From Kutzneria sp. 744 (GTDB lineage Bacteria; Actinomycetota; Actinomycetes; Mycobacteriales; Pseudonocardiaceae), in the NCBI RefSeq assembly GCF_000568255.1, contig NZ_KK037166.1:623205-687204 (forward strand): a DNA stretch of 64,000 nt, given 5' to 3'. Both the position numbers and the translations under genes were made by a program. Below the pieces are notes generated by a model. It searched no databases. It was given only the letters and a program-made list of their open reading frames with translations, and was not told the origin of the DNA. Positions 1 through 64,000 of this stretch are shown one piece after another; within the stretch, counting starts at the first letter, position 1, and the number at the start of each line of letters is the position of its first letter.

Positions 1-2
1 TC

Positions 3-1658
3 ATGGGCACACCCGAAGATCCAATCCGTCGACGACGCGTCGACGGCTCACCTCGATGGCGGCCATCGCCGGATTGCTGGGTGGCCGGCCTGTTCGCAGC
101 CGGCCCCGCATCGGCCGACTCCGCACCGGGATACACCGTCTTCGTCGGTTACGCCGACACGCTTCGCCCGCTGCCGCGGAACTTCCCGACGCCGTTCGAC
201 ACCGCCGCCGGCGTGGTCGACGAGGGCCTGCCGGGCAGCGCCTCGCTCGACGGCGGCGCCATCCGCATCGCCAACGCCACGGCGGCGACCGAGAACGTCG
301 ACTACATCACCGTCTCCTTTGGACCGTGCACCTTCGACCTCTGGCCGCACAACGTCGCCCTGCCGTTCGGCGGCCAGCTCGTCCTCGGTCCCACGGCCAC
401 CGGCGGCGGCGACGGCTGCACCCCCGGCGTCACCACCGGACCATCGCTGTTCGACACCTCCGACATCGGCCCCAACGGCGCCGACTGGGCGGGAAACTGC
501 ACCCAGTCCGGCGTCGTCCCCCAGGTCACCGTGAGCGTGAACGGCGTCGTTACGACCTACCCCGACACCGGACAGGTCCTCAATACCGGCGGTGTCGACG
601 GCGCCGACTGCGGCCGGCCGGGCATCCCCGCCGGCAACGAATCGGCCCAGTGGGTGTCGATCGGGTCGCCGCCCTGCGCAACCGGGGCCCAGCTGGCGCT
701 CGCGCCGGCCACGCAGACTCACACCGTCGGCCAGACGGCTTCGGTGACGGCCACGTTGTCCGCCTGCGGCACGCCGCTGACCGGGGCGACGGTCGACTTC
801 GCCGTGCAGTCCGGACCCAACACCGGCACGACCGGCTCGGGGCCCGCGGTCACCGACGCCAACGGCAACGCTTCGTTCACCTACACCAGCGCGACCACCG
901 GCACCGACACCGTTCAGGCCACCGTCACCAACGCCGTCGGCCCGATCCCGTCGAACACGGTGAACGTCGTGTGGCAGAAGCGACCCACGGCGATCACCTC
1001 CACCACCGCGCTGCAACCCTTCGCCGAAGGCGGCGTGGCCGCGTTGTCCTCGACCCTGACCGACGCCGGCAACGGCGCGCCGTTGCCGGGCAAGAACGTC
1101 ACCATGACCCTCGGCTCGGGCAGCACCGCGCAGAGCTGCTCCGCCGTCACCGACGCCGCCGGAACCGCGGCCTGCTCGATCAACCCGGTCACCGTCGGCC
1201 TCGGTCCGCAGCCGGTCACCGACAGCTTCCCCGGTGACGACGCCGACCTGCCTTCCGACAACGCCCAGCACGCCTTGGTGTACGCCTACAGCCATGGTGG
1301 GTCCTTTGTGGTCGGTGACCGCAGCGCAAGCGGATCGGTGACGTTCTGGGGCGCGCAGTGGGCCCGCGTCAACGTTCTCAGCGGCGGCGGCGCACCGGCC
1401 AGCTTCAAGGGCTTCGAGGACACTCCGCCCGCACCGGGCTGTGGAATCTCGTGGAGCACCGACCCCGGCAACAGCACGCCGCCGCCCGCCGGCGCGCTTC
1501 CGGCCTACATGGCCGTGGTCGTGGCCGACCACGTCACCAAGTCCGGGGCGACCATCACCGGCGACACCGTGCACGTCGTCGTCGTGAAGACCGATCCGGG
1601 GTACCAGCCTGATCCAGGCCACCCGGGCACCGGAACCGTGGTCGCCACGGTCTGCTGA
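3..1658 (+). CDS. Secreted bacterial Ig-like (Big_1) repeat protein, signal peptide frameshifted
   Basis: The mature part contains at least two Ig-like modules: one around residues 230-320 resembling Big_1 domains, with the usual VTDANGNASFTYTS strand, and one around 330-420. A C-terminal module of about 120 residues contains the FWGAQWARVN-type motif common in actinobacterial secreted proteins. The role is probably cell-surface or extracellular, with no catalytic motif seen. The frame used here reads a non-hydrophobic N-terminus ending in GLFAAGPASA just before the mature sequence. The +2 frame reads a typical n/h-region (RRRLTSMAAIAGLL) up to the GGG at 79-81. Removing one G joins them into a normal signal peptide with an ASA cleavage site. 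The true start is therefore uncertain and may lie left of the window. Confidence 0.75.
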   Translation: MGTPEDPIRRRRVDGSPRWRPSPDCWVAGLFAAGPASADSAPGYTVFVGYADTLRPLPRNFPTPFDTAAGVVDEGLPGSASLDGGAIRIANATAATENVDYITVSFGPCTFDLWPHNVALPFGGQLVLGPTATGGGDGCTPGVTTGPSLFDTSDIGPNGADWAGNCTQSGVVPQVTVSVNGVVTTYPDTGQVLNTGGVDGADCGRPGIPAGNESAQWVSIGSPPCATGAQLALAPATQTHTVGQTASVTATLSACGTPLTGATVDFAVQSGPNTGTTGSGPAVTDANGNASFTYTSATTGTDTVQATVTNAVGPIPSNTVNVVWQKRPTAITSTTALQPFAEGGVAALSSTLTDAGNGAPLPGKNVTMTLGSGSTAQSCSAVTDAAGTAACSINPVTVGLGPQPVTDSFPGDDADLPSDNAQHALVYAYSHGGSFVVGDRSASGSVTFWGAQWARVNVLSGGGAPASFKGFEDTPPAPGCGISWSTDPGNSTPPPAGALPAYMAVVVADHVTKSGATITGDTVHVVVVKTDPGYQPDPGHPGTGTVVATVC

Positions 1659-1674
1659 CAACGGGCCCGACACC

Positions 1675-1700
1675 GCCCCGGCGTCTCACGGCGCCGGGGC
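1675..1700. terminator. Hairpin between convergent genes
   Basis: Nine-base arms GCCCCGGCG (1675-1683) and CGCCGGGGC (1692-1700) with a short loop lie between the stop of the Ig-like protein gene and the convergent stop of the antiporter gene. There is no T-tract, as is common in high-GC actinomycetes. Confidence 0.6.
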
Positions 1701-1729
1701 ATCCGTCGGAGCCACTGCCTTCCGTGGGG

Positions 1730-3199
1730 TCAGCCGTTCAGCGGCACGGTGAACACCGGGCCGGGATCGCGGGACTGCTCGGGGTCGACGAGCACCAGAA
1801 CCTCGTCGCCGGCCTGGATCACGGTGGACGGCCGCACGTGCAGCGGCTGCGCGTCCCGGATGACCATGCTGATCCACACCGTTTCGCCGATATCGAGATC
1901 CTCGATCGCCCGCCCGTCGGCGGCGGCTCCCGACGCCACCCGCAACCGCCGCAGCCCCTCGGGCCGTTCCCGAAACCGCACCCCCAGGCCCCACGGCGTC
2001 AGCTCCACCTCGCGCATCGGCACACCGCACCAGCGCGCTACCGTCGGCACCAAGCTGCCCTGTACCAACACAGAAAACGCGACCACCACGAAGATGACGT
2101 CGTAGATCAGAGTGGTGTCGCCCAAGCCCGCGCCGAGGACGAACGTGCCGAGCAGGATCGGCACGGCGCCCTTGAGCCCGGAGAACAACACGAACACCCG
2201 TTCCCCGAAGCGAAGGCGGACCGGCCACAGCACCAGCCCGACGAACAACGGCCGGATCACGAACGCCAGCAGCACGGCCAGCACGAGCCCGATCAGCCAG
2301 GCTCCGCCGTCGGCCAGGCTGCCCAGGTTCACGGTCAGGCCGAGCACGACGAAAGCCACGATCTCGGCGATGCTCGCCAGTGAGGCGTGGAACCGTTTGA
2401 TCTCCGCCTTGTACGGTGCGCGTTCGTCGCCGACCAGGATGCCGGCGACGAACACCGCCAGAAACCCGGAACCATGCGCGACGGTGGCGATCCCGTACAG
2501 CGCCAACGCCATCGCCAACGTCCGCAATGCGTACAGGCCCTCGTTGGGCAGCTGCACGTGCCGCATCACGATCACCAGCAGCTTGCCGCCGAAGAACCCG
2601 ACCGCGCCGCCGATCACCATCTGCAGCAGGAAGTCGACCGCGACACCGCCGAAGTCGATGCCGCCGCCGGAGCCGGCGGCGAGCAGGCTGACCATCAGCG
2701 CGATGCCCACCGGGTCGTTCGCGCCGGACTCGCCCTCGAGGATGACACCGGTACGGCCGGTGATCTCCCGCCGGCCGAGCACGGAGAACACGACCGCCGG
2801 ATCGGTCGGCGACAGCGCAGTGCCGATCACCAGCGCGATCTGCCAGTCGAAGCCGCACACCACGTGCGCCGCCACCGCGATGGCCGCGGCGGTCACGAAG
2901 GTGCCGGCCACGCCGGTCCACACCACCGAGCCGGCGGCGGAACGGAAGCGTTTCCAGCCGATGTGCATGCCACCGTCGAACAGCACCACCGCGAGCGCCA
3001 CGGTCACGATCCGCTGCACCGAGGTCGTCGACAGCCCACCCAACGACGGCACCAGGTCCGAGGCCGCCGCCGCGCACACCAGGAAGATCACCGGCGCCGG
3101 GATCCGCAGCCACGCGCTGATCCGGTTGGAGAACACCGCGGCCAACGCGGCCAGCGAGACAATCAGCACGACCACACCGAACGGCTCGACATCCGCCAC
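1730..3199 (-). CDS. K+/H+ (cation/proton) antiporter, CPA1 type, with TrkA-C domain
   Basis: This is a 489-residue protein with about twelve hydrophobic segments over residues 5-390, matching the NhaP2/CvrA group of monovalent cation/proton antiporters in the cytoplasmic membrane. The segment with SPTDPAVVFSVLG (about residue 110) is the conserved ion-binding region, and a second acidic motif, EGESGANDPVGIAL, is also typical. Residues about 400-489 are hydrophilic and resemble an RCK_C/TrkA-C regulatory domain (INDV-type strands ending GDEVLVLVDP). The start is GTG, preceded by GGAAGGGG. It is transcribed alone. The likely role is K+ or Na+ extrusion and pH homeostasis; the ion specificity is inferred. 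Confidence 0.9.
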   Translation of the reverse strand: MADVEPFGVVVLIVSLAALAAVFSNRISAWLRIPAPVIFLVCAAAASDLVPSLGGLSTTSVQRIVTVALAVVLFDGGMHIGWKRFRSAAGSVVWTGVAGTFVTAAAIAVAAHVVCGFDWQIALVIGTALSPTDPAVVFSVLGRREITGRTGVILEGESGANDPVGIALMVSLLAAGSGGGIDFGGVAVDFLLQMVIGGAVGFFGGKLLVIVMRHVQLPNEGLYALRTLAMALALYGIATVAHGSGFLAVFVAGILVGDERAPYKAEIKRFHASLASIAEIVAFVVLGLTVNLGSLADGGAWLIGLVLAVLLAFVIRPLFVGLVLWPVRLRFGERVFVLFSGLKGAVPILLGTFVLGAGLGDTTLIYDVIFVVVAFSVLVQGSLVPTVARWCGVPMREVELTPWGLGVRFRERPEGLRRLRVASGAAADGRAIEDLDIGETVWISMVIRDAQPLHVRPSTVIQAGDEVLVLVDPEQSRDPGPVFTVPLNG

Positions 3200-3522
3200 C
3201 GCCGCGTCCCCTTCCGCCGATGATCAGGAGGATAGCGACGATTCACCGGACCGGCCCATGTTCGGTCGTCCCATAATCGACCAACACCGCGAAGTTCGCG
3301 CAGAGTCGGCGGAACGGCCGACCGGGCCGAACAACCCCGTAGACGGCATGCGAACCAACCGGCGATCACGGCGGTTCAGTCGTTCGTGTCTGCCGAGCCT
3401 GAGCCTTGGCCGACGGGCGCGTGGGTCTTCGTCGAAAGGTCAGGACGGCGTTGACGAACCGGCCCGGGTCCAGGCCGATCGCCATGTGCCCCTGCCGCTA
3501 CGAGTCCGGTCCCGATGCAGTG
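3200..3522. other. Intergenic region upstream of the antiporter gene
   Basis: I see no convincing gene in this 323-bp stretch. It must contain the antiporter promoter (minus strand). A short palindrome CGCGAAGTTCGCG lies near 3288-3300 and could be a regulatory site, but nothing else supports it. Confidence 0.4.
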
Positions 3523-3987
3523 TCAGGACGCTGCGCTCTCGTCGCCGCTCCCGCAGCCGCTCGCCAGCTGCCGGCTTCGCAGGTTCAACCGGGCCGCGAA
3601 CTCCCGGGCGTCTGTGCCAGCAGTCGGCTTGTTTTTCATCTGCACCGTCCGCAAGATCGCCACGTCCGGGCCCTCGACGGTGAGGTAGACCTCTCGATCG
3701 TCCTGTTTCTTCTTTGCCGCCAGCGCGAACGGGCCCATCACCGCGAGCCGTGTCGCGGTGATCCGCCGATTCAAGGTGCCCGAGTCCTCGACCCGGGCCG
3801 TGAGGCCCGCGAGCGAGTGGCGGCGTGCGGCGTCTCCCAGTCCCTCGATCAGCTCGGTCTCGGTCAGGTTCAGGTTGGCGAAGCTGGCGATCACCCCAGC
3901 GGCCTTCTTCGCATTCGATACCGAGACCTGGTATGCGATGCCGATCGCGAAGACCGCGATCATAATGATCACGACGACAGCCGTCAT
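3523..3987 (-). CDS. Small membrane-anchored hypothetical protein
   Basis: This is a 154-residue protein with one N-terminal hydrophobic segment (TAVVVIIMIAVFAIGIAYQV) followed by a charged domain. I chose the internal ATG at 3987 because it has GGAGG six bases upstream and places the hydrophobic stretch directly at the N-terminus; an in-frame upstream extension is hydrophilic and has no ribosome site. The soluble part (two helix-rich segments, then alternating strands such as REVYLTVEGPDVAILRT) is not a family I recognise. The topology suggests a membrane-tethered cytoplasmic or extracytoplasmic domain. It is on the same strand as the antiporter gene but 320 bp upstream of it. Confidence 0.65.
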   Translation of the reverse strand: MTAVVVIIMIAVFAIGIAYQVSVSNAKKAAGVIASFANLNLTETELIEGLGDAARRHSLAGLTARVEDSGTLNRRITATRLAVMGPFALAAKKKQDDREVYLTVEGPDVAILRTVQMKNKPTAGTDAREFAARLNLRSRQLASGCGSGDESAAS

Positions 3988-4097
3988 GGCTACCTCCGGC
4001 ACTCGCAGTATCGGGCTGAGCTGGGCATCGCCAATTCGATCCACATCGTTACGAGCTGCGCCCACACCGGCACCGCGCCAGCGCAGCTCGGTATCTG

Positions 4098-4790
4098 TTG
4101 AGATTGCCCGACTGTTCCGGAATCATGTCTCCCCGCGCAAGCGGAGCTGTTACCTGTGCGGTCAACCCGGACGCTGTCGGCCTATCCGCAGAAGAACGTC
4201 ACCTCGCGGCGATCGTCCGCAAGCGTGCTTCCGACGACGCCGCCAAACTACGGCTGGTCGAGGCTATGCTGGCCGACGCCCGCGCAGCGGTGGCGCCGTG
4301 GTCATCCGCTCACTGTTCCACCAGACCTCGTCGACAGCGAAGCAACTCGGCCTGGCCGCCCTCAAAAAGGTCGCGGCGGTGGGCTTGCCAGGCGGCGCCT
4401 ACGCTGGATCGAAGCTCTACTCCTCACGAGCACCGTTCGGCTTCCTTGGTACCGGAGCGACCTCCAGTCCAATAGCGACGGCACCGGGTCGGTCACCGTG
4501 ATCGGTCGCTTCACCGTCGAAACATTCGCCGTGGAACCGAACACCACCGCCGCGCCGGTAGTGCACCCCGGCCAGGACGCCGCGAGCAACCCGTTCGCTC
4601 GATGCACACCTTCCACGTCGGGTTCTGGTTCAACGATCCCGCCGACGCCGTCAAGGCCGGCTGCCCGGGCACGGTCACGCCGTTCAACCGCGAGCACAAC
4701 GCCGGAGTGCAGGACATGAGCACCCGTCACACTCCTACCTGCCGGTCAAGTGCTCCTTCCGCCCCGACCATCTGACGCGAAGTCCGGTTC
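4098..4790 (+). pseudogene. Multi-frame gene relic (hypothetical protein)
   Basis: Protein-like sequence runs through this segment but changes frame at least four times. One frame gives LSAEERHLAAIVRKRASDD near 4185-4290. Another gives KQLGLAALKKVAAVGLPGG near 4340-4410. A third gives GSVTVIGRFTVETFAVEP near 4485-4560. A fourth gives FHVGFWFNDPADAVKAG from 4602. A last one gives HSYLPVKCSFRPDH near 4725-4775. Each change steps the reading register by the same amount, as expected from successive single-base losses. The blocks have consistent amino-acid composition and read as one former protein of about 220 residues with unknown function. It is a decayed gene or a locally error-rich sequence. 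Confidence 0.55.
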
Positions 4791-4826
4791 CCACGCCGGA
4801 CTCCGCGTCCGCCAGACCTGTGGCGT

Positions 4827-5576
4827 TCACAGCGACGCGCGTAGTTCCCACAACTCGGGGTAGAACCGGTCGTCCAGATGGGACTTGAGGTGGGCGGCGC
4901 CGGCAGTGCCGCCGGTGCCGCGCCTGCGGCCGATCTGGCGCTGGACGGTGAGCAGGTGCCGGCCCTGCCAGGACGCCCACGCCTGGTCGTGGGCGATGAG
5001 GGACTCGGCGAGGTCCCAGAGCTGACGGTGCTGATCGGTGCGCGCGGCGAGCCGGCGGCAGGCGGCCGCCCGGTGCGACGTCGTCGCCACCTCGAAGCCG
5101 GCCTCGGTGAGCAGGGCCAGGAAACCGTCCCACAGCGAGGGTTCCTCGAACCGCCGGCGAAGCCGTGAGCGTTCCTGCTCGGTGTACCACGGCCGGTCGA
5201 GATAGGTGTCGTCCCGTGAGCCGGACAGCAGCGCGAGCTCCCAGAACTGGGCGGACTGACCGCCGTTGCCGGCGCCGAGCGCGCCGCGGAAGACAGCGAA
5301 GTCCTGCGGCTCCATGGTGTCCAGCACGTCGAACTGGGCCAGCAGCGCCCGCTGGATGACCACGGCGCGCTCCAGCCGTTTGCGGGGCAGGTAGCTCTCG
5401 CCGCCGAGCATCCGGTCCCGCGCGTCGCCCAGTTCGAGCAGCAACTGCTTGAACAACAGCTCGAAAACCTGGTGCACGGTGATGAACATGAGCTCGTCGT
5501 GCGCGTCGGGACCGGCGTGTGGGCATTGGTTCTCCAACAACGCGGGCAGCTGGAGATAGGAGCCGTAGACAGGCAT
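4827..5576 (-). CDS. Tryptophan 2,3-dioxygenase family heme enzyme
   Basis: This is a 249-residue homologue of tryptophan 2,3-dioxygenase (TDO), the heme enzyme that opens the indole ring of tryptophan to N-formylkynurenine. Visible family features are HDELMFITVHQ (active-site His35 equivalent), VFRGAL with an Arg at 97, the heme-ligand region with His207 (GRHLLTVQRQIG), GTGGTAG with Thr221, and the C-terminal RFYPELWELR. It is shorter than usual bacterial TDOs (about 280-300) at the N-terminus. The start ATG at 5576 overlaps the stop of the upstream diiron oxygenase gene (ATGA), so it is the last gene of a coupled four-gene operon. No kynureninase or kynurenine formamidase lies nearby, which argues for a biosynthetic rather than catabolic role. 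TDO-superfamily enzymes with altered products (MarE-like) are an alternative. Confidence 0.88.
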   Translation of the reverse strand: MPVYGSYLQLPALLENQCPHAGPDAHDELMFITVHQVFELLFKQLLLELGDARDRMLGGESYLPRKRLERAVVIQRALLAQFDVLDTMEPQDFAVFRGALGAGNGGQSAQFWELALLSGSRDDTYLDRPWYTEQERSRLRRRFEEPSLWDGFLALLTEAGFEVATTSHRAAACRRLAARTDQHRQLWDLAESLIAHDQAWASWQGRHLLTVQRQIGRRRGTGGTAGAAHLKSHLDDRFYPELWELRASL

Positions 5577-6508
5577 CAGGGTGCACTCCCGTCGATCAGA
5601 CCGTGCGCGGCGAACTGCTCGACCGCACCGGGCACGGCGAACACGCCGGCCGACTCGCACATGCGGAGGCTGGCCCGGCAGATAGCTCTGATCCGCTCGT
5701 CGCCGGCGTCGCCGCCGTAGCAGTCGCGGACGACGGCGGTCGCCGTGGAGTCGTCCAGGCCCGCCAACCGGAGTGACGAGCGAACCGGTTCCACGTCCCA
5801 GAGCAGGCAGCCACGGATCAACGCAGGCAGCGCGAACGCCACACGAGCCCGGATCGGCTCGTCCAGCTGGCGCCAGAGCTCGTGGAAGAACCCGGTGAAG
5901 TAGCGGTGGTGCCGCCCCTCGTCCAACGCGTGGTCGCGAACGGTCTCCCGGACCGCGCCGACCACCGTGTCGTCGTTCGGAATCTCGTGCAGCACGGCGG
6001 TGATCAGCGTCTCGAACACGACCACCTGCAGCAGAACGGCCAGCCGCGGATGGTCGGGCAGGGTCATGGCGGCGGCGTCGGCGAGCTGGCCGACGAACCC
6101 GCCGTAGTCCCAGCCCGGCACGGCCACCCGGGTCACGGCACCGATCTGGTCGGCGAGGTCCAAGCTGTACAGGGCGTGATAGCCCTCGTCGCAGTACACC
6201 TTGAACGCGGCCAGCCGGCTGGCGGGCGGCAGCTCGATCCCGCTGCGGCCGTTGGCGATGAGCTCGGCCCCACGATTGACGACACGGGTCTCCAGGTGCG
6301 CGGTGGACAGCAGGAACTGGTAGAGATGGCGCACCGTCAGTTCCTGCCGCCGCTCGTCGGGCAGCTCACGCACGGCCTCGTGGGACAGGTAGGGCACCAG
6401 GCGTTCCGGGAAGAAGACCCTGCCCGCCTCCGCCTCCTCGTGGAAGACCCGTCGGACGCCGGTGCGCACGCCGGCCAGGTCGTGCCATCGGTCCATCGGG
6501 CCGGTCAC
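5576..6508 (-). CDS. AurF-family diiron oxygenase (putative arylamine/amine N-oxygenase)
   Basis: This is a 310-residue protein matching the p-aminobenzoate N-oxygenase AurF family. All seven expected metal ligands are present: Glu73, ExxH at 108-111, Glu166, His193, and ExxH at 197-200. The spacings 35, 3, 58, 27, 4 and 3 are almost identical to AurF (35, 3, 60, 27, 4, 3). Family enzymes oxidise an amino group to hydroxylamine, nitroso or nitro using O2. I chose GTG at 6508 because it overlaps the TGA of the upstream PLP-enzyme gene (GTGA); ATG at 6495 is an alternative. Its partners (TDO, ACC-synthase-like enzyme, SDR) suggest an amine derived from tryptophan/kynurenine or from an amino acid as substrate; this is inference. 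Confidence 0.85.
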   Translation of the reverse strand: MTGPMDRWHDLAGVRTGVRRVFHEEAEAGRVFFPERLVPYLSHEAVRELPDERRQELTVRHLYQFLLSTAHLETRVVNRGAELIANGRSGIELPPASRLAAFKVYCDEGYHALYSLDLADQIGAVTRVAVPGWDYGGFVGQLADAAAMTLPDHPRLAVLLQVVVFETLITAVLHEIPNDDTVVGAVRETVRDHALDEGRHHRYFTGFFHELWRQLDEPIRARVAFALPALIRGCLLWDVEPVRSSLRLAGLDDSTATAVVRDCYGGDAGDERIRAICRASLRMCESAGVFAVPGAVEQFAAHGLIDGSAP

Positions 6509-7710
6509 GACAGCTCGCCGATGCGGCGCAGCGCTTCCCGGACGTGGCCCGGGTCCGTGGTGTGGCACAGTCGGAACCAGCCGGGCTCCGGGCCGCCGAA
6601 CGCCGCGCCGGGGATGAGGTTCACCCTGGCCTCGTCCAGCATTCGTTGCCACAGCTGGTGTTCCGGCAGCCGCCGGCCGAGGTCGGCCCAGATCGTGAAG
6701 CCGGCCCCCGGCCGCACATGGGGGATGCCGCGGTCGGCGAGGCAGCCGGCGGCGTGGTCGTAGGAGTCGGCGAGCCGGGACTGATTCTCCTTGAGGAAGC
6801 CGGCGACCCAGTCCTGGTCATCGAGCAGGCCGGCGAGCAACGCCTGCGTGTGGGTGGAGACCGGGGCGAAGTAGGCCAGTGCGGTCGCCGCCGCGAGGAC
6901 CTCCGGATGCTCGGTGTGCAACACGCCCACCTTGAGACCGGACAGCCCGAAGTCCTTGGCAAATCCCCAGATCACGTGCAGCCGGGCCCGGCTTCCCTCT
7001 CGTACCAGTGGATCCAGCACGCTGACGAACGGCCGGGCGCCGAACACGGAGTTGGCGTAGATCTCGTCGGCGATGACATCCACGTCGTGGCGCTCCGCGA
7101 CCGCCAACACCTCCCTGAGCGCCGCCACAGGATGGACGTTCCCGGTCGGGTTGCACGGCGAGGTGATCGCGACCGCCCGCACGGTGACGCCGTCCTTACG
7201 AGCCTGCACGATCGCCCGTTCGATCGCCGAGGCGTCCAGGGCGAAGCCGCTCGCGGGAGACAACAGCGCTGGTGTCAACCGGGCTCCCGACCGACCCGTG
7301 AGCAGCACATCGAGCGCGCTGTAATAGGGCGCGGGAACGACGATCGCCTCGTCCGGGTCACACAGGACGCTCGCGATGACGTCCAGCGCAGCACTCGCGC
7401 CGCTCACCACGACCAGCTGGTTCGGGTCCACCGGTGTTCGCCAGGTCCCGGACAGCAGCTGAGCGGTCGCGGTGCGAAGCCGCACCGATCCGTGCAGTGG
7501 GCCGTATCGCACCTCCCGAGGGCAGATTTCCCGCGCTGCGGCGAGCTTGGGCGACAACAGGTCCCATACCAGCCGGTTCTCCGCCGTGCCGAGATTCAGG
7601 AAGCCGGCCGGATTATGTTGTGGGTCATAGGGATCCTGTTCGACCCGCAGGTGGGCGGCCGCGATGGCCGGAGCGTGGGCGGTCAGCGCAGCGGCGCGCC
7701 GGGACACCAT
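6505..7710 (-). CDS. ACC-synthase-like fold-type I PLP enzyme
   Basis: This is a 401-residue PLP enzyme closer to 1-aminocyclopropane-1-carboxylate synthase (ACS) than to ordinary class I aminotransferases. It has GTAENRLVWDLL (compare the ACS GLAENQ motif), PAPYYSALD (PLP/SAM-contacting Tyr), SPCNPTGN (Asn187), DEIYANS (Asp215), the Schiff-base lysine Lys252 in GFAKDFGLSGLKVG, and the carboxylate-binding WFRLC near the C-terminus. ACS-like enzymes in bacteria catalyse either ACC formation from SAM or gamma-substitution/transamination in natural-product pathways. ATG 7710 overlaps the TGA of the SDR gene and its own stop overlaps the next GTG. The exact reaction cannot be read from sequence. 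Confidence 0.85.
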   Translation of the reverse strand: MVSRRAAALTAHAPAIAAAHLRVEQDPYDPQHNPAGFLNLGTAENRLVWDLLSPKLAAAREICPREVRYGPLHGSVRLRTATAQLLSGTWRTPVDPNQLVVVSGASAALDVIASVLCDPDEAIVVPAPYYSALDVLLTGRSGARLTPALLSPASGFALDASAIERAIVQARKDGVTVRAVAITSPCNPTGNVHPVAALREVLAVAERHDVDVIADEIYANSVFGARPFVSVLDPLVREGSRARLHVIWGFAKDFGLSGLKVGVLHTEHPEVLAAATALAYFAPVSTHTQALLAGLLDDQDWVAGFLKENQSRLADSYDHAAGCLADRGIPHVRPGAGFTIWADLGRRLPEHQLWQRMLDEARVNLIPGAAFGGPEPGWFRLCHTTDPGHVREALRRIGELS

Positions 7711-8534
7711 CAGGCCACGCTCCTCGCGGTCGTGCTGCTGGCGTGGCCCATCGCGGCGCCGGGGCCGGTGAGCAGCCCCGGGTGCACTCCGAGTCCGAGC
7801 GACGCGTCGAGCACCGCGCCGTGCAGCAGCGAGGCCTCTTCCCGGCACAGCCACCAGATCAGCTCGGCGACCTCCTCCGGGCTGATCAGCCGCCGGCCCG
7901 GCAGCCGGAGGACGAGGTCGTCCAGTTCGGCGCCGGCCAGCCCGTCGAGCAGACTCGCTTGCAGCATCGGGGTTCGCACCGCGCCCGGGCAGACCGCGAA
8001 CACGTCCACCGGCTCGTGGGTCAGCTCGGCGGCCAGGTGCTTCGTGAGGTACACCAGCGCCGCCTTGCTCATGCCGTCGGCGATGTGGAAGTCGGGGAAG
8101 GTGGCGACCCCGCCGCCGACACTCGCCACGTTGACGATCTTGCCGTGGCCGCGGTCGAGCATGCTCGGCAGCACCGCCCGCGCCAGCCACAGCGGCCCGA
8201 CGCTGTTCACCTGAAGGAACGCCGCGTCGCACTCCTCCGGCGAGCCCTCGACATAGCGCTGCACCGTCTTCGACCCGACCGCCGCGTTGTTGATCAGGAT
8301 GTCGACCGGTTCGGGCAGCTGCTCATGCAGCCGCCGATGGCTCTCCCAGTCCCCCTGGTCGAACTCGAACGCTCGCGTCCGCGCGCCGCCCAGCTCGGCC
8401 ACGAGTGCCTCCGCCGCCGCGCGGTTCGAGCGGTAGGTGAACCACACCCGGTGACCGCCGAGTGCGAAGCGACGGACCAGCGCCCGACCGATGCCGGTGG
8501 AGCCGCCGGTGATGAGCACGCCGTGCCTTGCCAT
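7710..8534 (-). CDS. SDR-family oxidoreductase lacking the catalytic Tyr
   Basis: This is a 274-residue short-chain dehydrogenase/reductase. The cofactor motif TGGSTGIG (9-16), NNAAVG (82-87), catalytic-type Ser138 and the structural PGAVRTPM motif are present. In the YxxxK position the sequence reads DGMSK (Asp153, Lys157): the usual catalytic tyrosine is replaced by aspartate, confirmed from the codons (GAC GGC ATG AGC AAG). The protein may use another acid, act as an isomerase/dehydratase, or be non-catalytic. It is the first gene of the four-gene operon. The stretch GAGG immediately precedes ATG 8534, so the ribosome site is weakly spaced and the promoter must lie in 8535-8690. Confidence 0.85.
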   Translation of the reverse strand: MARHGVLITGGSTGIGRALVRRFALGGHRVWFTYRSNRAAAEALVAELGGARTRAFEFDQGDWESHRRLHEQLPEPVDILINNAAVGSKTVQRYVEGSPEECDAAFLQVNSVGPLWLARAVLPSMLDRGHGKIVNVASVGGGVATFPDFHIADGMSKAALVYLTKHLAAELTHEPVDVFAVCPGAVRTPMLQASLLDGLAGAELDDLVLRLPGRRLISPEEVAELIWWLCREEASLLHGAVLDASLGLGVHPGLLTGPGAAMGHASSTTARSVA

Positions 8535-8691
8535 GCCTCGATTCTGTGCCCGTCCGCCCCATCCACGCCGGCGACGCCGGCACTCCGTGTGATCGTCCGG
8601 CAGCTGTCCCCCGTCGCCCGGATTCGGGCGAGGAGATGTGTCCGACGGCTGGCACGCTCAGGACCGGCGTCGGCAGGTTCGAGCGCGTGAT

Positions 8692-8713
8692 CAGCTGAGT
8701 GCCGGCTCAGCTG
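8692..8713. promoter_or_regulatory. Inverted repeat upstream of the DinB-like gene
   Basis: CAGCTGAG (8692-8699) and CTCAGCTG (8706-8713) form perfect 8-base arms around a 6-base spacer, in the divergent region between the SDR operon and the DinB-like gene. It could be an operator or a 5'-UTR hairpin. Confidence 0.35.
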
Positions 8714-8733
8714 GCGAGGCGCACACTGCCGGC

Positions 8734-9252
8734 ATGGACCGGCAGGCGGTGCACAGCGAATTCGATGGAGCGCGGACGGCGTTTCACGAGCTGCTGGGCG
8801 GCGCCTCCGACGACGATCTGCGTCGTCGGTCGGCGGGGACGCGGTGGTCGAACAAGCAGCTGTTGTTCCATATGCTGCTCGGCTACCTGATCATCCGCGC
8901 GCTGCGGAACCTCGTCGTGCTGTTCAGCCGGCTTCCGGAGCCGGCCGGGCGAGCCTGCGCACGGGTGCTCAACGCGGTCACAGTGCCGTTCGACGTGGTG
9001 AACTGCGCCGGGGCGTGGCTGGCGGGGACCGTGCTGCCGCGTCGAATTCTGCTCCGCCTGTTCGACGGCGTCATCGCGGCACTGCATCGCCGGCTCGACA
9101 GCGAGTCCGAGGCGACGCTGGCGAGGAGCATGCACTACCCGACGCGGTGGGACCCGTTCTTCCGCGATGTGATGACGCTGGCCGACGTGTACCACTTCCC
9201 GACGCAGCACTTCGACTTCCACCGCGCTCAGCTCACATTGGACGCCTGCTGA
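8734..9252 (+). CDS. DinB-like domain protein
   Basis: This is a 172-residue protein with the pattern of the DinB/YfiT four-helix family: a start-proximal helix with F..L, then LLGGASDDDLRRRSAGTRWSNKQLLFHMLL (the region with a W and the first His ligand), and a late DVYHFPTQHFDFHRAQL segment with His residues that would complete a metal site. DinB-superfamily proteins include metal-dependent thiol transferases (bacillithiol/mycothiol S-transferases) and uncharacterised members; the substrate is unknown. The middle 60 residues are rather hydrophobic. I chose ATG 8734; an upstream in-frame start adds a low-complexity leader overlapping the inverted repeat. Confidence 0.65.
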   Translation: MDRQAVHSEFDGARTAFHELLGGASDDDLRRRSAGTRWSNKQLLFHMLLGYLIIRALRNLVVLFSRLPEPAGRACARVLNAVTVPFDVVNCAGAWLAGTVLPRRILLRLFDGVIAALHRRLDSESEATLARSMHYPTRWDPFFRDVMTLADVYHFPTQHFDFHRAQLTLDAC

Positions 9253-9384
9253 GGAACACGAAGTCGCAAAACGGTTCGGCCAGCAGGAAGACGCGTATGC
9301 GGCACACGCGTTCCTGCCCGCCTGAGCTTCCACCGCCGCACTCCGGGCCGAACCAGGGACGGATCGAACCCTTTCCGGTCGATA

Positions 9385-9400
9385 ACTTCGAATTCAAAGC
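9385..9400. promoter_or_regulatory. Probable MarR operator (autoregulatory box)
   Basis: The 16-mer ACTTCGAATTCAAAGC lies 15 bp before the MarR start. It matches 11-12 of 16 positions of the two palindromic boxes at 11403-11418 and 11437-11452 (half-site CTTCGA). No copy was noticed elsewhere in the window. Its location at the regulator's own promoter suggests autoregulation. Confidence 0.5.
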
Positions 9401-9415
9401 ATGTACGATCGCGGG

Positions 9416-9922
9416 ATGAGTGAACCGGCGCCAGGCCTGAGCGCCGAGCAACTTGGCGCGTACTTCGCTCTGGTGGAGGTCGGCAGCCTTCTCCAGTACG
9501 CGGTGGACGAGCACCTGCGCATCGACGGCGACCTCAGCCATGTGCAGTTTCAGGTCCTCGCCCGGCTCGTCGACGCGCCCGGGGGCAAGCTGCGGATGAC
9601 CGATCTGGCCGACGGTGTCGTGTACAGCCGCAGCGGGCTGACCTATCAGGCGGGCTTGCTGGACAAACGCGGCCTGATCACCCGTTCGCCGTCGCCGGAC
9701 GACGAGCGCAGTGTCATGGTGGCGGTCACCAAACTCGGCCGCGGCCTGGTCGCCCGGGTGCTCCCAGGGCATGTCGACCGCGTACGGCGCCTGTTGTTCG
9801 AGCCCTTGACCGGTGACGACGTCACCGCCCTCAACGTCGTTCTGGGCCGGATCCGTGACCACATGCGCGCCGCTCCACCCCGCTCCGCCAAGCCTCGCGC
9901 CCGGCGCAACCAGACCGACTAA
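9416..9922 (+). CDS. MarR-family transcriptional regulator
   Basis: This is a 168-residue winged-helix regulator. The recognition region LRMTDLADGVVYSRSGLTYQAGLLDKRGLITRS (about residues 60-95) and the wing SPDDERSVMVAVTKLG are typical of MarR proteins that sense small aromatic or oxidising molecules. I prefer ATG 9416 (MSEPAP) to the ATG at 9401, because the presumed operator ends at 9400 and the added five residues are not conserved-looking. It is followed 14 bp later by an MmyB-type regulator gene on the same strand. Its likely targets are itself and the oxidoreductase at 11482. Confidence 0.85.
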   Translation: MSEPAPGLSAEQLGAYFALVEVGSLLQYAVDEHLRIDGDLSHVQFQVLARLVDAPGGKLRMTDLADGVVYSRSGLTYQAGLLDKRGLITRSPSPDDERSVMVAVTKLGRGLVARVLPGHVDRVRRLLFEPLTGDDVTALNVVLGRIRDHMRAAPPRSAKPRARRNQTD

Positions 9923-9936
9923 GGCAGGGAAGAGCG

Positions 9937-10770
9937 ATGGACCGCGCGTTGCTGGCGGACTTTCTCCGGGCTCGCCGGGAAGCACTGCAGCCGGAGGAGG
10001 TGGGGCTGCCGCGGGGCGCCCGGCGTCGTACCGGTGGGCTGCGGCGCGAGGAGGTCGCGGTGTTGGCCGGCATGTCGGCCGACTACTACAGCCGGCTTGA
10101 GCAGAAGCGCGGCCCGATGCCGTCCGAGCAGATCCTGGCCGCCGTGGCCGGGGCCCTGCGGCTCAGCCCGAGCGAGCGGGAACACCTGTTCGCCCTCGCC
10201 GGGCACGCGGCTCCGCGGCGTGCCCTTCCGGACGACCGGGTCGGTCTGGCCATCAGGACCATCGCGGAGCGGCTCTCGGACACGCCCGCGATCGTGTTCT
10301 CCCGGTTCGGCGAGGCGTTGCTGCAGACCCCGGCGGCGGTGGCGCTGTTCGGTGACTACACCCGTTTCGAGGGTCTGTCGCGCTACCTGGTCTATCGCTG
10401 GTTCACCGACCCGGCCCAGCGGGCCATCTACCCGCCCGAGGACCATGACGTACGCGCCCGGGTCTTCACCGTGGACCTGCGGGCGGCGTACACGACCGAT
10501 CCGGCGGGCACCGCCGGGGAGATCGTCGACGCGCTGCTGGCGGTCAGCCCCGAGTTCGCCGAGGTCTGGCGGCGGCACGAGGTGGACGTCACCCATCACC
10601 ACGATCTCAAACGCTACCGGCACCCGGAACTGGGCGAGCTGGAGTTGTACAGCCGGCGGCTGGTGGAACCCGACGAGGGCCAGGAGCTGCTGGTCTTCAT
10701 GGCCGAACCCGGATCGCCGAGTGAGGCGAAGCTCCGGCGGCTGATCACCGTGACCGATGGCGAGGCATGA
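9937..10770 (+). CDS. XRE-family regulator with MmyB-like ligand-binding domain
   Basis: This is a 277-residue protein with an N-terminal Cro/C1 helix-turn-helix (about 5-75: LRREEVAVLAGMSADYYSRLEQ) and a C-terminal MmyB-like PAS-type domain (about 95-270). The latter contains the signature LYxRWFTDPAQRAIYP, VGEIVDALLAVSPEFAEVW-type helix and a final GQELLVFMAEPGSPS. MmyB domains bind fatty acid or other hydrophobic ligands in a methylenomycin-cluster regulator. These actinobacterial regulators usually control an adjacent or divergent SDR/oxidoreductase; here an oxidoreductase gene follows two genes downstream. It probably forms an operon with the MarR gene (14-bp gap). Confidence 0.88.
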   Translation: MDRALLADFLRARREALQPEEVGLPRGARRRTGGLRREEVAVLAGMSADYYSRLEQKRGPMPSEQILAAVAGALRLSPSEREHLFALAGHAAPRRALPDDRVGLAIRTIAERLSDTPAIVFSRFGEALLQTPAAVALFGDYTRFEGLSRYLVYRWFTDPAQRAIYPPEDHDVRARVFTVDLRAAYTTDPAGTAGEIVDALLAVSPEFAEVWRRHEVDVTHHHDLKRYRHPELGELELYSRRLVEPDEGQELLVFMAEPGSPSEAKLRRLITVTDGEA

Positions 10771-10875
10771 GCCGAGTCTGAAGTTGTTATCCATGCTCTG
10801 TCATACCGTGGATGACGAGAACGTTCATCCGCCTCCCGTTCCGCGCCACGCTTGAGTGGTCGAACCGGGAAGGCG

Positions 10876-11364
10876 GTGAGCGACGTGGATCGGGAAACAC
10901 TGGCGCACTTTCTCCGGCAACGCCATGACGAGGCGATCCCCGGCCGGCCCGGTCACCGGGCCAGCCCGATCCTGGAGCTCATCGTCGAGCGCCTGCCGGA
11001 GTACCCCGCGACGGTGTTCTCCCGGTTCGGCGAGGTGTTGCTGCAGACCGGTCCGGCGATCGCCCTGTTCGGCGACTACACGCGGACCGGCGGATCGTCG
11101 CGTTTTCTGGTGGATCGCTGGTTGAGCGACCCGTCGGCGCGTGAACGCTACCTGGTCGAGGTGGGCGTCCCCGTTCGGCGCCGCCCGAGGTGCTATTGGC
11201 ATCTCGCACTGGGCAGGGTGGCTTTGTACCGCCATCTGCTGGCCTGTCCGGCGCAGCGCCAGGCGCTGCTGGTCTTCATGGCTGTCCCCGGCTCCGCCAG
11301 CCACGCGAAGCTGCATGCTCTGGCCGCCGCGAGCAGCAAGAAGAGTTCTGCCGACCGGCGGTAA
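10876..11364 (+). CDS. HTH-less paralogue of the MmyB-domain regulator (truncated)
   Basis: This 162-residue protein is a shortened relative of the preceding gene. It keeps an N-terminal LAHFLRQR helix, then jumps directly to the MmyB domain (YPATVFSRFGEVLLQTGPAIALFGDYTR, nearly identical to the neighbour) and ends with the same LLVFMAVPGSASHAKL tail. The helix-turn-helix (about 75 residues) and a central block of about 75 residues are missing. The GTG start at 10876 has GGAAGG closely upstream. It could be a decaying duplicate or a dominant-negative/ligand-binding partner without DNA binding. The reading frame is intact over 162 codons, which is compatible with either. Confidence 0.65.
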   Translation: MSDVDRETLAHFLRQRHDEAIPGRPGHRASPILELIVERLPEYPATVFSRFGEVLLQTGPAIALFGDYTRTGGSSRFLVDRWLSDPSARERYLVEVGVPVRRRPRCYWHLALGRVALYRHLLACPAQRQALLVFMAVPGSASHAKLHALAAASSKKSSADRR

Positions 11365-11402
11365 CCCTGTCGAAGACGGCTGTCACCGGCCACACCGAAC
11401 CC

Positions 11403-11452
11403 GCTTCGAAAGCGAAGCATGCCATCGCCCAAACATGCTTCGAGCTCGAAGC
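11403..11452. promoter_or_regulatory. Tandem palindromic operator boxes before the oxidoreductase gene
   Basis: GCTTCGAAAGCGAAGC (11403-11418) and the perfect palindrome GCTTCGAGCTCGAAGC (11437-11452) lie 34 bp centre to centre, 30-80 bp before ATG 11482. Their half-site CTTCGA is shared with the box in front of the MarR gene (9385-9400), so that regulator is the best candidate to bind here. Confidence 0.6.
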
Positions 11453-11481
11453 ACAACGGATTCAGAGAGAAGAGGCTCGTC

Positions 11482-12423
11482 ATGAAGGCAGTGCGTTTCC
11501 ACGAGTACGGCGACCCCGAGGTCCTGCGCTACGAAGACGTGGACCAGCCGGTCCCCGGTGTCGGCGAGGTCCGGATCCGGGTGGCGGCGACGTCGTTCAA
11601 CCCGGTCGAAGGCAACATCCGCGCCGGTGTCATGCAGGGCCCCATCCCGCTCCAGCTGCCGCACACCCCCGGCATCGACCTCGCGGGCACGGTCGACGCG
11701 CTCGGCGAGGGCGTGACCAGCTTCGACATCGGTGACCGGGTGATCGGCGCCCTGCCCCTGACCAGCACCGGCGCGGCCGCCGAGTACGTCATCGCCCCGG
11801 TCCGGATCCTGGCGGCAGCCCCCACGAGCGTCCCACTGGTGGACGCCGCCGGACTACCGCTGGTCGGGCTCACCGCGTGGCAGGCGCTGTTCGACCACGC
11901 GAAACTGACCACCGGCCGGCGAGTGCTGATCAACGGCGCGGGCGGCGTCGTCGGCGGCTACGCGGTGCAGCTGGCCAAGAACGCCGGCGCGTACGTGATC
12001 GCCACGACCGGCCCGCGCAGCTCCGAGCAGGCCAAGACGGCCGGCGCCGACGAGATCCACGGCCCCGGGATCCCGCAGCTGTCCGAGCCGGTCGACATCG
12101 TGCTCAACTTCGCCCCGATCGCCCCGGAGCAGATGGCCGCCCTGTCCGCCGTGATCCGGGACGGCGGCGTGCTGGTCAACACCACCGTGTGGATGCCCGC
12201 CGCGTCCGACGAGGCCCGCGGCGTACGGGGAGTCAATCTCTTCTTCCGGCCCGACGCCGAACAGCTCGCCCAGCTGGTGACCCTGCTTGACGCTGGCAAG
12301 CTGCACCTCGGGGCGACCCGGCGGGTGCCGCTGGCCGGGCTGGCGCAGGTGCACGCCGACGTCGCCACCGCCCCGATCAACGGAAAGATCGTCTTCGTCG
12401 CCCCCGGCGCCACCATCGACTAG
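11482..12423 (+). CDS. Zinc-independent NADPH:quinone oxidoreductase-like MDR protein
   Basis: This is a 313-residue medium-chain dehydrogenase/reductase. It starts with the characteristic MKAVRFHEYGDPEVLRYEDV, has the GroES-like fold in the first 120 residues, the NADP-binding motif VLINGAGGVVGGYAVQLAKN (about 145-165) and a C-terminal substrate-specific domain ending GKIVFV. No structural or catalytic zinc cysteines are seen, placing it with quinone oxidoreductases/enone reductases. Start ATG 11482 follows AGAGAGAAGAGG. The two palindromes just upstream suggest control by the MarR protein at 9416, probably in response to an electrophile or quinone. Confidence 0.88.
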   Translation: MKAVRFHEYGDPEVLRYEDVDQPVPGVGEVRIRVAATSFNPVEGNIRAGVMQGPIPLQLPHTPGIDLAGTVDALGEGVTSFDIGDRVIGALPLTSTGAAAEYVIAPVRILAAAPTSVPLVDAAGLPLVGLTAWQALFDHAKLTTGRRVLINGAGGVVGGYAVQLAKNAGAYVIATTGPRSSEQAKTAGADEIHGPGIPQLSEPVDIVLNFAPIAPEQMAALSAVIRDGGVLVNTTVWMPAASDEARGVRGVNLFFRPDAEQLAQLVTLLDAGKLHLGATRRVPLAGLAQVHADVATAPINGKIVFVAPGATID

Positions 12424-12513
12424 AAGGAAGGCGCTCGGTCCTCCCTCGTTCGCCGCAGTGGTCGCCCCCATGGCTCAAGCCATGGCGGGCGGCACACCCT
12501 CGGCCGGCTCGGG

Positions 12514-12843
12514 TCAACCGCAGGGCACCGTGAGTTCCTTGCCTACAGCGGTGTAGGTGTTCACCGCGGTGCCGTTGCACGTGTACTGCACAAAACCCTT
12601 GCCGCTGGCCACAACCTGCTCGACACCGTTGACCAACCGGGAGATCGACACGGGGAACAGCACAGTCGGCCCCAACGGCCAGTAGGAGATCTCGTTCACG
12701 GCGGTCAACGTGGTCGAGGTGGCGGTGAAGGTCTGGATGGGACCGCCAAGGGCATGAGCGGGTGCCGCCGTGGCGACGGCACCGCCCATCACCGTGGCCA
12801 CGGTGGCGGCGATCAGGACATGTCGATGGTTTCTGCGGGACAT
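12514..12843 (-). CDS. Small secreted protein of unknown function
   Basis: This 109-residue precursor has a clear Sec signal (MSRRNHRHVLIAATVATVMG... ending APAHA) and a mature part of about 75 residues made of alternating beta-like segments and two cysteines, the last in the C-terminal VPCG. The start at 12843 is chosen to place the positively charged n-region at the N-terminus. I do not recognise the family. It is convergent with the oxidoreductase gene and apparently monocistronic. Confidence 0.65.
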   Translation of the reverse strand: MSRRNHRHVLIAATVATVMGGAVATAAPAHALGGPIQTFTATSTTLTAVNEISYWPLGPTVLFPVSISRLVNGVEQVVASGKGFVQYTCNGTAVNTYTAVGKELTVPCG

Positions 12844-13151
12844 GACCACCGGTCTAACAGCGTCACCGGGAGCTGTCAGCCGCCGTTTGTGCTCATCCGG
12901 CCTACGACGATGTCGGGCAGACATACATCGGAAACGATAGTCCACAGTGGATATACGACGAACGCGTTTCCCCCGGCGTGACAGCACTTTCGTCCTCAGC
13001 GGAACTGTCGATGTCCGCCTGAACTCCCGAAAGGCCGCGCAGCGCGGGTTCGGCGGGCACGAACTGTCCGATGTGGACTATGACGTTCGAGGCCCGCCTA
13101 CGCGGCGAAGTTCCCCAAAGCCGGCGCGAAGGTCATCGCCGAGCGCGGCCC
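12844..13151. other. Non-coding region with a possible short coding relic
   Basis: No complete gene is visible. A short forward-frame stretch near 13097-13150 reads AYAAKFPKAGAKVIAERGP between stops and may be a leftover of a gene end. It is too short to assign. The left part should carry the promoter of the small secreted protein. Confidence 0.3.
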
Positions 13152-13901
13152 TCAGCGATCGGGGCGGTCTCCGGCCAGGGCGCGACTCGCCGTCGCGAAG
13201 ACCGTGGGCGTCAATGCCGGATTGTCCAGATCCGGCAACCATCCGGCCGAACCGGTGCAGGCCGCCAACGCGTAGGCGCAGGCCCGCAGAGTGTCGAAGT
13301 CGGCCCGAGTGGCGGACTTGTCGTGCAGTGCCCGCACCAGACCGGGTAACGCCAGCAAGGGGTGCGCCGGGTCGTCGGCGGCGATCAACGGCGGCTGCCC
13401 CTCCTCGGTGGTGGGCAGGACGACCGGCACACCGCCGCCCAGCGGATCAATGACCGCGTCGGAGCGATGGGTGATCCGACGCAGCGGATAGCTCAGGGCG
13501 TCGGTCGGCTCCCAGGACACGATGTCGCCCACCCCGATCGCCAGCAGCAAGGGGCACATCGTCGGAATCGCCGTGGACTCGACGATGACCACCCGTGCCG
13601 TCGCCGGCGAGCGACCGGTCCTGGCCAGCAACACCAGCACCCGGCTGGCGAGTCCGACGGCGGTCATCTCCTCACGGGTCAGACACGGAACCTCCGCCGT
13701 CGCCAGGAACTCCGCCTTCAACCGCCGGGCCCGGATCTGGTCCACCCCGCACAGATAGACGGCATCGACGGCGGGCGGACGAGGCATGGACAACAGTTCG
13801 GCCGAGGCCGTCACGATCTCCAGATCGGGGATCTCGCCAGGCAGATCGCTGTCGGCATCCCCGATGACAGCCAGTCGCAGCGGCCGCCCCATCGCAGTCA
13901 C
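13152..13901 (-). CDS. Divergent malic-enzyme-like NAD-binding-domain protein
   Basis: This is a 249-residue protein. The segment REEMTAVGLASRVLVLLARTGRSPATARVVIV and the later PLLALPGLVRALHDKSATRADFDTLRACAYALAA follow the layout of the malic enzyme NAD-binding domain (T/A..V.LA..L.....L.ARVVI..., then the NN.L.FPGLFRGALD-type motif), but the dinucleotide glycine motif GxGxxG is absent. It may have lost catalysis. The GTG start at 13901 overlaps the TGA of the small upstream gene (GTGA), so the two are translationally coupled. The assignment rests on pattern resemblance only. Confidence 0.5.
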   Translation of the reverse strand: MTAMGRPLRLAVIGDADSDLPGEIPDLEIVTASAELLSMPRPPAVDAVYLCGVDQIRARRLKAEFLATAEVPCLTREEMTAVGLASRVLVLLARTGRSPATARVVIVESTAIPTMCPLLLAIGVGDIVSWEPTDALSYPLRRITHRSDAVIDPLGGGVPVVLPTTEEGQPPLIAADDPAHPLLALPGLVRALHDKSATRADFDTLRACAYALAACTGSAGWLPDLDNPALTPTVFATASRALAGDRPDR

Positions 13902-14107
13902 CCGTTCCCTTCGGGCAGTGTGACAAGAATGTCCGGATCCACCCACCCGGTGACATCGACGTCGTGCCGGCGGGCGACCGCCAGCAGATCGAGCAGCCGA
14001 CCCGAGTGCAACTGCTCGTGATAGCCATCCGCGTCCCGCCCGGCCTGGCGGATATCGCGTTGGACGTCCTGGACGCGGCCGCGCAACGTCGCGACGAACT
14101 CACCCAT
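13898..14107 (-). CDS. Small hypothetical protein coupled to the malic-enzyme-like gene
   Basis: This is a 69-residue acidic/helical protein starting at ATG 14107 (MGEFVATLRGRV) with an in-frame alternative start at 14134. It is predicted to form an alpha-helix followed by a short HxVDVTGWVDPDILVTLPEG tail. There is no family match I can name. Its stop overlaps the downstream GTG, so the two proteins are made together. Confidence 0.5.
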   Translation of the reverse strand: MGEFVATLRGRVQDVQRDIRQAGRDADGYHEQLHSGRLLDLLAVARRHDVDVTGWVDPDILVTLPEGNG

Positions 14108-14288
14108 CGGATCCGCCCTCCCACGGCCGCCCACCCAGCGGCATCAGGTTCTGCGCAATTGCAGACTATCGCAACCCTGTGACACGAGCCTGTGATGCTT
14201 CTCTCCCGCTCAGATCGTTACCGGCACAGGAGATTGCCCGGTGCGGCCACACCGCGGGCGTGGACGAAGTGCGCCGGAGGTGCCCGGC

Positions 14289-14654
14289 TCAGCCGCCCGG
14301 TGCGTGTGACTCCGGCGCCGGTCCGGGCACGGGGGTGCGGAGGTCTTCCAGCAGCTCGATCTGGCCCGACAGCACTCCGGTCAGGATCGACCGGGCGACC
14401 GCGAGCAGCTCGGCCACCTGCGGGCTGGTCAGCGAATAGTAGACGTTCGAGCCTTCCTTGCGGGTGATCACCAAGCCGGCCCGGCGCAGCACCGCCAGCT
14501 GCTGCGACAGATTCGCGGCCTCGATGCCGACCTCGGGCAACATCTCGGCGACAGCGTGCTCACGCCGGCTAAGCAGCTCCAGCACCCGGATCCGCGCCGG
14601 ATGCCCCAACGTCTTGAAGAACTCGGCCTTCAGCTGGTACAGCGGCCTGCTCAC
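14289..14654 (-). CDS. ArsR-family transcriptional regulator
   Basis: This is a 121-residue winged helix. FFKTLGHPARIRVLELLSRREHAVAEML is the first half of the ArsR fold, and AANLSQQLAVLRRAGLVITRKEGSNVYYSL is the recognition helix and wing. No ArsR metal motif (CxC in helix 3) is present, so it is probably a non-metal or redox-responsive member, ending in a proline-rich tail. The in-frame start is GTG 14654; the only nearby ATG (14680) is out of frame and opens a nine-codon leader ORF whose TGA overlaps this GTG. Confidence 0.85.
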   Translation of the reverse strand: MSRPLYQLKAEFFKTLGHPARIRVLELLSRREHAVAEMLPEVGIEAANLSQQLAVLRRAGLVITRKEGSNVYYSLTSPQVAELLAVARSILTGVLSGQIELLEDLRTPVPGPAPESHAPGG

Positions 14655-14680
14655 GCCGACCACCCCGCCCTCGTCGTCAT
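14651..14680 (-). CDS. Possible nine-residue leader peptide for the ArsR gene
   Basis: ATG at 14680 has GGGAGG eight bases upstream, the best ribosome site in the region. It encodes MTTRAGWSA and then TGA. That TGA overlaps the GTG start of the ArsR gene (GTGA), so ribosomes ending on the leader could re-initiate on the regulator. This may be a coupling device or coincidence. Confidence 0.35.
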   Translation of the reverse strand: MTTRAGWSA

Positions 14681-14733
14681 GACGTGATCCTCCCCTGTCC
14701 CTGTCACCGGAGGACCGAGCACACCCACCCTTC

Positions 14734-14762
14734 ATAAAATCAACAATTACCAATCTGTGCAA
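14734..14762 (-). promoter_or_regulatory. Candidate sigma-70-type promoter of the ArsR gene
   Basis: On the minus strand, TTGCAC (14762-14757) and TTTTAT (14739-14734) are separated by 17 bp in the most AT-rich stretch of this neighbourhood, about 55 bp before the leader ATG. The AT-rich spacer (TTGGTAATTGTTGA) could also hold the ArsR operator. Confidence 0.4.
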
Positions 14763-14914
14763 GTCTTCACTCCGCGAGAGGCTACTTCACCGCCGGCGCA
14801 GCGTCCAACGCCTGTCGTCGCCGCGTCGGGGCTCCCGACCGCTGCCAGGGATGGTGTCGACGCCGGCACCGGCGTGGATGATCAACCTGACCGGCAGGAC
14901 ACGCCGCCCGTGCT

Positions 14915-15595
14915 TCAGCCGAACCCCCACCGCGAGGCCGGTTTTGGCCGCAGAGACAGGAAGTTGTAGGGCGGCAGCGGGGCAAGCACCCTGGCGGTGA
15001 CGGTGTCGGGCAGCGCCTCGACGGCCGTGGTGATCCGGTCGAGTTGGTTCGCGCGCACCAGGAGCGCCCAGCTGCGCCCGCCGTCGTCGGACTCGCCGAG
15101 GGCCACCGTTTCCGTGGCAAGCCCGGCGAGCAACTCACCGGCTCGCTGGTCGATCCAGGCCCGGACCTGATCGGCGATCTGCCGGCCCTGCTCGATGGTC
15201 GCCTCGAAGCCGGTGACCGGACGGGTCAGCGTCGGCCGGGCGTCCGCCAAGGCCGCCAGCACGGCAGTCTCGTCGAAGGTCAGGTGGACCCGAGCCTCCA
15301 CCAGGCCGGTCAGCCGGTCCAGCGCCAGCCGCAGTCCCTCGGGATCCGGACGCAACGCGTTGTCCCGCACGGAGTCGTCGTCCGGCCCGACACTGCCGAA
15401 GCGCAGTGGCAGCACCGGGCCGTCGGCCATGAGGGCGCACAGAACGTCCAAATGGGACCGCGCATCCTCGGCGGTGAGTTCGACGCCGGAACCGAGGTCC
15501 GAAACCACGACCGCCAGATCGGCCAGGACGACGGCACGCAGTCCGGCGGGCAGCGGGTGATCGGCGCGGACGATCCCGTACAGCGCCAGGGTCAC
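14915..15595 (-). CDS. gvpF: Gas vesicle protein GvpL/GvpF
   Basis: This 226-residue protein matches the GvpL/GvpF family: the N-terminal [11 protein letters not shown] strand, [20 protein letters not shown] in the middle (the V-P-R-FG motif), and the terminal [10 protein letters not shown]. GvpF/L are accessory proteins that contact GvpA during vesicle nucleation. The GTG start at 15595 overlaps the gvpA stop (GTGA). It is the last gene of the gvp operon. Whether it is F or L is not decidable by eye. Confidence 0.85.
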
Positions 15596-15891
15596 GTGGT
15601 CGCCACCGGCGGCGCCGGCTGCTGCGGGTACACCGCCACCGGCGACACCATCGCGGCCGGCAGAGCCGGCGTGCTGCGCCGTGGCAGCGCGCCCAGCTGC
15701 TGCATGGCCTCGACGTAGCGGATGTAGGTGTCGACGCTCGCGATCACGATACGGGCCTCGATGGTGAGCAACTCGATGCCGATCACCGACACGCGGACGA
15801 ACGCGTCGATGACGATGCCCTTGTCCAGCACGATGTTCAGCACATCGGCCAGGCTGGTGGAGCCACCGGGGCTCTGGATCACGCTGGTCAC
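15592..15891 (-). CDS. gvpA: Gas vesicle structural protein GvpA
   Basis: This is a 99-residue protein. The first about 65 residues are the canonical GvpA rib sequence ([20 protein letters not shown], then [20 protein letters not shown]), the hydrophobic protein that polymerises into the gas vesicle wall. The remaining 35 residues are a proline/alanine-rich tail, longer than in most GvpA. The start GTG at 15891 overlaps the gvpK stop. It is the closest of the three GvpA-like proteins here to the true structural subunit. Confidence 0.9.
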
Positions 15892-16118
15892 ACCGAACCT
15901 CCGTCGTCGAAGAGCGTGCGCAGTTCGCGGAACTGCCGGTCCAGTTCGATCAGGGCCCGGCCGAGCCGTTCGACCTCGTCCGGGGTGAGGGTGCCGGCCT
16001 CCATCCGCCGCAGCACCTGGCGTTCGATCAGCTCGCGCACGATGTCCAGCACGGCCAGGACCAGGCCGCCGAGCCCGCGGCCGGCGTCAAGGGCGAACCG
16101 GCGGGGCGGGACGGTCAC
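15888..16118 (-). CDS. gvpK: Gas vesicle protein GvpK
   Basis: This is a 76-residue protein with the GvpK core: [42 protein letters not shown], a helix pair ending with a coiled segment. The first GTG (16118) overlaps the stop of gvpS (GTGA). GvpK is essential for vesicle assembly in characterised systems; it is at the short end of its family. Confidence 0.85.
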
Positions 16119-16270
16119 CGGACCTCCGGGGTGTCCACGGCGGCCAGCAGGGCGCGCAGGTCCAACCGGATCAGGTCGACGCCGGCCAGCGAGATGAGCA
16201 CATCGCCGTGGACGACCACGCCGGCGGTGATCACGCGGTCCAGCACCTCGACGAGGTCGTCGGCGGTCAT
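16115..16270 (-). CDS. gvpS: Short GvpA-family protein, GvpS-like
   Basis: This 51-residue protein consists of little more than the GvpA-type core: DLVEVLDRVITAGVVVHGDV followed by ISLAGVDLIRLDLRALLAAVD. The G-V-V-V-H-G-D variant and the missing C-terminal region fit the minor proteins GvpS/M/J rather than GvpA. The ATG at 16270 overlaps the upstream stop (ATGA) and its own stop overlaps gvpK. The name is by position and size. Confidence 0.75.
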   Translation of the reverse strand: MTADDLVEVLDRVITAGVVVHGDVLISLAGVDLIRLDLRALLAAVDTPEVR

Positions 16271-16944
16271 CGAGCCGTCGTCCGCAGCTCGCTGAACGAG
16301 TAGGGCGGCCAGGGACCGGTGATCTCGACCGGACCGTCGATCCGGTCGGCCTCGGCGAGGAACTCGTCCTCGCCGGACAACGGCACGAGGTAGACGGCGT
16401 CGAGTCCGAACTCCGCGGTGGACCGGCGGATCGTGCTCCGACCGGCGTGGCGCGCGAGTCGTTCGTGCAGCTGCTCGCCGCCGCTGCGTTCGCGACGGCG
16501 CAGCGCCAGGTAATCGGTGCCGCTGAGCCCGTCCGGTGGCACCGCCTTCGGCCGCCGCACCCGCACGCCCCATTCGCGGTGGCCGGCGAGCGCGTCAAGA
16601 GCGGTGACGGCCTCGTCGTAAGCGTCCCTGAGCAGTTGGCGCGCCGCATCGTCATCAGTGAACATCGTGGCGAAACGGAACGGCAACACGCTGGTGCCTT
16701 CGAATAATTCGACAATCACGCCGTGGTGCCGGCGCACGAGCGGCAACATCGCCGGATCGGTGAATTCGGCCGGATCGACATCGGCGACGACCAGTGCGAT
16801 GTTCCGGTACGTCAACGCGCGAACCGGCGCCGCCGGAACGGCGGTCGGCCAGCGGGTGATGGTATACGCGTAAACCGCAGTCTCAGGGTTTTGGCTCGCC
16901 CTCGCCCGCGAGTTGGCGACGGCCGGGTGAGAAGAAGGGATCAT
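16267..16944 (-). CDS. gvpL: Gas vesicle protein GvpL/GvpF (second copy)
   Basis: This 225-residue protein is a GvpL/F member. It shows VYAYTITRW at the N-terminus, then VLPFRFATMFTDDDAARQLLRDAYD and the terminal GPWPPYSFSEL, paralleling the other copy at 14915. The start is uncertain: ATG 16944 overlaps gvpJ by 62 bp and no internal start with a good ribosome site was seen. Two F/L paralogues are usual in gvp clusters. Confidence 0.85.
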   Translation of the reverse strand: MIPSSHPAVANSRARASQNPETAVYAYTITRWPTAVPAAPVRALTYRNIALVVADVDPAEFTDPAMLPLVRRHHGVIVELFEGTSVLPFRFATMFTDDDAARQLLRDAYDEAVTALDALAGHREWGVRVRRPKAVPPDGLSGTDYLALRRRERSGGEQLHERLARHAGRSTIRRSTAEFGLDAVYLVPLSGEDEFLAEADRIDGPVEITGPWPPYSFSELRTTAR

Positions 16945-17137
16945 TGGTCCACCAGTCCATGCCCATTTCCTGTGCGGTCTGAGCGGACGCCACGAACAGG
17001 CGCACCCGCAGCGTCAGCAGTTCGACGTCGACGACGCTCACCGAGATGTCGCCGACGATCACGATGCCCTTGTCCAGCACCCGTTCCAGCACGTCGGCGA
17101 GGGAGCCGCCGGATCTGGTCGCCAGCTCGTCGGTCAC
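16883..17137 (-). CDS. gvpJ: GvpA-family minor protein, GvpJ-like
   Basis: This is an 84-residue protein. The core [20 protein letters not shown] / SVSVVDVELLTLRVRLFVASAQTAQEMGMDWW matches GvpJ, where the conserved GxDWW follows the rib domain. A 25-residue charged tail follows. The GTG start at 17137 overlaps the gvpO stop (GTGA). GvpJ-type proteins cap or nucleate the vesicle. Confidence 0.8.
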   Translation of the reverse strand: MTDELATRSGGSLADVLERVLDKGIVIVGDISVSVVDVELLTLRVRLFVASAQTAQEMGMDWWTNDPFFSPGRRQLAGEGEPKP

Positions 17138-17409
17138 CCGTCGGTCGCCCCTCTCGTGTACCGCCGCAGCCGCTCGAAGCCGCACAGGCCGCCGTCCGCG
17201 TCGACGTCGACGCGATAGGTCGCCACCACGCTGGTCGACGCGGGAATTCTGACCAATTCGACGACGTCGAACAGGACCGACCACCCGCCTTCGGGGCGCG
17301 CCTTGATTCCGGTGGCCGTGCAGTTGTCATGGCCGGTCATCGTGTGGAATTGACTTCGGGCGGACTCCATGGCGGCCGCCGCCGTGTTCGGCGGCTGTTG
17401 CTCCGACAA
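17134..17409 (-). CDS. gvpO: Gas vesicle protein GvpO
   Basis: This is a 91-residue protein matching GvpO: GWSVLFDVVELVRIPASTSVVATYRVDVDADGGLCGFERLRRYTR is the diagnostic stretch. It is the first gene of the operon. The start appears to be TTG 17409, with AGGTGAAGG just upstream; the in-frame ATG at codon 14 is an alternative. Actinomycete gvp clusters usually begin with gvpO. Confidence 0.85.
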   Translation of the reverse strand: MSEQQPPNTAAAAMESARSQFHTMTGHDNCTATGIKARPEGGWSVLFDVVELVRIPASTSVVATYRVDVDADGGLCGFERLRRYTRGATDG

Positions 17410-17667
17410 CGGCCTTCACCTGCCCCGTTCATCGAGTTGACCATATCGTCATTCCCGCGCGGCAGGCTCCGTAATTTCATGTCGAGCGAATGCAGCAGAC
17501 ATGGACTGCCGTTCGGCGGTCCCGGAATGCGAGGTTCACCCACATCGCTCCCCCGGGTGAGAACCTGCCGACGTCCAGCTGGCCAGTGGCGATCATCCGC
17601 AGCAGGGTCGGCGTGGAGTTCGTGTCGACCAGGCCGGTGGTGATGGGAGCGGCATCGCGGCGCGGGG

Positions 17668-18537
17668 TCATGTGCCCGATTGGGACGCCGCGGCGTGCGA
17701 GCTGAGCTGGGCAAGGGACAGCGGATGGCGTGGCGGTCGCTCGATCACGATCTGCCGGGTGCACGCGAGGTGGCTGTCGACGTGCAGCAGTTCGCCAGGG
17801 CGTAGGGCCTGCCAGCCCGGGTCCTCGTCCATCCGCTCGCTGGCCACCACCACGGCGGGGTGGCTGGACAGGTCGCCGGAGCGGGCGCGGATCCGCCCTG
17901 CGGCGCTGGCATGCTCCAGGTGTCGGCGGCCGTGCGGGCCGCCGGCCGGGCGCTGGAGCACGAACAGGTCGTGCGTGTCGGGGTAGCGCAGCGCCCACAG
18001 CTCGGTCGGGGTGGTCAGGATGAGGTTGATGGCGTACACGGGCAGGGTGTCGGCCACCCACCGGGCCGCGGTGGCGATCGCGGCGCCGACGTCGCCGCCG
18101 TTGGCGTCGATGTGCTTGGTGATGAGGGCGAAGAACCGTTCCGAGTCGGTGTCGCCGGCCACCAGGCAGCGGTGGTCGCCGAGTTCGGCCTCCAGGGCCG
18201 GGAGATCGTCGATGACGCCGTTGTGGGCGAACAGCCGCCCCTGCTGCTCGAACGGGTGGGTGTTGCGTGGATCCACGCCGCCGGTGGAGGCGTAGCGGAT
18301 GTGCGCGAGGAAGGTCGTCGACTCACGTTGCCGCGCCGCTTGGGCGAACTGCTGGTCCTGATACGCGGCCAGCGGCTGCTTGTCCACCTCCGGGGCGCCG
18401 TCCTCGGCGAAGATGCCGAGTCCGGTTCCGTCGGGCTCGCGCCGGCTCTGCTGGGCCAGGCTGTCCGGGGCTTCCAGTAGCCAGAACGTGGCCCGCACGC
18501 GCCGCGGGGCGGCCGACAAACCGAACAATCGACACAT
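17668..18537 (-). CDS. Class II glutamine amidotransferase (YafJ/EgtC-like)
   Basis: This is a 289-residue Ntn-type glutamine amidotransferase: nucleophile Cys2 (MCRLFGLS), FLAHIRYAST (73-83), THPFEQQGRLFAHNG (about 93-107) and GDTDSERFF are the glutaminase site motifs. It lacks a fused synthetase, so the acceptor is unknown; relatives include EgtC (gamma-glutamyl hydrolase of ergothioneine synthesis) and stand-alone YafJ proteins. ATG 18537 has GGAGGG 9 bases upstream. It is transcribed toward gvpO but is separated from it by 258 bp. Confidence 0.85.
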   Translation of the reverse strand: MCRLFGLSAAPRRVRATFWLLEAPDSLAQQSRREPDGTGLGIFAEDGAPEVDKQPLAAYQDQQFAQAARQRESTTFLAHIRYASTGGVDPRNTHPFEQQGRLFAHNGVIDDLPALEAELGDHRCLVAGDTDSERFFALITKHIDANGGDVGAAIATAARWVADTLPVYAINLILTTPTELWALRYPDTHDLFVLQRPAGGPHGRRHLEHASAAGRIRARSGDLSSHPAVVVASERMDEDPGWQALRPGELLHVDSHLACTRQIVIERPPRHPLSLAQLSSHAAASQSGT

Positions 18538-18609
18538 CGCGAGTTTCCCTCCGGCGCTCCCTGCTGGGTGAGGGTTGCCCGCGTGCCCCGGGCGACAAAC
18601 GTCTGCGTC

Positions 18610-18843
18610 TCAGCGCGTACGACGGCGCGGCGTCTCACGACTCGGCTGGTGGCGCAGGAGGTCGCCAGGTTGGCATTCGAGCACCTCGCAGAGCCGCGAC
18701 AAGGTGGAGAAGCGGATGGCCTTCGCACGGCCGTTCTTGAGCACCGACAGGTTCACCACGGTGATGCCGACCTCGTTGGCGAGCTGGCTCAACGTCATCC
18801 CGCGCGCCGCCAGCAGTTCGTCCAGGTGCACGGAGATGGACAT
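18610..18843 (-). CDS. Small XRE-family helix-turn-helix regulator
   Basis: This 77-residue protein is essentially one Cro/C1 domain (LDELLAARGMTLSQLANEVGITVVNLSVLKNGRAKAIRFSTLSRLCEVL), the size and type found beside DUF2975 membrane proteins. The ATG at 18843 overlaps the DUF2975 gene's TGA (ATGA). The pair probably forms a membrane-signal/repressor unit that binds the repeats at 19426-19470. Confidence 0.85.
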   Translation of the reverse strand: MSISVHLDELLAARGMTLSQLANEVGITVVNLSVLKNGRAKAIRFSTLSRLCEVLECQPGDLLRHQPSRETPRRRTR

Positions 18844-19406
18844 CAGACGGTGCCTTCGAGATCCTCGCGCATACCGACGCCGATACGCAGGATGTGAGCG
18901 AATGTCAGCGCGGCGACGCCGGCGACCACGGACCAGTCCGGGAAGTCCGAGAGCCAACGGTCGATCCAGTTCGACGTGGCCGCGTCCGGCACCAGGCTGC
19001 CCATCAGGCTCGTGCGGGCCAGGGCCTCCAGCGCGCTGCTGACCGGACCGCCGATCAAGGTGAACCAGCCGAATGCGGCCAGACGGCCGGGTACCGCACC
19101 GGCGTAGGGGCCGTCCTGTGCCGCGGTCCGCAGGAAGCGCAGCAGCAGCCACAGCGCGCCAAGGCTGAACAGCAGGCTCGGAAGCTGGTCTCCGGCATCG
19201 GCCAGCCGCTGGATCAGGCTCGGGTGATCCGTGCAAGCCAACCGGGCGCCAGTGTCCACACAGGCCGGTCCGGCGGTGGTTGTGGGCAGCCAGCCGAACT
19301 CGCCCGCGGCTGCGATGACGACGACCAGCGCGGTCAGCCCGGCCAGCCAGGTCAGGATCCGGGTAACGGCGGCCAGAACCGGCAACAGACCCCGTTTCGT
19401 CGGCAT
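18843..19406 (-). CDS. DUF2975 membrane protein
   Basis: This is a 187-residue protein with four predicted membrane segments (about 12-35, 75-95, 105-125, 160-180) and an extracytoplasmic loop containing two cysteines (GPACVDTGARLACTD). DUF2975 proteins are almost always co-encoded with a small XRE regulator, as here. The ATG has GAGGAG nine bases upstream. The function is unknown; the pairing suggests sensing of a membrane or envelope state. Confidence 0.8.
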   Translation of the reverse strand: MPTKRGLLPVLAAVTRILTWLAGLTALVVVIAAAGEFGWLPTTTAGPACVDTGARLACTDHPSLIQRLADAGDQLPSLLFSLGALWLLLRFLRTAAQDGPYAGAVPGRLAAFGWFTLIGGPVSSALEALARTSLMGSLVPDAATSNWIDRWLSDFPDWSVVAGVAALTFAHILRIGVGMREDLEGTV

Positions 19407-19425
19407 CGACGACTCCTCACGTCAC

Positions 19426-19470
19426 ATCGACTGTCGATAGTATCGAATAACGATAGCATCGAGTTTCGAT
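19426..19470. promoter_or_regulatory. Complex operator with ATCGA/TCGAT repeats
   Basis: Four short inverted repeats stand symmetrically: ATCGACTGTCGAT (19426-19438), CGATAGTATCG (19435-19445), CGATAGCATCG (19451-19461) and ATCGAGTTTCGAT (19458-19470), around an AT-rich centre (AATAA). It lies 20-65 bp upstream of the DUF2975 start, where the XRE repressor would bind its own promoter. Confidence 0.6.
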
Positions 19471-19495
19471 ATGGGCACCGCCGTCCCATGACCCC

Positions 19496-21334
19496 TCAGC
19501 TCGTCGCCGCGTAGGCGTCGGCCTGGATGCCGTACAGGTCGGCGTACCGGCCGCCGAGGGCGATGAGCTCGTCGTGCGGCCCGGCTTCGACGAGCCTGCC
19601 CTTGTCGAGGACGAGGATCAGGTCCGCGCCGGTCACCGTCGAGAAGCGATGCGAGACGATGACGCTGACCGCTCCGGTCCGCGCGCCGAGTTCACGAGCG
19701 CGGGCCATGTGGCGCTGGAAGATCTCCTGCTCACTCGGCGCGTCCAGGGACGCGGTCGGCTCGTCGAGGATGAACAGCAGCGGCTCGGGACGCATCGAGG
19801 CCCGCGCCAGCGCGGTTTTCTGCCACTGGCCCTCGGACAGCTCCAAGCCGCCCACGTCGCGTCCCAGCAGAGTGTCGTGACCGTCCGGGAGGCGGCGCAG
19901 GACACGGTCCGCGTCGGCCTCCCGCACCGCCGCCGCCACGCGTTCGCGGTCGTCCAGGTGCGGCAGGTCGCCGAGGCCGACGTTCTGCCCGAAGGTCGTG
20001 GCGAAGCGGCCGAAGTCCTGGAAGGCGGCGCTGATGCGGGCGCGCCAGGCCCTGGTCTCGAGGTCGGCGAGATCGACCCCGTCGACGGTGACCCGACCGG
20101 AGTCGGGCCGGTAGAACTTGGCCAGCACCTTCACCAGCGTCGTCTTGCCCGAGCCGTACTCGCCGACGACGGCGACGACCGAGCCGGCGGGCAGGTGCAC
20201 GCTGATGCCGTCGAGGGCTCGCCGGTCGGTGCCGGCGTAGGTGTGTCCGACGTCGTGGAAGGTGATGCCCTCGGTGAGAACCGGTGGTGCGACGAGGGTT
20301 CCCGTCCGGTGGGCCCGATCCGCGGCGAGGTGGTCGCGCATCCAGAACAGCGGTTCGACGAATCGAGACACCTGGGCGACGCTCGCGGTCCTCGTGACGG
20401 CGCCGTGCAGGGTGTTGCGGAGGGTGGCCGCGACGGTCACCGCCATGACGAGGTCGCCGACGGTGCCGGCGCCGTTGGCGGTCCCGTCGACGACGACCGC
20501 GAGGCCGGCGGCGAAGCCGGCGGTGAACACGAGCCAGCCGCCGAACTTCCAGGCCGCGCCGACCGCCGAGGCTCGGGCGCGGCCGTTCATCGTCTGCTGC
20601 CAGGCCTGCGCCTGCAGGCGGACGATCTCGGCGGCGGACCCGGCCACGCGGATCTCCTTGCCGGCGGCGGGTGTGGTGGACAGCTCGAACAGGTGCTGCT
20701 GGAGGCGGAACGTCTCGGCCGTGGCGAGTTCGGCCTCGGTCACTGCCCGGCTGCCGCGCCGGTCGCACCACAGCGGAACCGCGGCGACAGCGAGCAGGAG
20801 CAGCAGCCAGGGGCTGACCGTGCCCAGGAGCAGCAGCGTCACCCCGAGCTGCGCGAGGGCGAAGACCGCGCCGACCGAGGACCAGAACCCAGCCATGATC
20901 ATCCACGGGGACCGGCGGACGATCGTGACTCGGTCGAGGACGTCGCTGCGTTCGAGGTGGTCGAGGGTCTCGATCGCCGCGAGGTCGCTGAGGACGCGTG
21001 GGAGCAGGCCGAGGATCGCGGGCTGGTCGATGAGCGGGATCGGGGTCGCGACCAGGTCGGCGAGGACGACGTTGACGGCGTAGGCGAGGGCGGCGAGCAC
21101 CGCGGCCAGGGCGGCCGAGCCCGCGTCGCCGTGGATCGTCGCGTCGATGGTCCATCGCAGGGCCAGTGCGGTGCCCGCGACGCCGCCGAGCACGACGATG
21201 TTGGCCGCGAAGTAGAAGACGACCATGCCGGGCATGCGCTGCCAGGCCAGGCCGAACAGTTCCCGCCAGAGCGCGGCCCAGCGCCACATCGGGTAGCGCG
21301 TGGTCGGGATCGAGGGTCCCGTGATGTCAGCCAT
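19496..21334 (-). CDS. ABC transporter, fused permease-ATPase (exporter half 2)
   Basis: This is a 612-residue type IV ABC exporter half. The transmembrane domain spans about 15-330 and the nucleotide-binding domain about 370-600, with Walker A GEYGSGKTT, signature LSEGQWQK (a Ser-Glu-Gly-Gln variant), Walker B LLFILDEPTAS and H-switch SHRFST. ATG 21334 lies inside the preceding ABC gene (8-bp overlap). It is likely the partner of the adjacent protein in a heterodimer. The substrate is unknown; a peptide or a natural product is common for this class. Confidence 0.9.
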   Translation of the reverse strand: MADITGPSIPTTRYPMWRWAALWRELFGLAWQRMPGMVVFYFAANIVVLGGVAGTALALRWTIDATIHGDAGSAALAAVLAALAYAVNVVLADLVATPIPLIDQPAILGLLPRVLSDLAAIETLDHLERSDVLDRVTIVRRSPWMIMAGFWSSVGAVFALAQLGVTLLLLGTVSPWLLLLLAVAAVPLWCDRRGSRAVTEAELATAETFRLQQHLFELSTTPAAGKEIRVAGSAAEIVRLQAQAWQQTMNGRARASAVGAAWKFGGWLVFTAGFAAGLAVVVDGTANGAGTVGDLVMAVTVAATLRNTLHGAVTRTASVAQVSRFVEPLFWMRDHLAADRAHRTGTLVAPPVLTEGITFHDVGHTYAGTDRRALDGISVHLPAGSVVAVVGEYGSGKTTLVKVLAKFYRPDSGRVTVDGVDLADLETRAWRARISAAFQDFGRFATTFGQNVGLGDLPHLDDRERVAAAVREADADRVLRRLPDGHDTLLGRDVGGLELSEGQWQKTALARASMRPEPLLFILDEPTASLDAPSEQEIFQRHMARARELGARTGAVSVIVSHRFSTVTGADLILVLDKGRLVEAGPHDELIALGGRYADLYGIQADAYAATS

Positions 21335-23189
21335 GAGTAGTCGCCTCCTCGGAGTCCGCGTCGGCTCCGCTCACGTCGTCGTAGCCGCGCTGGAAGCGCT
21401 CGGCCTGGATCGCGAACATCGCGGCGTAGGCGCCGCCGGCCGCGACGAGCTCGTCATGGGTGCCTGACTCGGCGATGCGTCCGTTCTCGAGCAGGACGAT
21501 GCGATCGGCCTGGCGCACCGTGGACAGGCGGTGCGAGATGAGCACCACGCTGGTCTCGCCGCGGCGCGCCGCAAGGCGGTCGAAGACCTCGAACTCGGTG
21601 CGGACGTCGAGGTGCGCGGTCGGCTCGTCGAGTACCAGCAGTCGCGCGCCGGTGCGGACCGCGTAGAGCGCCCGCGCCAGCACCACCTGCTGCCACTGGC
21701 CGCCGGACAGGTCGACGCCGCCGGTCCGCGTCCGGGACAGCGGCGTGTCCCAGCCGTCCGGGAGACGGTCGAGGACGTCGCCGAGCCCGGCGTCCCGCGC
21801 GGCGGCTTCGAGGGCGTCATAGTCGAGCGGCACGTCGCCGCAGCCGAGCGCGACGTTCTGGGCGACGGTGAGGTGATAGCGGACGAAGTCCTGGAACACG
21901 ACGGATATGCGCTGCCGCCACCGCTCGGCGCCGAGCTGCCGGATGTCGACGCCGTCGGCGGTGACGCGGCCGGCGGTCGGTTCGTAGAGGCCGGACAGGA
22001 GCTTGATCAGCGTGGACTTCCCGGCGCCGTTGAGGCCGACGACCGCGAGCAGCTCGTTCGGGCGGATCTCGAGGTCGAGGTGGTCGATGACCCGGCGCTT
22101 CGTGCCCGGGTAGGTGAAACAGACGTCGTCGAAGCGGACGACGGTGGCGCGGCCGGTCGTCGGCTCGGCTGACGCACGGGCCTCGTCGGGCTCGTCTCGC
22201 CGCAGCGCCTCCCTCACCTCGTCGTAGGCGTCCAGCGTCTCCAGCGCGGCGCTCATGTTGCGGGCGTCCTCGCCGAGTCCGAACGCCTGGAACAGCGACC
22301 AGCCGGTCGCCAGCACCGCGGTCTCGACGGCGACGGTCGCGTCTCCGTGTGCCGTGCCGCCGGCCACTGCCGCGTACACGCCGGCCAAGGGGACGGCGAT
22401 CAACAGGAAGCGTCGTAGGTCCGCACGCCAGGCCTTCGCGCCGAGACGCCACACGGGTTCCAACAGCCCTCGCAGATGGCGCCTGATCTGCGCGACGGTC
22501 CATTCTTCGAGGCCGAACAGGCGGATGTCCTTGCCCTCGCCGGTCGAGGCCAGGGCGTCCTCCCACGCGGCGCCGTGCACACCTTGCGGGATTCCGGATC
22601 GCCAGGCCTCGACGAACCGTCCATGCATCCTGTTGCCGAGAAAGCCGTTCAGGGCGGCGGGGACGAGCAGCGCGGGCACGAGCCACCACGCGTAACCGGC
22701 CAGCACGCCACACGACGCGGCCGCGCCGACCAGCCCGATGAGCCAGTGGAGCTGCCCGACCGCGCCGTCGCCGGGCGTCCGCTCGGTCCAGTTGCGCGGA
22801 TCGGCTCGCGCGATCCTGATGAGCTGCTGAACGCGCGGACTCTCCAGCCGGTCGACGGTCGGACCGCCCGCCGCCAACCGCGCGAGATCGGTGCGGTGCG
22901 CACCGTCGATCCGGGCCTTGGCCATGAACTCCAGCGGCACGGTGACGGCCTCGGCGGCATGGCCGGCCACCATGACGACGGCGAACAGGAGCAGCGGCAC
23001 GGTGGCCGCGGCGAGCAGACCCGAGGGCGCGTGGCCGCTGATCCTGGAGACGAGGAACGCGGTGGCGATCGCGGTCGCCGCCGGGATCAGGGCGTTGAGG
23101 ACGGTGACGGCGCAGAGGGCCGCGATGAGCGGTGGTCGGGCGGCGCGCAGGGCGCGGAGCAGGCGGATGCGGCGGGCACGGACGGGCAA
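21327..23189 (-). CDS. ABC transporter, fused permease-ATPase (exporter half 1)
   Basis: This is a 620-residue ABC exporter half with six membrane segments in the first 320 residues and an ATPase with Walker A GLNGAGKST, LSGGQWQQ, Walker B LLVLDEPTAH and SHRLST. Both halves have intact Walker motifs, but the signature differs (LSGGQ here, LSEGQ in the partner), consistent with a heterodimeric exporter. The start appears to be TTG 23189 with AGGA upstream. Operator-like repeats lie just upstream (23201-23261). Confidence 0.9.
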   Translation of the reverse strand: MPVRARRIRLLRALRAARPPLIAALCAVTVLNALIPAATAIATAFLVSRISGHAPSGLLAAATVPLLLFAVVMVAGHAAEAVTVPLEFMAKARIDGAHRTDLARLAAGGPTVDRLESPRVQQLIRIARADPRNWTERTPGDGAVGQLHWLIGLVGAAASCGVLAGYAWWLVPALLVPAALNGFLGNRMHGRFVEAWRSGIPQGVHGAAWEDALASTGEGKDIRLFGLEEWTVAQIRRHLRGLLEPVWRLGAKAWRADLRRFLLIAVPLAGVYAAVAGGTAHGDATVAVETAVLATGWSLFQAFGLGEDARNMSAALETLDAYDEVREALRRDEPDEARASAEPTTGRATVVRFDDVCFTYPGTKRRVIDHLDLEIRPNELLAVVGLNGAGKSTLIKLLSGLYEPTAGRVTADGVDIRQLGAERWRQRISVVFQDFVRYHLTVAQNVALGCGDVPLDYDALEAAARDAGLGDVLDRLPDGWDTPLSRTRTGGVDLSGGQWQQVVLARALYAVRTGARLLVLDEPTAHLDVRTEFEVFDRLAARRGETSVVLISHRLSTVRQADRIVLLENGRIAESGTHDELVAAGGAYAAMFAIQAERFQRGYDDVSGADADSEEATTHG

Positions 23190-23200
23190 GGGGAGTTCCT

Positions 23201-23261
23201 ATCGAAGCACTTCGATCGCGAGGTCAGGACGGACCGAGGCTTGCATCGAAGGAAATCGAAG
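23201..23261. promoter_or_regulatory. ATCGAAG heptamer operator array before the ABC exporter
   Basis: ATCGAAGCACTTCGAT (23201-23216) is a perfect inverted repeat with 7-base arms. Two further direct copies of ATCGAAG lie at 23245-23251 and 23255-23261. The array sits at the exporter promoter, 12-70 bp from its TTG start, between the exporter and the PaaX-family gene. Confidence 0.55.
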
Positions 23262-23321
23262 AGCAACGGCTTTTTCGCGCCGAGACCACGGGAGTCCCGT
23301 CCCACGTCCGGCCCGGCGCCA

Positions 23322-24152
23322 TCATTCGTCCACCACTGCCGTGAGTATCGCTCGGGCCAGGCTGTCGGCCGGACCCGCCCACTGCTGGCGCAGGGTGCGG
23401 AACACAGCCGCGGCACGCACTCCCGGCCAGTCCGCCGGCAGCAGAGCCGCTGGCAGCACCGGATCGCGGCGGATCAGCAGCAACCACTCCGCGCCCAGCC
23501 GGACCCGCCGGGACAGCTCGTCGAACTCCTCGGCAGCCGTGTCGGTCCACCGCCGGCGGAACCGGTCGTATCCGGCGGCGATCTCGGGCAGGTCCCAGGC
23601 TTCGCGGGCGATGCGGGCCGGATCGGTCCACATGAACGCCTCCGCCCGGAACACCTCGGTGTGCGCCAAGAGGTCGAGCTCGGCCAGCGCCACCGAGATG
23701 TCCTCGGCCGAGGGCGAGACCCACAGGCCGCTGCGCAACGGTCCGAAGCCGAACCAGCCCAGCCGGGTCCGCAGGGCATGCCGATCGGCGCGGCGGCTTT
23801 CCGGCAGCGAGAACGTGAGCAGGGTCCACCGGCCGTCCCAGTGCCGCTCGACGATGTCGCCGTCGAGCTTGCGCTGCCCGTCGCGCAGCACCGCGGCGCC
23901 GTGCGCAGTGAGGCCGAGAAATGCTTGGCGGCCTTGACGAATCGTCCGAAGCAGGCCACGGCGGCTCATCCGACTCAGCGTCGCCCGGGTCGCGCGTTCG
24001 CTCACACCGAGGCGCCCGAGCACGGCGATGACACCGCCGGTCGACACGGCGATGCCGCGATCCAGCACGTAGTCCCCGAACAAGGTGAGCAGCAGTGCCT
24101 CCGGCCGCACGGCCGCGCCGCCGGAAGGAGCAACGGCCGCCACCATCGCCAC
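23322..24152 (-). CDS. PaaX-family transcriptional regulator
   Basis: This is a 276-residue protein with the PaaX N-terminal winged helix (LFGDYVLDRGIAVSTGGVIAVLGRLGVSERATRATLSRMSRRGLL, about 24-70) and the C-terminal PaaX domain (SESRRADRHALRTRLGWFGFGPLRSGLWVSP and later FRRRWTD). PaaX represses phenylacetate degradation in E. coli; no paa genes are in this window, so here it probably controls another set. The co-oriented ABC exporter with the heptamer array is the nearest target. ATG 24152; an ATG three codons in is an alternative. Confidence 0.85.
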   Translation of the reverse strand: MAMVAAVAPSGGAAVRPEALLLTLFGDYVLDRGIAVSTGGVIAVLGRLGVSERATRATLSRMSRRGLLRTIRQGRQAFLGLTAHGAAVLRDGQRKLDGDIVERHWDGRWTLLTFSLPESRRADRHALRTRLGWFGFGPLRSGLWVSPSAEDISVALAELDLLAHTEVFRAEAFMWTDPARIAREAWDLPEIAAGYDRFRRRWTDTAAEEFDELSRRVRLGAEWLLLIRRDPVLPAALLPADWPGVRAAAVFRTLRQQWAGPADSLARAILTAVVDE

Positions 24153-24205
24153 TCCTCTCGCCTGCCGTTCGCCGCGGGCTGGCGATCATCACCCGGCCGG
24201 GCAAT

Positions 24206-24214
24206 GAAAGTTAC
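24206..24214. promoter_or_regulatory. Weak GAAASTTTC-like site upstream of the CE1 esterase
   Basis: GAAAGTTAC is one mismatch from the GAAASTTTC boxes found before three other cell-wall-enzyme pairs in this island. It lies about 130 bp before ATG 24340. It may be a degenerate member of the same operator class. Confidence 0.25.
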
Positions 24215-24339
24215 CGCGCACGATCGGCGAAGTACCAGGGAAATGCCGGCGGCACAGCGGCAACGTTCGGCACTTCGTTGACGGCCGTCACCGTCGTGCC
24301 TAACGTCCCCGGCGACGAGTCCCCGACGGAGGGCCCACG

Positions 24340-25615
24340 ATGACTGGAACCAGAACCGCGCTCGTGACGCTCGTCAGTGCCCTGTTGATCACCCTCACCG
24401 GCGTTGCCCTCGCTCCACGGGCGGCGGCCGCGTCACTGCTGGAGGTGACCAACTTCGGCAGCAACCCCGGGCGGCATGCGCATGCACGTCTACGTGCCGA
24501 ACTCGCACCCGGCCACACCGGCGGTCGTGGTCGCCATGCACGGTTGCGGCGGCTCCGGACCCGGCTTCTACGCCAGCAGCGAGTTCGCCGCGCTGGCCGA
24601 CCGGTACGGCTTCGTCGTCATCTACCCGAGCGCCGAGCAGCAGGCCGGCTTCGGGAACTGCTTCGACACCTGGTCGGACGCGGCCAAGCACCGCGGCGGC
24701 GGCAGCGACCCGGTCTCCATCGTCTCGATGGTGACCTACGTCGAGCAGCACTACGGCGGCGACCCGAACCGGGTATTCGCCACCGGATCGTCCTCCGGCG
24801 GCATGATGACCAACGAGATGCTCGCCCTCTACCCGGACGTGTTCAAGGCCGGCGCCGCGTTCATGGGCGTGCCCTTCAACTGCTTCGCCAACGCCGCCGA
24901 CTTTCCGCCCGGCAGCAGCAAGTGCACCGGCGGCAGCATGAACCGGACCCCACAGCAGTGGGGCGACGCGGTCCGGCAGGCGTATCCCGGCTACACCGGT
25001 CCCCGGCCGCGAATGCAGCTGTGGCACGGCACCGCCGACCCGCTCGTGCCGTACTCACTGCTGCAGGAGGAAATCGAGCAGTGGACCAACGTGTTCGGGC
25101 TGAGCCAGACACCGACGTCCACGGACAGCCCGCAGTCCGGCTGGGACCGCCGTCGCTACGCCGACTCCGCCGGCGCCGTCCAGGTGGAGGCGTACAGCAT
25201 CCAGGGCGCCGGGCACAGCCTGCCGGCGGCCGGCATGGCGGCCTACGCCGTGGCGTTCTTCGGTCTGACCGGTTCCGGCAATCCGCCACCCGGGTCCGGC
25301 ACCTGTCGCGTCACGGACACGGTGAACGCCTGGAACACCGGTCTGACCGAGAACATCACCATCACGAACACCGGCACCAGCCCGATCAACGGCTGGTCCC
25401 TGGTCTTCACCCTGCCCGACGGACAGGCCATCACATCCGGTTGGAACGCCACCTACTCGCCATCATCGGGCCAGGTGACGGCGCGTGACGCCACACAGAA
25501 CGCGATGATCGCGCCGAACGCCTCGACCACCATCGGCTTCCAGGCCACCCACACCGGCGATACCGGCAAACCCGCTTCGTTCACCCTCAACGGCATGTCC
25601 TGCACCGCCGCCTGA
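24340..25615 (+). pseudogene. CE1-type acetyl xylan/feruloyl esterase-CBM2, broken by a +1 frameshift
   Basis: ATG 24340 begins a Sec signal (ends APRAAAA) followed by LLEVTNFGSNPG. The frame then must shift at the GGG 24469-24471, where one extra G is present, to reach RMHVYVPNSHPA and the rest of the protein (frame of 24476). The catalytic domain is a poly(3-hydroxybutyrate)-depolymerase/CE1 alpha/beta-hydrolase: nucleophile in GSSSGG, Asp in GTADPLVPY, His in GAGHSLP. The C-terminal about 100 residues (CRVTDTVNAWNTGLTENITI onward, ending SFTLNGMSC) are a CBM2. Corrected length is about 424 residues. Translation from 24476 without a signal would be non-secreted. A sequencing error or a recent mutation is possible. 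Confidence 0.75.
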
Positions 25616-25629
25616 ACCGTCCGAGACGC

Positions 25630-25660
25630 GGGGCTGCCGGGCGCACCGCCCGGCAGCCCC
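25630..25660. terminator. Strong hairpin terminator after the CE1 esterase
   Basis: Fourteen-base perfect arms GGGGCTGCCGGGCG (25630-25643) and CGCCCGGCAGCCCC (25647-25660) with a CAC loop start 15 bp after the stop codon. Confidence 0.75.
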
Positions 25661-25746
25661 CTAGCGCGCTCAGCACCGGGTGGTGCCCGCGGCCGGAGGT
25701 CCGGCGCGAGTTGCAAGGGAGACGAACCGGATCGTATCCTCATTCC

Positions 25747-26760
25747 ATGTTCAGGCTCACCGACGGACGGCTGACCTCGCCGGACGGCCGGCCGTTCCGG
25801 TCCATCGGCATCTCGCACGCCGACGACACCAACCTGCGCTACCCGCACAACCGGGAGATCTGGCGCTCGCGGTACGGCGGCTCGCGGCGGCGGTGGCTGC
25901 GGGAGGGGCTCGTGCCGGACCTGCGGGCGTGGGGCTTCACCACCATCGGCTGGACCCCGGAGTACATCAGCGGCACGGGCCTGGGCACCTCGGGCGCGCC
26001 GGTCGACCTGCCGCACTCGGCGGGCATCCCGGGCGAGGCCCTCGCCGACGCCGGCATGCCGTACACGCTGGCGTTGCGGGTGGCGGAAATCGAGAGCTGG
26101 AACGGATATCCGGCCTACCGGGACCCGCGGTCGCGGGATTTCGCCGAGTACTGCGACCACCTGGCCCGGACGACCTGCCGCCCGGACGACCCGTTGCTGC
26201 TGGGGTACTTCCTGGTCGACGGCCCGGCGTGGTCGGGGCATTCGACCGGGGCCGGCTGGGACGGCCCGCTGGAGGACAGCGCCCGCGCCTACTACCGGGT
26301 GGCGACCGAGGCGATCCGCCGGCACGACCCGAACCACCTGATCCTCGGCGATCGCTACGGAACGCGTGCCGGCGCGCCGGATCCGGTGCTCGACGCCATG
26401 ACGGAGCACGTGGACGTGCTGTCCGTGCAGACCTTTCCCGGCCGGGCGGTGGATTCCGCCATGACGACCATCTCCCGCTGGCACGACCGGACCGGGCTGC
26501 CGGTGCTCGTGGCCGACACCGGCAACTGGTGCCCGACCACGATGAGTCCACATCGGACCGGCAGCGAACCCGACCAGGCGGCCCGCGCCGAGGGGTACGA
26601 GCTGCTGGCGACGACGTTCGCCGCCGAGGACTGGATACTCGGCTGGCACTGGTGCGGTTACGTGGAGAATCCCCAGCGGGGCTTCGGTTTGAAGGACCCA
26701 TGGGACGAGCCGTACGCCGAGCTCGTGGAGCGGGTCACGCAGGTGAACCGCCGTGCCTGA
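25747..26760 (+). CDS. Agarase-like (beta/alpha)8 glycoside hydrolase, cytoplasmic
   Basis: This is a 337-residue protein without a signal peptide. It resembles the family commonly annotated 'agarase' in actinobacteria: an N-terminal LTSPDGRPFRSIGISHADDTNL strand, LGYFLVDGPAW, NHLILGDRYGTRAG, VDVLSVQTF and VLVADTGNWCPT are TIM-barrel strands. At the position where GH agarases carry the nucleophile Glu (ITEF-type) this protein has ADTGNW, so the catalytic residues are not evident. ATG 25747. Its stop overlaps the GTG of the following TetR gene, suggesting self-regulation. Substrate specificity is unknown; a periplasmic or cytosolic oligosaccharide is likely. Confidence 0.65.
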   Translation: MFRLTDGRLTSPDGRPFRSIGISHADDTNLRYPHNREIWRSRYGGSRRRWLREGLVPDLRAWGFTTIGWTPEYISGTGLGTSGAPVDLPHSAGIPGEALADAGMPYTLALRVAEIESWNGYPAYRDPRSRDFAEYCDHLARTTCRPDDPLLLGYFLVDGPAWSGHSTGAGWDGPLEDSARAYYRVATEAIRRHDPNHLILGDRYGTRAGAPDPVLDAMTEHVDVLSVQTFPGRAVDSAMTTISRWHDRTGLPVLVADTGNWCPTTMSPHRTGSEPDQAARAEGYELLATTFAAEDWILGWHWCGYVENPQRGFGLKDPWDEPYAELVERVTQVNRRA

Positions 26761-27298
26761 CCAGTCCCGTCGCAATCCCCAGGTGCACCAGGCCGTTCTC
26801 GACGCCACGTGGGAACTTCTCGTGACCGGCGGCTGGTCGGCCGTCAGCGTGGATGCCATCGCCGCGAAGGCCGGCGTCGGCAAGCGCACCATCTACCGCT
26901 GGTGGCCCGGCAAGAACGCCGTGGCCCTGGAGGCCTTCCTCGCCCGAGCCCGCAGCACCCCGCCGCCCGGGTCCCCCGCCAGCCTCGCCGAGACACTCCG
27001 CGCCCATGCCCGGCACTTCGTCGACCTCTACGTCGGCACGAGGCTCGGAGCCCTGCTGTGCGAGCTCCTCGGCGCCGCCCAGAGCGACCCCGACCTCGCC
27101 GCCTCGCTGCGCGAGCACTGGTTCCTGCCCCGCCGTGAACCCCTCCGAGCGTTGATCACCGCCGGCGACCCGGACCTGGTGCTGGACCTGGTCTTCGCAC
27201 CCCTGCACTACCGCCTGCTCACCGGCCACGCCGAGGTGGACCATGCCTTCGCCGACAAGGTCGTGACGGCAGCGCTACTGGCACATCCAGCCGGGTAG
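26753..27298 (+). CDS. TetR-family regulator coupled to the glycosidase
   Basis: This 181-residue protein has the N-terminal TetR helix-turn-helix (AVLDATWELLVTGGWSAVSVDAIAAKAGVGKRTIYRWWPGKNAVALEA) and a short C-terminal ligand domain with a conserved Leu/Ala-rich dimer helix. The GTG start at 26753 lies within the upstream gene's last codons. Overlap with the glycosidase gene implies that it responds to the same substrate or controls that operon. Confidence 0.85.
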   Translation: MPDQSRRNPQVHQAVLDATWELLVTGGWSAVSVDAIAAKAGVGKRTIYRWWPGKNAVALEAFLARARSTPPPGSPASLAETLRAHARHFVDLYVGTRLGALLCELLGAAQSDPDLAASLREHWFLPRREPLRALITAGDPDLVLDLVFAPLHYRLLTGHAEVDHAFADKVVTAALLAHPAG

Positions 27299-27408
27299 GC
27301 GCACCCGGCACAGGGGGAATGTTCGCCTCCGGCAGCGGGATACCGTGCCCTTCAGTGATCAGATGGTGTTTCCCGCAGACGCCGCCAGCACGCCCATGCG
27401 AGCGGTTG

Positions 27409-28380
27409 TCACGGATCGATGATCTCCACGACACCGTCGGCGGCCCCGGCGACGAAAACCCGGCCCGTGCCGCTGTCCACCGCGACCGTGTTGGGCTGGC
27501 GGACCGTCGGAAACCGGGCCCCGATCTTCAACTGCGCGCCGGCCAAGTCGACGCCGACGACCTCGTTGGCGCCGGTCAGCGTGACCCACATCCGGTCACG
27601 GGCCCGGTCGAAAGCCGCGCCATACGGGGTGCCAGGCAACAAAAGCGAGCCAGCCGGCTTGAGATCCTTGAAGGCCAACAGGGCGTTGCCCCGCGTGTCC
27701 ACGACAACAAAACGGCCCTCGTTGTCGGCGACGATGTGGGTGGGGCCGTTGCCGGCCGGCACGGAGCCGAGCTGCGTGAGCTTGTCGGCGTCGTAGGCCG
27801 TCAACGTCGCGTCACGGACGTCGACCATAGCCACGGTGTCGCCGATCGTCTCGATGCCGCCAGGCTGCTCAGGCATCGTGAACGTCTGCACGACCTTGCC
27901 GCCGCGCACAGCCACGACGCTGTGGCCGTGCTCGTTGGAAACGAACACGGTGCCGTTGGCGGCCGCGGTCGCGTCGTGCGGAAAGGTACCGACCGACACG
28001 CTCGCGGTGATGTCGCCGCCGGGCAGCGCGACCTCGATCAGCCGCCCCGACCCCTCGTCCGGGACCAGCACCGGACCACCCTGGGCCTTCAGCTGAAGGT
28101 GCCGCAGCTGGCCCGGCAGCGATGTCCGGTGCACGACGTCGCCGCTGTTCGCGTCCAGCAGGACCAGCTCGTACGGATTCCTGGTGGCCACCGCCACCAC
28201 GTGGGTCGTCGCATCGGCCACGATGCCCTCGGCCTGGTCGCCGACGTGCACGATGCGGCCGGCCGGTGGTCGGTCGGTAGTGGGCGCGGCGGCGGGCTCC
28301 GCGGCCGGCGGCCGTTCGCCCGGCGTCGAGCAGCCGGCGAGCAGCAGAGTCACGGCAAGTCCGGCCACCACGCGTCGCAT
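27409..28380 (-). CDS. YncE-like beta-propeller lipoprotein
   Basis: This is a 323-residue protein with a lipobox (LLLAGC, Cys near 18) after a short signal from ATG 28380, then a proline/alanine-rich linker and repeated units such as GTVFVSNEHGHSVVAV and GRFVVVDTRGNALLAF that form a seven-bladed propeller. YncE/YVTN-type propellers bind sugars, metals or peptides in the cell envelope; no active site is visible. It lies next to the cell-wall island and is probably an envelope ligand-binding or scaffold protein. Confidence 0.75.
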   Translation of the reverse strand: MRRVVAGLAVTLLLAGCSTPGERPPAAEPAAAPTTDRPPAGRIVHVGDQAEGIVADATTHVVAVATRNPYELVLLDANSGDVVHRTSLPGQLRHLQLKAQGGPVLVPDEGSGRLIEVALPGGDITASVSVGTFPHDATAAANGTVFVSNEHGHSVVAVRGGKVVQTFTMPEQPGGIETIGDTVAMVDVRDATLTAYDADKLTQLGSVPAGNGPTHIVADNEGRFVVVDTRGNALLAFKDLKPAGSLLLPGTPYGAAFDRARDRMWVTLTGANEVVGVDLAGAQLKIGARFPTVRQPNTVAVDSGTGRVFVAGAADGVVEIIDP

Positions 28381-28543
28381 CCCGCCACCCTGCCCTCTCC
28401 GGCGGTGGATCAGCCAAACGGGTAAGCAATCGGTAATGGTTGGAATGGGCCGGTTCCGGCCGAGGCGCCCGGCGCTCGTGGTTCGACGAGCACCGAGCGC
28501 TCGGCTCTCGACAATCACCTCCCTGTGTCCGACGCGACTCCGC

Positions 28544-29617
28544 TCAGCACTTGCGGCCGTTGTTGACGCAGCTCACCACGCCGTTCATCTGGGCAGCGGT
28601 CATCACGTTCTCCCAGTCGCCGTGGTCGGTCGACGGGCTGTGAAACTGTCCGGCGAAGCCGTCCACGGCGAACAACGAACCGGCCGGCACCGGATACACC
28701 AACTGGTACTCAAGCTGTGGCACGGCCCTCGTCGACTTCGGGCAGGTGCCGTTGGCCTTGGGAAAAACGAGATGCGCGCGGTGATCGACCGAATCCAGGT
28801 TCTTGCCGTCCCAGCAGTTGGGGAAGTCGATGATCCGCTCGACCTGGCTGTTCCGCGGGCAGACCGGGTACTTCTGGGTGACACGGTTGGTGAAGCCGGT
28901 GCACGTCCAGGTCGGCCGGGCGTTGGCCGGCCCGTTGGTGGCGGCCTTGGCGTCACCCGTGATGGAGCGCAGGAACTGCGGCGCCGGCGACACTCTGCTC
29001 GCGCCGCCGCTGCCGAACCGGATGGTCACCGATGCCGGCTCGATCACCCGGCCGATATTGCCGGGAGCGTCGGCGGTCTGCTGGTTGTCGACCGTGCCGT
29101 TGGCCTCCTTCTGGATCCGGAGCACCGGCCAGTAGAAGGTCGACTTGTCGCCGTTGGCGCAGGTCGTGCCGCCCGCGGCCAGGCTGCGGTCGGTGGAGCG
29201 GGCCGTCGTGGTGCGGTTGCCGACGTAGTCGTGCACGTGTGCGGCCCCGTGATCCACGCCCGGTGTCACGATGAAGTTGTCGGAGTTGTGATGGTTGTTC
29301 TGATCGGTGCCGCAGTTCTCGGTGAGGGTGCCGGCAGCGCCGCTCACGGCCGTGGAACGGTTGGGGGCGACCTTGGTGATGTCGATGAAGTCCTTGGCGA
29401 AGGGGCCGGCCTTGCCGGCCGCGGACGTCGCGTTGGCGGCGAGCTGGGACAGCACGCCGGCCATCTGGGGCGAATCGGCGTCGGTGGCGGCGTGGGCGTC
29501 ACCGAGTTGGGCCGCGACGCCGACCCCGACGGCCGAACCCGCGGCGAGCACGAGACCGCCGATCACCGCGGTCAGCCGAATACCGCGCGGCCATGGAGTT
29601 CTGAGTCCTGCGAACAC
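28544..29617 (-). CDS. DUF1996 secreted protein
   Basis: This is a 357-residue precursor with a hydrophobic N-terminal signal (IRLTAVIGGLVLAAGSAVGVGVAA) and a DUF1996 domain: the histidine-rich TDQNNHHNSDNF, GVDHGAAHVHDYVGN, then RIIDFPNCWDGKNLDSVDHRAHLVFP and a final GDWENVM/CVNNGRKC. DUF1996 is common in cellulolytic fungi and actinomycetes, with function not established. GTG 29617 has GAGGTGAGAA upstream. Its position next to the CAZyme genes is suggestive but not proof of a cell-wall role. Confidence 0.8.
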   Translation of the reverse strand: MFAGLRTPWPRGIRLTAVIGGLVLAAGSAVGVGVAAQLGDAHAATDADSPQMAGVLSQLAANATSAAGKAGPFAKDFIDITKVAPNRSTAVSGAAGTLTENCGTDQNNHHNSDNFIVTPGVDHGAAHVHDYVGNRTTTARSTDRSLAAGGTTCANGDKSTFYWPVLRIQKEANGTVDNQQTADAPGNIGRVIEPASVTIRFGSGGASRVSPAPQFLRSITGDAKAATNGPANARPTWTCTGFTNRVTQKYPVCPRNSQVERIIDFPNCWDGKNLDSVDHRAHLVFPKANGTCPKSTRAVPQLEYQLVYPVPAGSLFAVDGFAGQFHSPSTDHGDWENVMTAAQMNGVVSCVNNGRKC

Positions 29618-30126
29618 TGATTCTCACCTCGTCCTGCGAAGTTCGACGCCCGCCTCGACCGCCGGGGCCGACGCCGGGCATCGTCGTCGAGAAATAGGGA
29701 TATGCGATCCACGTTTGGATCAGCAATAGCCACTAAGGACTACCGCACAGAAGGAACGGTAGCGCCTAAGCCGACGACACGGGCAACCATAACCAAACCC
29801 GTAACACTTCTTTCCAGATCATTACGAGCACACAAAGGGCGAACCGTAATCGGCTCCACCGCGTAAGCGGAAACGCCGAAACATTCGAGAAGACATCAGA
29901 ATCCGTCATGAGGTCGGCCACGTGACCAATCAACGTACGACCGGAGTCGGGTTTATCCGTCCACGCGATGGTGTCGGACACGCGCGACGTCACGGGTCGA
30001 CCAGGTCAGTCGAACCCGGCGCTGAAAGCCGGCCCGGGGCGGCTCATGACCGCACTCCGTGACCGGCTCTCAGCGGGGATCTCGGCTGTCGGACACGATG
30101 TCCGGGTGCGCCGGCTGCGGCAGGCG
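29618..30126. other. Intergenic region between DUF1996 and the CBM13 hydrolase
   Basis: About 500 bp with no protein-coding signal. It holds the DUF1996 promoter (minus strand) and the 3' end of the hydrolase unit. The AT-richer part near 29690-29930 is the least GC-rich stretch in the neighbourhood. A stem CCGGC/GCCGG near 30009-30025 is a weak terminator candidate. Confidence 0.4.
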
Positions 30127-31458
30127 TCAGCCGAGATGCCACTGCTGGTTGCCGCCGCCGTTGCAGGTCCACAGTTCGACCGGCGCGCCCTCGGCGGTGG
30201 AGCCGCCGGTGACATCCAGGCACAGCCCGGACTGCGCACTGGTGACGGTGCCGTTGGAATTGACGTTCCAGTGCTGGTTGGCCTGGCCGTTGCAGGACCA
30301 GACGATCGCCTTGGTGCCGGGACTGCCGCCCTGGCCGCTGGCGTCCAGGCACAGCGTGGCACCGGCCGTCGTGACGGTCAGCTGGTCGGTGGCGGTCCGC
30401 GTCCAGGTCTGCCGCGCCTGCCCGTCGCACGTGCCGATGGTCAGCTGCGTGCCCGGTGTGCCGGACGACGGTGCGGCAAGGCACTTGGCCGCGCCCACGG
30501 CGTGCAGCGCGCCGGTGTTCCCGCCGCCGCCCGGTCCGCTGCCGCCGGGCACGTACGGGCACTTCGGGACGTACATCGACAGGGAGCTGGGATCGGGCGG
30601 CGCCGGGCACAGGAACGGCACGTACCGGGTGTCGTTGTCCAGGAAGGTTTTCAGCCAGGGGATCAGCAGTTTCGTCTCGACGTTGTTGGGGCGCGTGTAG
30701 TAGACGTGGTCGGCGCCGGCGATCTGGGCGAAGGCGCTCTGGGTCGAGGCGGGCATGGTGGCGTAGAGGCCGCTGAGGTAGGACGGCGTGACGACGCTGT
30801 CGTTCTGGCCGCCGATCACCATCGTCGGCACCGTGTCCGTGGCCAGCGACAGGTTTCCGACCGGCGAGCCGGGCGCGAGGCCGACCGCGGCCTTCAGCGT
30901 GGGCTGCCGCTGCGCCGCGAGCATCGCCCCGGCACCACCCGCGGAATGGCCGAGCACCGACAGCCGGTTCGGGTCGACCCGATCGCGCACCGGGCTCTGC
31001 GTGGTCAGATAGTTCAACGCGGACAACAGTTCCGTGCCGCGGGCGTCGGCGCTGTCGGTGCGGGTGGTCGTCTCCACGCCGATCACCACGAACCCGAACG
31101 AGGCCAACCACGGCCCCATCCATGCTTCCTCGTTGGCGAACAGCGCGGAATAGCCGGGCACGATCGCCAGCGCACCCCAGGTGCCCAGGCTGGTGTCGGT
31201 CGGGTAATACACCATTCCGCCGTTGAACCCGTAGCCCGCCGGCACGCTCGCCGACGCCGTCGCGAACGGCCCGGTCCTGGCCTCGATCATCGCCACCGTC
31301 GGATCGGGGCCGCGCTGGTACGGATTGCCGGCCGTGACGTCCCGTGCCTGGGCGAGGGCGGGCCGCGCCGCGAGCACGCCCGCGGCCAGTGTGGTCGCCA
31401 CGGCCAGGACGGCCACGACGATCGCGGTCACCCGGCTCGTCTTCCTGCTTCGTCGCAT
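30127..31458 (-). CDS. Polyester-hydrolase/cutinase-like alpha/beta hydrolase with CBM13 (ricin-type) domain
   Basis: This is a 443-residue secreted protein (signal from ATG 31458 ending PALAQA). The catalytic domain, residues about 45-290, aligns in order with the actinobacterial polyester hydrolases/cutinases (TfCut2 type): YYPTDTSLGTWGALAIVPGY, WLASFGFVVIGVET, VDPNRLSVLGHSAGG, VPTMVIGGQND, and PWLKTFLDNDTRY with FLCP at the end. The triad is Ser172, Asp220, His251, with oxyanion Tyr103. The methionine next to the nucleophile (GHSMG) is Ala here and the aromatic clamp Trp is Gly, unlike characterised PET hydrolases. A linker with prolines leads to a C-terminal ricin-type lectin (CBM13, about 310-443: CLDASGQGG and QHWNV repeats). 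GGAGG lies six bases before the start. Confidence 0.85.
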   Translation of the reverse strand: MRRSRKTSRVTAIVVAVLAVATTLAAGVLAARPALAQARDVTAGNPYQRGPDPTVAMIEARTGPFATASASVPAGYGFNGGMVYYPTDTSLGTWGALAIVPGYSALFANEEAWMGPWLASFGFVVIGVETTTRTDSADARGTELLSALNYLTTQSPVRDRVDPNRLSVLGHSAGGAGAMLAAQRQPTLKAAVGLAPGSPVGNLSLATDTVPTMVIGGQNDSVVTPSYLSGLYATMPASTQSAFAQIAGADHVYYTRPNNVETKLLIPWLKTFLDNDTRYVPFLCPAPPDPSSLSMYVPKCPYVPGGSGPGGGGNTGALHAVGAAKCLAAPSSGTPGTQLTIGTCDGQARQTWTRTATDQLTVTTAGATLCLDASGQGGSPGTKAIVWSCNGQANQHWNVNSNGTVTSAQSGLCLDVTGGSTAEGAPVELWTCNGGGNQQWHLG

Positions 31459-31627
31459 GATCGCCTCCACCGCCGCGGACATTCCCCCGAGCGTGACAAG
31501 CCGCCTGCGCGACATCAACGACGCCGGCCGACGGCGCGAATCGCCGCCGCCGAATCGCCGCTGGCCACTCGCCGGTTTCGATCCGTTCGACGCGGCCGCC
31601 ATCGCCCCGGTCACCGGCGTCGTTCCG

Positions 31628-31636
31628 GAAAGTTTC
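31628..31636. promoter_or_regulatory. GAAASTTTC operator between hydrolase and expansin genes
   Basis: GAAAGTTTC with flanks CCGGAAAGTTTCATCGG stands in the 283-bp divergent region between the CBM13 hydrolase and the expansin gene. The same core (or its complement GAAACTTTC) recurs at 36670 and 46586, always in divergent cell-wall-enzyme promoters. It resembles the CGAAA-N-TTTCG palindromes reported in streptomycete xylanase promoters. Confidence 0.5.
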
Positions 31637-31741
31637 ATCGGTGAGCCGGGATTCTTCGTGGCGACGGCGCCCTGCCGTTGACATCCGTCGGAGCCGCGCC
31701 GCGCAATGAACGCCGACGAGCAACGTTCGGAAGGGGTGATC

Positions 31742-33061
31742 ATGGGCAGGTCGCGCGGGACCAGACTCGTGCTCGGCGCGAGGGTGCTGGCGGCGACGGC
31801 GTTCGCGGCCGTCGTCGGACTGCTGCTGTTCCAGACACCCGCCGCCGCGCTCGACGTCGCCGGCACGCCGTCGCCGGTCACCGGCAACGCCACCTACTTC
31901 AGCGGACTCGGCGCGCCGTACGGCGGTTGCGGGATGCCGCAGGCCAACCTGGACAGCCAGGACTTCGTGGCGCTCAACGTGTTCAACACGCCCGGCGACT
32001 ACGCCACGCACCCGCGCCCGGTGCCGGCGTCGCAGTCCGGCATCCTGGGCATGTTCGACAACGGCCTCAACTGCGACCGGTACGTCCAGGTCACGATCGG
32101 CGACTACTGCACCGGCACCAACGACGGCGCGCAGAGCCAACCGTTCTGCCGCAACGGCTCCTGGGTCGGCGACCGGTACAACGGGGCCACGCTGACGATG
32201 CTGGTCGCGGACAGCTGCGCCGACTCCAACGCGTGGTGCCGCGACGATCCGCACCACCTGGACCTGCACCAGGACTCGCTGAGCCGGTTCGTGTCGAACG
32301 GCGCCCCGGTCGGCAGCGGGCTGGCCGACCACTGGAACAACCGGCACATCTCTTGGCAGTTCGTGCCGACGCCGAACTACACCGGCGACATCCAGATCGG
32401 TTTTCTGCAGGGCGCGCAGACCTGGTGGGGCGCGACCGCGATCTCCCACCTGCCCAACGGCATCCACGGCGTGCAGTACTACGCCAACGGCGCGTGGACC
32501 AACGCCGTGATGGACGGTGACATGGGGCAGGCGTACGTCCTGTCCCCCACCACCTCCGGCGGCAGCCAGTTCCAGATCCGTGTGCTGGACGCCGACGACA
32601 CGCTGGTCAACAACGGCCGGGTGTACACGTTCTCGCTGCCGGCATCCTGCTCCGGGCAGTGTTCCGCACCGTACACACAGGTCAGCTACACCACCGGCGA
32701 CGGCGGCGGTGGTGGCACCACGACGACCACGCCCCCACCCTCGTCCACCACGCCGCCGCCCGGCGGTTGCACGGCGACCGAGTCGATCACCAGCACCTGG
32801 TCCGGCGGTTTCCAGGCGAGCGTCACCGTCACCAACACCGGGACGACGCCGACCACGTCCTGGACCGTCGACGGCGCCTTCCCCGGCAGCCAGACCCTCG
32901 TCAACTCGTGGAACGCCACCGTCACCCAGTCCGGTGCGCGGCTGAGCGCCAGGAACGCCGGCTACAACGGCACGATCGCGGCCGGCGGCAGCACGAGCTG
33001 GGGCATGACCGTCAACGGCGCCGATCAGGCGCTGACCAACCTGACGTGCCGGGCGGCCTGA
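31742..33061 (+). CDS. Expansin-like protein (EXLX) with CBM2
   Basis: This is a 439-residue secreted protein (signal ending AAALDVA). The N-terminal domain has the RlpA/double-psi beta-barrel features of expansins: TYFSGLGAPYGGCG, FVALNVFN, YVQVTIGDYC and the TLTMLVADSCADSNAWC...HHLDLHQD motif with its Asp/His. The second module (GAQTWWGATAISHL...VYTFSLPASC) is the carbohydrate-binding D2-like domain. A Thr/Pro linker (TTTTTPPP) leads to a CBM2 (CTATESITSTWSGGF to LTCRAA). Expansins loosen cellulose/xyloglucan networks without hydrolysis. ATG 31742 has GGAAGGGG upstream. Confidence 0.85.
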   Translation: MGRSRGTRLVLGARVLAATAFAAVVGLLLFQTPAAALDVAGTPSPVTGNATYFSGLGAPYGGCGMPQANLDSQDFVALNVFNTPGDYATHPRPVPASQSGILGMFDNGLNCDRYVQVTIGDYCTGTNDGAQSQPFCRNGSWVGDRYNGATLTMLVADSCADSNAWCRDDPHHLDLHQDSLSRFVSNGAPVGSGLADHWNNRHISWQFVPTPNYTGDIQIGFLQGAQTWWGATAISHLPNGIHGVQYYANGAWTNAVMDGDMGQAYVLSPTTSGGSQFQIRVLDADDTLVNNGRVYTFSLPASCSGQCSAPYTQVSYTTGDGGGGGTTTTTPPPSSTTPPPGGCTATESITSTWSGGFQASVTVTNTGTTPTTSWTVDGAFPGSQTLVNSWNATVTQSGARLSARNAGYNGTIAAGGSTSWGMTVNGADQALTNLTCRAA

Positions 33062-33112
33062 GTCCCGTCCGGCGCCCGAACGTTGTCCGAACGAAGCCGG
33101 TCGGGGTATACA

Positions 33113-33126
33113 TGGAAGCGCTCCCA
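33113..33126. promoter_or_regulatory. CebR/CelR-type operator before GH26
   Basis: TGGAAGCGCTCCCA, one base-pair off the palindrome TGGGAGCGCTCCCA, the operator of cellobiose-responsive LacI repressors CebR (Streptomyces) and CelR (Thermobifida). It lies 28 bp before ATG 33154. Confidence 0.8.
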
Positions 33127-33153
33127 CAGCCGTCCCCGAGCAACGGAGATCCG

Positions 33154-34245
33154 ATGCCCGAACCAGGCTTTCCCCTGTCTCGACGCGCACTTCTCCGCAC
33201 GGCGTCGATCACCGCGCTCATGGCTGCCGCCGGCAACGAGGCGGTGGCCAACGCCGCCGCACCGAGTCACGGTCCCGTCGCCGGCCCGCTGCCCGACCAA
33301 CAGCGTTACTTCGGTCTGTTCCGGGAAGTAGCCGACCAGTCGACCGTGCCGGCCAGCGCGTTCGCCGACTACGGCGCCGTGCCCGCCAGCGTCATGTGGT
33401 TCGACAACTGGGGCCGCCGGGCCGCGTTCCCCGTGGCCACGGCCGAGGCGCTCTGGCGGCGCAACGTGCTTCCGCACTTTACCTGGGAGCCTTGGGATCC
33501 GACACTCGCGCTGACCGACCCCAAGCAGATCACGTTGGCAGCCATCACAAGTGGGCAGTGGGACGACTACATCGCCGCGCGCGGCCGCGAGTTCGCACGG
33601 TACGGCAAACCGCTGATCGTGCGCTGGGGCCACGAGTTCAACGGCAACTGGTATCCGTGGGCGGTCGCCACCAACAACCAGGATCCGCGGGCCTTCGTGC
33701 GGGCCTACCGGCGCGTGCACGACATCGTGCGTGCCCAGGGCGCGCACAACGTCCAGTGGTGCTGGGCCTACAACAACGGGGCGAGCCCCGCCGCCGACTG
33801 GAACGACGAGGCGCTCGCCTATCCCGGCGGCGCGTACGTGGACTGGATCGGGATCGACGGCTACAACTGGGGTTTCGGCCCGTCCTGGGACCCGAACGTC
33901 GACCACTGGACCAGCTTCGTCGACACCTTCGCCGCGGCCTACGCCCGGGCCCGCGCCATCGATCCCGGCAAACCGGTGATGCTGCCCGAGTTCGCCAGCA
34001 GCGAGGACGGCGGCAGCAAGCGCGACTGGGTCGCCGCGATGATCGCCGAGCTGACCGCCGGCCGGTTCCCCAACCTGCGCCTGCTCACCTGGTTCGACAT
34101 CGACAAGGAGGAACGCTGGTCGCTCACCCCGGGTCTGCCCGGGCTCCGGGAGCTCCTCGGCTCCGGCGACCACCGGCGATGGGCGACCGCGGCCGGCTGT
34201 GCGGCGGCCGCGGTGCCACGCACCTTCCGGCCACTGCCCGAGTAA
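33154..34245 (+). CDS. GH26 beta-mannanase with Tat signal
   Basis: This is a 363-residue GH26 protein. The N-terminus has a twin-arginine signal (SRRALLRTAS), implying folded export. The TIM-barrel contains the acid/base Glu in RWGHEFNGNWYPW, a W-rich subsite (QWCWAYNNG), VDWIGIDGYNWG, and nucleophile Glu in PVMLPEFASSE. GH26 enzymes cut beta-1,4-mannan. It lacks a CBM. ATG 33154 has GGAGA five bases upstream. The CebR-like box implies induction by cellobiose/mannobiose-type inducers. Confidence 0.9.
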   Translation: MPEPGFPLSRRALLRTASITALMAAAGNEAVANAAAPSHGPVAGPLPDQQRYFGLFREVADQSTVPASAFADYGAVPASVMWFDNWGRRAAFPVATAEALWRRNVLPHFTWEPWDPTLALTDPKQITLAAITSGQWDDYIAARGREFARYGKPLIVRWGHEFNGNWYPWAVATNNQDPRAFVRAYRRVHDIVRAQGAHNVQWCWAYNNGASPAADWNDEALAYPGGAYVDWIGIDGYNWGFGPSWDPNVDHWTSFVDTFAAAYARARAIDPGKPVMLPEFASSEDGGSKRDWVAAMIAELTAGRFPNLRLLTWFDIDKEERWSLTPGLPGLRELLGSGDHRRWATAAGCAAAAVPRTFRPLPE

Positions 34246-34466
34246 GTCCTTCTCCCACGTCATGTCGGAAGGCCGCCGGCGCTGTGACCCGGCTGTCCAC
34301 TGCCTGGCGCTGGTGAATCGTCGCCAACCGACTGGGCCTGAGATTGTCCCTGCCTGCCGCGCTCGCCCACTACTACCGCGCACTGGTCGTCACCGACGTG
34401 CTGCCCGGATCTGTGCTCGCTGACGACGGCTCACTAATCTGTATTCGGCCCGCTGCGTGGGTCGGC

Positions 34467-36402
34467 TCAGGTGGGGGTACAGGTCAGCGTCGGTGATGCC
34501 GCCGGCCCCGTGGCCTCGATCCCGAACGTCGTGCTACCGCCGGCGCCGATCGAGCCGTTCCATCCGGCGTCTCTGGCGACCACGGTGGCGCCGTTCTGCG
34601 TCAGGGTGGTGTTCCACGAGTTGGTGACCTGCTGGTCGCCGGGCCACGTCCAGTTGACGCGCCATCCGGTCATCGCCGTGCGACGGTCGTTGGTGATGGT
34701 CACCGTCGCCACGTGGCCGGTGTTCCAGTCGCCGTTGACGTGCAGGCTCGCGGAGCACCCGGCCGCCGGCAGGACCAACAGCGTGATGGAGTTCGCCGGG
34801 TACGTCGCGTCGACGTGACCATTGCTCACCTGGAGATCGCTGCCGCGCACGATGCCGCCCAGATTGCCCGGACCGTAGGTGAACCGCTGCGCCGCGCCGG
34901 CATTGTCGAACCCGGCCACCGACAACGGCGAGGTCAGGTCGCCGCCGGTCTTGTTGACGACCATGACGGTCACCGCCTTGTCGGCGGAGCGCTGCGCCGC
35001 GTACACCGCCAGTTGCCCCTGGTCGGCCGAGCTCGACGACACGCTGACGTCGCCGAACCGGCTGCCCGCGCCGTCGTAGTCGCGGTACATCCGGAACGCG
35101 TAGGCCGCCGGATCGGTCGGCTTGGGCTCGCCCCACAGCGTGGCCAGGTCCAGGCCCTCACGTCCGAAGATGCCCAGGACGTCGGCTTCGGCCAGCGCGC
35201 CGTTGATGTCGTCCAGCGCGCCCCAGTTGTACTCGGTGATGGCGGTCTTGGTGCCCGGGTTGTACTGGGCGACCCACGACTTCATGGTGCGGATGAACTG
35301 CAGCGGCGGCGCGTTGACCCCGCTGGGCCCGATCCAGGACTCGTCGACGTAGGTCGGGTCCCACAGCGACCGGGTGGAGCGCAGCCGCAACGCGTCGGAC
35401 GCGGGGTCCTTGTCGCCGCTGATCTGCGGGTAGTAGTGCTGGTCGAAGTAGTCCAGGTAGCGCCGGCCGTGGGCGTCGCTGTAGTCCTTCATGTTCTTGA
35501 GGTACCCACTGGGAAAGGTTGAGCCCGCCGTGCGCGGCCGAGTCGGCGCCCGGACCGCAGCCGTCCACCCCGGACGCGACCCACTCGCAGTATCCCCAGC
35601 CGGACGGGCCGAGGACCGCGGCGCTCGGGTCGGCGGCCTTGATCGCCGCGGCGGCCGCGGTGCCCTTGTTGCCCAGTTCGTCGTCCGAGACCGCCTCGGG
35701 ATGCACGTCGCGATGCGTGCTGGACCACAGCACCGGCTCGTTGTCGAGCTCGTAGATCGGCACGCCGCCCTGCGCCGCCGTGCCGAACTGGCTCACCAGG
35801 TGCGAGGCCATCTCGCCGTCGAACGACGCGTCCTGCGGGATCGAGGTGTCGGTGGGCACGCCGGTGAGCTTCTGCTGGTTGAGCTGGCCGTTGCCGCAGT
35901 TCGGGTCCCACTGGTCGAAACCGTCCTGCTGAGGGAACCGGGTGGCCGGAAAGCCACAGGTGAACGGGTGCGACGACGGCGAGTCCTTGGCCACCCAGCC
36001 GATCAGGGGCACAGTGACGACCGGCTTGATGCCGCGGTCGAGATCGGACTTGACCACACCCTCCACGGAGTGCTGGTCGTCGGCGACGATGTTCTCGAAG
36101 TACCAGTCGCTGCCGGTGTTGTAGGTGTGGTTCTTGAAGTTGTAGCGGGTGGACGCGTTGCCGCCCCAGCGGGCCACCGACTGGCCGATCTCGGCGCTGA
36201 ACGCCGGATCGCCGCCGTTGAGGCCATAGATGTCGGGACTGATCGCGTGCCGGGCGGCGGAGACGTCCACCGACAGCGCAGGCCCGGTCGTCGCCGCGGC
36301 GTTCGTTGCCGCCGGGGCCGTGAACATCATTGCCAGGACAGCAGCCGCCAAGCCGACGGCCGTCACCGGTTGTCGCCTCCGCCATCGCCGAGTACCCACC
36401 AC
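34467..36402 (-). pseudogene. GH44-CBM2 endoglucanase/xyloglucanase, broken by a frameshift
   Basis: The N-terminal part (signal from GTG 36402, GGAGG upstream) contains GH44 motifs: DIYGLNGGDPAF, WGGNASTRYNFKNHTYN, catalytic acid in YELDNEPVLW, and GPSGWGYCEW. The frame breaks after GGLNLSQW at the CCC run 35505-35507 (GGG on the coding strand). Removing one G continues with YLKNMKDYSDAHGRRYLDYFDQHYYPQ, then the nucleophile Glu in ITEYNWGA and a C-terminal CBM2 (CSASLHVNGDW to TLTCTPT). Corrected length is about 644 residues. GH44 acts on glucans and xyloglucan. As written, the protein would be truncated near residue 300, without nucleophile or CBM. Confidence 0.8.
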
Positions 36403-36669
36403 GGACGCCTCCACCCGGTCCTGTGCGCGGACGTTGTTGACTTGGCGACAGAATGCTTGAGCGCATGCGGCATCCGTCAAGTCGCCGACGACCACCGTCA
36501 CCATCGAAAAACCGTTGCCGCGTCGGCGTGTCAGTGCCTTTCGCCGCAGCCGTCCCCGTAGAGGGGCAGGCCAACCGTGGCACGCGCCGCCTTCCCGCCA
36601 GGCCCGGCGGTGATGTCGTTTCGCCGCGGTGGGCGATTCGGCTGCCGGCCGGTCGGACGTGCCGACTCT

Positions 36670-36678
36670 GAAACTTTC
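36670..36678. promoter_or_regulatory. GAAASTTTC operator between GH44 and GH12
   Basis: GAAACTTTC, embedded in TGAAACTTTCAC, the reverse complement of the element at 46584-46595. It lies in the divergent GH44/GH12 promoter region (36403-36818), about 100 bp from the CebR-type box, so this promoter may integrate two signals. Confidence 0.5.
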
Positions 36679-36775
36679 ACGAGGGAAGCCGTTAGCCGGC
36701 AACGATCGCATGGCGCCGTCGTCGTGGTGCGGCTCGACCGGTTGACGAACCGTCCACGGTTGGGCACGCTCCGTG

Positions 36776-36789
36776 TGGAAGCGCTTCCA
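36776..36789. promoter_or_regulatory. CebR/CelR-type operator before GH12
   Basis: TGGAAGCGCTTCCA, a perfect 14-bp palindrome of the cellobiose-repressor class, 30 bp before the GH12 start. It is the most symmetrical copy in the window. Confidence 0.8.
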
Positions 36790-36818
36790 TACCTGCTCGC
36801 CACCACAAGGGAGTGTTG

Positions 36819-37580
36819 ATGTTGTCAAGGCTGTGGAGGACGACGGTCGTGCTCGGGGCGGCCGCCCTGCTTGCCGGTGCGACCACCCTGACGACCACGT
36901 CAGCCGCCGGTGCCGACACCCAGCTCTGCGACAAGTACGGATCCGTCCGGGTGTCGGGCGGCCGTTACATCGTGCAGAACGACGAGTGGGGCGACGACAC
37001 CACGCAGTGCCTTTCCGTCCGCGACGACGGGTTCACGATCACCACGGCCAACCACAACAAGCCGACCAACGGCGCACCCGCGTCCTACCCGTCCATCTAC
37101 GCCGGCTGCCACTACGGCAACTGCACCAGCGGCAGCGGGCTTCCCCGCCAGGTGGCCAACTTCCACTCGGTGCGGTCCTCCGTCGCCTACACCGTCGCGG
37201 GCGGACAGTGGGATGCGGCGTACGACATCTGGTTCGACCCGAACTCGAACCCGTCCGGGCAGAACACCGGCGCCGAGCTGATGATCTGGGGCAACCACCA
37301 GGGCGCTCCGCAGCCGATCGGGTCCAGGATCGCCACCGTGTCGATCGGCGGTGCGAGCTGGGACGTCTGGTTCGGCAACGTCGGCTGGAACGTCATCAGC
37401 TACGTCCGCACCTCGCCCACGACCTCGCTGAACGTCGACATCGGCGCGTTCACCTCGGACTCGGTGGGGCGCGGCAAGATCAGCCGGTCCTGGTACCTCA
37501 CCAGTATCCAGTTCGGCTTCGAGCCCTGGCAGGGCGGCGCCGGCCTCGGTGTGCAGTCCTTCAGCACCTCGGTGAGCTGA
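36819..37580 (+). CDS. GH12 endo-beta-1,4-glucanase
   Basis: This is a 253-residue secreted single-domain enzyme. After the signal (ends SAAGA) the GH12 fold shows YIVQNDEWGDD, nucleophile Glu in AELMIWGNHQG, acid/base Glu in IQFGFEPWQGG, and the end GVQSFSTSVS. It cuts internal bonds of cellulose/mixed glucan. No CBM is present. ATG 36819 has AAGGGAG upstream; the in-frame upstream GTG/TTG codons lack spacing. It is probably controlled by both the CebR box and the GAAACTTTC box. Confidence 0.9.
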   Translation: MLSRLWRTTVVLGAAALLAGATTLTTTSAAGADTQLCDKYGSVRVSGGRYIVQNDEWGDDTTQCLSVRDDGFTITTANHNKPTNGAPASYPSIYAGCHYGNCTSGSGLPRQVANFHSVRSSVAYTVAGGQWDAAYDIWFDPNSNPSGQNTGAELMIWGNHQGAPQPIGSRIATVSIGGASWDVWFGNVGWNVISYVRTSPTTSLNVDIGAFTSDSVGRGKISRSWYLTSIQFGFEPWQGGAGLGVQSFSTSVS

Positions 37581-37690
37581 CCCACCGCGGGTCCACAGGT
37601 CCACGGGTCCGGGTCGGCTCGCCGTCCACGGCGGCCACCCGGATCATCGGATCCACCAACGTCATCTCGTGACCACCGAGGGGACAGACA

Positions 37691-38791
37691 ATGCGAACAG
37701 GGCTCAGATTGCTCGCCGCGGCGCTGGTGGCCCTGGCCACCAGCGCGTTGCTCGGTTTCGGCACGGCCGCCGCCGAGTCCAACGGCGGGGTCCGGATCAT
37801 GCCGCTGGGCGACTCCATCACCGACGGCGTCCAGACTCCCGGCGGCTACCGGATCGGACTCTGGCAGCGGTTCGTGGCCGCCAACTACCGCGAGGACTTC
37901 GTCGGGTCGCTGTCCAACGGCCCGGCCTCCCTCGGCGACCACGACCACGAGGGCCACTCGGGGTGGCGCATCGACCAGATCGACGCGAACATCGTCACCT
38001 GGTTGCGCAACACCACCCCGCACAGCGTGCTGCTGCACATCGGCACCAACGACATCCTCCAGAACGACGACGTGGCCAACGCCCCCAACCGCCTGTCCGG
38101 GCTGATCGACCACATCACCGCGACGGCGCCGACGGCCGAGGTGTTCGTCGCGACGATCATCCCGCTCGCCAACTCCGGGCAGGAGCAGGCCGTCCAGAGG
38201 TACAACGCCGCGATCCCGGGCATCGTGCAGAGCAAGGTGGCCGCGGGCAAACACGTGCACCTGGTGGACATGCACTCGGCGTTGACCGCCGCGGACCTCG
38301 TCGACGGCATCCACCCCACCGCCGCCGGCTACGACAAGATGGCCACGGTCTGGTTCACCGCGCTGCGCTCGGTGCCCGGCAGCATCGGCGATCCCGTCGT
38401 GCCATCGGGCCGGGAGCTCGTCGGCGCCCAGTCGGGCCGGTGCGTGGACGCGCAGGACACCAATGGCGCACAGGCGCAGTTGGCCGACTGCGCCAACCGG
38501 GCGAGTCAACTGTGGACGGTCACGTCCAGCGGGCAGCTGTCGGTCTACGGGAGCAAGTGCCTTGACGCTTACGGCCAGGGCACCGCCAACGGCACCCAGG
38601 TCGTCGTGTGGGACTGCAACGGGCAGCCCAACCAGCAATGGCGGGTCAACTCCAACGGCACCGTCAGCGGCGTCCAGTCCGGACTCTGCCTCGACGCGTC
38701 GGGACAGGGCACCGCGAACGGCACGAAGATCATCCTGTGGTCGTGCAACGGCCAGGCCAACCAGCGGTGGACGCAACCGTCGCCGTTCTGA
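37691..38791 (+). CDS. SGNH esterase (CE3-like) with CBM13
   Basis: This is a 366-residue secreted protein (signal ending GTAAAE). The SGNH hydrolase motifs are IMPLGDSITDG (Ser nucleophile), DHDHEGHSGWRI, HIGTNDIL and VDGIHPTAAG (Asp/His). The order and spacing fit acetyl-xylan or oligosaccharide esterases of the CE3/GDSL class. The C-terminal about 120 residues are a ricin-type CBM13 (repeats CLDAYGQGTANG, CNGQPNQQW). It probably deacetylates hemicellulose. Transcribed downstream of GH12 with a 110-bp gap, it may share its promoter. Confidence 0.85.
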   Translation: MRTGLRLLAAALVALATSALLGFGTAAAESNGGVRIMPLGDSITDGVQTPGGYRIGLWQRFVAANYREDFVGSLSNGPASLGDHDHEGHSGWRIDQIDANIVTWLRNTTPHSVLLHIGTNDILQNDDVANAPNRLSGLIDHITATAPTAEVFVATIIPLANSGQEQAVQRYNAAIPGIVQSKVAAGKHVHLVDMHSALTAADLVDGIHPTAAGYDKMATVWFTALRSVPGSIGDPVVPSGRELVGAQSGRCVDAQDTNGAQAQLADCANRASQLWTVTSSGQLSVYGSKCLDAYGQGTANGTQVVVWDCNGQPNQQWRVNSNGTVSGVQSGLCLDASGQGTANGTKIILWSCNGQANQRWTQPSPF

Positions 38792-38798
38792 CCGGCCA

Positions 38799-38836
38799 CG
38801 GCCGCCGGCATCACGGGCTCGTGATGCCGGCGGCCG
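38799..38836. terminator. Bidirectional hairpin between SGNH esterase and GH9
   Basis: Seventeen-base perfect arms (CGGCCGCCGGCATCACG 38799-38815 and its complement 38820-38836) with a GGCT loop lie between the convergent stops at 38791 and 38843; they can serve both genes. Confidence 0.75.
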
Positions 38837-38842
38837 AGGTGG

Positions 38843-41598
<2,756 letters not shown>

Positions 41599-41729
41599 TC
41601 AGCGCCAACACTGCGCGGTTCGGCGGTGTCTCGCACGACCATTCGCACCAACTGCCCGGCGGAAACCACGCCACAGGTGCCGGAACACGCTATTCACATG
41701 ACCGACAGGTCGCGTTACAGTGACCAAAC

Positions 41730-41743
41730 TGGAAGCGCTCCCA
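41730..41743. promoter_or_regulatory. CebR/CelR-type operator before GH3-CBM2
   Basis: TGGAAGCGCTCCCA, in the 345-bp divergent region GH9/GH3, 132 bp before the GH3 start. With the box at 41546 the divergent pair has one operator for each gene. Confidence 0.8.
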
Positions 41744-41874
41744 GACGAAGTTGACGTCATCCGGGCGGCCGGTCCGTTCTTCCGAGGCGCCCGCCACACC
41801 GTCCCGCGTGGCGGCCACTCACGCCGCGATGACGAAGCCCGGCAACCGAAGTTCCGCGCCATCCGGAGGTGCCC

Positions 41875-44079
41875 GTGCCACGACGTCCGCCCCGCGCCCT
41901 GCTCGCGCTGGCCGCTGCCGCGCTCGCCACGCTGTCGATCACCGTCGCCGTGGCCGCCGGTCACCCCGCGCCGACGACGCTGCCGGCCGGCGGCCTGCCC
42001 TACCAGGACCCGTCGCTGCCGGTCGCCGACCGGGTGCACGACCTGATGTCCCGGATGACGCTCGACGACGAACTCGGCCAGATGACGCAGGCCGAGCGCG
42101 CCGCGCTGAACCCGCAGAGCGACCTCGCCACCTACCGGGTCGGCTCGGTGCTGTCCGGCGGCGGATCCGCGCCCAGCCCGAACACCGCCCAGTCCTGGGC
42201 CGACATGTACGACAACTTCCAGCGCATCGCGCTGTCCACCTCGCTGGGCATCCCGATGATCTACGGGGCGGACGCCGTGCACGGGCACAACAACGTGTAC
42301 GGCGCAACGATCTTCCCGCACAACATCGGCCTCGGCGCGACCCGCGACGCCGACCTCGCGCAGCGGATCGGCCACGCCACCGCCGAGGAGGTGTCCGGCA
42401 CCGGCATCGACTGGGACTTCGCCCCCTGCCTGTGCGTGGCGCGCGACGACCGGTGGGGCCGCACCTACGAGTCGTTCGGCGAAGTGCCGGAGATCCCGAC
42501 CGCCATGACGTCCATCATCACCGGCCTGCAGGGCGCCACGCTGGGTGGTCCCGCGTCGGTGCTGGCGACCGCCAAGCACTACATCGGCGACGGCGGCACC
42601 ACCGGCGGCGTCAACGAGGGCAACACCCAACTGTCCGAAGCGGACCTGCGGGCCATCCACCTGCCGCCGTTCAAGGCCGCGGTGGACAAGGGCGTGGGCT
42701 CGGTGATGATCTCCTTCAGCAGTTGGAACGGGGTCAAGGACCACGGCAACCACTACCTGATCACCGACCTGCTCAAGGGAGAACTGGGCTTCGGCGGGTT
42801 CGTGGTGTCCGACTGGGCCGGCATCGACCAGATCGACGGCCAGTCCGGGTTCTCCGCCGCCGACGTCGACGCCGCCGTCAACGCCGGCATCGACATGGTC
42901 ATGGTGCCCACCGACTACAAGGGCTTCCTCAACACCCTGCGCGCCGAGGTGAACAACGGGCACATCGCGCGGTCCCGGATCGATGACGCCAACCGTCGCA
43001 TCCTGACCAAGAAGTTCCAGCTCGGCCTGTTCGAGCACCCGTACACCGACCGCTCCTACACCGCCACGGTCGGGTCCGCCGACCACCGCGCGCTGGCCCG
43101 ACAGGCCGTGCGAGAGTCGCAGGTGCTGCTGAAGAACGCGGGCGGGATCCTGCCGCTGGCCAAGTCGTCCAAGGTGTTCGTGGCCGGCAAGTCCGCCGAC
43201 GACATCGGCAACCAGAGCGGCGGCTGGACCATCAGCTGGCAGGGCGGCAGCGGCAACACCACGCCCGGAACCACGGTCCTGCAAGGCATTCGCAGCGCCG
43301 TGGCCGGATCCGGGTCGGTCACCTACGACCGCTACGGCAACGGCATCACCAATGGCTACACGGCCGCGGTCGCAGTCATCGGCGAGACTCCGTACGCGGA
43401 GGGCCAGGGCGACCGGCCCGGTGGCCTCGGCCTCGACCAGGAGGACCTCGCCACGCTGTCGCGGCTGCGCGCGTCCGGGGTGCCGGTGGTCGTGGTGCTG
43501 GTGTCCGGCCGCCCGCTGGACATCGCCGCGCAGCTGCCGAACTGGAACGCGCTGATCGCCGCGTGGCTGCCCGGCACCGAAGGCAACGGCGTGGCGGACG
43601 TGCTGTTCGGCGACTACGCGCCGACCGGGAAGCTGCCGGTGACCTGGCCGAGCAGCAGCTCCCAGGAGCCGATCAATGACGGCGACGGCCAGACTCCGTT
43701 GTTCCCACTGGGATACGGCTTGACCTACCCCGGCGGCGGTACGGCCACACCACCCCCGACCACGACTACGACCACCAGCCCTGGGCCCGGCGGGTGCGCG
43801 GCGGACTACTCGGTCACCAGCACGTGGCAGGGCGGCTTCCAGGCCGCGGTGACGGTCACCAACCGGGGTAGCGCGCCGATCAGCGCGTGGACCGTGTCGT
43901 GGACGTGGCCGGGTGGTCAGACCGTCACCAACGTGTGGAACGGCACGTACACCCAAGCCGGGACGGCAGTCACCATTCGCAACGCGAGTTGGAACGGCAC
44001 ACTGGCGCCCGGCGCGTCGGCCACCTTCGGACTCACCGGCACCGGCACCGCCGCGATTCCGACCATGGCCTGCTCCTGA
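41875..44079 (+). CDS. GH3 beta-glucosidase/glucan hydrolase with CBM2
   Basis: This is a 734-residue secreted enzyme. The GH3 N-domain contains PMIYGADAVHGHNNV, TAKHYIGDGGT and the nucleophile Asp in FGGFVVSDWAG. The C-domain contains AEGQGDRPGGLGLDQ and PGTEGNGVADVLFGDYAPTGKLPVTWP with the acid/base Glu. A Pro/Thr linker leads to CBM2 (CAADYSVTSTWQGGF to MACS). Most GH3 beta-glucosidases lack CBM2, so this one is probably an exo-glucan hydrolase acting on polymer. I chose GTG 41875, five bases after GGAGG; the GTG at 41869 overlaps the ribosome site. Confidence 0.88.
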   Translation: MPRRPPRALLALAAAALATLSITVAVAAGHPAPTTLPAGGLPYQDPSLPVADRVHDLMSRMTLDDELGQMTQAERAALNPQSDLATYRVGSVLSGGGSAPSPNTAQSWADMYDNFQRIALSTSLGIPMIYGADAVHGHNNVYGATIFPHNIGLGATRDADLAQRIGHATAEEVSGTGIDWDFAPCLCVARDDRWGRTYESFGEVPEIPTAMTSIITGLQGATLGGPASVLATAKHYIGDGGTTGGVNEGNTQLSEADLRAIHLPPFKAAVDKGVGSVMISFSSWNGVKDHGNHYLITDLLKGELGFGGFVVSDWAGIDQIDGQSGFSAADVDAAVNAGIDMVMVPTDYKGFLNTLRAEVNNGHIARSRIDDANRRILTKKFQLGLFEHPYTDRSYTATVGSADHRALARQAVRESQVLLKNAGGILPLAKSSKVFVAGKSADDIGNQSGGWTISWQGGSGNTTPGTTVLQGIRSAVAGSGSVTYDRYGNGITNGYTAAVAVIGETPYAEGQGDRPGGLGLDQEDLATLSRLRASGVPVVVVLVSGRPLDIAAQLPNWNALIAAWLPGTEGNGVADVLFGDYAPTGKLPVTWPSSSSQEPINDGDGQTPLFPLGYGLTYPGGGTATPPPTTTTTTSPGPGGCAADYSVTSTWQGGFQAAVTVTNRGSAPISAWTVSWTWPGGQTVTNVWNGTYTQAGTAVTIRNASWNGTLAPGASATFGLTGTGTAAIPTMACS

Positions 44080-44103
44080 CCAAAGTTGCCGTGATGGGTC
44101 ATG

Positions 44104-44137
44104 GGGAGGGCGGTTCGCCTCGGCGAACCGCCCTCCC
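44104..44137. terminator. Strong hairpin after GH3
   Basis: Sixteen-base perfect arms (GGGAGGGCGGTTCGCC and its complement) with a two-base loop, 25 bp after the GH3 stop. Confidence 0.8.
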
Positions 44138-44302
44138 GGTCCATTGTGGACTCCGTTCGGGTGAGCGCGCCACGACGAGTCCCGGCTCGGTGCGAAGTCT
44201 GCGGACACATCCACCGTCCGCGCGAATCGGCATGACAGTCCAGCAAACAGGCTCCATGGAACCCGGGGCACATCAGAGCATCCACGGAACACGGGACACC
44301 GC

Positions 44303-44347
44303 GGAGGACCGGACCGCCTGGGCGGAACCCGCGCGGTCCGGTCCTCC
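44303..44347. terminator. Strong hairpin after GH30 (minus strand)
   Basis: GGAGGACCGGACCGC (44303-44317) and its complement (44333-44347), 10 bp after the GH30 stop. GH3 and GH30 each have their own terminator in this convergent gap. Confidence 0.75.
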
Positions 44348-44356
44348 CCCGTCGCC

Positions 44357-46405
44357 TCAGCCGCAGGCGGAGCCGTTGACCGTGAAGCTGGTCGGCGAGG
44401 CGTCGCTGCCGGCCCAGGTGCCCTGGAAACCGAAGGATGTGGATCCGGCGGCCGGGATCGCGGCGTTGTAGCCCACGTTGGTGACGGACACGTTCTCCCC
44501 GCTCTGGGTCGTCACGCCGCTCCAGGTGTTGGTGATCTTCTGGTCGCCGGGGAACGTGAAGGCCAGCGTCCACCCGTTGATCGCGGTCGAGCCGGTGTTG
44601 GCGATCGTGACGTTCGCGGTGAAGCCGCCCGGCCACTGGTTGGGCTGGTAGGTCACGTGGCAGCCACCGCCTCCGCCGCCGCCCGGCGAGATCGTCCAGG
44701 TGAAGGCGGCCGATCCGGATGCCCCGGCGCCGTCCGCGGCGGTGACGGTGACCGACGAGGCGCCGGCGGCGGTCGGCGTGCCGGAGATGACACCGGTGCT
44801 GCCGTTGATGGTGAGTCCGGCGGGCAGCCCGGTGGCGCTGTAGGTCAGCACCTGGCCGGTCGTCGAGTCGTTGGCCTGGACCTGCAGGCTGGTGGGCGTG
44901 CCGACGGTCCCGTTCTGGTTGCCGGGATTGGTCACGGTCACCGTGCCGCCGGTGCCGCCGGAACCGCCGATGACGTAGGTGACCATCGAACGCGCCGGGA
45001 TGCTCGCGCTGAAGGCGCCGCCGCCGACGGCGATGGCGGCCTGCGCCGACGCGTTGTTGGTGGAGTTGGTCAGGTACGGCGTGACTGTCGCGCCGTTCGC
45101 GGTCGCGGTGTTCTGGAGGTTGTAGGTCACCGAGTCGGCGCCGCTGCCGGTGTTGATCGCCACGACCGCCACCGTGCCGTCGATGTTCTTGTAGGCGCTC
45201 AACTGCAGACTGCCGTCCGAGGTGGTCGCGCCGATGCGGGTCGCGCCGGGGTGGACGTACCGGCTGTAGTTGGCGAACGCCCACAACCGGCCGGCCGGGA
45301 TGACCGAGGAGCCGTTGATCTCCAACAGGCCCTCGTTGTCGCCGTTCTGCGAGGGCGTCGTGCTGCCCCACCAGTAGAGGAACGCGCTCAGGTCGGCCGA
45401 GGTGAGGCCGGCGTGGATGTGCTGGGCCCAGGTGAGGCCGGACGCCGGCGAGCCGTCGTCCCACGCCGGGTCCCAGCCTTCGAAGGTCGACCACTCGGTC
45501 TGCCACGTCGGCTTGCTCCACCCCGACATCCGGGAGGCGGGCGCGCTGCTGTAGCCGTGGCTGGTCAGCACGGCGGTGTCGGCCAGCGCGGTGGGGTCGG
45601 CCGCGATGGCGGCGGCGTACTGGCCGGACACCGACCACCCGGTGGCCGCGCAGCAGTCGATCTGCGTGGACAGGCCGGAGTTCTTGACCGTGGGGCCCAC
45701 CACGTCGAGCAGGCTGGCCATCTGCGCCGGACTCATGGTCATGCTGTCGTAGTTGGCGCTGAAGTCGGGCTCGTTGGACGGGCCGAGATAGGTCAACGGT
45801 ATGCCGGCGGCGGCGTAGTCCTTGGCGTACTGGACGAGATAGTTCGCGTAGGCCTGGCGCCAGTCGCCGCTGGCGCACGATGCCCCGGCGCCGCAGACCT
45901 GGCCGCCGTTGGCCGTCGAGTTGTTGGTCTTCATGAACGCCGGCGCGCTCCACGCGTCCGCGAACACGTCGTCCACTCCGTAGCGACTCTTGATCTGCTG
46001 GGCGAACCAGAGCTGACCCTGGTCCTGCCCGATCGACGCGAGCGAGGCGTAGCTCGGTGTGGCGTTCGGGCCGCCCGGGTTGTTCGGCTCGATCGTGCTG
46101 CCGGGGTCCGCGCTGATCTCGTTGCGCAGCATGGTCAGGCCCGCGCCCTTCGTCGGGCTGTACAACAGGTCGAGCGCCTGCTGCTGGACCGACGCCGGGG
46201 CGTTCATGACCGTGCTCGCCTCACCGAACGCCTCGGAGGCGCCGAAGCCGGTGATGGTCTGGTACGTCAGGCCGCCGTTGATCGTCGCGGTGGACGCCGC
46301 GTGCGCGACGCCCGGCTGGGCCACCACGGTCAGCGCGCTCGCGACCGCCAGTGCTCCCGCCATCACCAGCGACAGGGACGCCGTTCGACTTCTTCTTCCG
46401 CGCAC
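44357..46405 (-). CDS. GH30 xylanase/glucanase with Ig-like domain and CBM2
   Basis: This is a 682-residue secreted protein (GTG 46405, AAAGGA upstream; signal ending GVAHAAS). The GH30 barrel has ITGFGASEAFGE, WSAPAFMKTNN, acid/base Glu in LGPSNEPDFS, nucleophile Glu in TWQTEWSTFEGW, and a side beta-domain (AYKNIDGTVAVVAINTG). A putative-Ig module (LPAGLTINGSTGVISGTPTAAG) and a Gly linker precede the CBM2 (CHVTYQPNQWPGGF to VNGSACG). GH30 members cut glucuronoxylan or beta-1,6-glucan. The adjacent xylanase and xylosidase favour xylan. Confidence 0.9.
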   Translation of the reverse strand: MRGRRSRTASLSLVMAGALAVASALTVVAQPGVAHAASTATINGGLTYQTITGFGASEAFGEASTVMNAPASVQQQALDLLYSPTKGAGLTMLRNEISADPGSTIEPNNPGGPNATPSYASLASIGQDQGQLWFAQQIKSRYGVDDVFADAWSAPAFMKTNNSTANGGQVCGAGASCASGDWRQAYANYLVQYAKDYAAAGIPLTYLGPSNEPDFSANYDSMTMSPAQMASLLDVVGPTVKNSGLSTQIDCCAATGWSVSGQYAAAIAADPTALADTAVLTSHGYSSAPASRMSGWSKPTWQTEWSTFEGWDPAWDDGSPASGLTWAQHIHAGLTSADLSAFLYWWGSTTPSQNGDNEGLLEINGSSVIPAGRLWAFANYSRYVHPGATRIGATTSDGSLQLSAYKNIDGTVAVVAINTGSGADSVTYNLQNTATANGATVTPYLTNSTNNASAQAAIAVGGGAFSASIPARSMVTYVIGGSGGTGGTVTVTNPGNQNGTVGTPTSLQVQANDSTTGQVLTYSATGLPAGLTINGSTGVISGTPTAAGASSVTVTAADGAGASGSAAFTWTISPGGGGGGGCHVTYQPNQWPGGFTANVTIANTGSTAINGWTLAFTFPGDQKITNTWSGVTTQSGENVSVTNVGYNAAIPAAGSTSFGFQGTWAGSDASPTSFTVNGSACG

Positions 46406-46585
46406 GGTGGAATTCCTTTCAGCAGCAGGACAACCGAGAAAAAGTTCGGGACATCGCAGGTGCCGCCCCTTCGGACGGCCCACCGGGAAGATCCGGGCGC
46501 CGCAGCATGTGGTCACGTTCCCATGGCTGCCGAAGAAACAGGCGGACGGCCGTCACGAGCGCAGGTCGGGCGACCGCCTTGGAGT

Positions 46586-46594
46586 GAAAGTTTC
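46586..46594. promoter_or_regulatory. GAAASTTTC operator between GH30 and GH11
   Basis: GAAAGTTTC inside GTGAAAGTTTCA (46584-46595), in the 527-bp divergent GH30/GH11 region (46406-46932). The rest of that region shows no gene. Confidence 0.5.
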
Positions 46595-46932
46595 ATGTGG
46601 CTGTCAGGGCTACGACGAACGATGACTCTGAATCATCATGGCCGAGCCAGCCGAGACAGGTCTGACTCTCGCGGCCGAGGTGACCCAGCTGAGCCCGACT
46701 GTCAGACGCCAGGTTCGGGTGATTTCGTGGCCTCTCGCCCGTCGAGAGGAAGCCGGCGCGAAGGATCCCGCGTCACCTCGACTGCTTGCCGCACGGGCAG
46801 ATCGGCTGCTATCGATGGTGGCCGACCGGGCCCGTGCCACACCGAAACCAGACTCATCAGTGCCTGCGGATGCCATCCATGAGTGTTACTTCCGAGACCG
46901 GCATCTCTCGCACAAGTGGGGAAGGAGCACAC

Positions 46933-48063
46933 ATGCGCGCTGCCCATTTCGAGCGCCGCGGTTCCCTGCGGCGGCGCGGCAGATCACTGATCGGCGTCGT
47001 CCGGGCCGTCGCACTGACCGTGGTGTTCGCCCTCGTGGCCATCGCGCTGCCCGGCACCGCCAACGCCGCCGGCACGATCTGTTCGAGCCAGACCGGGAAC
47101 AGCAACGGCTACTACTACTCGTTCTGGACCGCCGGCGGCGGCTCCGCCTGCATGACCCTGGGCTCCGGCGGGAACTACAGCACCTCGTGGAGCAACGTCA
47201 ACAACTTCGTCGCCGGCACCGGCTGGGCCAACGGCGCACGCATGACCGTCAACTACTCCGGCTCGTTCAACCCCTCCGGCAACGCCTACCTCTCCCTCTA
47301 CGGCTGGACGTCCAACCCGCTCGTCGAGTACTACATCGTGGACAACTGGGGCAGCTACCGGCCGACCGGGACCTACAAGGGCACGGTCACCAGCGACGGC
47401 GGCACGTACGACATCTACGAGACGACGCGCTACAACGCCCCCTCGGTCGAGGGCAACCAGACGTTCAACCAGTACTGGGCCGTCCGCCAGGCCCGGCGCA
47501 CCGGTGGCGCCATCACCACCGGCAACTTCTTCGACGCCTGGGCCAGTCACGGCATGAACCTCGGCAACTTCAAGTACTACATGATCCTGGCCACGGAGGG
47601 CTACCAGAGCAGCGGCAACTCCACCATCGTCCTCGGCGGTTCCGGTGGCGGCGGCGGAGGCGGCGGCACGACGGGCGCCCTGCACGCGGTGGGCGCGGGC
47701 AAGTGCCTGGACGTGCCGAACTCCTCGACGACGCCGGGCACACAGCTGCAGATCTACTCCTGCTGGGGCGGGGCCAACCAGACCTGGACCCACACCTCCT
47801 CGAACCAGTTGACCACCACCGTCAACGGCACCACCCTCTGCCTGGACGCCTACGACAACCAGACCAGTCCCGGCACCAAGGTGGAGACGTGGTCCTGCAA
47901 CAGCGGGGCCAACCAGCAGTGGACCCTCAACTCCAACGGCACGGTCACCGGCGTCCAATCAGGACTCTGCCTCGAGGTCGTCGGCGGCTCCACGGCCGAC
48001 GCCGCGCAGGTCGATCTGGGGACGTGCAACGGCCAGAGCAACCAGCGATGGTCCCTCGGATGA
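46933..48063 (+). CDS. GH11 endo-beta-1,4-xylanase with CBM13
   Basis: This is a 376-residue secreted enzyme (ATG 46933, GAAGGAG upstream; signal ending TANAA). The GH11 jelly roll shows [17 protein letters not shown], nucleophile Glu in [12 protein letters not shown], the thumb [16 protein letters not shown] and acid/base Glu in [12 protein letters not shown] Gly-rich linker follows, and then a ricin-type CBM13 ([17 protein letters not shown] to QRWSLG). It degrades xylan to xylo-oligosaccharides. The beta-xylosidase gene begins 28 bp downstream, so the two form an operon. Confidence 0.92.
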
Positions 48064-48091
48064 CCACCGACCACCCTGTGACGGAGTCTCG

Positions 48092-51000
48092 ATGCCCTTG
48101 ATCCGCCCCGTCCGGCGACGAGCACGACTCGTCGCCGGCGCCGTGCTCGCCGCCGCCGTCCTCGTCCCGTCCACCTGGACGGCGGCATCGGCGCAGCCCT
48201 CCGCGACCGCCGTGCCGCTGTATCGCGACACCCACCACAGCTTCGCGGAACGGGCCGCCGACCTCGTCTCCCGCATGACGCTCGGCGAGAAGGTGTTGCA
48301 GCTGCACACCAACAGCGCGCCGGCCATTCCCCGGCTCGGAGTGCAGCAGTACACGTACTGGAGCGAAGGGCAGCACGGGCTCAACACGCTCGGCGCCAAC
48401 ACCAATCACGGCACCGCCACCGGCGGGGTGCACGCCACGAGCTTCCCCACCAACCTGGCCAGCACCATGTCGTGGGATCCGAACCTGATCTACCAGGAGA
48501 CCACGGCGATCTCCGACGAGGCCCGCGGCATGTTGGACAAGTCGCTGTGGGGCGTCGCGCAGAACAACATCGGCCCGGACCAGAACGGCTACGGCTCACT
48601 GACCTACTGGGCCCCGACCGTGAACATGGACCGCGATCCCCGATGGGGCCGCACCGACGAGGCGTTCGGCGAGGATCCGTTGCTGGTCGGCCGGATGGCC
48701 GGCGCGTTCGTGGACGGATACCAGGGCCAGACCCCGTCCGGCCGACCGATGACGCCGTATCTGAAGGTCGCGGCCACGGCCAAGCACTACGCCCTCAACG
48801 ACGTGGAGAACGACCGGCACGCGGACTCCTCCGACACCACCGACGCCAACCTCCGGGACTACTACACCGCGCAGTTCCGGGACCTGATCCAGAACGCGCA
48901 CGTGTCCGGCCTGATGACCTCGTACAACGCGATCAACGGCACCCCGGCGCCGGCCGACACCTACACCGCCAACGAGCTGGCCCAGCGAACCTACGGCTTC
49001 GACAGCTACACCACCTCCGACTGCAGCGCGGTCGGCGACGTCTACGCGCCGGGCAGCCACAACTGGGCGCCGCCGGGCTGGACCACGGCCACCGCCAACG
49101 GCGCGACCCAGTGGACCAATACCGCCACCGGGCAACAGGTTTCCGGCGCGGCCGGCGGCCAGGCGTACGCGCTGCGGGCGGGCACCCAGCTCAACTGCAC
49201 CGGCGCCGAGGACACCCTCGCCAACATCCAGGAGGCCATCAGGGCCGGCGTGCTGTCCGAGGGCGTGATCGACAACGCCCTGGTGCACCTGTTCACCATG
49301 CGCATGCAGACCGGTGAGTTCGACCCGCCGAGCCAGGTGCCCTACACGAAGATCACCAAGGACCAGATCCAGAGCCCCGAGCACCAGGCGCTGGCCGAGA
49401 AGGTCGCGGCGAACTCGTTGGCGCTGCTGAAGAACGACCCCGTTGCCGGCACCAGGACGCCGCTGCTGCCGGCCGATCCGGCCAAGCTGGGCAACGTCGT
49501 CGTGGTCGGCGACCTGGCCGGCACGGTCACCCTCGGCGACTACTCCGGCGAACCGGCCCTCCAGGTGAGCGCGACGCAGGGCATCACCGCCGCGGTCAAG
49601 GCGGCCAACCCCGCGGCCACCGTCACCTTCGACGCCTGCGGCACGTCCACCGGCGCGACCGCGGCGGCGAGCTGCTCGGCGGCGACCCTGGCCGCGATCA
49701 AGACCGCCGACCTGGTCGTGGTGTTCGTCGGCACCGACACGAGCGTGGCCACCGAGGGCAAGGACCGCGCCACCATTGCCATGCCGGGCAACTACGGCTC
49801 GCTGATCGACCAGGTGCACGCGGTCGGCAATCCGCACACGGCGCTGGCGATCCAGGCCGGCGGCCCGGTCGCCATCGACGACGTCAAGGGCGATTTCCCG
49901 GCCATCGTGTTCAGCTCGTACAACGGGGAGAGCCAGGGCACCGCGCTGGCCGATGTGCTGTTCGGCAAGCAGAATCCCGGCGCCCGCCTGGACTTCACCT
50001 GGTACGCCGACGACACGCAGCTGCCCGACCTGAAGAACTACGGCCTCACCCCGTCGCAGACCGGCGGCATCGGCCGCACCTACCAGTACTTCACCGGCAC
50101 GCCGACCTATCCGTTCGGCTATGGCTTGTCCTACACCAGTTTCGCCTACTCGCACGTGCGCACCGACGACCGGAGCGTCGACGCGGACGGCCGGGTGACC
50201 GTGCACGTGGACGTGACCAACACCGGACACACGGCCGGCGCTACCGTGGCCCAGCTGTACGCCTCCACGCCGTTCACCGTGCCCGGCGTGGAACTGCCGC
50301 GCGAACGACTGGCCGGCTTCCAGAAGACGAAGGTGCTGGCCCCCGGCCAGTCCCAGCAGCTGGCCATTTCGGTGCGGGTCAGCGATCTGGCGTTCTGGGA
50401 CGAGGCCAAGCACCGCGACGTGGTGTACGACGGTTCCTACCGGTTCGGTGTCGGCACCGACGCCGACCACATCGTCGGCGCCAGCACGGTGCGCGTCACC
50501 GGGGCCATCACTCCCAGGACGCGGTACGTGACCGTGCAGCCCGATCAGGTGGTTTTCGCGCCGGGCCAGAGCATCGACCTCACCGGCAAGAACCCGTGGA
50601 TCGCCGATGACACCGCGCAGGCCGCGCAGCACGTGCCGGCCGACCGCATCGTCGAGGCGGTGAACAACGACGAGTCGTTCGTCGACCTGGCGCACACCAC
50701 GGTGAGCTACCGCAGCAGCGATCCGCGAGTGGCGCAGGTCAGCAGGACGGGCAAGGTGACCCTGGTGGCCCCCGGTGTCGCGACCATCAGCGTCACGGTC
50801 AACGGGGTCACCGGCTCGACGCCGGTCGTCGTCAAGCAGCCGTTCACGCTCACCGCACCGGCCCAGGTGCAGCCGGGCATGACGTACACCGTCAGCGCGT
50901 CGCTGCCCAACCCGGTGGGGGCCAGGCCGCTGCACGATGTGGCCTTGACGCTCACCGTGCCCACCGACTGGAGCGCGAAGGCCACGTCGCCGTCCACCTT

Positions 51001-51748
51001 CGCCACCGTCGCCGCCGGGCAGACCGTGAGCACCACCTGGCAGGTCGGTGTGCCGGCATCGGCGCAACCCGGCAAGTTCGACGTGTCGGCACAGGCCGCG
51101 TTCACCTCCGTCAACGGGCGGGCCAGCTCCGTGGATGCGACCACCGTGCTGCTGCCGCATCCGCCGTACCCGTCGCTGCCCTCGGCGTTCAACAACGTCG
51201 CCATCAGCGACGACGCCAACCCGGGCGCGGGCAACTTCGACGGCGGCGGCGCCAGCTTCTCCGCCCAGGCGTTGGCCAACGCCACGCCCAGCCTCACTCC
51301 CGGCGCCGTCTTCACCCATGACGGGTTGACGTTCACCTGGCCGGACGCGCCGCCCGGCAGCCAGGACAACGTGGTCGCCGGCGGGGTGGGCGGCGGGCAG
51401 ACCATCGCGATCTCCGGCTCCGGCCACACGCTCGGCCTGATCGGCGCCGGCGACTACGGCAGCCCGGCCGGCACCGCGACGGTGACCTACACCGACGGCA
51501 CCACCGAGTCCCACACCGTCAGCTTCGCGGACTGGTGGGCCAATGCCGCGACCGGCGGCGACATCCTCACCACCGTCCCGTACCTCAACACCAGCACCGG
51601 CCGGGAGAACCAGCAGGTGAGCCTGTACTACGCCCCGATACCGCTGCAGGCGGGCAAGACCGTGCGCTACCTGACGCTGCCGGACGTCAGCGACGGGGCG
51701 CCCTCCGGCACGGCGGCCATGCACATCTTCAGCATCGCCATCGGCTGA
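48092..51748 (+). CDS. Large multi-domain GH3 beta-xylosidase
   Basis: This is a 1218-residue secreted protein (signal ending ASAQ). The GH3 domains span about 45-640: YWSEGQHGLNT, VAATAKHYALNDVENDR, nucleophile Asp in YTTSDCSAVGDVY, IQAGGPVAIDD and LPVTW-like NPGARLDFTWYADD. A fibronectin-III-like domain (VTVHVDVTNTGHTAGATVAQLYASTP) follows, and the next about 400 residues hold a Big_2-type Ig repeat (VSRTGKVTLVAPGVATISVTVNG), an NEW3/NPCBM-associated domain and a beta-sandwich ending MHIFSIAIG. Beta-xylosidases of this class are usually about 770 residues without a tail; the extra modules suggest cell-surface or substrate retention. It is co-transcribed with GH11. Confidence 0.88.
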   Translation: MPLIRPVRRRARLVAGAVLAAAVLVPSTWTAASAQPSATAVPLYRDTHHSFAERAADLVSRMTLGEKVLQLHTNSAPAIPRLGVQQYTYWSEGQHGLNTLGANTNHGTATGGVHATSFPTNLASTMSWDPNLIYQETTAISDEARGMLDKSLWGVAQNNIGPDQNGYGSLTYWAPTVNMDRDPRWGRTDEAFGEDPLLVGRMAGAFVDGYQGQTPSGRPMTPYLKVAATAKHYALNDVENDRHADSSDTTDANLRDYYTAQFRDLIQNAHVSGLMTSYNAINGTPAPADTYTANELAQRTYGFDSYTTSDCSAVGDVYAPGSHNWAPPGWTTATANGATQWTNTATGQQVSGAAGGQAYALRAGTQLNCTGAEDTLANIQEAIRAGVLSEGVIDNALVHLFTMRMQTGEFDPPSQVPYTKITKDQIQSPEHQALAEKVAANSLALLKNDPVAGTRTPLLPADPAKLGNVVVVGDLAGTVTLGDYSGEPALQVSATQGITAAVKAANPAATVTFDACGTSTGATAAASCSAATLAAIKTADLVVVFVGTDTSVATEGKDRATIAMPGNYGSLIDQVHAVGNPHTALAIQAGGPVAIDDVKGDFPAIVFSSYNGESQGTALADVLFGKQNPGARLDFTWYADDTQLPDLKNYGLTPSQTGGIGRTYQYFTGTPTYPFGYGLSYTSFAYSHVRTDDRSVDADGRVTVHVDVTNTGHTAGATVAQLYASTPFTVPGVELPRERLAGFQKTKVLAPGQSQQLAISVRVSDLAFWDEAKHRDVVYDGSYRFGVGTDADHIVGASTVRVTGAITPRTRYVTVQPDQVVFAPGQSIDLTGKNPWIADDTAQAAQHVPADRIVEAVNNDESFVDLAHTTVSYRSSDPRVAQVSRTGKVTLVAPGVATISVTVNGVTGSTPVVVKQPFTLTAPAQVQPGMTYTVSASLPNPVGARPLHDVALTLTVPTDWSAKATSPSTFATVAAGQTVSTTWQVGVPASAQPGKFDVSAQAAFTSVNGRASSVDATTVLLPHPPYPSLPSAFNNVAISDDANPGAGNFDGGGASFSAQALANATPSLTPGAVFTHDGLTFTWPDAPPGSQDNVVAGGVGGGQTIAISGSGHTLGLIGAGDYGSPAGTATVTYTDGTTESHTVSFADWWANAATGGDILTTVPYLNTSTGRENQQVSLYYAPIPLQAGKTVRYLTLPDVSDGAPSGTAAMHIFSIAIG

Positions 51749-51767
51749 CCGCACAGCCGCGGTTCTG

Positions 51768-51803
51768 GTTGTCCCGCCGGCTGTTGTGCCGGCGGGACAA
51801 CCC
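51768..51803. terminator. Hairpin terminator after beta-xylosidase
   Basis: GGTTGTCCCGCCGGC (51768-51782) and its complement (51789-51803) with a six-base loop, 20 bp after the stop; it closes the xylanase-xylosidase unit. Confidence 0.75.
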
Positions 51804-51854
51804 GTTCTCGGTCCCGGTGTGTGCCGGGAACGTCCAGCGGGAGGGTAAGCACGC

Positions 51855-51915
51855 TCAGCTGAGCATCGGATTGCCACTGGCTGTCTGGTCGTCCGGCACG
51901 TAGGCCTGCATCACC
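51855..51915 (-). pseudogene. C-terminal relic of a SnoaL-like gene
   Basis: On the minus strand 51915-51855 reads VMQAYVPDDQTASGNPMLS and a stop, which matches the C-terminal VVQPYVPADRTASGNPMI of the SnoaL-like protein at 52442. It is a leftover of a duplicated gene end. Confidence 0.6.
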
Positions 51916-51950
51916 CGCTGATCCGGGAGCGTCGACCCACTGCGTTGCCG

Positions 51951-52313
51951 TCAGGGCGCCTTGGTGATGACCGTGTACACCTTGGCGATCACGTTGTCGC
52001 GGACCAGGCAGATGTCCATCCCCTTCACCACTGGTGGCTGTCCCTCGGGCCCGAACGTCCACGCGAGCACGCTCAGGTCGTGGTTGACGTGTATCGGCCC
52101 GTCTTGGTCGAAGACGAAGCTCGGCGCATCGTCGAGCAGGCCCTGGGCCTTCGTGTTCAGTGCTTCTCGGCCGACCACGACCCCGTCCGGGTCGGCGAAC
52201 TGCACATCTTCGGCGTAGACGCGTTCTACGGCCGCGAAGCGCAGTCGGGCGTCTCGCTGGCCGAAGACCTCGAACAGGTGCGACCTCACCAAGGCCTCGA
52301 TCGGCTCGGTCAT
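51951..52313 (-). CDS. SnoaL-like/NTF2 fold protein
   Basis: This is a 120-residue protein from ATG 52313 with the pattern VRSHLFEVFGQRDARLRFAAVERVYAEDVQFADPDGVVVGREAL and later VVKGMDICLVRDNVIAKVYTVI, the cone-shaped NTF2/SnoaL fold. Such small proteins are often polyketide cyclases, limonene-epoxide-hydrolase-like or simply binding proteins. A partly related neighbour lies at 52442. It probably belongs to the same unit. Confidence 0.75.
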   Translation of the reverse strand: MTEPIEALVRSHLFEVFGQRDARLRFAAVERVYAEDVQFADPDGVVVGREALNTKAQGLLDDAPSFVFDQDGPIHVNHDLSVLAWTFGPEGQPPVVKGMDICLVRDNVIAKVYTVITKAP

Positions 52314-52441
52314 CGTGTCTCCGTCTCCGGGTCGCACCAGGTGCGGCGCGAATTCCGTGGGCTGTCGCGAAGGACGGTCGGAACGTGTTCACACGAGTGA
52401 TCGTCGGAAAGCGCATGTAGGCGATCAGGCCATGCTGCCAC

Positions 52442-52804
52442 TCAGATCATCGGGTTGCCGCTGGCCGTCCGGTCGGCAGGCACGTACGGCTGCACGACGT
52501 CCCAGTGCTCGACGATGCGGTCGTTCTCGAGCCGGAAGAAGTCGGCGATCGCCGCGTCGCCCTCGGGCAGCCAGCCGCTGACCCGGCTCAGGGCGATGAC
52601 GACGTCGCCGTCCTCGTACATGTGCTCGGGCTGCCAACGGAAGCCGCGCAGGCTCGGCAGGGCCGCGCGCAGGGTGTCCAGGCCGTTGGGCATGTTCGGG
52701 CTGTGCTGAACGTAGGGCTCGGCCCAGTAACGGTCGAGCGCGGTGGCGTCCTTCTCCTCGAAAAGCTCCCGCATGGCGGTGCGCACGATGTCCTTCTTGG
52801 ACAT
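52442..52804 (-). CDS. SnoaL-like polyketide cyclase-family protein
   Basis: This is a 120-residue NTF2-fold protein: VRTAMRELFEEKDATALDRYWAEPYVQHSPNMPNGLDTL is the N-terminal helix/strand of the SnoaL family, and FRLENDRIVEHWDVVQPYVP the C-terminal strand with the conserved HWD. ATG 52804 lies about 70 bp from the operator repeats shared with the MarR gene. It is likely controlled by that MarR protein and made in response to its ligand. Confidence 0.8.
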   Translation of the reverse strand: MSKKDIVRTAMRELFEEKDATALDRYWAEPYVQHSPNMPNGLDTLRAALPSLRGFRWQPEHMYEDGDVVIALSRVSGWLPEGDAAIADFFRLENDRIVEHWDVVQPYVPADRTASGNPMI

Positions 52805-52872
52805 GGGTCTTCCTCCGTGAAGGCGCCGGTCAGGCCGGCTTCACGTCGCGCCGCCGGCCGCACCCTCGTAGT

Positions 52873-52918
52873 GAGTTGCACGTTCAACTTACTGCGGGAT
52901 GAGTTGAACGTGCAACTC
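52873..52918. promoter_or_regulatory. Paired MarR operators in the divergent promoter
   Basis: GAGTTGCACGTTCAAC (52873-52888) and its exact complement GTTGAACGTGCAACTC (52903-52918) are 16-base arms of a perfect inverted repeat with a 14-base spacer. Each arm is itself a near-palindrome (AGTTG...CAACT), so two MarR dimers could bind. The site controls the SnoaL-like gene and the MarR gene. Confidence 0.65.
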
Positions 52919-52932
52919 GCCTGGCGCGGTAC

Positions 52933-52957
52933 GGTGCGGTGCGGTGCGGTGCGGTGC
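52933..52957. repeat. Pentanucleotide tandem repeat before the MarR gene
   Basis: Five perfect GGTGC copies (plus an imperfect sixth, GGTAC, at 52928) lie between the operators and ATG 52972. A change in copy number would shift operator-start spacing by 5 bp. Confidence 0.7.
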
Positions 52958-52971
52958 GCGATGATGGGCCC

Positions 52972-53442
52972 ATGCCCGCACGAACGCCGACCGCCGCCGT
53001 CACCCGGGAGGACCGGGAGGACTGGCAGGCGCTGGTCATCCTGGCCCACCTGGTGGAGGCCGAACTGGAGCGGCAGACGCAGCACGACGCCGGCATCTCG
53101 CACAGCCACTTCAAGGTCCTGGCCCTGCTGGCCGGCGCCCCCGACCACACGATGGGCCTGACCAAGCTGAGCCAGGCGCTGCGATTCCACAAAAGCCGCC
53201 TGTCACACGCCCTGGCCAAACTCGAGGCCGGCGGCCTGCTGCGCCGCGAGGACACTCCGGAGAAGGGCCGTGCCTACCAGGCTGTGCTGACCAGAGCGGG
53301 ACTGCGGCTGGTGAACCGGGCCCTCCCCCTCCAGGACGCCTTCGCCCGCGACACCGTGCTGGCCGGGTTGAGCCGAGAGCAGATCAAGCAGCTGCGGGCC
53401 ATCGCCGAGATCATCAGCGGCAATCTGGAGCACGGGGCGTAG
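52972..53442 (+). CDS. MarR-family regulator divergent from SnoaL genes
   Basis: This is a 156-residue MarR protein: MGLTKLSQALRFHKSRLSHALAKLEAGGLLRRED is the recognition helix and the following wing contains GRAYQAVLTRAG. ATG 52972 is preferred to 52939 because the latter falls within the repeat. It is the likely repressor of the SnoaL-like genes on the other side of the operator. Confidence 0.85.
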   Translation: MPARTPTAAVTREDREDWQALVILAHLVEAELERQTQHDAGISHSHFKVLALLAGAPDHTMGLTKLSQALRFHKSRLSHALAKLEAGGLLRREDTPEKGRAYQAVLTRAGLRLVNRALPLQDAFARDTVLAGLSREQIKQLRAIAEIISGNLEHGA

Positions 53443-53499
53443 CCCTCGCCCGCACGGTCGAGCTCGCGCCGCTGCGCCCCGAATTGACGGCGGGGACTG

Positions 53500-54010
53500 C
53501 TACGCTGCGAAGCCTCCGTCTACCGGAAGGCTCACGCCGGTGACGAAGGAGGCGTCTTCGCTCGCCAGAAAGGACACGGTGTTCGCGACCTCGGCCGTGG
53601 TGGCGAGGCGGCCCGCCGGCGCCCACTGGGATATGAGTTCTGCCATGTGGGCGGGCAACGCTTCGGTGTCGACCGCGCCGGGCAGGACGGTGTTGGCGGT
53701 GATGCCGCGTGGGGCGAGCTCGCGGGCGAGTCCGCGCGCCATGCCTTCGAGTGCGGCCTTCGTCAGGTTGTACGCGGCGATGCCCGCCATGGAGCCCGGC
53801 GGCTGGCGCTGTGCGAACACGCTGCCGATGTTGATGATCCGCCCGCCCTCACCCAGATGGGGCTCGGCGGCCTGAACCGCGATCCACGCGCCGCGGATGT
53901 TGACCGACACCATGCGGTCGAACACCTCCAGCGGGAAATCGGCGAGCGGGTGCACCTCGGCGGCGAACGCGTTGTTGACGACGATGTGCTCGGCGGGCGA
54001 GGCGGCGCTG
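53500..54010 (-). pseudogene. 5'-truncated SDR gene
   Basis: This segment encodes the last about 170 residues of a short-chain dehydrogenase: VVNNAFAAEVHPL, a catalytic-type Ser in IINIGSVFAQ, YNLTK (Tyr/Lys pair), LPGAVDTEALP and the terminal SLPVDGGFAA. The N-terminal cofactor half (TGxxxGxG) is absent; upstream sequence belongs to a SARP-like regulator in a different frame. The part present is conserved, but the protein cannot fold a cofactor site. It reads as the 3' remnant of a deletion. Confidence 0.7.
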
Positions 54011-54322
54011 GTGTTCCACCTCGGTGAGATCCAGCTCGTGCGCGGACAGAAGGTATCCACCTCGGACCGATCTGACCACGTGGACGGGAAACGCCTTTCG
54101 CAGGCGCGAAAGGTAGGTGCGGACCACAGCCGGACCGGCGGAAGGCGCCTCAGCACCCCAGATCGACGTGACCAGTTCGTCGAGCGACGCGGGATTCTCT
54201 TTGCGCAGCAACAGGCTCATCAGCACCGCCCGCTGTTGCGGGGTGCCGAGGTCGAGTTGGGTCTCACCGTGCCAGGCTCGGATCAGGCCGAGCACCTCGA
54301 ACCGCAGTGCCTCGGCGTTCAC
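54005..54322 (-). pseudogene. 3'-truncated SARP-type regulator
   Basis: From GTG 54322 the frame encodes the OmpR/SARP winged-helix domain (LRFEVLGLIRAWHGETQLDLGTPQQRAVLMSLLLRKENPASLDELVTSIWG, then VVRTYLSRLRKAF and the hairpin RGGYLLSAHELDLTEVEH). It stops making sense exactly where the SDR remnant begins; the bacterial transcriptional-activator (BTAD) domain is missing. SARPs activate natural-product clusters. Confidence 0.65.
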
Positions 54323-54356
54323 TGTCGCTTTCGGACGCCGAGGTGCTGCGGTTCGA

Positions 54357-55250
54357 TCACCCGACGACACGGCGCAGCAGCGAGTCGGACGCGGTCATGA
54401 AGCTCTCGACGCGATTCGGCGTCATACCCAGCGACGGCCGGATCGGGCGTGCCTTGCGATCGAACATCACGCCCGTGCGATGGTTCAGGTCGTGCGTGAA
54501 CAGCACCGGCACGATGCGGCGGGCGTAGGTCTGCGGGGACTGCGCGAGCAGACCGACGAGGGCCTCGGTGGCCTTGTGGGCGAAGCTGCCCGCGCCGAGG
54601 TAGTTGGCGCGGATGTCGGTCTTGATCAGGCCGGGGTTGAGTCCGAAGTAGGCGGGTCCGTTCGTGGCGTTGGCGCCGTTGATGGTCAGCGCCTCGTTGG
54701 CCGCGACGGTGTTCATGTGCGCTGTGTTCTGGTTGTAGTCGGTCAACGCGTTGAGGTCAGCCGGGTTGCCGTCCTGGTCACCGCCGGGGCCCGCCATCAC
54801 GAAGACCCGCGCCCGGGGCGAGCTCGTCGGCCGGTTGACGCCGATGCGCTCGTGCAGGCCCTGCAGCAGGGCGTAGCGGCTCAGGTAGCTGACGGCCATG
54901 TCGCGTTCGACGCCTTCGGAGGTCTCCTCACGGAGCTTGGCGGCGGTGATCCCGTTGGTGAACAGGACGACGTCCTCGTCCTCGGCCGGCAGTTCCTCAC
55001 CGAGGCGGACCGCGCCGCTCATGGAGGACAGGTCGGCCTGCACGAAGCGCAGCCGCTTGTGCGGGGCGTCTCGGAGAGTGCGTCCGACAACGGTGACGCC
55101 CGCGCCGAGGGCCAGGGCCTGGCGGGCGATCGCCTGACCGAGGCCGTTGGTGCCGCCGACGACGGTGAGGCGCTTGCCCGTCAGGTCGAGCCGTTCGACG
55201 GGGGTCGAGCGGACGACGGTGGCGCGGTCAAGAGTTCCGAAGGCACCCAT
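54357..55250 (-). CDS. SDR-family oxidoreductase (atypical)
   Basis: This is a 297-residue short-chain dehydrogenase with VVGGTNGLGQAIARQALALG (cofactor glycine motif), VTVVGRTLRD, VLFTNGITA (the NNAG position is TNGI) and a later N...AANEAL segment where YxxxK is expected (HMNTVAANEAL), so the canonical catalytic tyrosine is not obvious. ATG 55250 is chosen because it has AAGGG nine bases upstream. The family resembles light-dependent protochlorophyllide-reductase-type SDRs; substrate unknown. Confidence 0.75.
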   Translation of the reverse strand: MGAFGTLDRATVVRSTPVERLDLTGKRLTVVGGTNGLGQAIARQALALGAGVTVVGRTLRDAPHKRLRFVQADLSSMSGAVRLGEELPAEDEDVVLFTNGITAAKLREETSEGVERDMAVSYLSRYALLQGLHERIGVNRPTSSPRARVFVMAGPGGDQDGNPADLNALTDYNQNTAHMNTVAANEALTINGANATNGPAYFGLNPGLIKTDIRANYLGAGSFAHKATEALVGLLAQSPQTYARRIVPVLFTHDLNHRTGVMFDRKARPIRPSLGMTPNRVESFMTASDSLLRRVVG

Positions 55251-55290
55251 GGTGTTCATCCCTTGGTGTTGTGGTGGGTGGAGTAGGTGG

Positions 55291-55680
55291 TCAGTTGTGG
55301 CAGGTGTTGTCGCAGAACGGTTTCCTCGACGACTGGCCGCAGGCACACAGCGCCACACGGGTTTCGCGCCGGGAGGACAGAAGAAGGTTGCCGTGCAGGA
55401 GGATCGGGCCGTTCTCGACCACTGTGACGAGTGTCGGGTCGGGCGGTGTCTCGGTGGAGCCGTCGCGACGGGTGTAGTGCAACGCCCCGCTGGGGCAGCG
55501 TCGCACCACCTCGGCGACCTCGTCGGCGTCCGCGCTGTCGGGCGAGATCCAGGGCCGTGTCTTGACGTCGAACACCGCAGGGAGCCCGCGCAGGCACTCG
55601 GCGAAGTGCAGGCAGCGGTTGCCGTCGAAGGCAACGGTGATGTCGGATCCGTCGTAGGACTTGGGTTTCGCCTCAGTCAT
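55291..55680 (-). CDS. Fe-S protein: YjdI-like mono-cluster plus CDGSH domain
   Basis: This is a 129-residue protein. The N-terminal half has CLHFAECLRGLPAVFD and VVRRCPSGALHY (a divergent 4Fe-4S/mono-cluster ligand set); the C-terminal half has the CDGSH-type ligands CACGQSSRKPFCDNTCH. Combined YjdI-CDGSH proteins carry 2Fe-2S/4Fe-4S clusters and are thought to act in electron transfer or redox sensing. It lies between two oxidoreductase genes on the same strand. Confidence 0.85.
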   Translation of the reverse strand: MTEAKPKSYDGSDITVAFDGNRCLHFAECLRGLPAVFDVKTRPWISPDSADADEVAEVVRRCPSGALHYTRRDGSTETPPDPTLVTVVENGPILLHGNLLLSSRRETRVALCACGQSSRKPFCDNTCHN

Positions 55681-55766
55681 CCTGTTTCCCAGCACAGTGT
55701 GGTGGCGGATCCGGGTCAGGTCATGGTGTTCCGGGTGGTTGCTGATCCAGCCGGCGTACTGCCGGG

Positions 55767-56699
55767 TCAGCGCGGGTCGGGGCGCAGGCGGACGACCCGC
55801 TTGCCGAATCCGTGGCGGGTGGCGACGTCGATGTAGGCGCGGCGGATGTCTTCGAGTGGGTACTCGGCCTCGACGGGCACGATCAGCTGCCCGGACACGA
55901 CGAGATCCTGCAGTGCCGTCCAGATCTCCGGGGACATGGCGTTGCCGTTGCCCTGGGACTGCACGCCGTAGCGGCTGACCGCCGCGTAGTCGGCGATCGT
56001 GTTGATGCGGGCCGGCGCCACGCCGAGCTCGATGGCGAGGTCGACGTACCCGCCGCCGAAGGTGTCGATGACCGCGTCGATCCCGCTGGGAGCCAGGTCC
56101 CGCAGTCGGGCGCTCAGTCCAGGTCCGTAGGCGACGGGTTCGATGCCGAGCCCTTCGAGGCGGTGGGCGTTGGCGGAGGAGGTGCCGCCGAGGACCCGCG
56201 CGCCCCGCAACCGGGCGAGCTGGACGGTGAACACACCGGCGCCACCCGAGGCCGACGACACGAACACGGTCTCCCCCTCGCCCGGATCGACGGCCGCGAC
56301 ACCGGCCCACCCCGTGGCACCCGAGGCGGGAATCGTTGCGGCGGAGGCGAAGTCGATGCCCTCGGGCATCTTCGCCGCGGTGGAGGCGTCGATGACGGTG
56401 AAGTCCGCCATCGCGGCGCGGGGGGCGAACCCGATCACCGGGTCGCCGACCTCGAAACCGGTGACTCCCGGCCCGAGCGCGGCGACCACGCCGGAGAAGT
56501 CGTGTCCCTGGCCCATCGGGAAGTCGGCGGGCCAGATCTGGGCGAACGCGCCTTCACGGATGCCGACCTCCGCCGGGTTGAGCGATGCCACCACCACGTG
56601 GACGAGGAGCTGGCCCTCGATGGGCTCCGGTCGGGCAACGTCGACGACGGAGAGGACCTCGGGTCCTCCGAAACGGGTGAACTGCACAGCCCTGGGCAT
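55767..56699 (-). CDS. NADPH:quinone oxidoreductase-like MDR protein
   Basis: This is a 310-residue zinc-independent medium-chain dehydrogenase: MPRAVQFTRFGGPEVLSVVDV at the start, VFVSSASGGAGVFTVQLARLRGARVLG (cofactor motif) and a C-terminal VEAEYPLEDIRRAYIDVATRHGFGKRVVRL. ATG 56699 has GGAG six bases upstream. It resembles the oxidoreductase at 11482 in family. Probably an enone/quinone reductase in the same stress unit as the Fe-S protein. Confidence 0.88.
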   Translation of the reverse strand: MPRAVQFTRFGGPEVLSVVDVARPEPIEGQLLVHVVVASLNPAEVGIREGAFAQIWPADFPMGQGHDFSGVVAALGPGVTGFEVGDPVIGFAPRAAMADFTVIDASTAAKMPEGIDFASAATIPASGATGWAGVAAVDPGEGETVFVSSASGGAGVFTVQLARLRGARVLGGTSSANAHRLEGLGIEPVAYGPGLSARLRDLAPSGIDAVIDTFGGGYVDLAIELGVAPARINTIADYAAVSRYGVQSQGNGNAMSPEIWTALQDLVVSGQLIVPVEAEYPLEDIRRAYIDVATRHGFGKRVVRLRPDPR

Positions 56700-56847
56700 G
56701 GTCGTCTCCTGGCGTTCTGTCACGGAGGTAGGTCGGTGATGCGGTCGAGCACGACGATCGGCGTCTTGCGGGCGACCGGGTTCCTGCCGGTGGCGCCGGG
56801 CCGTCCTCGGCCGCCCATTCGCCTTGCGAACGCACGGTGTCGCACCT

Positions 56848-57243
56848 TCAGGAATCGAGCTGTCGTTGTGCCGCGGCGGTGTCGACGACGAACCACATGT
56901 CCTGGACGCGGCCGTCGCGCACCCGGTAGAAGGCGGTCTCGTCGACCTCGAACGAACCGCCGGTGGGCCGGACGCCGAGCCATTCCCGCACCGGTGTGCC
57001 GGCATCGACCAGCCGTGCCGCCAGCCGGTCGCCTTCGACGACGACCTCGTGGGCCGTCCAGACGAGGTCGGGCACCGCCTCGCCGGCCGTGTACCGCATC
57101 GCCGTCATGACGTCGTCGCGGCTGACGGGCCGGCCGTTCAGCGTGACCTGGTCGTGGAAGAGCTCGCTCAGCTCGTCGAACCGGCGGTTGTTGAGCAGGT
57201 CGAGGTAGTTCCGGTAGAACCCGCGCAAGTCGTTGTGAGACAT
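56848..57243 (-). CDS. SnoaL-like/NTF2-fold protein
   Basis: This is a 131-residue NTF2-fold protein (FYRNYLDLLNNRRFDELSELFHDQVTLNG, and the C-terminal FYRVRDGRVQDMWFVVD). ATG 57243. It lies 11 bp downstream of the FMN reductase gene and is co-transcribed with it. Confidence 0.8.
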   Translation of the reverse strand: MSHNDLRGFYRNYLDLLNNRRFDELSELFHDQVTLNGRPVSRDDVMTAMRYTAGEAVPDLVWTAHEVVVEGDRLAARLVDAGTPVREWLGVRPTGGSFEVDETAFYRVRDGRVQDMWFVVDTAAAQRQLDS

Positions 57244-57253
57244 GGGGTAAGCC

Positions 57254-57844
57254 TCAGGCCGCCGAGACGGCGGCCGCTTGGCGCATGGACCGCATCGCGC
57301 CGGCCCAGCTCTCCAGCTGGTCGAACAGCACCTGGGCGAACGCGGCATGGATCTCGGCCGGCGTGAACGCGGTGAAGTTCTCGAAGTCGGTGAACAGCGA
57401 GAAGCTGAGCTGCTGCTGGACGTGCGCGACCTGGAGCTCGCTGAGCACGCCGCGCAGGTGCTCGATGGCCCGCGCGCCGCCGACGCCGCCGTAGCTGACG
57501 AACCCGGCCGCCTTGTTGTTCCACTCCTGGTAGAGGTAGTCGATCGCGTTCTTCAGCACGCCGGACGTGGAGTGGTTGTACTCCGGCGTGACGAACACGT
57601 ACGCGTCGTACTCGGCGATCTTGCCGGCCCACGCCCTGGTGTGGTCCTTCGAGTACAGGTCGGGTCCGGCCTTCGCGGACACGGGCTCGTCGAGGTGCGG
57701 CAGCGGATAGTCGAGCAGGTCGAGCAGCTCGTACTCGACGCCGGCGCGCCCGGCGGCCTGCGCCATCACCCAGTCGGCGACGGTCTTGCCGTTGCGGCCG
57801 GGGCGGGTGCTGCCGATGACGACGGCGATCTTGAGCGTGGACAT
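57254..57844 (-). CDS. NADPH-dependent FMN reductase
   Basis: This is a 196-residue flavodoxin-like fold. The FMN-binding motif GSTRPGRNGKTV (11-22), PEYNHSTSGVLKNAIDYL and SYGGVGGARAIEHLRGVL are family hallmarks. Such reductases supply reduced flavin or reduce azo/quinone compounds. ATG 57844 has GAGGG six bases upstream. The promoter shares an operator with the divergent MarR gene. Confidence 0.9.
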   Translation of the reverse strand: MSTLKIAVVIGSTRPGRNGKTVADWVMAQAAGRAGVEYELLDLLDYPLPHLDEPVSAKAGPDLYSKDHTRAWAGKIAEYDAYVFVTPEYNHSTSGVLKNAIDYLYQEWNNKAAGFVSYGGVGGARAIEHLRGVLSELQVAHVQQQLSFSLFTDFENFTAFTPAEIHAAFAQVLFDQLESWAGAMRSMRQAAAVSAA

Positions 57845-57868
57845 GGCCATCCCTCGATTCGGTCGATT

Positions 57869-57884
57869 ACGTGAACGTTCATGT
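57869..57884. promoter_or_regulatory. MarR operator in FMN reductase/MarR divergent promoter
   Basis: ACGTGAACGTTCATGT is a near-perfect 16-bp palindrome (TGAACGTTCA core) 25 bp before ATG 57844 and 51 bp before the MarR start at 57935. Confidence 0.65.
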
Positions 57885-57934
57885 ATTTCTGGCAGGCCGG
57901 GCGCCCGAAAATCCACCGGGGATAGGCTCGGCCG

Positions 57935-58444
57935 ATGACGGAGAACGCCGACTGGCTGAGTGCGGACGAGGCCCGCACCTGGCGCGCGCTGCACGCGGCG
58001 CTGGTTCTGCTGCCCGTCGCCCTGGACGCGCAGCTGCAGCGTGACGCCCAGCTGAGCTACCTGGAGTACTACGTGCTGGCCGGGCTGACCGACGCGCCGT
58101 CGGGTCGGCGTCGCCTCAGCGAGCTGGCCATCCTGACCAACGCCGAGCTGTCGCGGATCTCCCACCTGGTGGCGCGGTTGGAGAAGCGCGGCCTGCTGGA
58201 GCGCCGGGTCGACCCCGACGACGCCAGGGCCACCAACGCCGTGCTCACCGAGGCGGGCCGGGCGAAGATGGAGCAGGCCGCGCCGGGACACGTGGCGACG
58301 ATCCGCGAACTGGTCTTCGACGGCCTGGGCGAGACCGGGCGGGACGAGTTGAAGAACACCGCGTCCCGGATCGTGGCCGCGCTCAACGCCAGCGACCTGC
58401 CGCTGGCGCCGACCATCCGCAAGGCGTTGCGCGAGACGACATAG
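57935..58444 (+). CDS. MarR-family regulator divergent from FMN reductase
   Basis: This is a 169-residue MarR protein: RRLSELAILTNAELSRISHLVARLEKRGLLERR and the wing DPDDARATNAVLTEAG. The ligand-side helices are typical of aromatic-sensing MarRs. It is the likely repressor of the divergent flavin reductase gene and of itself. Confidence 0.88.
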   Translation: MTENADWLSADEARTWRALHAALVLLPVALDAQLQRDAQLSYLEYYVLAGLTDAPSGRRRLSELAILTNAELSRISHLVARLEKRGLLERRVDPDDARATNAVLTEAGRAKMEQAAPGHVATIRELVFDGLGETGRDELKNTASRIVAALNASDLPLAPTIRKALRETT

Positions 58445-58489
58445 CTCGTCACGGCCGGCACGGCTCGCGTTACCGTCGAAGCTGTGCGT

Positions 58490-58966
58490 TCAGTCGCCAG
58501 CGGTGTCCAGATGGCGACGCAGGGCCGCCGTGAGCGTCTCGACGCTCGCGAGCTCGTCCGCGGTCAGCGCGTCGACGAACAGCTCGCTAATCGCTTGCAG
58601 GTGAGGAGCGGCGCCGCGACGGAGCTCGGCGGCCCCGGTCTCGGTCAGCACGATCTCGGCGGCGCGCAGGTCCTTCGCGTTGCCTTCGCGGGTGACGAGG
58701 TCCTTGGACTCCATTCGCCTGAGGTGGTGCGAGAGCCTGCTGCGCTCCCAGTCGCACACCTCCGCGAGCACCGACGACCGCAGCCGCTGACCGTCGGCCT
58801 CGTGCAGGGCGAGCAGGACCTGATAGTCGGCCGGGGACAGGATCGACTCCCGCTGCATGCGCCGCGCCATCCGGGTTCTGAGCCGTTCCGCGGTCTCGAT
58901 GAAGTTCCGCCAGATCCGCAGCTCGTCGCCCGTCGGCCTGCGCCGCTCGCCGCCCGCCTCGCCCAT
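58490..58966 (-). CDS. MarR-family regulator with double-palindrome operator
   Basis: This is a 158-residue MarR protein (VLLALHEADGQRLRSSVLAEVCDWERSRLSHHLRRMESKDLVTRE is the recognition region). ATG 58966 is chosen for the GGAG six bases upstream; the longer ORF start (59011) would run through operator repeats. It is autoregulated by the 40-bp palindrome immediately upstream. Confidence 0.85.
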   Translation of the reverse strand: MGEAGGERRRPTGDELRIWRNFIETAERLRTRMARRMQRESILSPADYQVLLALHEADGQRLRSSVLAEVCDWERSRLSHHLRRMESKDLVTREGNAKDLRAAEIVLTETGAAELRRGAAPHLQAISELFVDALTADELASVETLTAALRRHLDTAGD

Positions 58967-58990
58967 GTGCCGCTCCAGTAGTTGACGCAT

Positions 58991-59057
58991 CAGTAGTTGA
59001 TGTCTCAACACTAGCGACCGACGATTGACGCGTCAATATTGACGCGTCAATCGTCGG
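58991..59057. promoter_or_regulatory. 40-bp perfect palindrome with two tandem boxes, plus flanking repeats
   Basis: Positions 59018-59057 are a perfect 40-bp palindrome. It is made of two abutting copies of ATTGACGCGTCAAT (59024-59037 and 59038-59051) flanked by CCGACG/CGTCGG. Next to it, GTTGATGTCTCAAC (58996-59009) is a related imperfect box. It lies just upstream of the MarR gene, in the gap before the DUF2264 gene end. Confidence 0.7.
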
Positions 59058-59108
59058 CGGAGGTCCACGCCGGCCCAGTTCAAGGAGCACTGCCGGCCAG
59101 CGAGCGCG

Positions 59109-61046
59109 TCAGGGACGCTCCGCACCTCCGAAGGCGGGCAGGGAAAGGGTGACCCGATGGCTGTCCGGCCAGAACAGCTGAACCTGGTCCGACACCACGT
59201 GCAGATCCGGCGCCGGCGAACCGCGACCGAGCACCACCACGGCGGCGAGCACCTCGCCGAGCGGGACCGAGCCCCTCGTCGCCAGCCAGGGCGTCGCGGT
59301 CCACCGTCCGAGCGGCGTGACGTCCCGCTCGACGGCCACGCCGCTGCGCGCGAACCCGCGTAGCGGCCGCAGCTCCGAGCGGAGCCGGCCGACGCAGGCG
59401 CTGGCGGCCGATCCGCTGACCGTCAACGGCTTGTCGTCGCCCGACACCGGCCAGCCGCCGAGGCGGACCGCACGCCAGCGCTCGTCCGGCTCATCGGCGT
59501 CGATCCGGCACAGGCGCACCTCGGTGCCGCCGCGCAGGACGGAGGCGACGGTGAGCACGGGTCCGGCGGTGACGGGCCCACCGCGGCCGGAGCCGTGGTC
59601 GGGCGAGCGGTCGTCGATGTCGACCCAGCGGACCGGACCGCTGGACGCCGCCAGCAGAATGCCGCCGGGCCGCTCCCCCACGTACAGCGTGCGGAAACCC
59701 GCCCGGTGGCTGGCCCGGCCGTCGGCGTCGATCACGGCCACGGTGTTGTCCAGCGGCCGGGCCCAGCCCGACGAGGGCGGCATCGTGACGGTGGAGTAGC
59801 CGAGCCGGCTGTACAGCGGCGAGTCGGAACGCTGGTCGTCGGGCAGAGCATGGTCGGTGCCATGGTTGAGCACGACGGCGAAGCCGTCCTGCCGGCGGGC
59901 GGAGAGCAGCCAGCCCGGCGCGGTCACCGCCCGCTCCTCGTCGCCGATCTCCACCGGCAGCGGCCGCTCCGGCGACGTCCACACCGGGTGGCCGGCGGGC
60001 AGCACGAGGCCGAGCATGCCCTTGGCCGCCCAGTACGGCGATCCGGGACCGGAGTAGGCCTGCCGGACCGCCGGCCACTCCCCGTGCCACCCCAGGCTCA
60101 GGATGCCTTTGGCGTCCAGCGCCCCGTTGGTGACGAAGTACTGCGCCATGCGCGTGGTCACGCGGCGGATGAGCCCTGCATCGAGCCCGCCGGTCCCGGT
60201 CAGCGCGGCCACCCAGAACGGCGCCGCCGTGGCGAACCGGTACGTCAGGCTGCGGCCCTGCATCAGCGGCGCCCCGTCGGCGCCGACCAGGCGCACCGCG
60301 TCGTCCAGGTACCGGGTCAGGTCCGCGGCCCACTGAGCCCGCACCCCGGCCGTGACCAGTGAACCGGTGACGTCGAACAAATGGGTCCACAGCAACGGGT
60401 ACAGGTGCAGCGCCCAGCCGACGTAGTGGTCGTAGGCCCGCTCCGGGCCGTCGCTCAGCCAACCGTCGCGCCGTCGCATCCCCGCGTGCACGGCGAGGTC
60501 CGCCTCGATGTCCTCGGCCGACCACGGGCCGCCGACCTCGCGCAGGAAGGACTCGACGACGATGCGGAACCACACCCAGTTGATCGGCGGGTAGGGCTGC
60601 CCGATCACGCCGGCCAGCCAGTCGACCACGCGCTCCCGCACGCCGGCGGCGAGCCGGTCCCACAGCCAGGGACGGGTCAGCTGCAGGATCAGGGCGATGG
60701 ACGCGGCCTCGACCTTCGCCTGGTCGAGCCGGTCGACGCGCGGCCACGCCTCCGGCGAGGAGGGATCCGTTCCGGCGGCGAGCCCGACGGCGTACCGCTC
60801 CAACCAGCCGTCGGGATCGACACCGCCGTTGCCGGCGACGAGGAAGCCGGCCAGCAGGAACGTGCGGGCGAAGCCCTCCAGGCCGTCGGAGGCAGCCCCG
60901 TTTCCGCTGTTCGGTCCCGGGAGGTCCACCCGTGCGCCCAGCGGCGACCGGTACGGCTCCACCGCGACCAGCATCCGCCGCGCCAGGGCGACCCAGTCGT
61001 CCCGGGTCCAGCCTGCCCCGTGCGGCGTCGGGATCTCCGGATTCAC
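59109..61046 (-). CDS. DUF2264 protein
   Basis: This is a 645-residue protein without a signal peptide. The N-terminal part (GLEGFARTFLLAGFLVAGNGGVDPDGWL; RAYDHYVGWALHLYPLLWTHLF) is an (alpha/alpha)-barrel like those of unsaturated-glucuronyl-hydrolase-type enzymes; the rest is beta-rich (VLSLGWHGEWPAVRQAYSGPGSPYWAAKG). The GTG at 61046 overlaps the permease stop (GTGA), so it is the last gene of the uptake operon. DUF2264 has no firmly known activity; it probably processes the imported sugar. Confidence 0.75.
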   Translation of the reverse strand: MNPEIPTPHGAGWTRDDWVALARRMLVAVEPYRSPLGARVDLPGPNSGNGAASDGLEGFARTFLLAGFLVAGNGGVDPDGWLERYAVGLAAGTDPSSPEAWPRVDRLDQAKVEAASIALILQLTRPWLWDRLAAGVRERVVDWLAGVIGQPYPPINWVWFRIVVESFLREVGGPWSAEDIEADLAVHAGMRRRDGWLSDGPERAYDHYVGWALHLYPLLWTHLFDVTGSLVTAGVRAQWAADLTRYLDDAVRLVGADGAPLMQGRSLTYRFATAAPFWVAALTGTGGLDAGLIRRVTTRMAQYFVTNGALDAKGILSLGWHGEWPAVRQAYSGPGSPYWAAKGMLGLVLPAGHPVWTSPERPLPVEIGDEERAVTAPGWLLSARRQDGFAVVLNHGTDHALPDDQRSDSPLYSRLGYSTVTMPPSSGWARPLDNTVAVIDADGRASHRAGFRTLYVGERPGGILLAASSGPVRWVDIDDRSPDHGSGRGGPVTAGPVLTVASVLRGGTEVRLCRIDADEPDERWRAVRLGGWPVSGDDKPLTVSGSAASACVGRLRSELRPLRGFARSGVAVERDVTPLGRWTATPWLATRGSVPLGEVLAAVVVLGRGSPAPDLHVVSDQVQLFWPDSHRVTLSLPAFGGAERP

Positions 61047-61867
61047 TTGACCGCCCCGGTCGCGAGGCCAGACCGCCACTGCCGCTGCAGCACGATGAAG
61101 GCGATCACCAGCGGCAGCACCGCCAGCAGCGATCCGGTGACGACCAGCGGCGTGTACTGCGGGAACTGCGTCACGCGGGTGCTCCACTGGAACAGGCCGA
61201 GGCTCATCGGGAACAGCCGGGGATCGGTGAGCATCACCAGCGGCAGGAAGACGTTGTTCCAGATCCCGACGAACTGGAACAACAGCACCGTGACGAGGCC
61301 GGGCCGCATCATCGGCAGCGCCACGGTGAAGAACGTGCGCAGCTCCCCCGCCCCGTCCATCCGCGAGGCCTCCAGCACCTCGCCCGGCACCGCCGCGTCG
61401 GCGTACACGCGGGCCAGGTACACGCCGAACGGGTTGGTGAGCAACGGAAGGAACACCGCCCAGAAGGTGTCCACCACGTGCAGCTGCGCCGCCAGCAGGT
61501 ACAGCGGCAGGGCCAGGGCCGTGGTCGGCACCAGCACGCCGGCGAGCGTCAGCGCGAACAGCAGGCGCCGCCCGGGGAAGCTGAGCTTGGCGATCGCGTA
61601 CCCCGCGGCGGTGCAGATCAGCGAGCCCAGGACCGCGCCGAGACCGGCGTAGAGCAGCGAATTCCGGATCCACCACAGGAAAACGCCGCCGTCCTGGTCG
61701 AACAGCGCGCTCACGTTGGCGCCGAGGTTCCAGTGGCCGAAAGCGAAGGCGCTGGTGGTGGAGAACTCGCCCAGCGACTTGGTGGCCGAGGTGACCAGCC
61801 ACACCAACGGCAGCACGCTGTACAGCGCCGCCAACAGCAGCACGAGGTGCACCGACGCCTTTCTCAT
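61043..61867 (-). CDS. Carbohydrate ABC transporter permease 2
   Basis: This 274-residue inner-membrane permease has six segments and the EAA loop (LEASRMDGAGELRTFFTVALPMMRPGL). ATG 61867 has GGAGG upstream and overlaps the previous stop. It pairs with the preceding permease; this is the MalG-type subunit. The ATPase is not in the window (usually a shared MsiK). Confidence 0.92.
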   Translation of the reverse strand: MRKASVHLVLLLAALYSVLPLVWLVTSATKSLGEFSTTSAFAFGHWNLGANVSALFDQDGGVFLWWIRNSLLYAGLGAVLGSLICTAAGYAIAKLSFPGRRLLFALTLAGVLVPTTALALPLYLLAAQLHVVDTFWAVFLPLLTNPFGVYLARVYADAAVPGEVLEASRMDGAGELRTFFTVALPMMRPGLVTVLLFQFVGIWNNVFLPLVMLTDPRLFPMSLGLFQWSTRVTQFPQYTPLVVTGSLLAVLPLVIAFIVLQRQWRSGLATGAVK

Positions 61868-62727
61868 CGGTACCTCCGGGTCGACAGGCGCATCACCAGC
61901 GCGGACAGCACCGCCGACACCACCGCCAGCAGCACGGACGCGGCCGCCGCGCGGCCGTAGTCGTTGGTGATGAAGGCCGATTCGTACACGTACAGGCTCG
62001 GGGTCCAGGTGCTGGTCACAGCCCCGGTGAAACTGCGCAGCACCAACGGCTCGGTGAACAGCTGCAGCGAGCCGATGACGGTGAACACCAGCGCCACGAA
62101 CGCCGTCGGCCGCACCAGCGGGACCTTGATCGTCAAAGCCGTGCGCACCGGACCGGCGCCGTCGGCCCGGGCCGCCTCCAGTATCTCCTTCGGCACCGCC
62201 CGCAGCGCCGTGTAGAAGATCACGACGTTGTAGCCGACCCACTGCCAGGTGGCGATGTTCACCACCGCGGGCAGGATTCCCCGCCCGCTCAGCGGGTCGA
62301 AGCCCAGCAGCGAGGCCAGCGGCCCGACACCCGGGCTGTACAGGTACGCCCAGATCAGGCCGCCGATCACCACCGGCACCGCATACGGCAGGAACAGCGC
62401 GAGCGTCCAGACCTGCCGCAGCCGCACGACCGCGGAATCCAGCAGCAGCGCCAGCACCAGCGCGAGGACCAGCATCACCGGCACCTGCACGAGGGCGTAC
62501 AGCGCGACGGTCAGCACGCTCTGGCCGAAGGCCCGGTCCACCAGCACCGACAGGTAGTTGCCCATGCCGACGAACACCTGGCGGGGACCGTCGAATCCCA
62601 GGCCGGACAACCGGTCCGTGAACAGGCTCAGGTACACCGTGTACAACACCGGCACGAGCACGGTGAGCACGAGCAACACCGCGAACGGCAACACCAGCGT
62701 GAAACCCGCGCCACGGCGACGTCTCAC
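61864..62727 (-). CDS. Carbohydrate ABC transporter permease 1
   Basis: This 287-residue MalF-type permease has an EAA loop (LEAARADGAGPVRTALTIKVPLVRPT). GTG 62727 overlaps the binding-protein stop (GTGA). Confidence 0.92.
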   Translation of the reverse strand: MRRRRGAGFTLVLPFAVLLVLTVLVPVLYTVYLSLFTDRLSGLGFDGPRQVFVGMGNYLSVLVDRAFGQSVLTVALYALVQVPVMLVLALVLALLLDSAVVRLRQVWTLALFLPYAVPVVIGGLIWAYLYSPGVGPLASLLGFDPLSGRGILPAVVNIATWQWVGYNVVIFYTALRAVPKEILEAARADGAGPVRTALTIKVPLVRPTAFVALVFTVIGSLQLFTEPLVLRSFTGAVTSTWTPSLYVYESAFITNDYGRAAAASVLLAVVSAVLSALVMRLSTRRYR

Positions 62728-64000
62728 CTCGCTCCTCCTTCCACAACGGACAGTCCGCGGCCGCGCATGTCCGCCACCGCACGGGCCTGCACGGCCCGCA
62801 CGGCGTCCGGCATCGTGGTGTGGCCGGATCGCACGTCGCTGAAGGTGTCGGCCACCACCGAGAACGACCCCAGCGCGGTCGGCCCCCACGTCCAGTCCGG
62901 CACGCGGCGGGCCGCCTCGTCGAGCACCTGGTACACCGGTGGCCCGAGGAAGAACTTGCTCGCGTAGACGTCCCGCGCCACGGCACGGCTGGCGTCGAAG
63001 GCGGGAAACGGGGCGGTGAAGGCGGAGCCGACGCGCACCACGGCCGGGTCGGTGCTGAGCCAGCGCAGGAAGGTCAGCGCGGCCTCGGCCACCCGACTCT
63101 GCTTGGAGATCGCGAACGCGCTGCCGCCCTGCATGCCGTTGGCCGGCCGGCCGTCCCACGTCGGCATCGTCGCGACCGCCCACCGCCCGGTGTCGTTCGG
63201 CACCGACTTGGCGAAGGTGCCCACGTTCCAGGACGCGCCGAGCAGACCCCAGAGCCGTCCGTTGTGGATCGACGCGATCCAGCCCTGGTCGCCGGTCGGG
63301 TCGGTGGCGACCAGGTCGTCGGCGATGAACCGCTGCCACTGCTCGGCGGTCCGCACGGTGCCGGGGCCACTGATGTCCACCGCCCAGGCGTCGTGGTCGA
63401 TGCGCCACCAGGGATCGCCGGCCTGCCAGCACATGCCGGCGAAGAACGAGCCGTCGTTGAGCGGGAAGGTGGTGATCCTGGCGGTCGGGTCGGCGGCCCG
63501 CACGGCCTCGGCCGCCGCACGGAAGTCCTGCCAGGTCACGGGAACGGGGATGCCGTGCGCGTCGAAGAGGTCCTTGCGGTAGTAGAACACCATCGGCGCC
63601 ACGTCCATCGGCACCGCCCAGGTTCGGCCGTCCGGCCGAACCGCGCGCCAGGCGGCCGGCGTGTAGCCGGGCCCGAGGTCGGCGAGGTCGGCGGTGATCT
63701 CCCGGAATCCGCCGCTGAGCAGCAGTTGCGGCAGCGCCTGGTACTCCACGTGCATGATGTCGGGCGCGTTGTGGGCCTTGATCGCGTTGACCTCCTGGGC
63801 GTAGCCGCCCTTCAGGCCGCTGCTGATCACGCTCAGCTCGACGTGCACGTGGCGCTGCGCCGCGTTGAAGGCGGCGATGTAGGAGTCCATGCCGGTCAGC
63901 CAGGACCAGATCCGGACGACGGTGCGGCCGTCCGCCGCGGCCGAGGTCGCGCAGCCACCCAACAGCCCGTCCGCCAGCAGCGCGCCGGCCGCCAGCGCGG
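62724..64000 (-). CDS. Carbohydrate-binding lipoprotein (partial, runs off right edge)
   Basis: This is an extracellular solute-binding protein of ABC sugar uptake (family 1). The visible part has the lipobox LLGGC and a type I periplasmic-binding fold: VVRIWSWLTGMDSYIAAFN, APDIMHVEYQALPQLL, WAVPMDVAPMVFYYRKDLFDAHGIPVPVTWQDF and GGSAFAISKQSRVAEAALTFLRWL. The sequence before the lipobox continues past 64000, so the start is not seen. It leads the four-gene uptake unit here; the sugar is unknown, possibly an oligosaccharide with acidic or methylated units given DUF2264. Confidence 0.9.
   Translation of the reverse strand, partial: ALAAGALLADGLLGGCATSAAADGRTVVRIWSWLTGMDSYIAAFNAAQRHVHVELSVISSGLKGGYAQEVNAIKAHNAPDIMHVEYQALPQLLLSGGFREITADLADLGPGYTPAAWRAVRPDGRTWAVPMDVAPMVFYYRKDLFDAHGIPVPVTWQDFRAAAEAVRAADPTARITTFPLNDGSFFAGMCWQAGDPWWRIDHDAWAVDISGPGTVRTAEQWQRFIADDLVATDPTGDQGWIASIHNGRLWGLLGASWNVGTFAKSVPNDTGRWAVATMPTWDGRPANGMQGGSAFAISKQSRVAEAALTFLRWLSTDPAVVRVGSAFTAPFPAFDASRAVARDVYASKFFLGPPVYQVLDEAARRVPDWTWGPTALGSFSVVADTFSDVRSGHTTMPDAVRAVQARAVADMRGRGLSVVEGGAR

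Follow-up and report, generated by a model that had tools for sequence, protein, structure and literature searches.

A four-gene operon of Kutzneria sp. 744, at positions 4827 to 8534 on the reverse strand of the 64,000-nucleotide stretch analyzed here (the window), encodes an SDR-fold protein, a PLP enzyme, a diiron protein of the AurF family and a tryptophan 2,3-dioxygenase (TDO). On balance, we favor the reading that these genes form a single self-bounded minimal biosynthetic cassette, probably mobile, which would take tryptophan through kynurenine to an N-oxygenated small molecule. All four genes lie on the reverse strand. Gene 1 (7710 to 8534) encodes the SDR-fold protein (274 aa; Pfam adh_short_C2, 131.5 bits), gene 2 (6505 to 7710) the PLP enzyme (401 aa; Pfam Aminotran_1_2, 217.1 bits), gene 3 (5576 to 6496) the AurF-family protein (306 aa when read from the ATG; Pfam AurF, PF11583, 84.8 against a cut-off of 29.6) and gene 4 (4827 to 5576) the TDO (249 aa; Pfam Trp_dioxygenase, 135.9 against a cut-off of 34.9). 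The original prediction had the operon's coordinates exactly, and the gene ends do overlap or nearly so. Its junction motifs (ATGA, GTGA and ATGA) need correction: the SDR/PLP and AurF/TDO junctions are TGATG one-base overlaps at bases 7710 and 5576. The AurF gene has two candidate starts, GTG at 6508 and ATG at 6496, and the GTGA overlap with the PLP gene exists only from the GTG. Scans of the cassette region for promoters and terminators found none, and a repeat scan gave nothing attributable to the cassette edges.

The operon is genuine and not a product of chance, because the order SDR-PLP-AurF-TDO is the same in all 14 further actinobacterial loci as far as their contigs extend (13 are complete; one contig ends after the AurF gene). 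The co-occurrence search suggested at the outset thus found the four families in conserved order and not scattered. These loci are non-independent, some pairs being up to ~95% identical, and for the relatives a script picked gene starts lying close to that of the window protein. The distance matrices of the four proteins are correlated (r 0.71 to 0.90; 0 of 2000 permutations in every one of the six pairs). PLP-enzyme matches at E <= 1e-80 occur in at least 10 of 390 family genomes and at least 5 of 394 class-sample genomes (own genome included), lower bounds obtained by scoring the four best first-pass candidates per genome, and the cassette neighbors are present in all 14 genomes (own included) with such a match. 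The next PLP homologue (G697, 29%) has no further cassette gene in the surrounding 19.5 kb; none was seen in the DNA examined around the TDO relatives L009 to L013 (neighbors read for L009 and L011).

The edges of the cassette are visible in comparisons within the genus. Window positions 4826 to 8546 align with the congeneric locus L062 (84.9%) and positions 4829 to 8600 with L061 (83.0%), and elsewhere in window positions 1 to 16000 no alignment with the 20 kb surrounding either copy reaches E <= 1e-8. DNA similarity among the three congeneric copies therefore ends near the cassette edges, which argues for a self-bounded unit, and one that is probably mobile. GC content gives no compositional sign of transfer (0.705 in the cassette, 0.691 and 0.688 in the flanks). 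Plasmid carriage found no support: no PLP-enzyme match was present on plasmids at E <= 1e-30, and the AurF relatives on four Streptomyces plasmids are only 32 to 37% identical. Phage carriage was likewise rejected, phages yielding no AurF relative at E <= 1e-10. Near the cassette, three genomes of one genus have a second TDO-like gene and a methyltransferase, and one cassette has an aromatic ammonia-lyase gene close by; neither association is general.

Amine N-oxygenation is the default activity of the AurF family, and the seven diiron ligands noted in the original prediction are indeed all present in the window protein (E69, E104, H107, E162, H189, E193 and H196) and invariant in 15 of 15 cassettes. 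The arylamine N-oxygenases AurF, CmlI and AzoC belong to the same Pfam family and have all seven ligands at nearly matching spacing; in contrast, the overall sequence is only remotely similar to the solved members (AurF, E 0.008; 5hyg, deposited as 'Uncharacterized protein' and presumably CmlI, E 9e-5). The spacing here, 35/3/55/27/4/3, is near the 35/3/56/27/4/3 that follows from the ligand positions in the report on DnfA, a family relative that makes N2 from hydroxylamine (PMC9478400). The substrate might instead be an aliphatic amine, alpha or side-chain, oxidized to an oxime, nitro or N-N product. Six AurF relatives (39 to 45% identity) were scanned for their neighbors, and four adjoin amino-acid, carbamoyltransferase or ATP-grasp genes: a PALP/ornithine-cyclodeaminase/carbamoyltransferase/ATP-grasp set for L032, carbamoyltransferases for L033 and L034, and an ATP-grasp ligase for L035. 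A non-aryl amine substrate is therefore possible, and the remoteness from solved AurF is on the same side. Against it, the other two relatives (L036 and L037) have methyltransferase/acetyltransferase and ABC-transporter neighbors, none of 13 non-cassette AurF relatives has an SDR, PLP enzyme or TDO of the cassette kind in the surrounding DNA examined, and kynurenine carries an aniline, a known arylamine substrate type. We therefore regard aliphatic oxidation as unlikely, though credible enough to be weighed.

The PLP enzyme is of fold-type I. Its nearest PLP relatives by sequence are the plant ACC synthases (E 5e-62; the next group reaches 3e-24) and GntC, its best NCBIfam model, although at 168.9 against a cut-off of 415 it falls far below the equivalog threshold. 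The ACC-synthase motifs that had been claimed for it stand in part. The Schiff-base Lys252, Asn187, Asp215 and the carboxylate Arg380 are invariant in 15 of 15 proteins, and Glu44, the Glu of AEN at the ACC-synthase Glu47 position, is kept in 14 (Asp in L067). In contrast, the Tyr85 position, located from the alignment to ACC synthases, is Leu72 here; across the 15 proteins it is Leu (11) or Pro (4). The phosphate site differs as well, with Arg (which we take to be ACC-synthase Arg281) replaced by Lys in all 15 and Ser by Gly or Ala. We assume for these positions the roles they have in ACC synthase: Tyr85 in the active site, Glu47 in specificity, Ser and Arg in the phosphate site, and the PLP Lys and carboxylate Arg as named. 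The cyclopropane or gamma chemistry of ACC synthases, as originally predicted, is doubtful because the Tyr85 position is lost, and our guess is that the enzyme runs some other PLP reaction.

The SDR-fold protein presents a similar picture. Its NAD(P) glycine motif (TGxxxGxG) is intact, with Gly 10, 11, 14 and 16 in 15 of 15 proteins, as are N82 (NNA motif), Ser138 and Lys157. The catalytic Tyr of YxxxK, whose loss the original prediction had overlooked, is absent: Asp153 occupies Lys-4 in all 15, and position 151, where HMMER alternatively aligns the Tyr, is Ile, Val or Leu. Since the Tyr is replaced throughout, the plain SDR step that had been expected is doubtful; we would guess that this Asp-type SDR reduces C=N and not C=O. 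One paper (PMC7540600) describes Asp or Glu as a recognized proton donor in imine reduction and reports that beta-hydroxy acid dehydrogenases acquire this activity when Lys is changed to Asp. According to the same paper, however, those SDRs that do reduce imines rely on Tyr, and the SDR Lys, retained here as Lys157, is harmful to the iminium transition state (PMC7540600), for which reasons we grade the main reading lower.

These losses also bear on a route in which the SDR would reduce the kynurenine ketone to a gamma-alcohol, the PLP enzyme would form a cyclopropane (2-aryl-ACC) or other gamma-substituted amino acid, and the AurF-family protein would take the aniline to a nitro group. The match to plant ACC synthases favors it, as does the GntC model despite its low score, GntC being reported to use a gamma-alcohol leaving group (PMC10367076). 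With the SDR catalytic Tyr absent, the Tyr85 position Leu or Pro and the phosphate-site Arg changed to Lys in every cassette, we consider this route distinctly unlikely.

The TDO fits a role in making N-formylkynurenine for the product and not for catabolism. Both the heme His207 and the active-site His35 that had been predicted are present in the window protein. Tyr4, Tyr7, Phe31, Arg97, His207 and Thr221 are found in 14 of 14 cassette TDOs and His35 in 13 (Gln at this position in L008); those of L030 and L066 are short and divergent. Thirteen of the 14 retain the GTGG[T/S] loop (GTAG in L070), and the PASG loop reads AGNG in the window protein and xGNG in seven of the 14. The score under TIGR03036 is below its cut-off (181.5 against 390.7), as is that of the genome's catabolic TDO (354).

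An alpha/beta hydrolase resembling kynurenine formamidase adjoins 11 of the 14 other cassettes, upstream on the same strand in three, downstream on the same strand in four and downstream and convergent in four. Pfam recognized the fold in all four hydrolases scanned, and the HGGYW motif, which we take to be linked to formamidase, is present in 8 of 8 sequences; the remaining 3 of the 11 were found by tblastn only. The one hydrolase searched, that of L068, matched the PDB kynurenine formamidase 4e11 (E 2.8e-15), which ranks below the top PDB match, 'Lipase 1', and the top NCBIfam model, for a hormone-sensitive lipase, is matched far short of its cut-off (136.7 against 320). No close counterpart of the cassette-type hydrolase is present in the window genome (best E 2.9e-8), which has only the catabolic-operon type, and among the cassette genomes searched the four without a cassette-adjacent hydrolase have the catabolic-operon type elsewhere. 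The adjacent hydrolase strengthens the kynurenine part of the reading, and the small tryptophan/kynurenine-derived product of the original prediction is supported.

MarE and PrnB are specialized TDO-superfamily enzymes of secondary metabolism; the sequence comparison here was with MarE. Were the cassette TDO a MarE-type monooxygenase, it would yield a 2-oxindole and the route would bypass kynurenine. The two share the heme superfamily and, according to the MarE report, the heme His, His55 and the carboxylate Arg, and the xGNG loops point the same way, but the MarE loop is SLGGR (PMC11904535). The GTGG-type loop and the linked hydrolase weaken this alternative and suggest true dioxygenation, leaving it very unlikely. 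A reading of the operon as an accessory unit of tryptophan catabolism with no dedicated product is scarcely credible and was rejected. The TDO and hydrolase do belong to catabolic families, and a kynureninase match is present in 8 of 10 family cassette genomes (above cut-off in 5), but a TDO-kynureninase-hydrolase operon exists separately in the host, no kynureninase match was found in cassette genomes G338 and G426, and we know of no catabolic role for the PLP enzyme, diiron protein and SDR conserved alongside. As had been proposed, no kynureninase is nearby (the genome's only match lies ~1 Mb from the window, in that separate operon), and host catabolism would not require the cassette TDO.

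For the preferred kynurenine route, we infer the following reactions. The cassette TDO would open tryptophan to N-formylkynurenine, and the formamidase-like hydrolase, beside most cassettes and elsewhere in the host genome, would free kynurenine. The AurF-family protein would then oxidize one of the nitrogens, with the aniline the likeliest target, giving a hydroxylamine or nitroso group. The PLP enzyme would alter the alpha-amino-acid end, most likely by deamination or transamination, so that the aryl nitrogen could close to a ring C=N, which the Asp-type SDR would reduce in preference to C=O. These last three steps may be permuted. Such steps would give a small N-oxygenated heterocycle derived from kynurenine, such as an N-hydroxy-4-quinolone or a tetrahydroquinolone, a ring detail that we hold to be doubtful. 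It is possible, and we suggest it tentatively, that the genes are a minimal mobile cassette making a novel class of such heterocycles, with the Tyr-to-Asp SDR as a C=N reductase and the ACC-synthase relative catalyzing a new PLP reaction.

Kynurenine-forming steps supply secondary metabolism in the actinomycin, daptomycin, quinoxaline and anthramycin-type clusters. These clusters have a dedicated TDO, often with a formamidase, feeding kynurenine, as proposed here. The cassette differs in having no NRPS, hydroxylase or kynureninase; instead it has the PLP enzyme, the diiron protein and the Asp-SDR. In agreement with the original prediction, no characterized cluster with these four genes was found among the best-ranked open-licence PMC literature matches (titles and abstract beginnings). 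Because the set contains no NRPS or PKS genes, it may readily escape notice in genome mining. Two of the proteins, the SDR and the PLP enzyme, have each lost a residue on which the usual chemistry of the family relies, and each is thus a candidate for a new reaction. If the reading is true, the whole path from tryptophan to an N-oxygenated metabolite would be covered by four small enzymes, or five if the hydrolase is counted, in a self-bounded set that could be expressed as a single short piece of DNA.

The genes for the SDR (7710-8534), the ACC-synthase-like PLP enzyme (6505-7710), the AurF-family diiron protein (5576-6496) and the tryptophan 2,3-dioxygenase (TDO; 4827-5576) all lie on the minus strand where the original prediction had placed them, and each scores above the Pfam cut-off for the expected family. 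Of the start/stop overlaps proposed (ATGA, GTGA, ATGA), two junctions do overlap, by one base and as TGATG; the third depends on the start codon of the AurF-family gene, GTG 6508 giving a GTGA overlap and ATG 6496 leaving a short gap. Nearby are genes for an MmyB-like regulator (MLTR_LBD; 9937-10770, plus strand), a shorter member of the same family (10876-11364, plus strand) and, by eye, a putative GvpL/GvpF gas-vesicle protein (14915-15595, minus strand).

With a PLP-enzyme match at E <= 1e-80 as the criterion for presence, the cassette was found in at least 10/390 genomes of the family, including 3/7 of the genus, and in at least 5/394 genomes of a class sample, the window's own genome counted; the four additional genomes all belong to one other family (4/35). 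SDR, PLP-enzyme and AurF genes are adjacent in fixed order in all 14 PLP-positive genomes (own included), and the TDO gene follows in 13, the contig of the other (G338) stopping after AurF. Allonocardiopsis opalescens (L008) supplies a fifteenth locus. As far as the contigs reach, the predicted set is thus kept in the order SDR-PLP-AurF-TDO and is not scattered.

The copies in two congeneric genomes (L062 and L061) share 83-85% DNA similarity with the window over 4826-8546 and 4829-8600, and no alignment beyond the cassette was found between window positions 1-16000 and the 20 kb around each copy. The two copies likewise match each other only within the cassette. Since similarity among congeners is limited in this way, the conserved unit is the four genes, and the surroundings differ. 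We read the cassette as mobile, the alternative being rearrangement around a fixed cassette; GC content gave no sign of transfer. Between any two of the four proteins, the distance matrices are correlated (r 0.71-0.90; 0/2000 permutations for each pair), which is compatible with inheritance as a block and by itself no proof of function.

An alpha/beta hydrolase gene adjoins 11 of the 14 other cassettes (L008, L030, L031, L063, L064, L065, L067, L068, L069, L070 and L071); none was found in the DNA around L061, L062 and L066 or within the 64 kb window, and the window's genome holds no close copy of this type (best E 2.9e-8). The gene lies upstream on the same strand in three cases, downstream on the same strand in four and downstream and convergent in four. 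Given three arrangements, hydrolase and cassette were probably brought together repeatedly, though some of the genomes are closely related. All eight cassette hydrolases examined carry HGGYW, which we take to be a mark of kynurenine formamidase. A PDB search with the L068 hydrolase matched kynurenine formamidase 4e11 (E 2.8e-15), behind Lipase 1 as the top match. The putative formamidase label rests on the motif, this one lower-ranking relative and context. Near cassette and hydrolase in three genomes of one genus are a TDO-like protein of ~400 aa with a long N-terminal part (L063:13855-15075, L064:14297-15529, L065:4503-5705) and an O-methyltransferase. A histidine/phenylalanine ammonia-lyase-type gene, convergent to the cassette at L030:6516-8408, is the sole such case among the cassette loci.

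As predicted, no kynureninase lies near the cassette. In the same genome, at ~1.735 Mb, a separate operon encodes a kynureninase (TIGR01814, 265.5 bits, over the cut-off), a second TDO and a smaller hydrolase also bearing HGGYW. Among cassette genomes, this smaller type occurs elsewhere in all four that lack a cassette-adjacent hydrolase: it adjoins kynureninase in the three congeners (own, G571 and G572), and in G447 (41% identity) lies away from it. Of the ten family cassette genomes searched, eight have a kynureninase match (five over the cut-off), and G338 and G426 have none. The linked hydrolase, the separate operon and these two genomes give the strongest support for N-formylkynurenine as the product of the cassette TDO and for a non-catabolic use of the kynurenine. 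A further gene run in the window's genome, at ~9.915-9.924 Mb (L046:5322-13538), is possibly another heme-dependent aromatic oxygenase cluster: it encodes TDO-superfamily proteins of 245 and 448 aa, together with an FAD monooxygenase, a branched-chain-type aminotransferase and, judged by eye, a pair of ATP-grasp-like proteins.

The predicted catalytic residues were borne out for the TDO and the diiron protein. In all 14 TDOs Tyr4, Tyr7, Phe31, Arg97, the heme ligand His207 and Thr221 are kept; His35 is kept in 13 (Gln in L008), as is the GTGG loop (GTAG in L070), and 7 have xGNG at the PASG loop. The GTGG loop differs from the SLGGR loop described for MarE, a monooxygenating TDO relative (PMC11904535, PMC12312684). 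Two much shorter, divergent cassette TDOs (L030:8413-9108 and L066:7355-8044) keep the heme His, Arg and GTGG loop. All seven diiron ligands are present in 15/15 sequences. In the 19 kb around the nearest AurF relatives outside cassettes (13 places, 32-45% identical; 7-15 kb at three of them), SDR, PLP-enzyme and TDO genes of the cassette kind are absent. Among six of these loci scanned for neighbours (20 proteins), four adjoin genes of amino-acid, carbamoyltransferase or ATP-grasp type, and the other two have methyltransferase/acetyltransferase or ABC-transporter genes beside them; because of these neighbours, the amine substrate need not be aromatic.

The ACC-synthase motifs held in part. 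The PLP Lys, Asn, Asp and carboxylate Arg are present in 15/15 and Glu44 in 14/15; at the aligned positions, Tyr85 is replaced by Leu/Pro and the phosphate-site Arg by Lys in 15/15, with roles and numbering that we assume from ACC synthase. The SDR keeps its cofactor glycines, Ser138 and Lys157 in 15/15. The position four before this Lys is Asp153 in 15/15, and the one that HMMER aligns with Tyr is Ile/Val/Leu; under either alignment, the SDR is without the catalytic Tyr.

We infer every cassette reaction. With kynurenine as substrate, the diiron protein would act as an N-oxygenase and the PLP enzyme would convert the amino-acid end; the simplest product would be an N-oxygenated ring joining the aryl nitrogen to the former alpha carbon. 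The SDR may reduce C=N, by analogy, because Asp can donate the proton in imine reduction: PMC7540600 gives Asp, Glu or Tyr as donors and reports that Lys-to-Asp changes increase imine reduction in beta-hydroxy acid dehydrogenases. Partly against this reading, the imine-reducing SDRs described there use Tyr, and the SDR Lys that the paper terms detrimental to the iminium transition state is retained in the cassette SDR.

The gene set, its conservation, the residues kept or lost and the hydrolase linkage are direct observations. No characterised cluster with this four-enzyme set was found among the top-ranked matches of long lists from the open-licence literature, which agrees with the original prediction. 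All the enzyme families are already known; within kynurenine-derived specialised metabolism, the cassette would stand out for the way they are combined, for an SDR without the catalytic Tyr and for its altered ACC-synthase-like enzyme.
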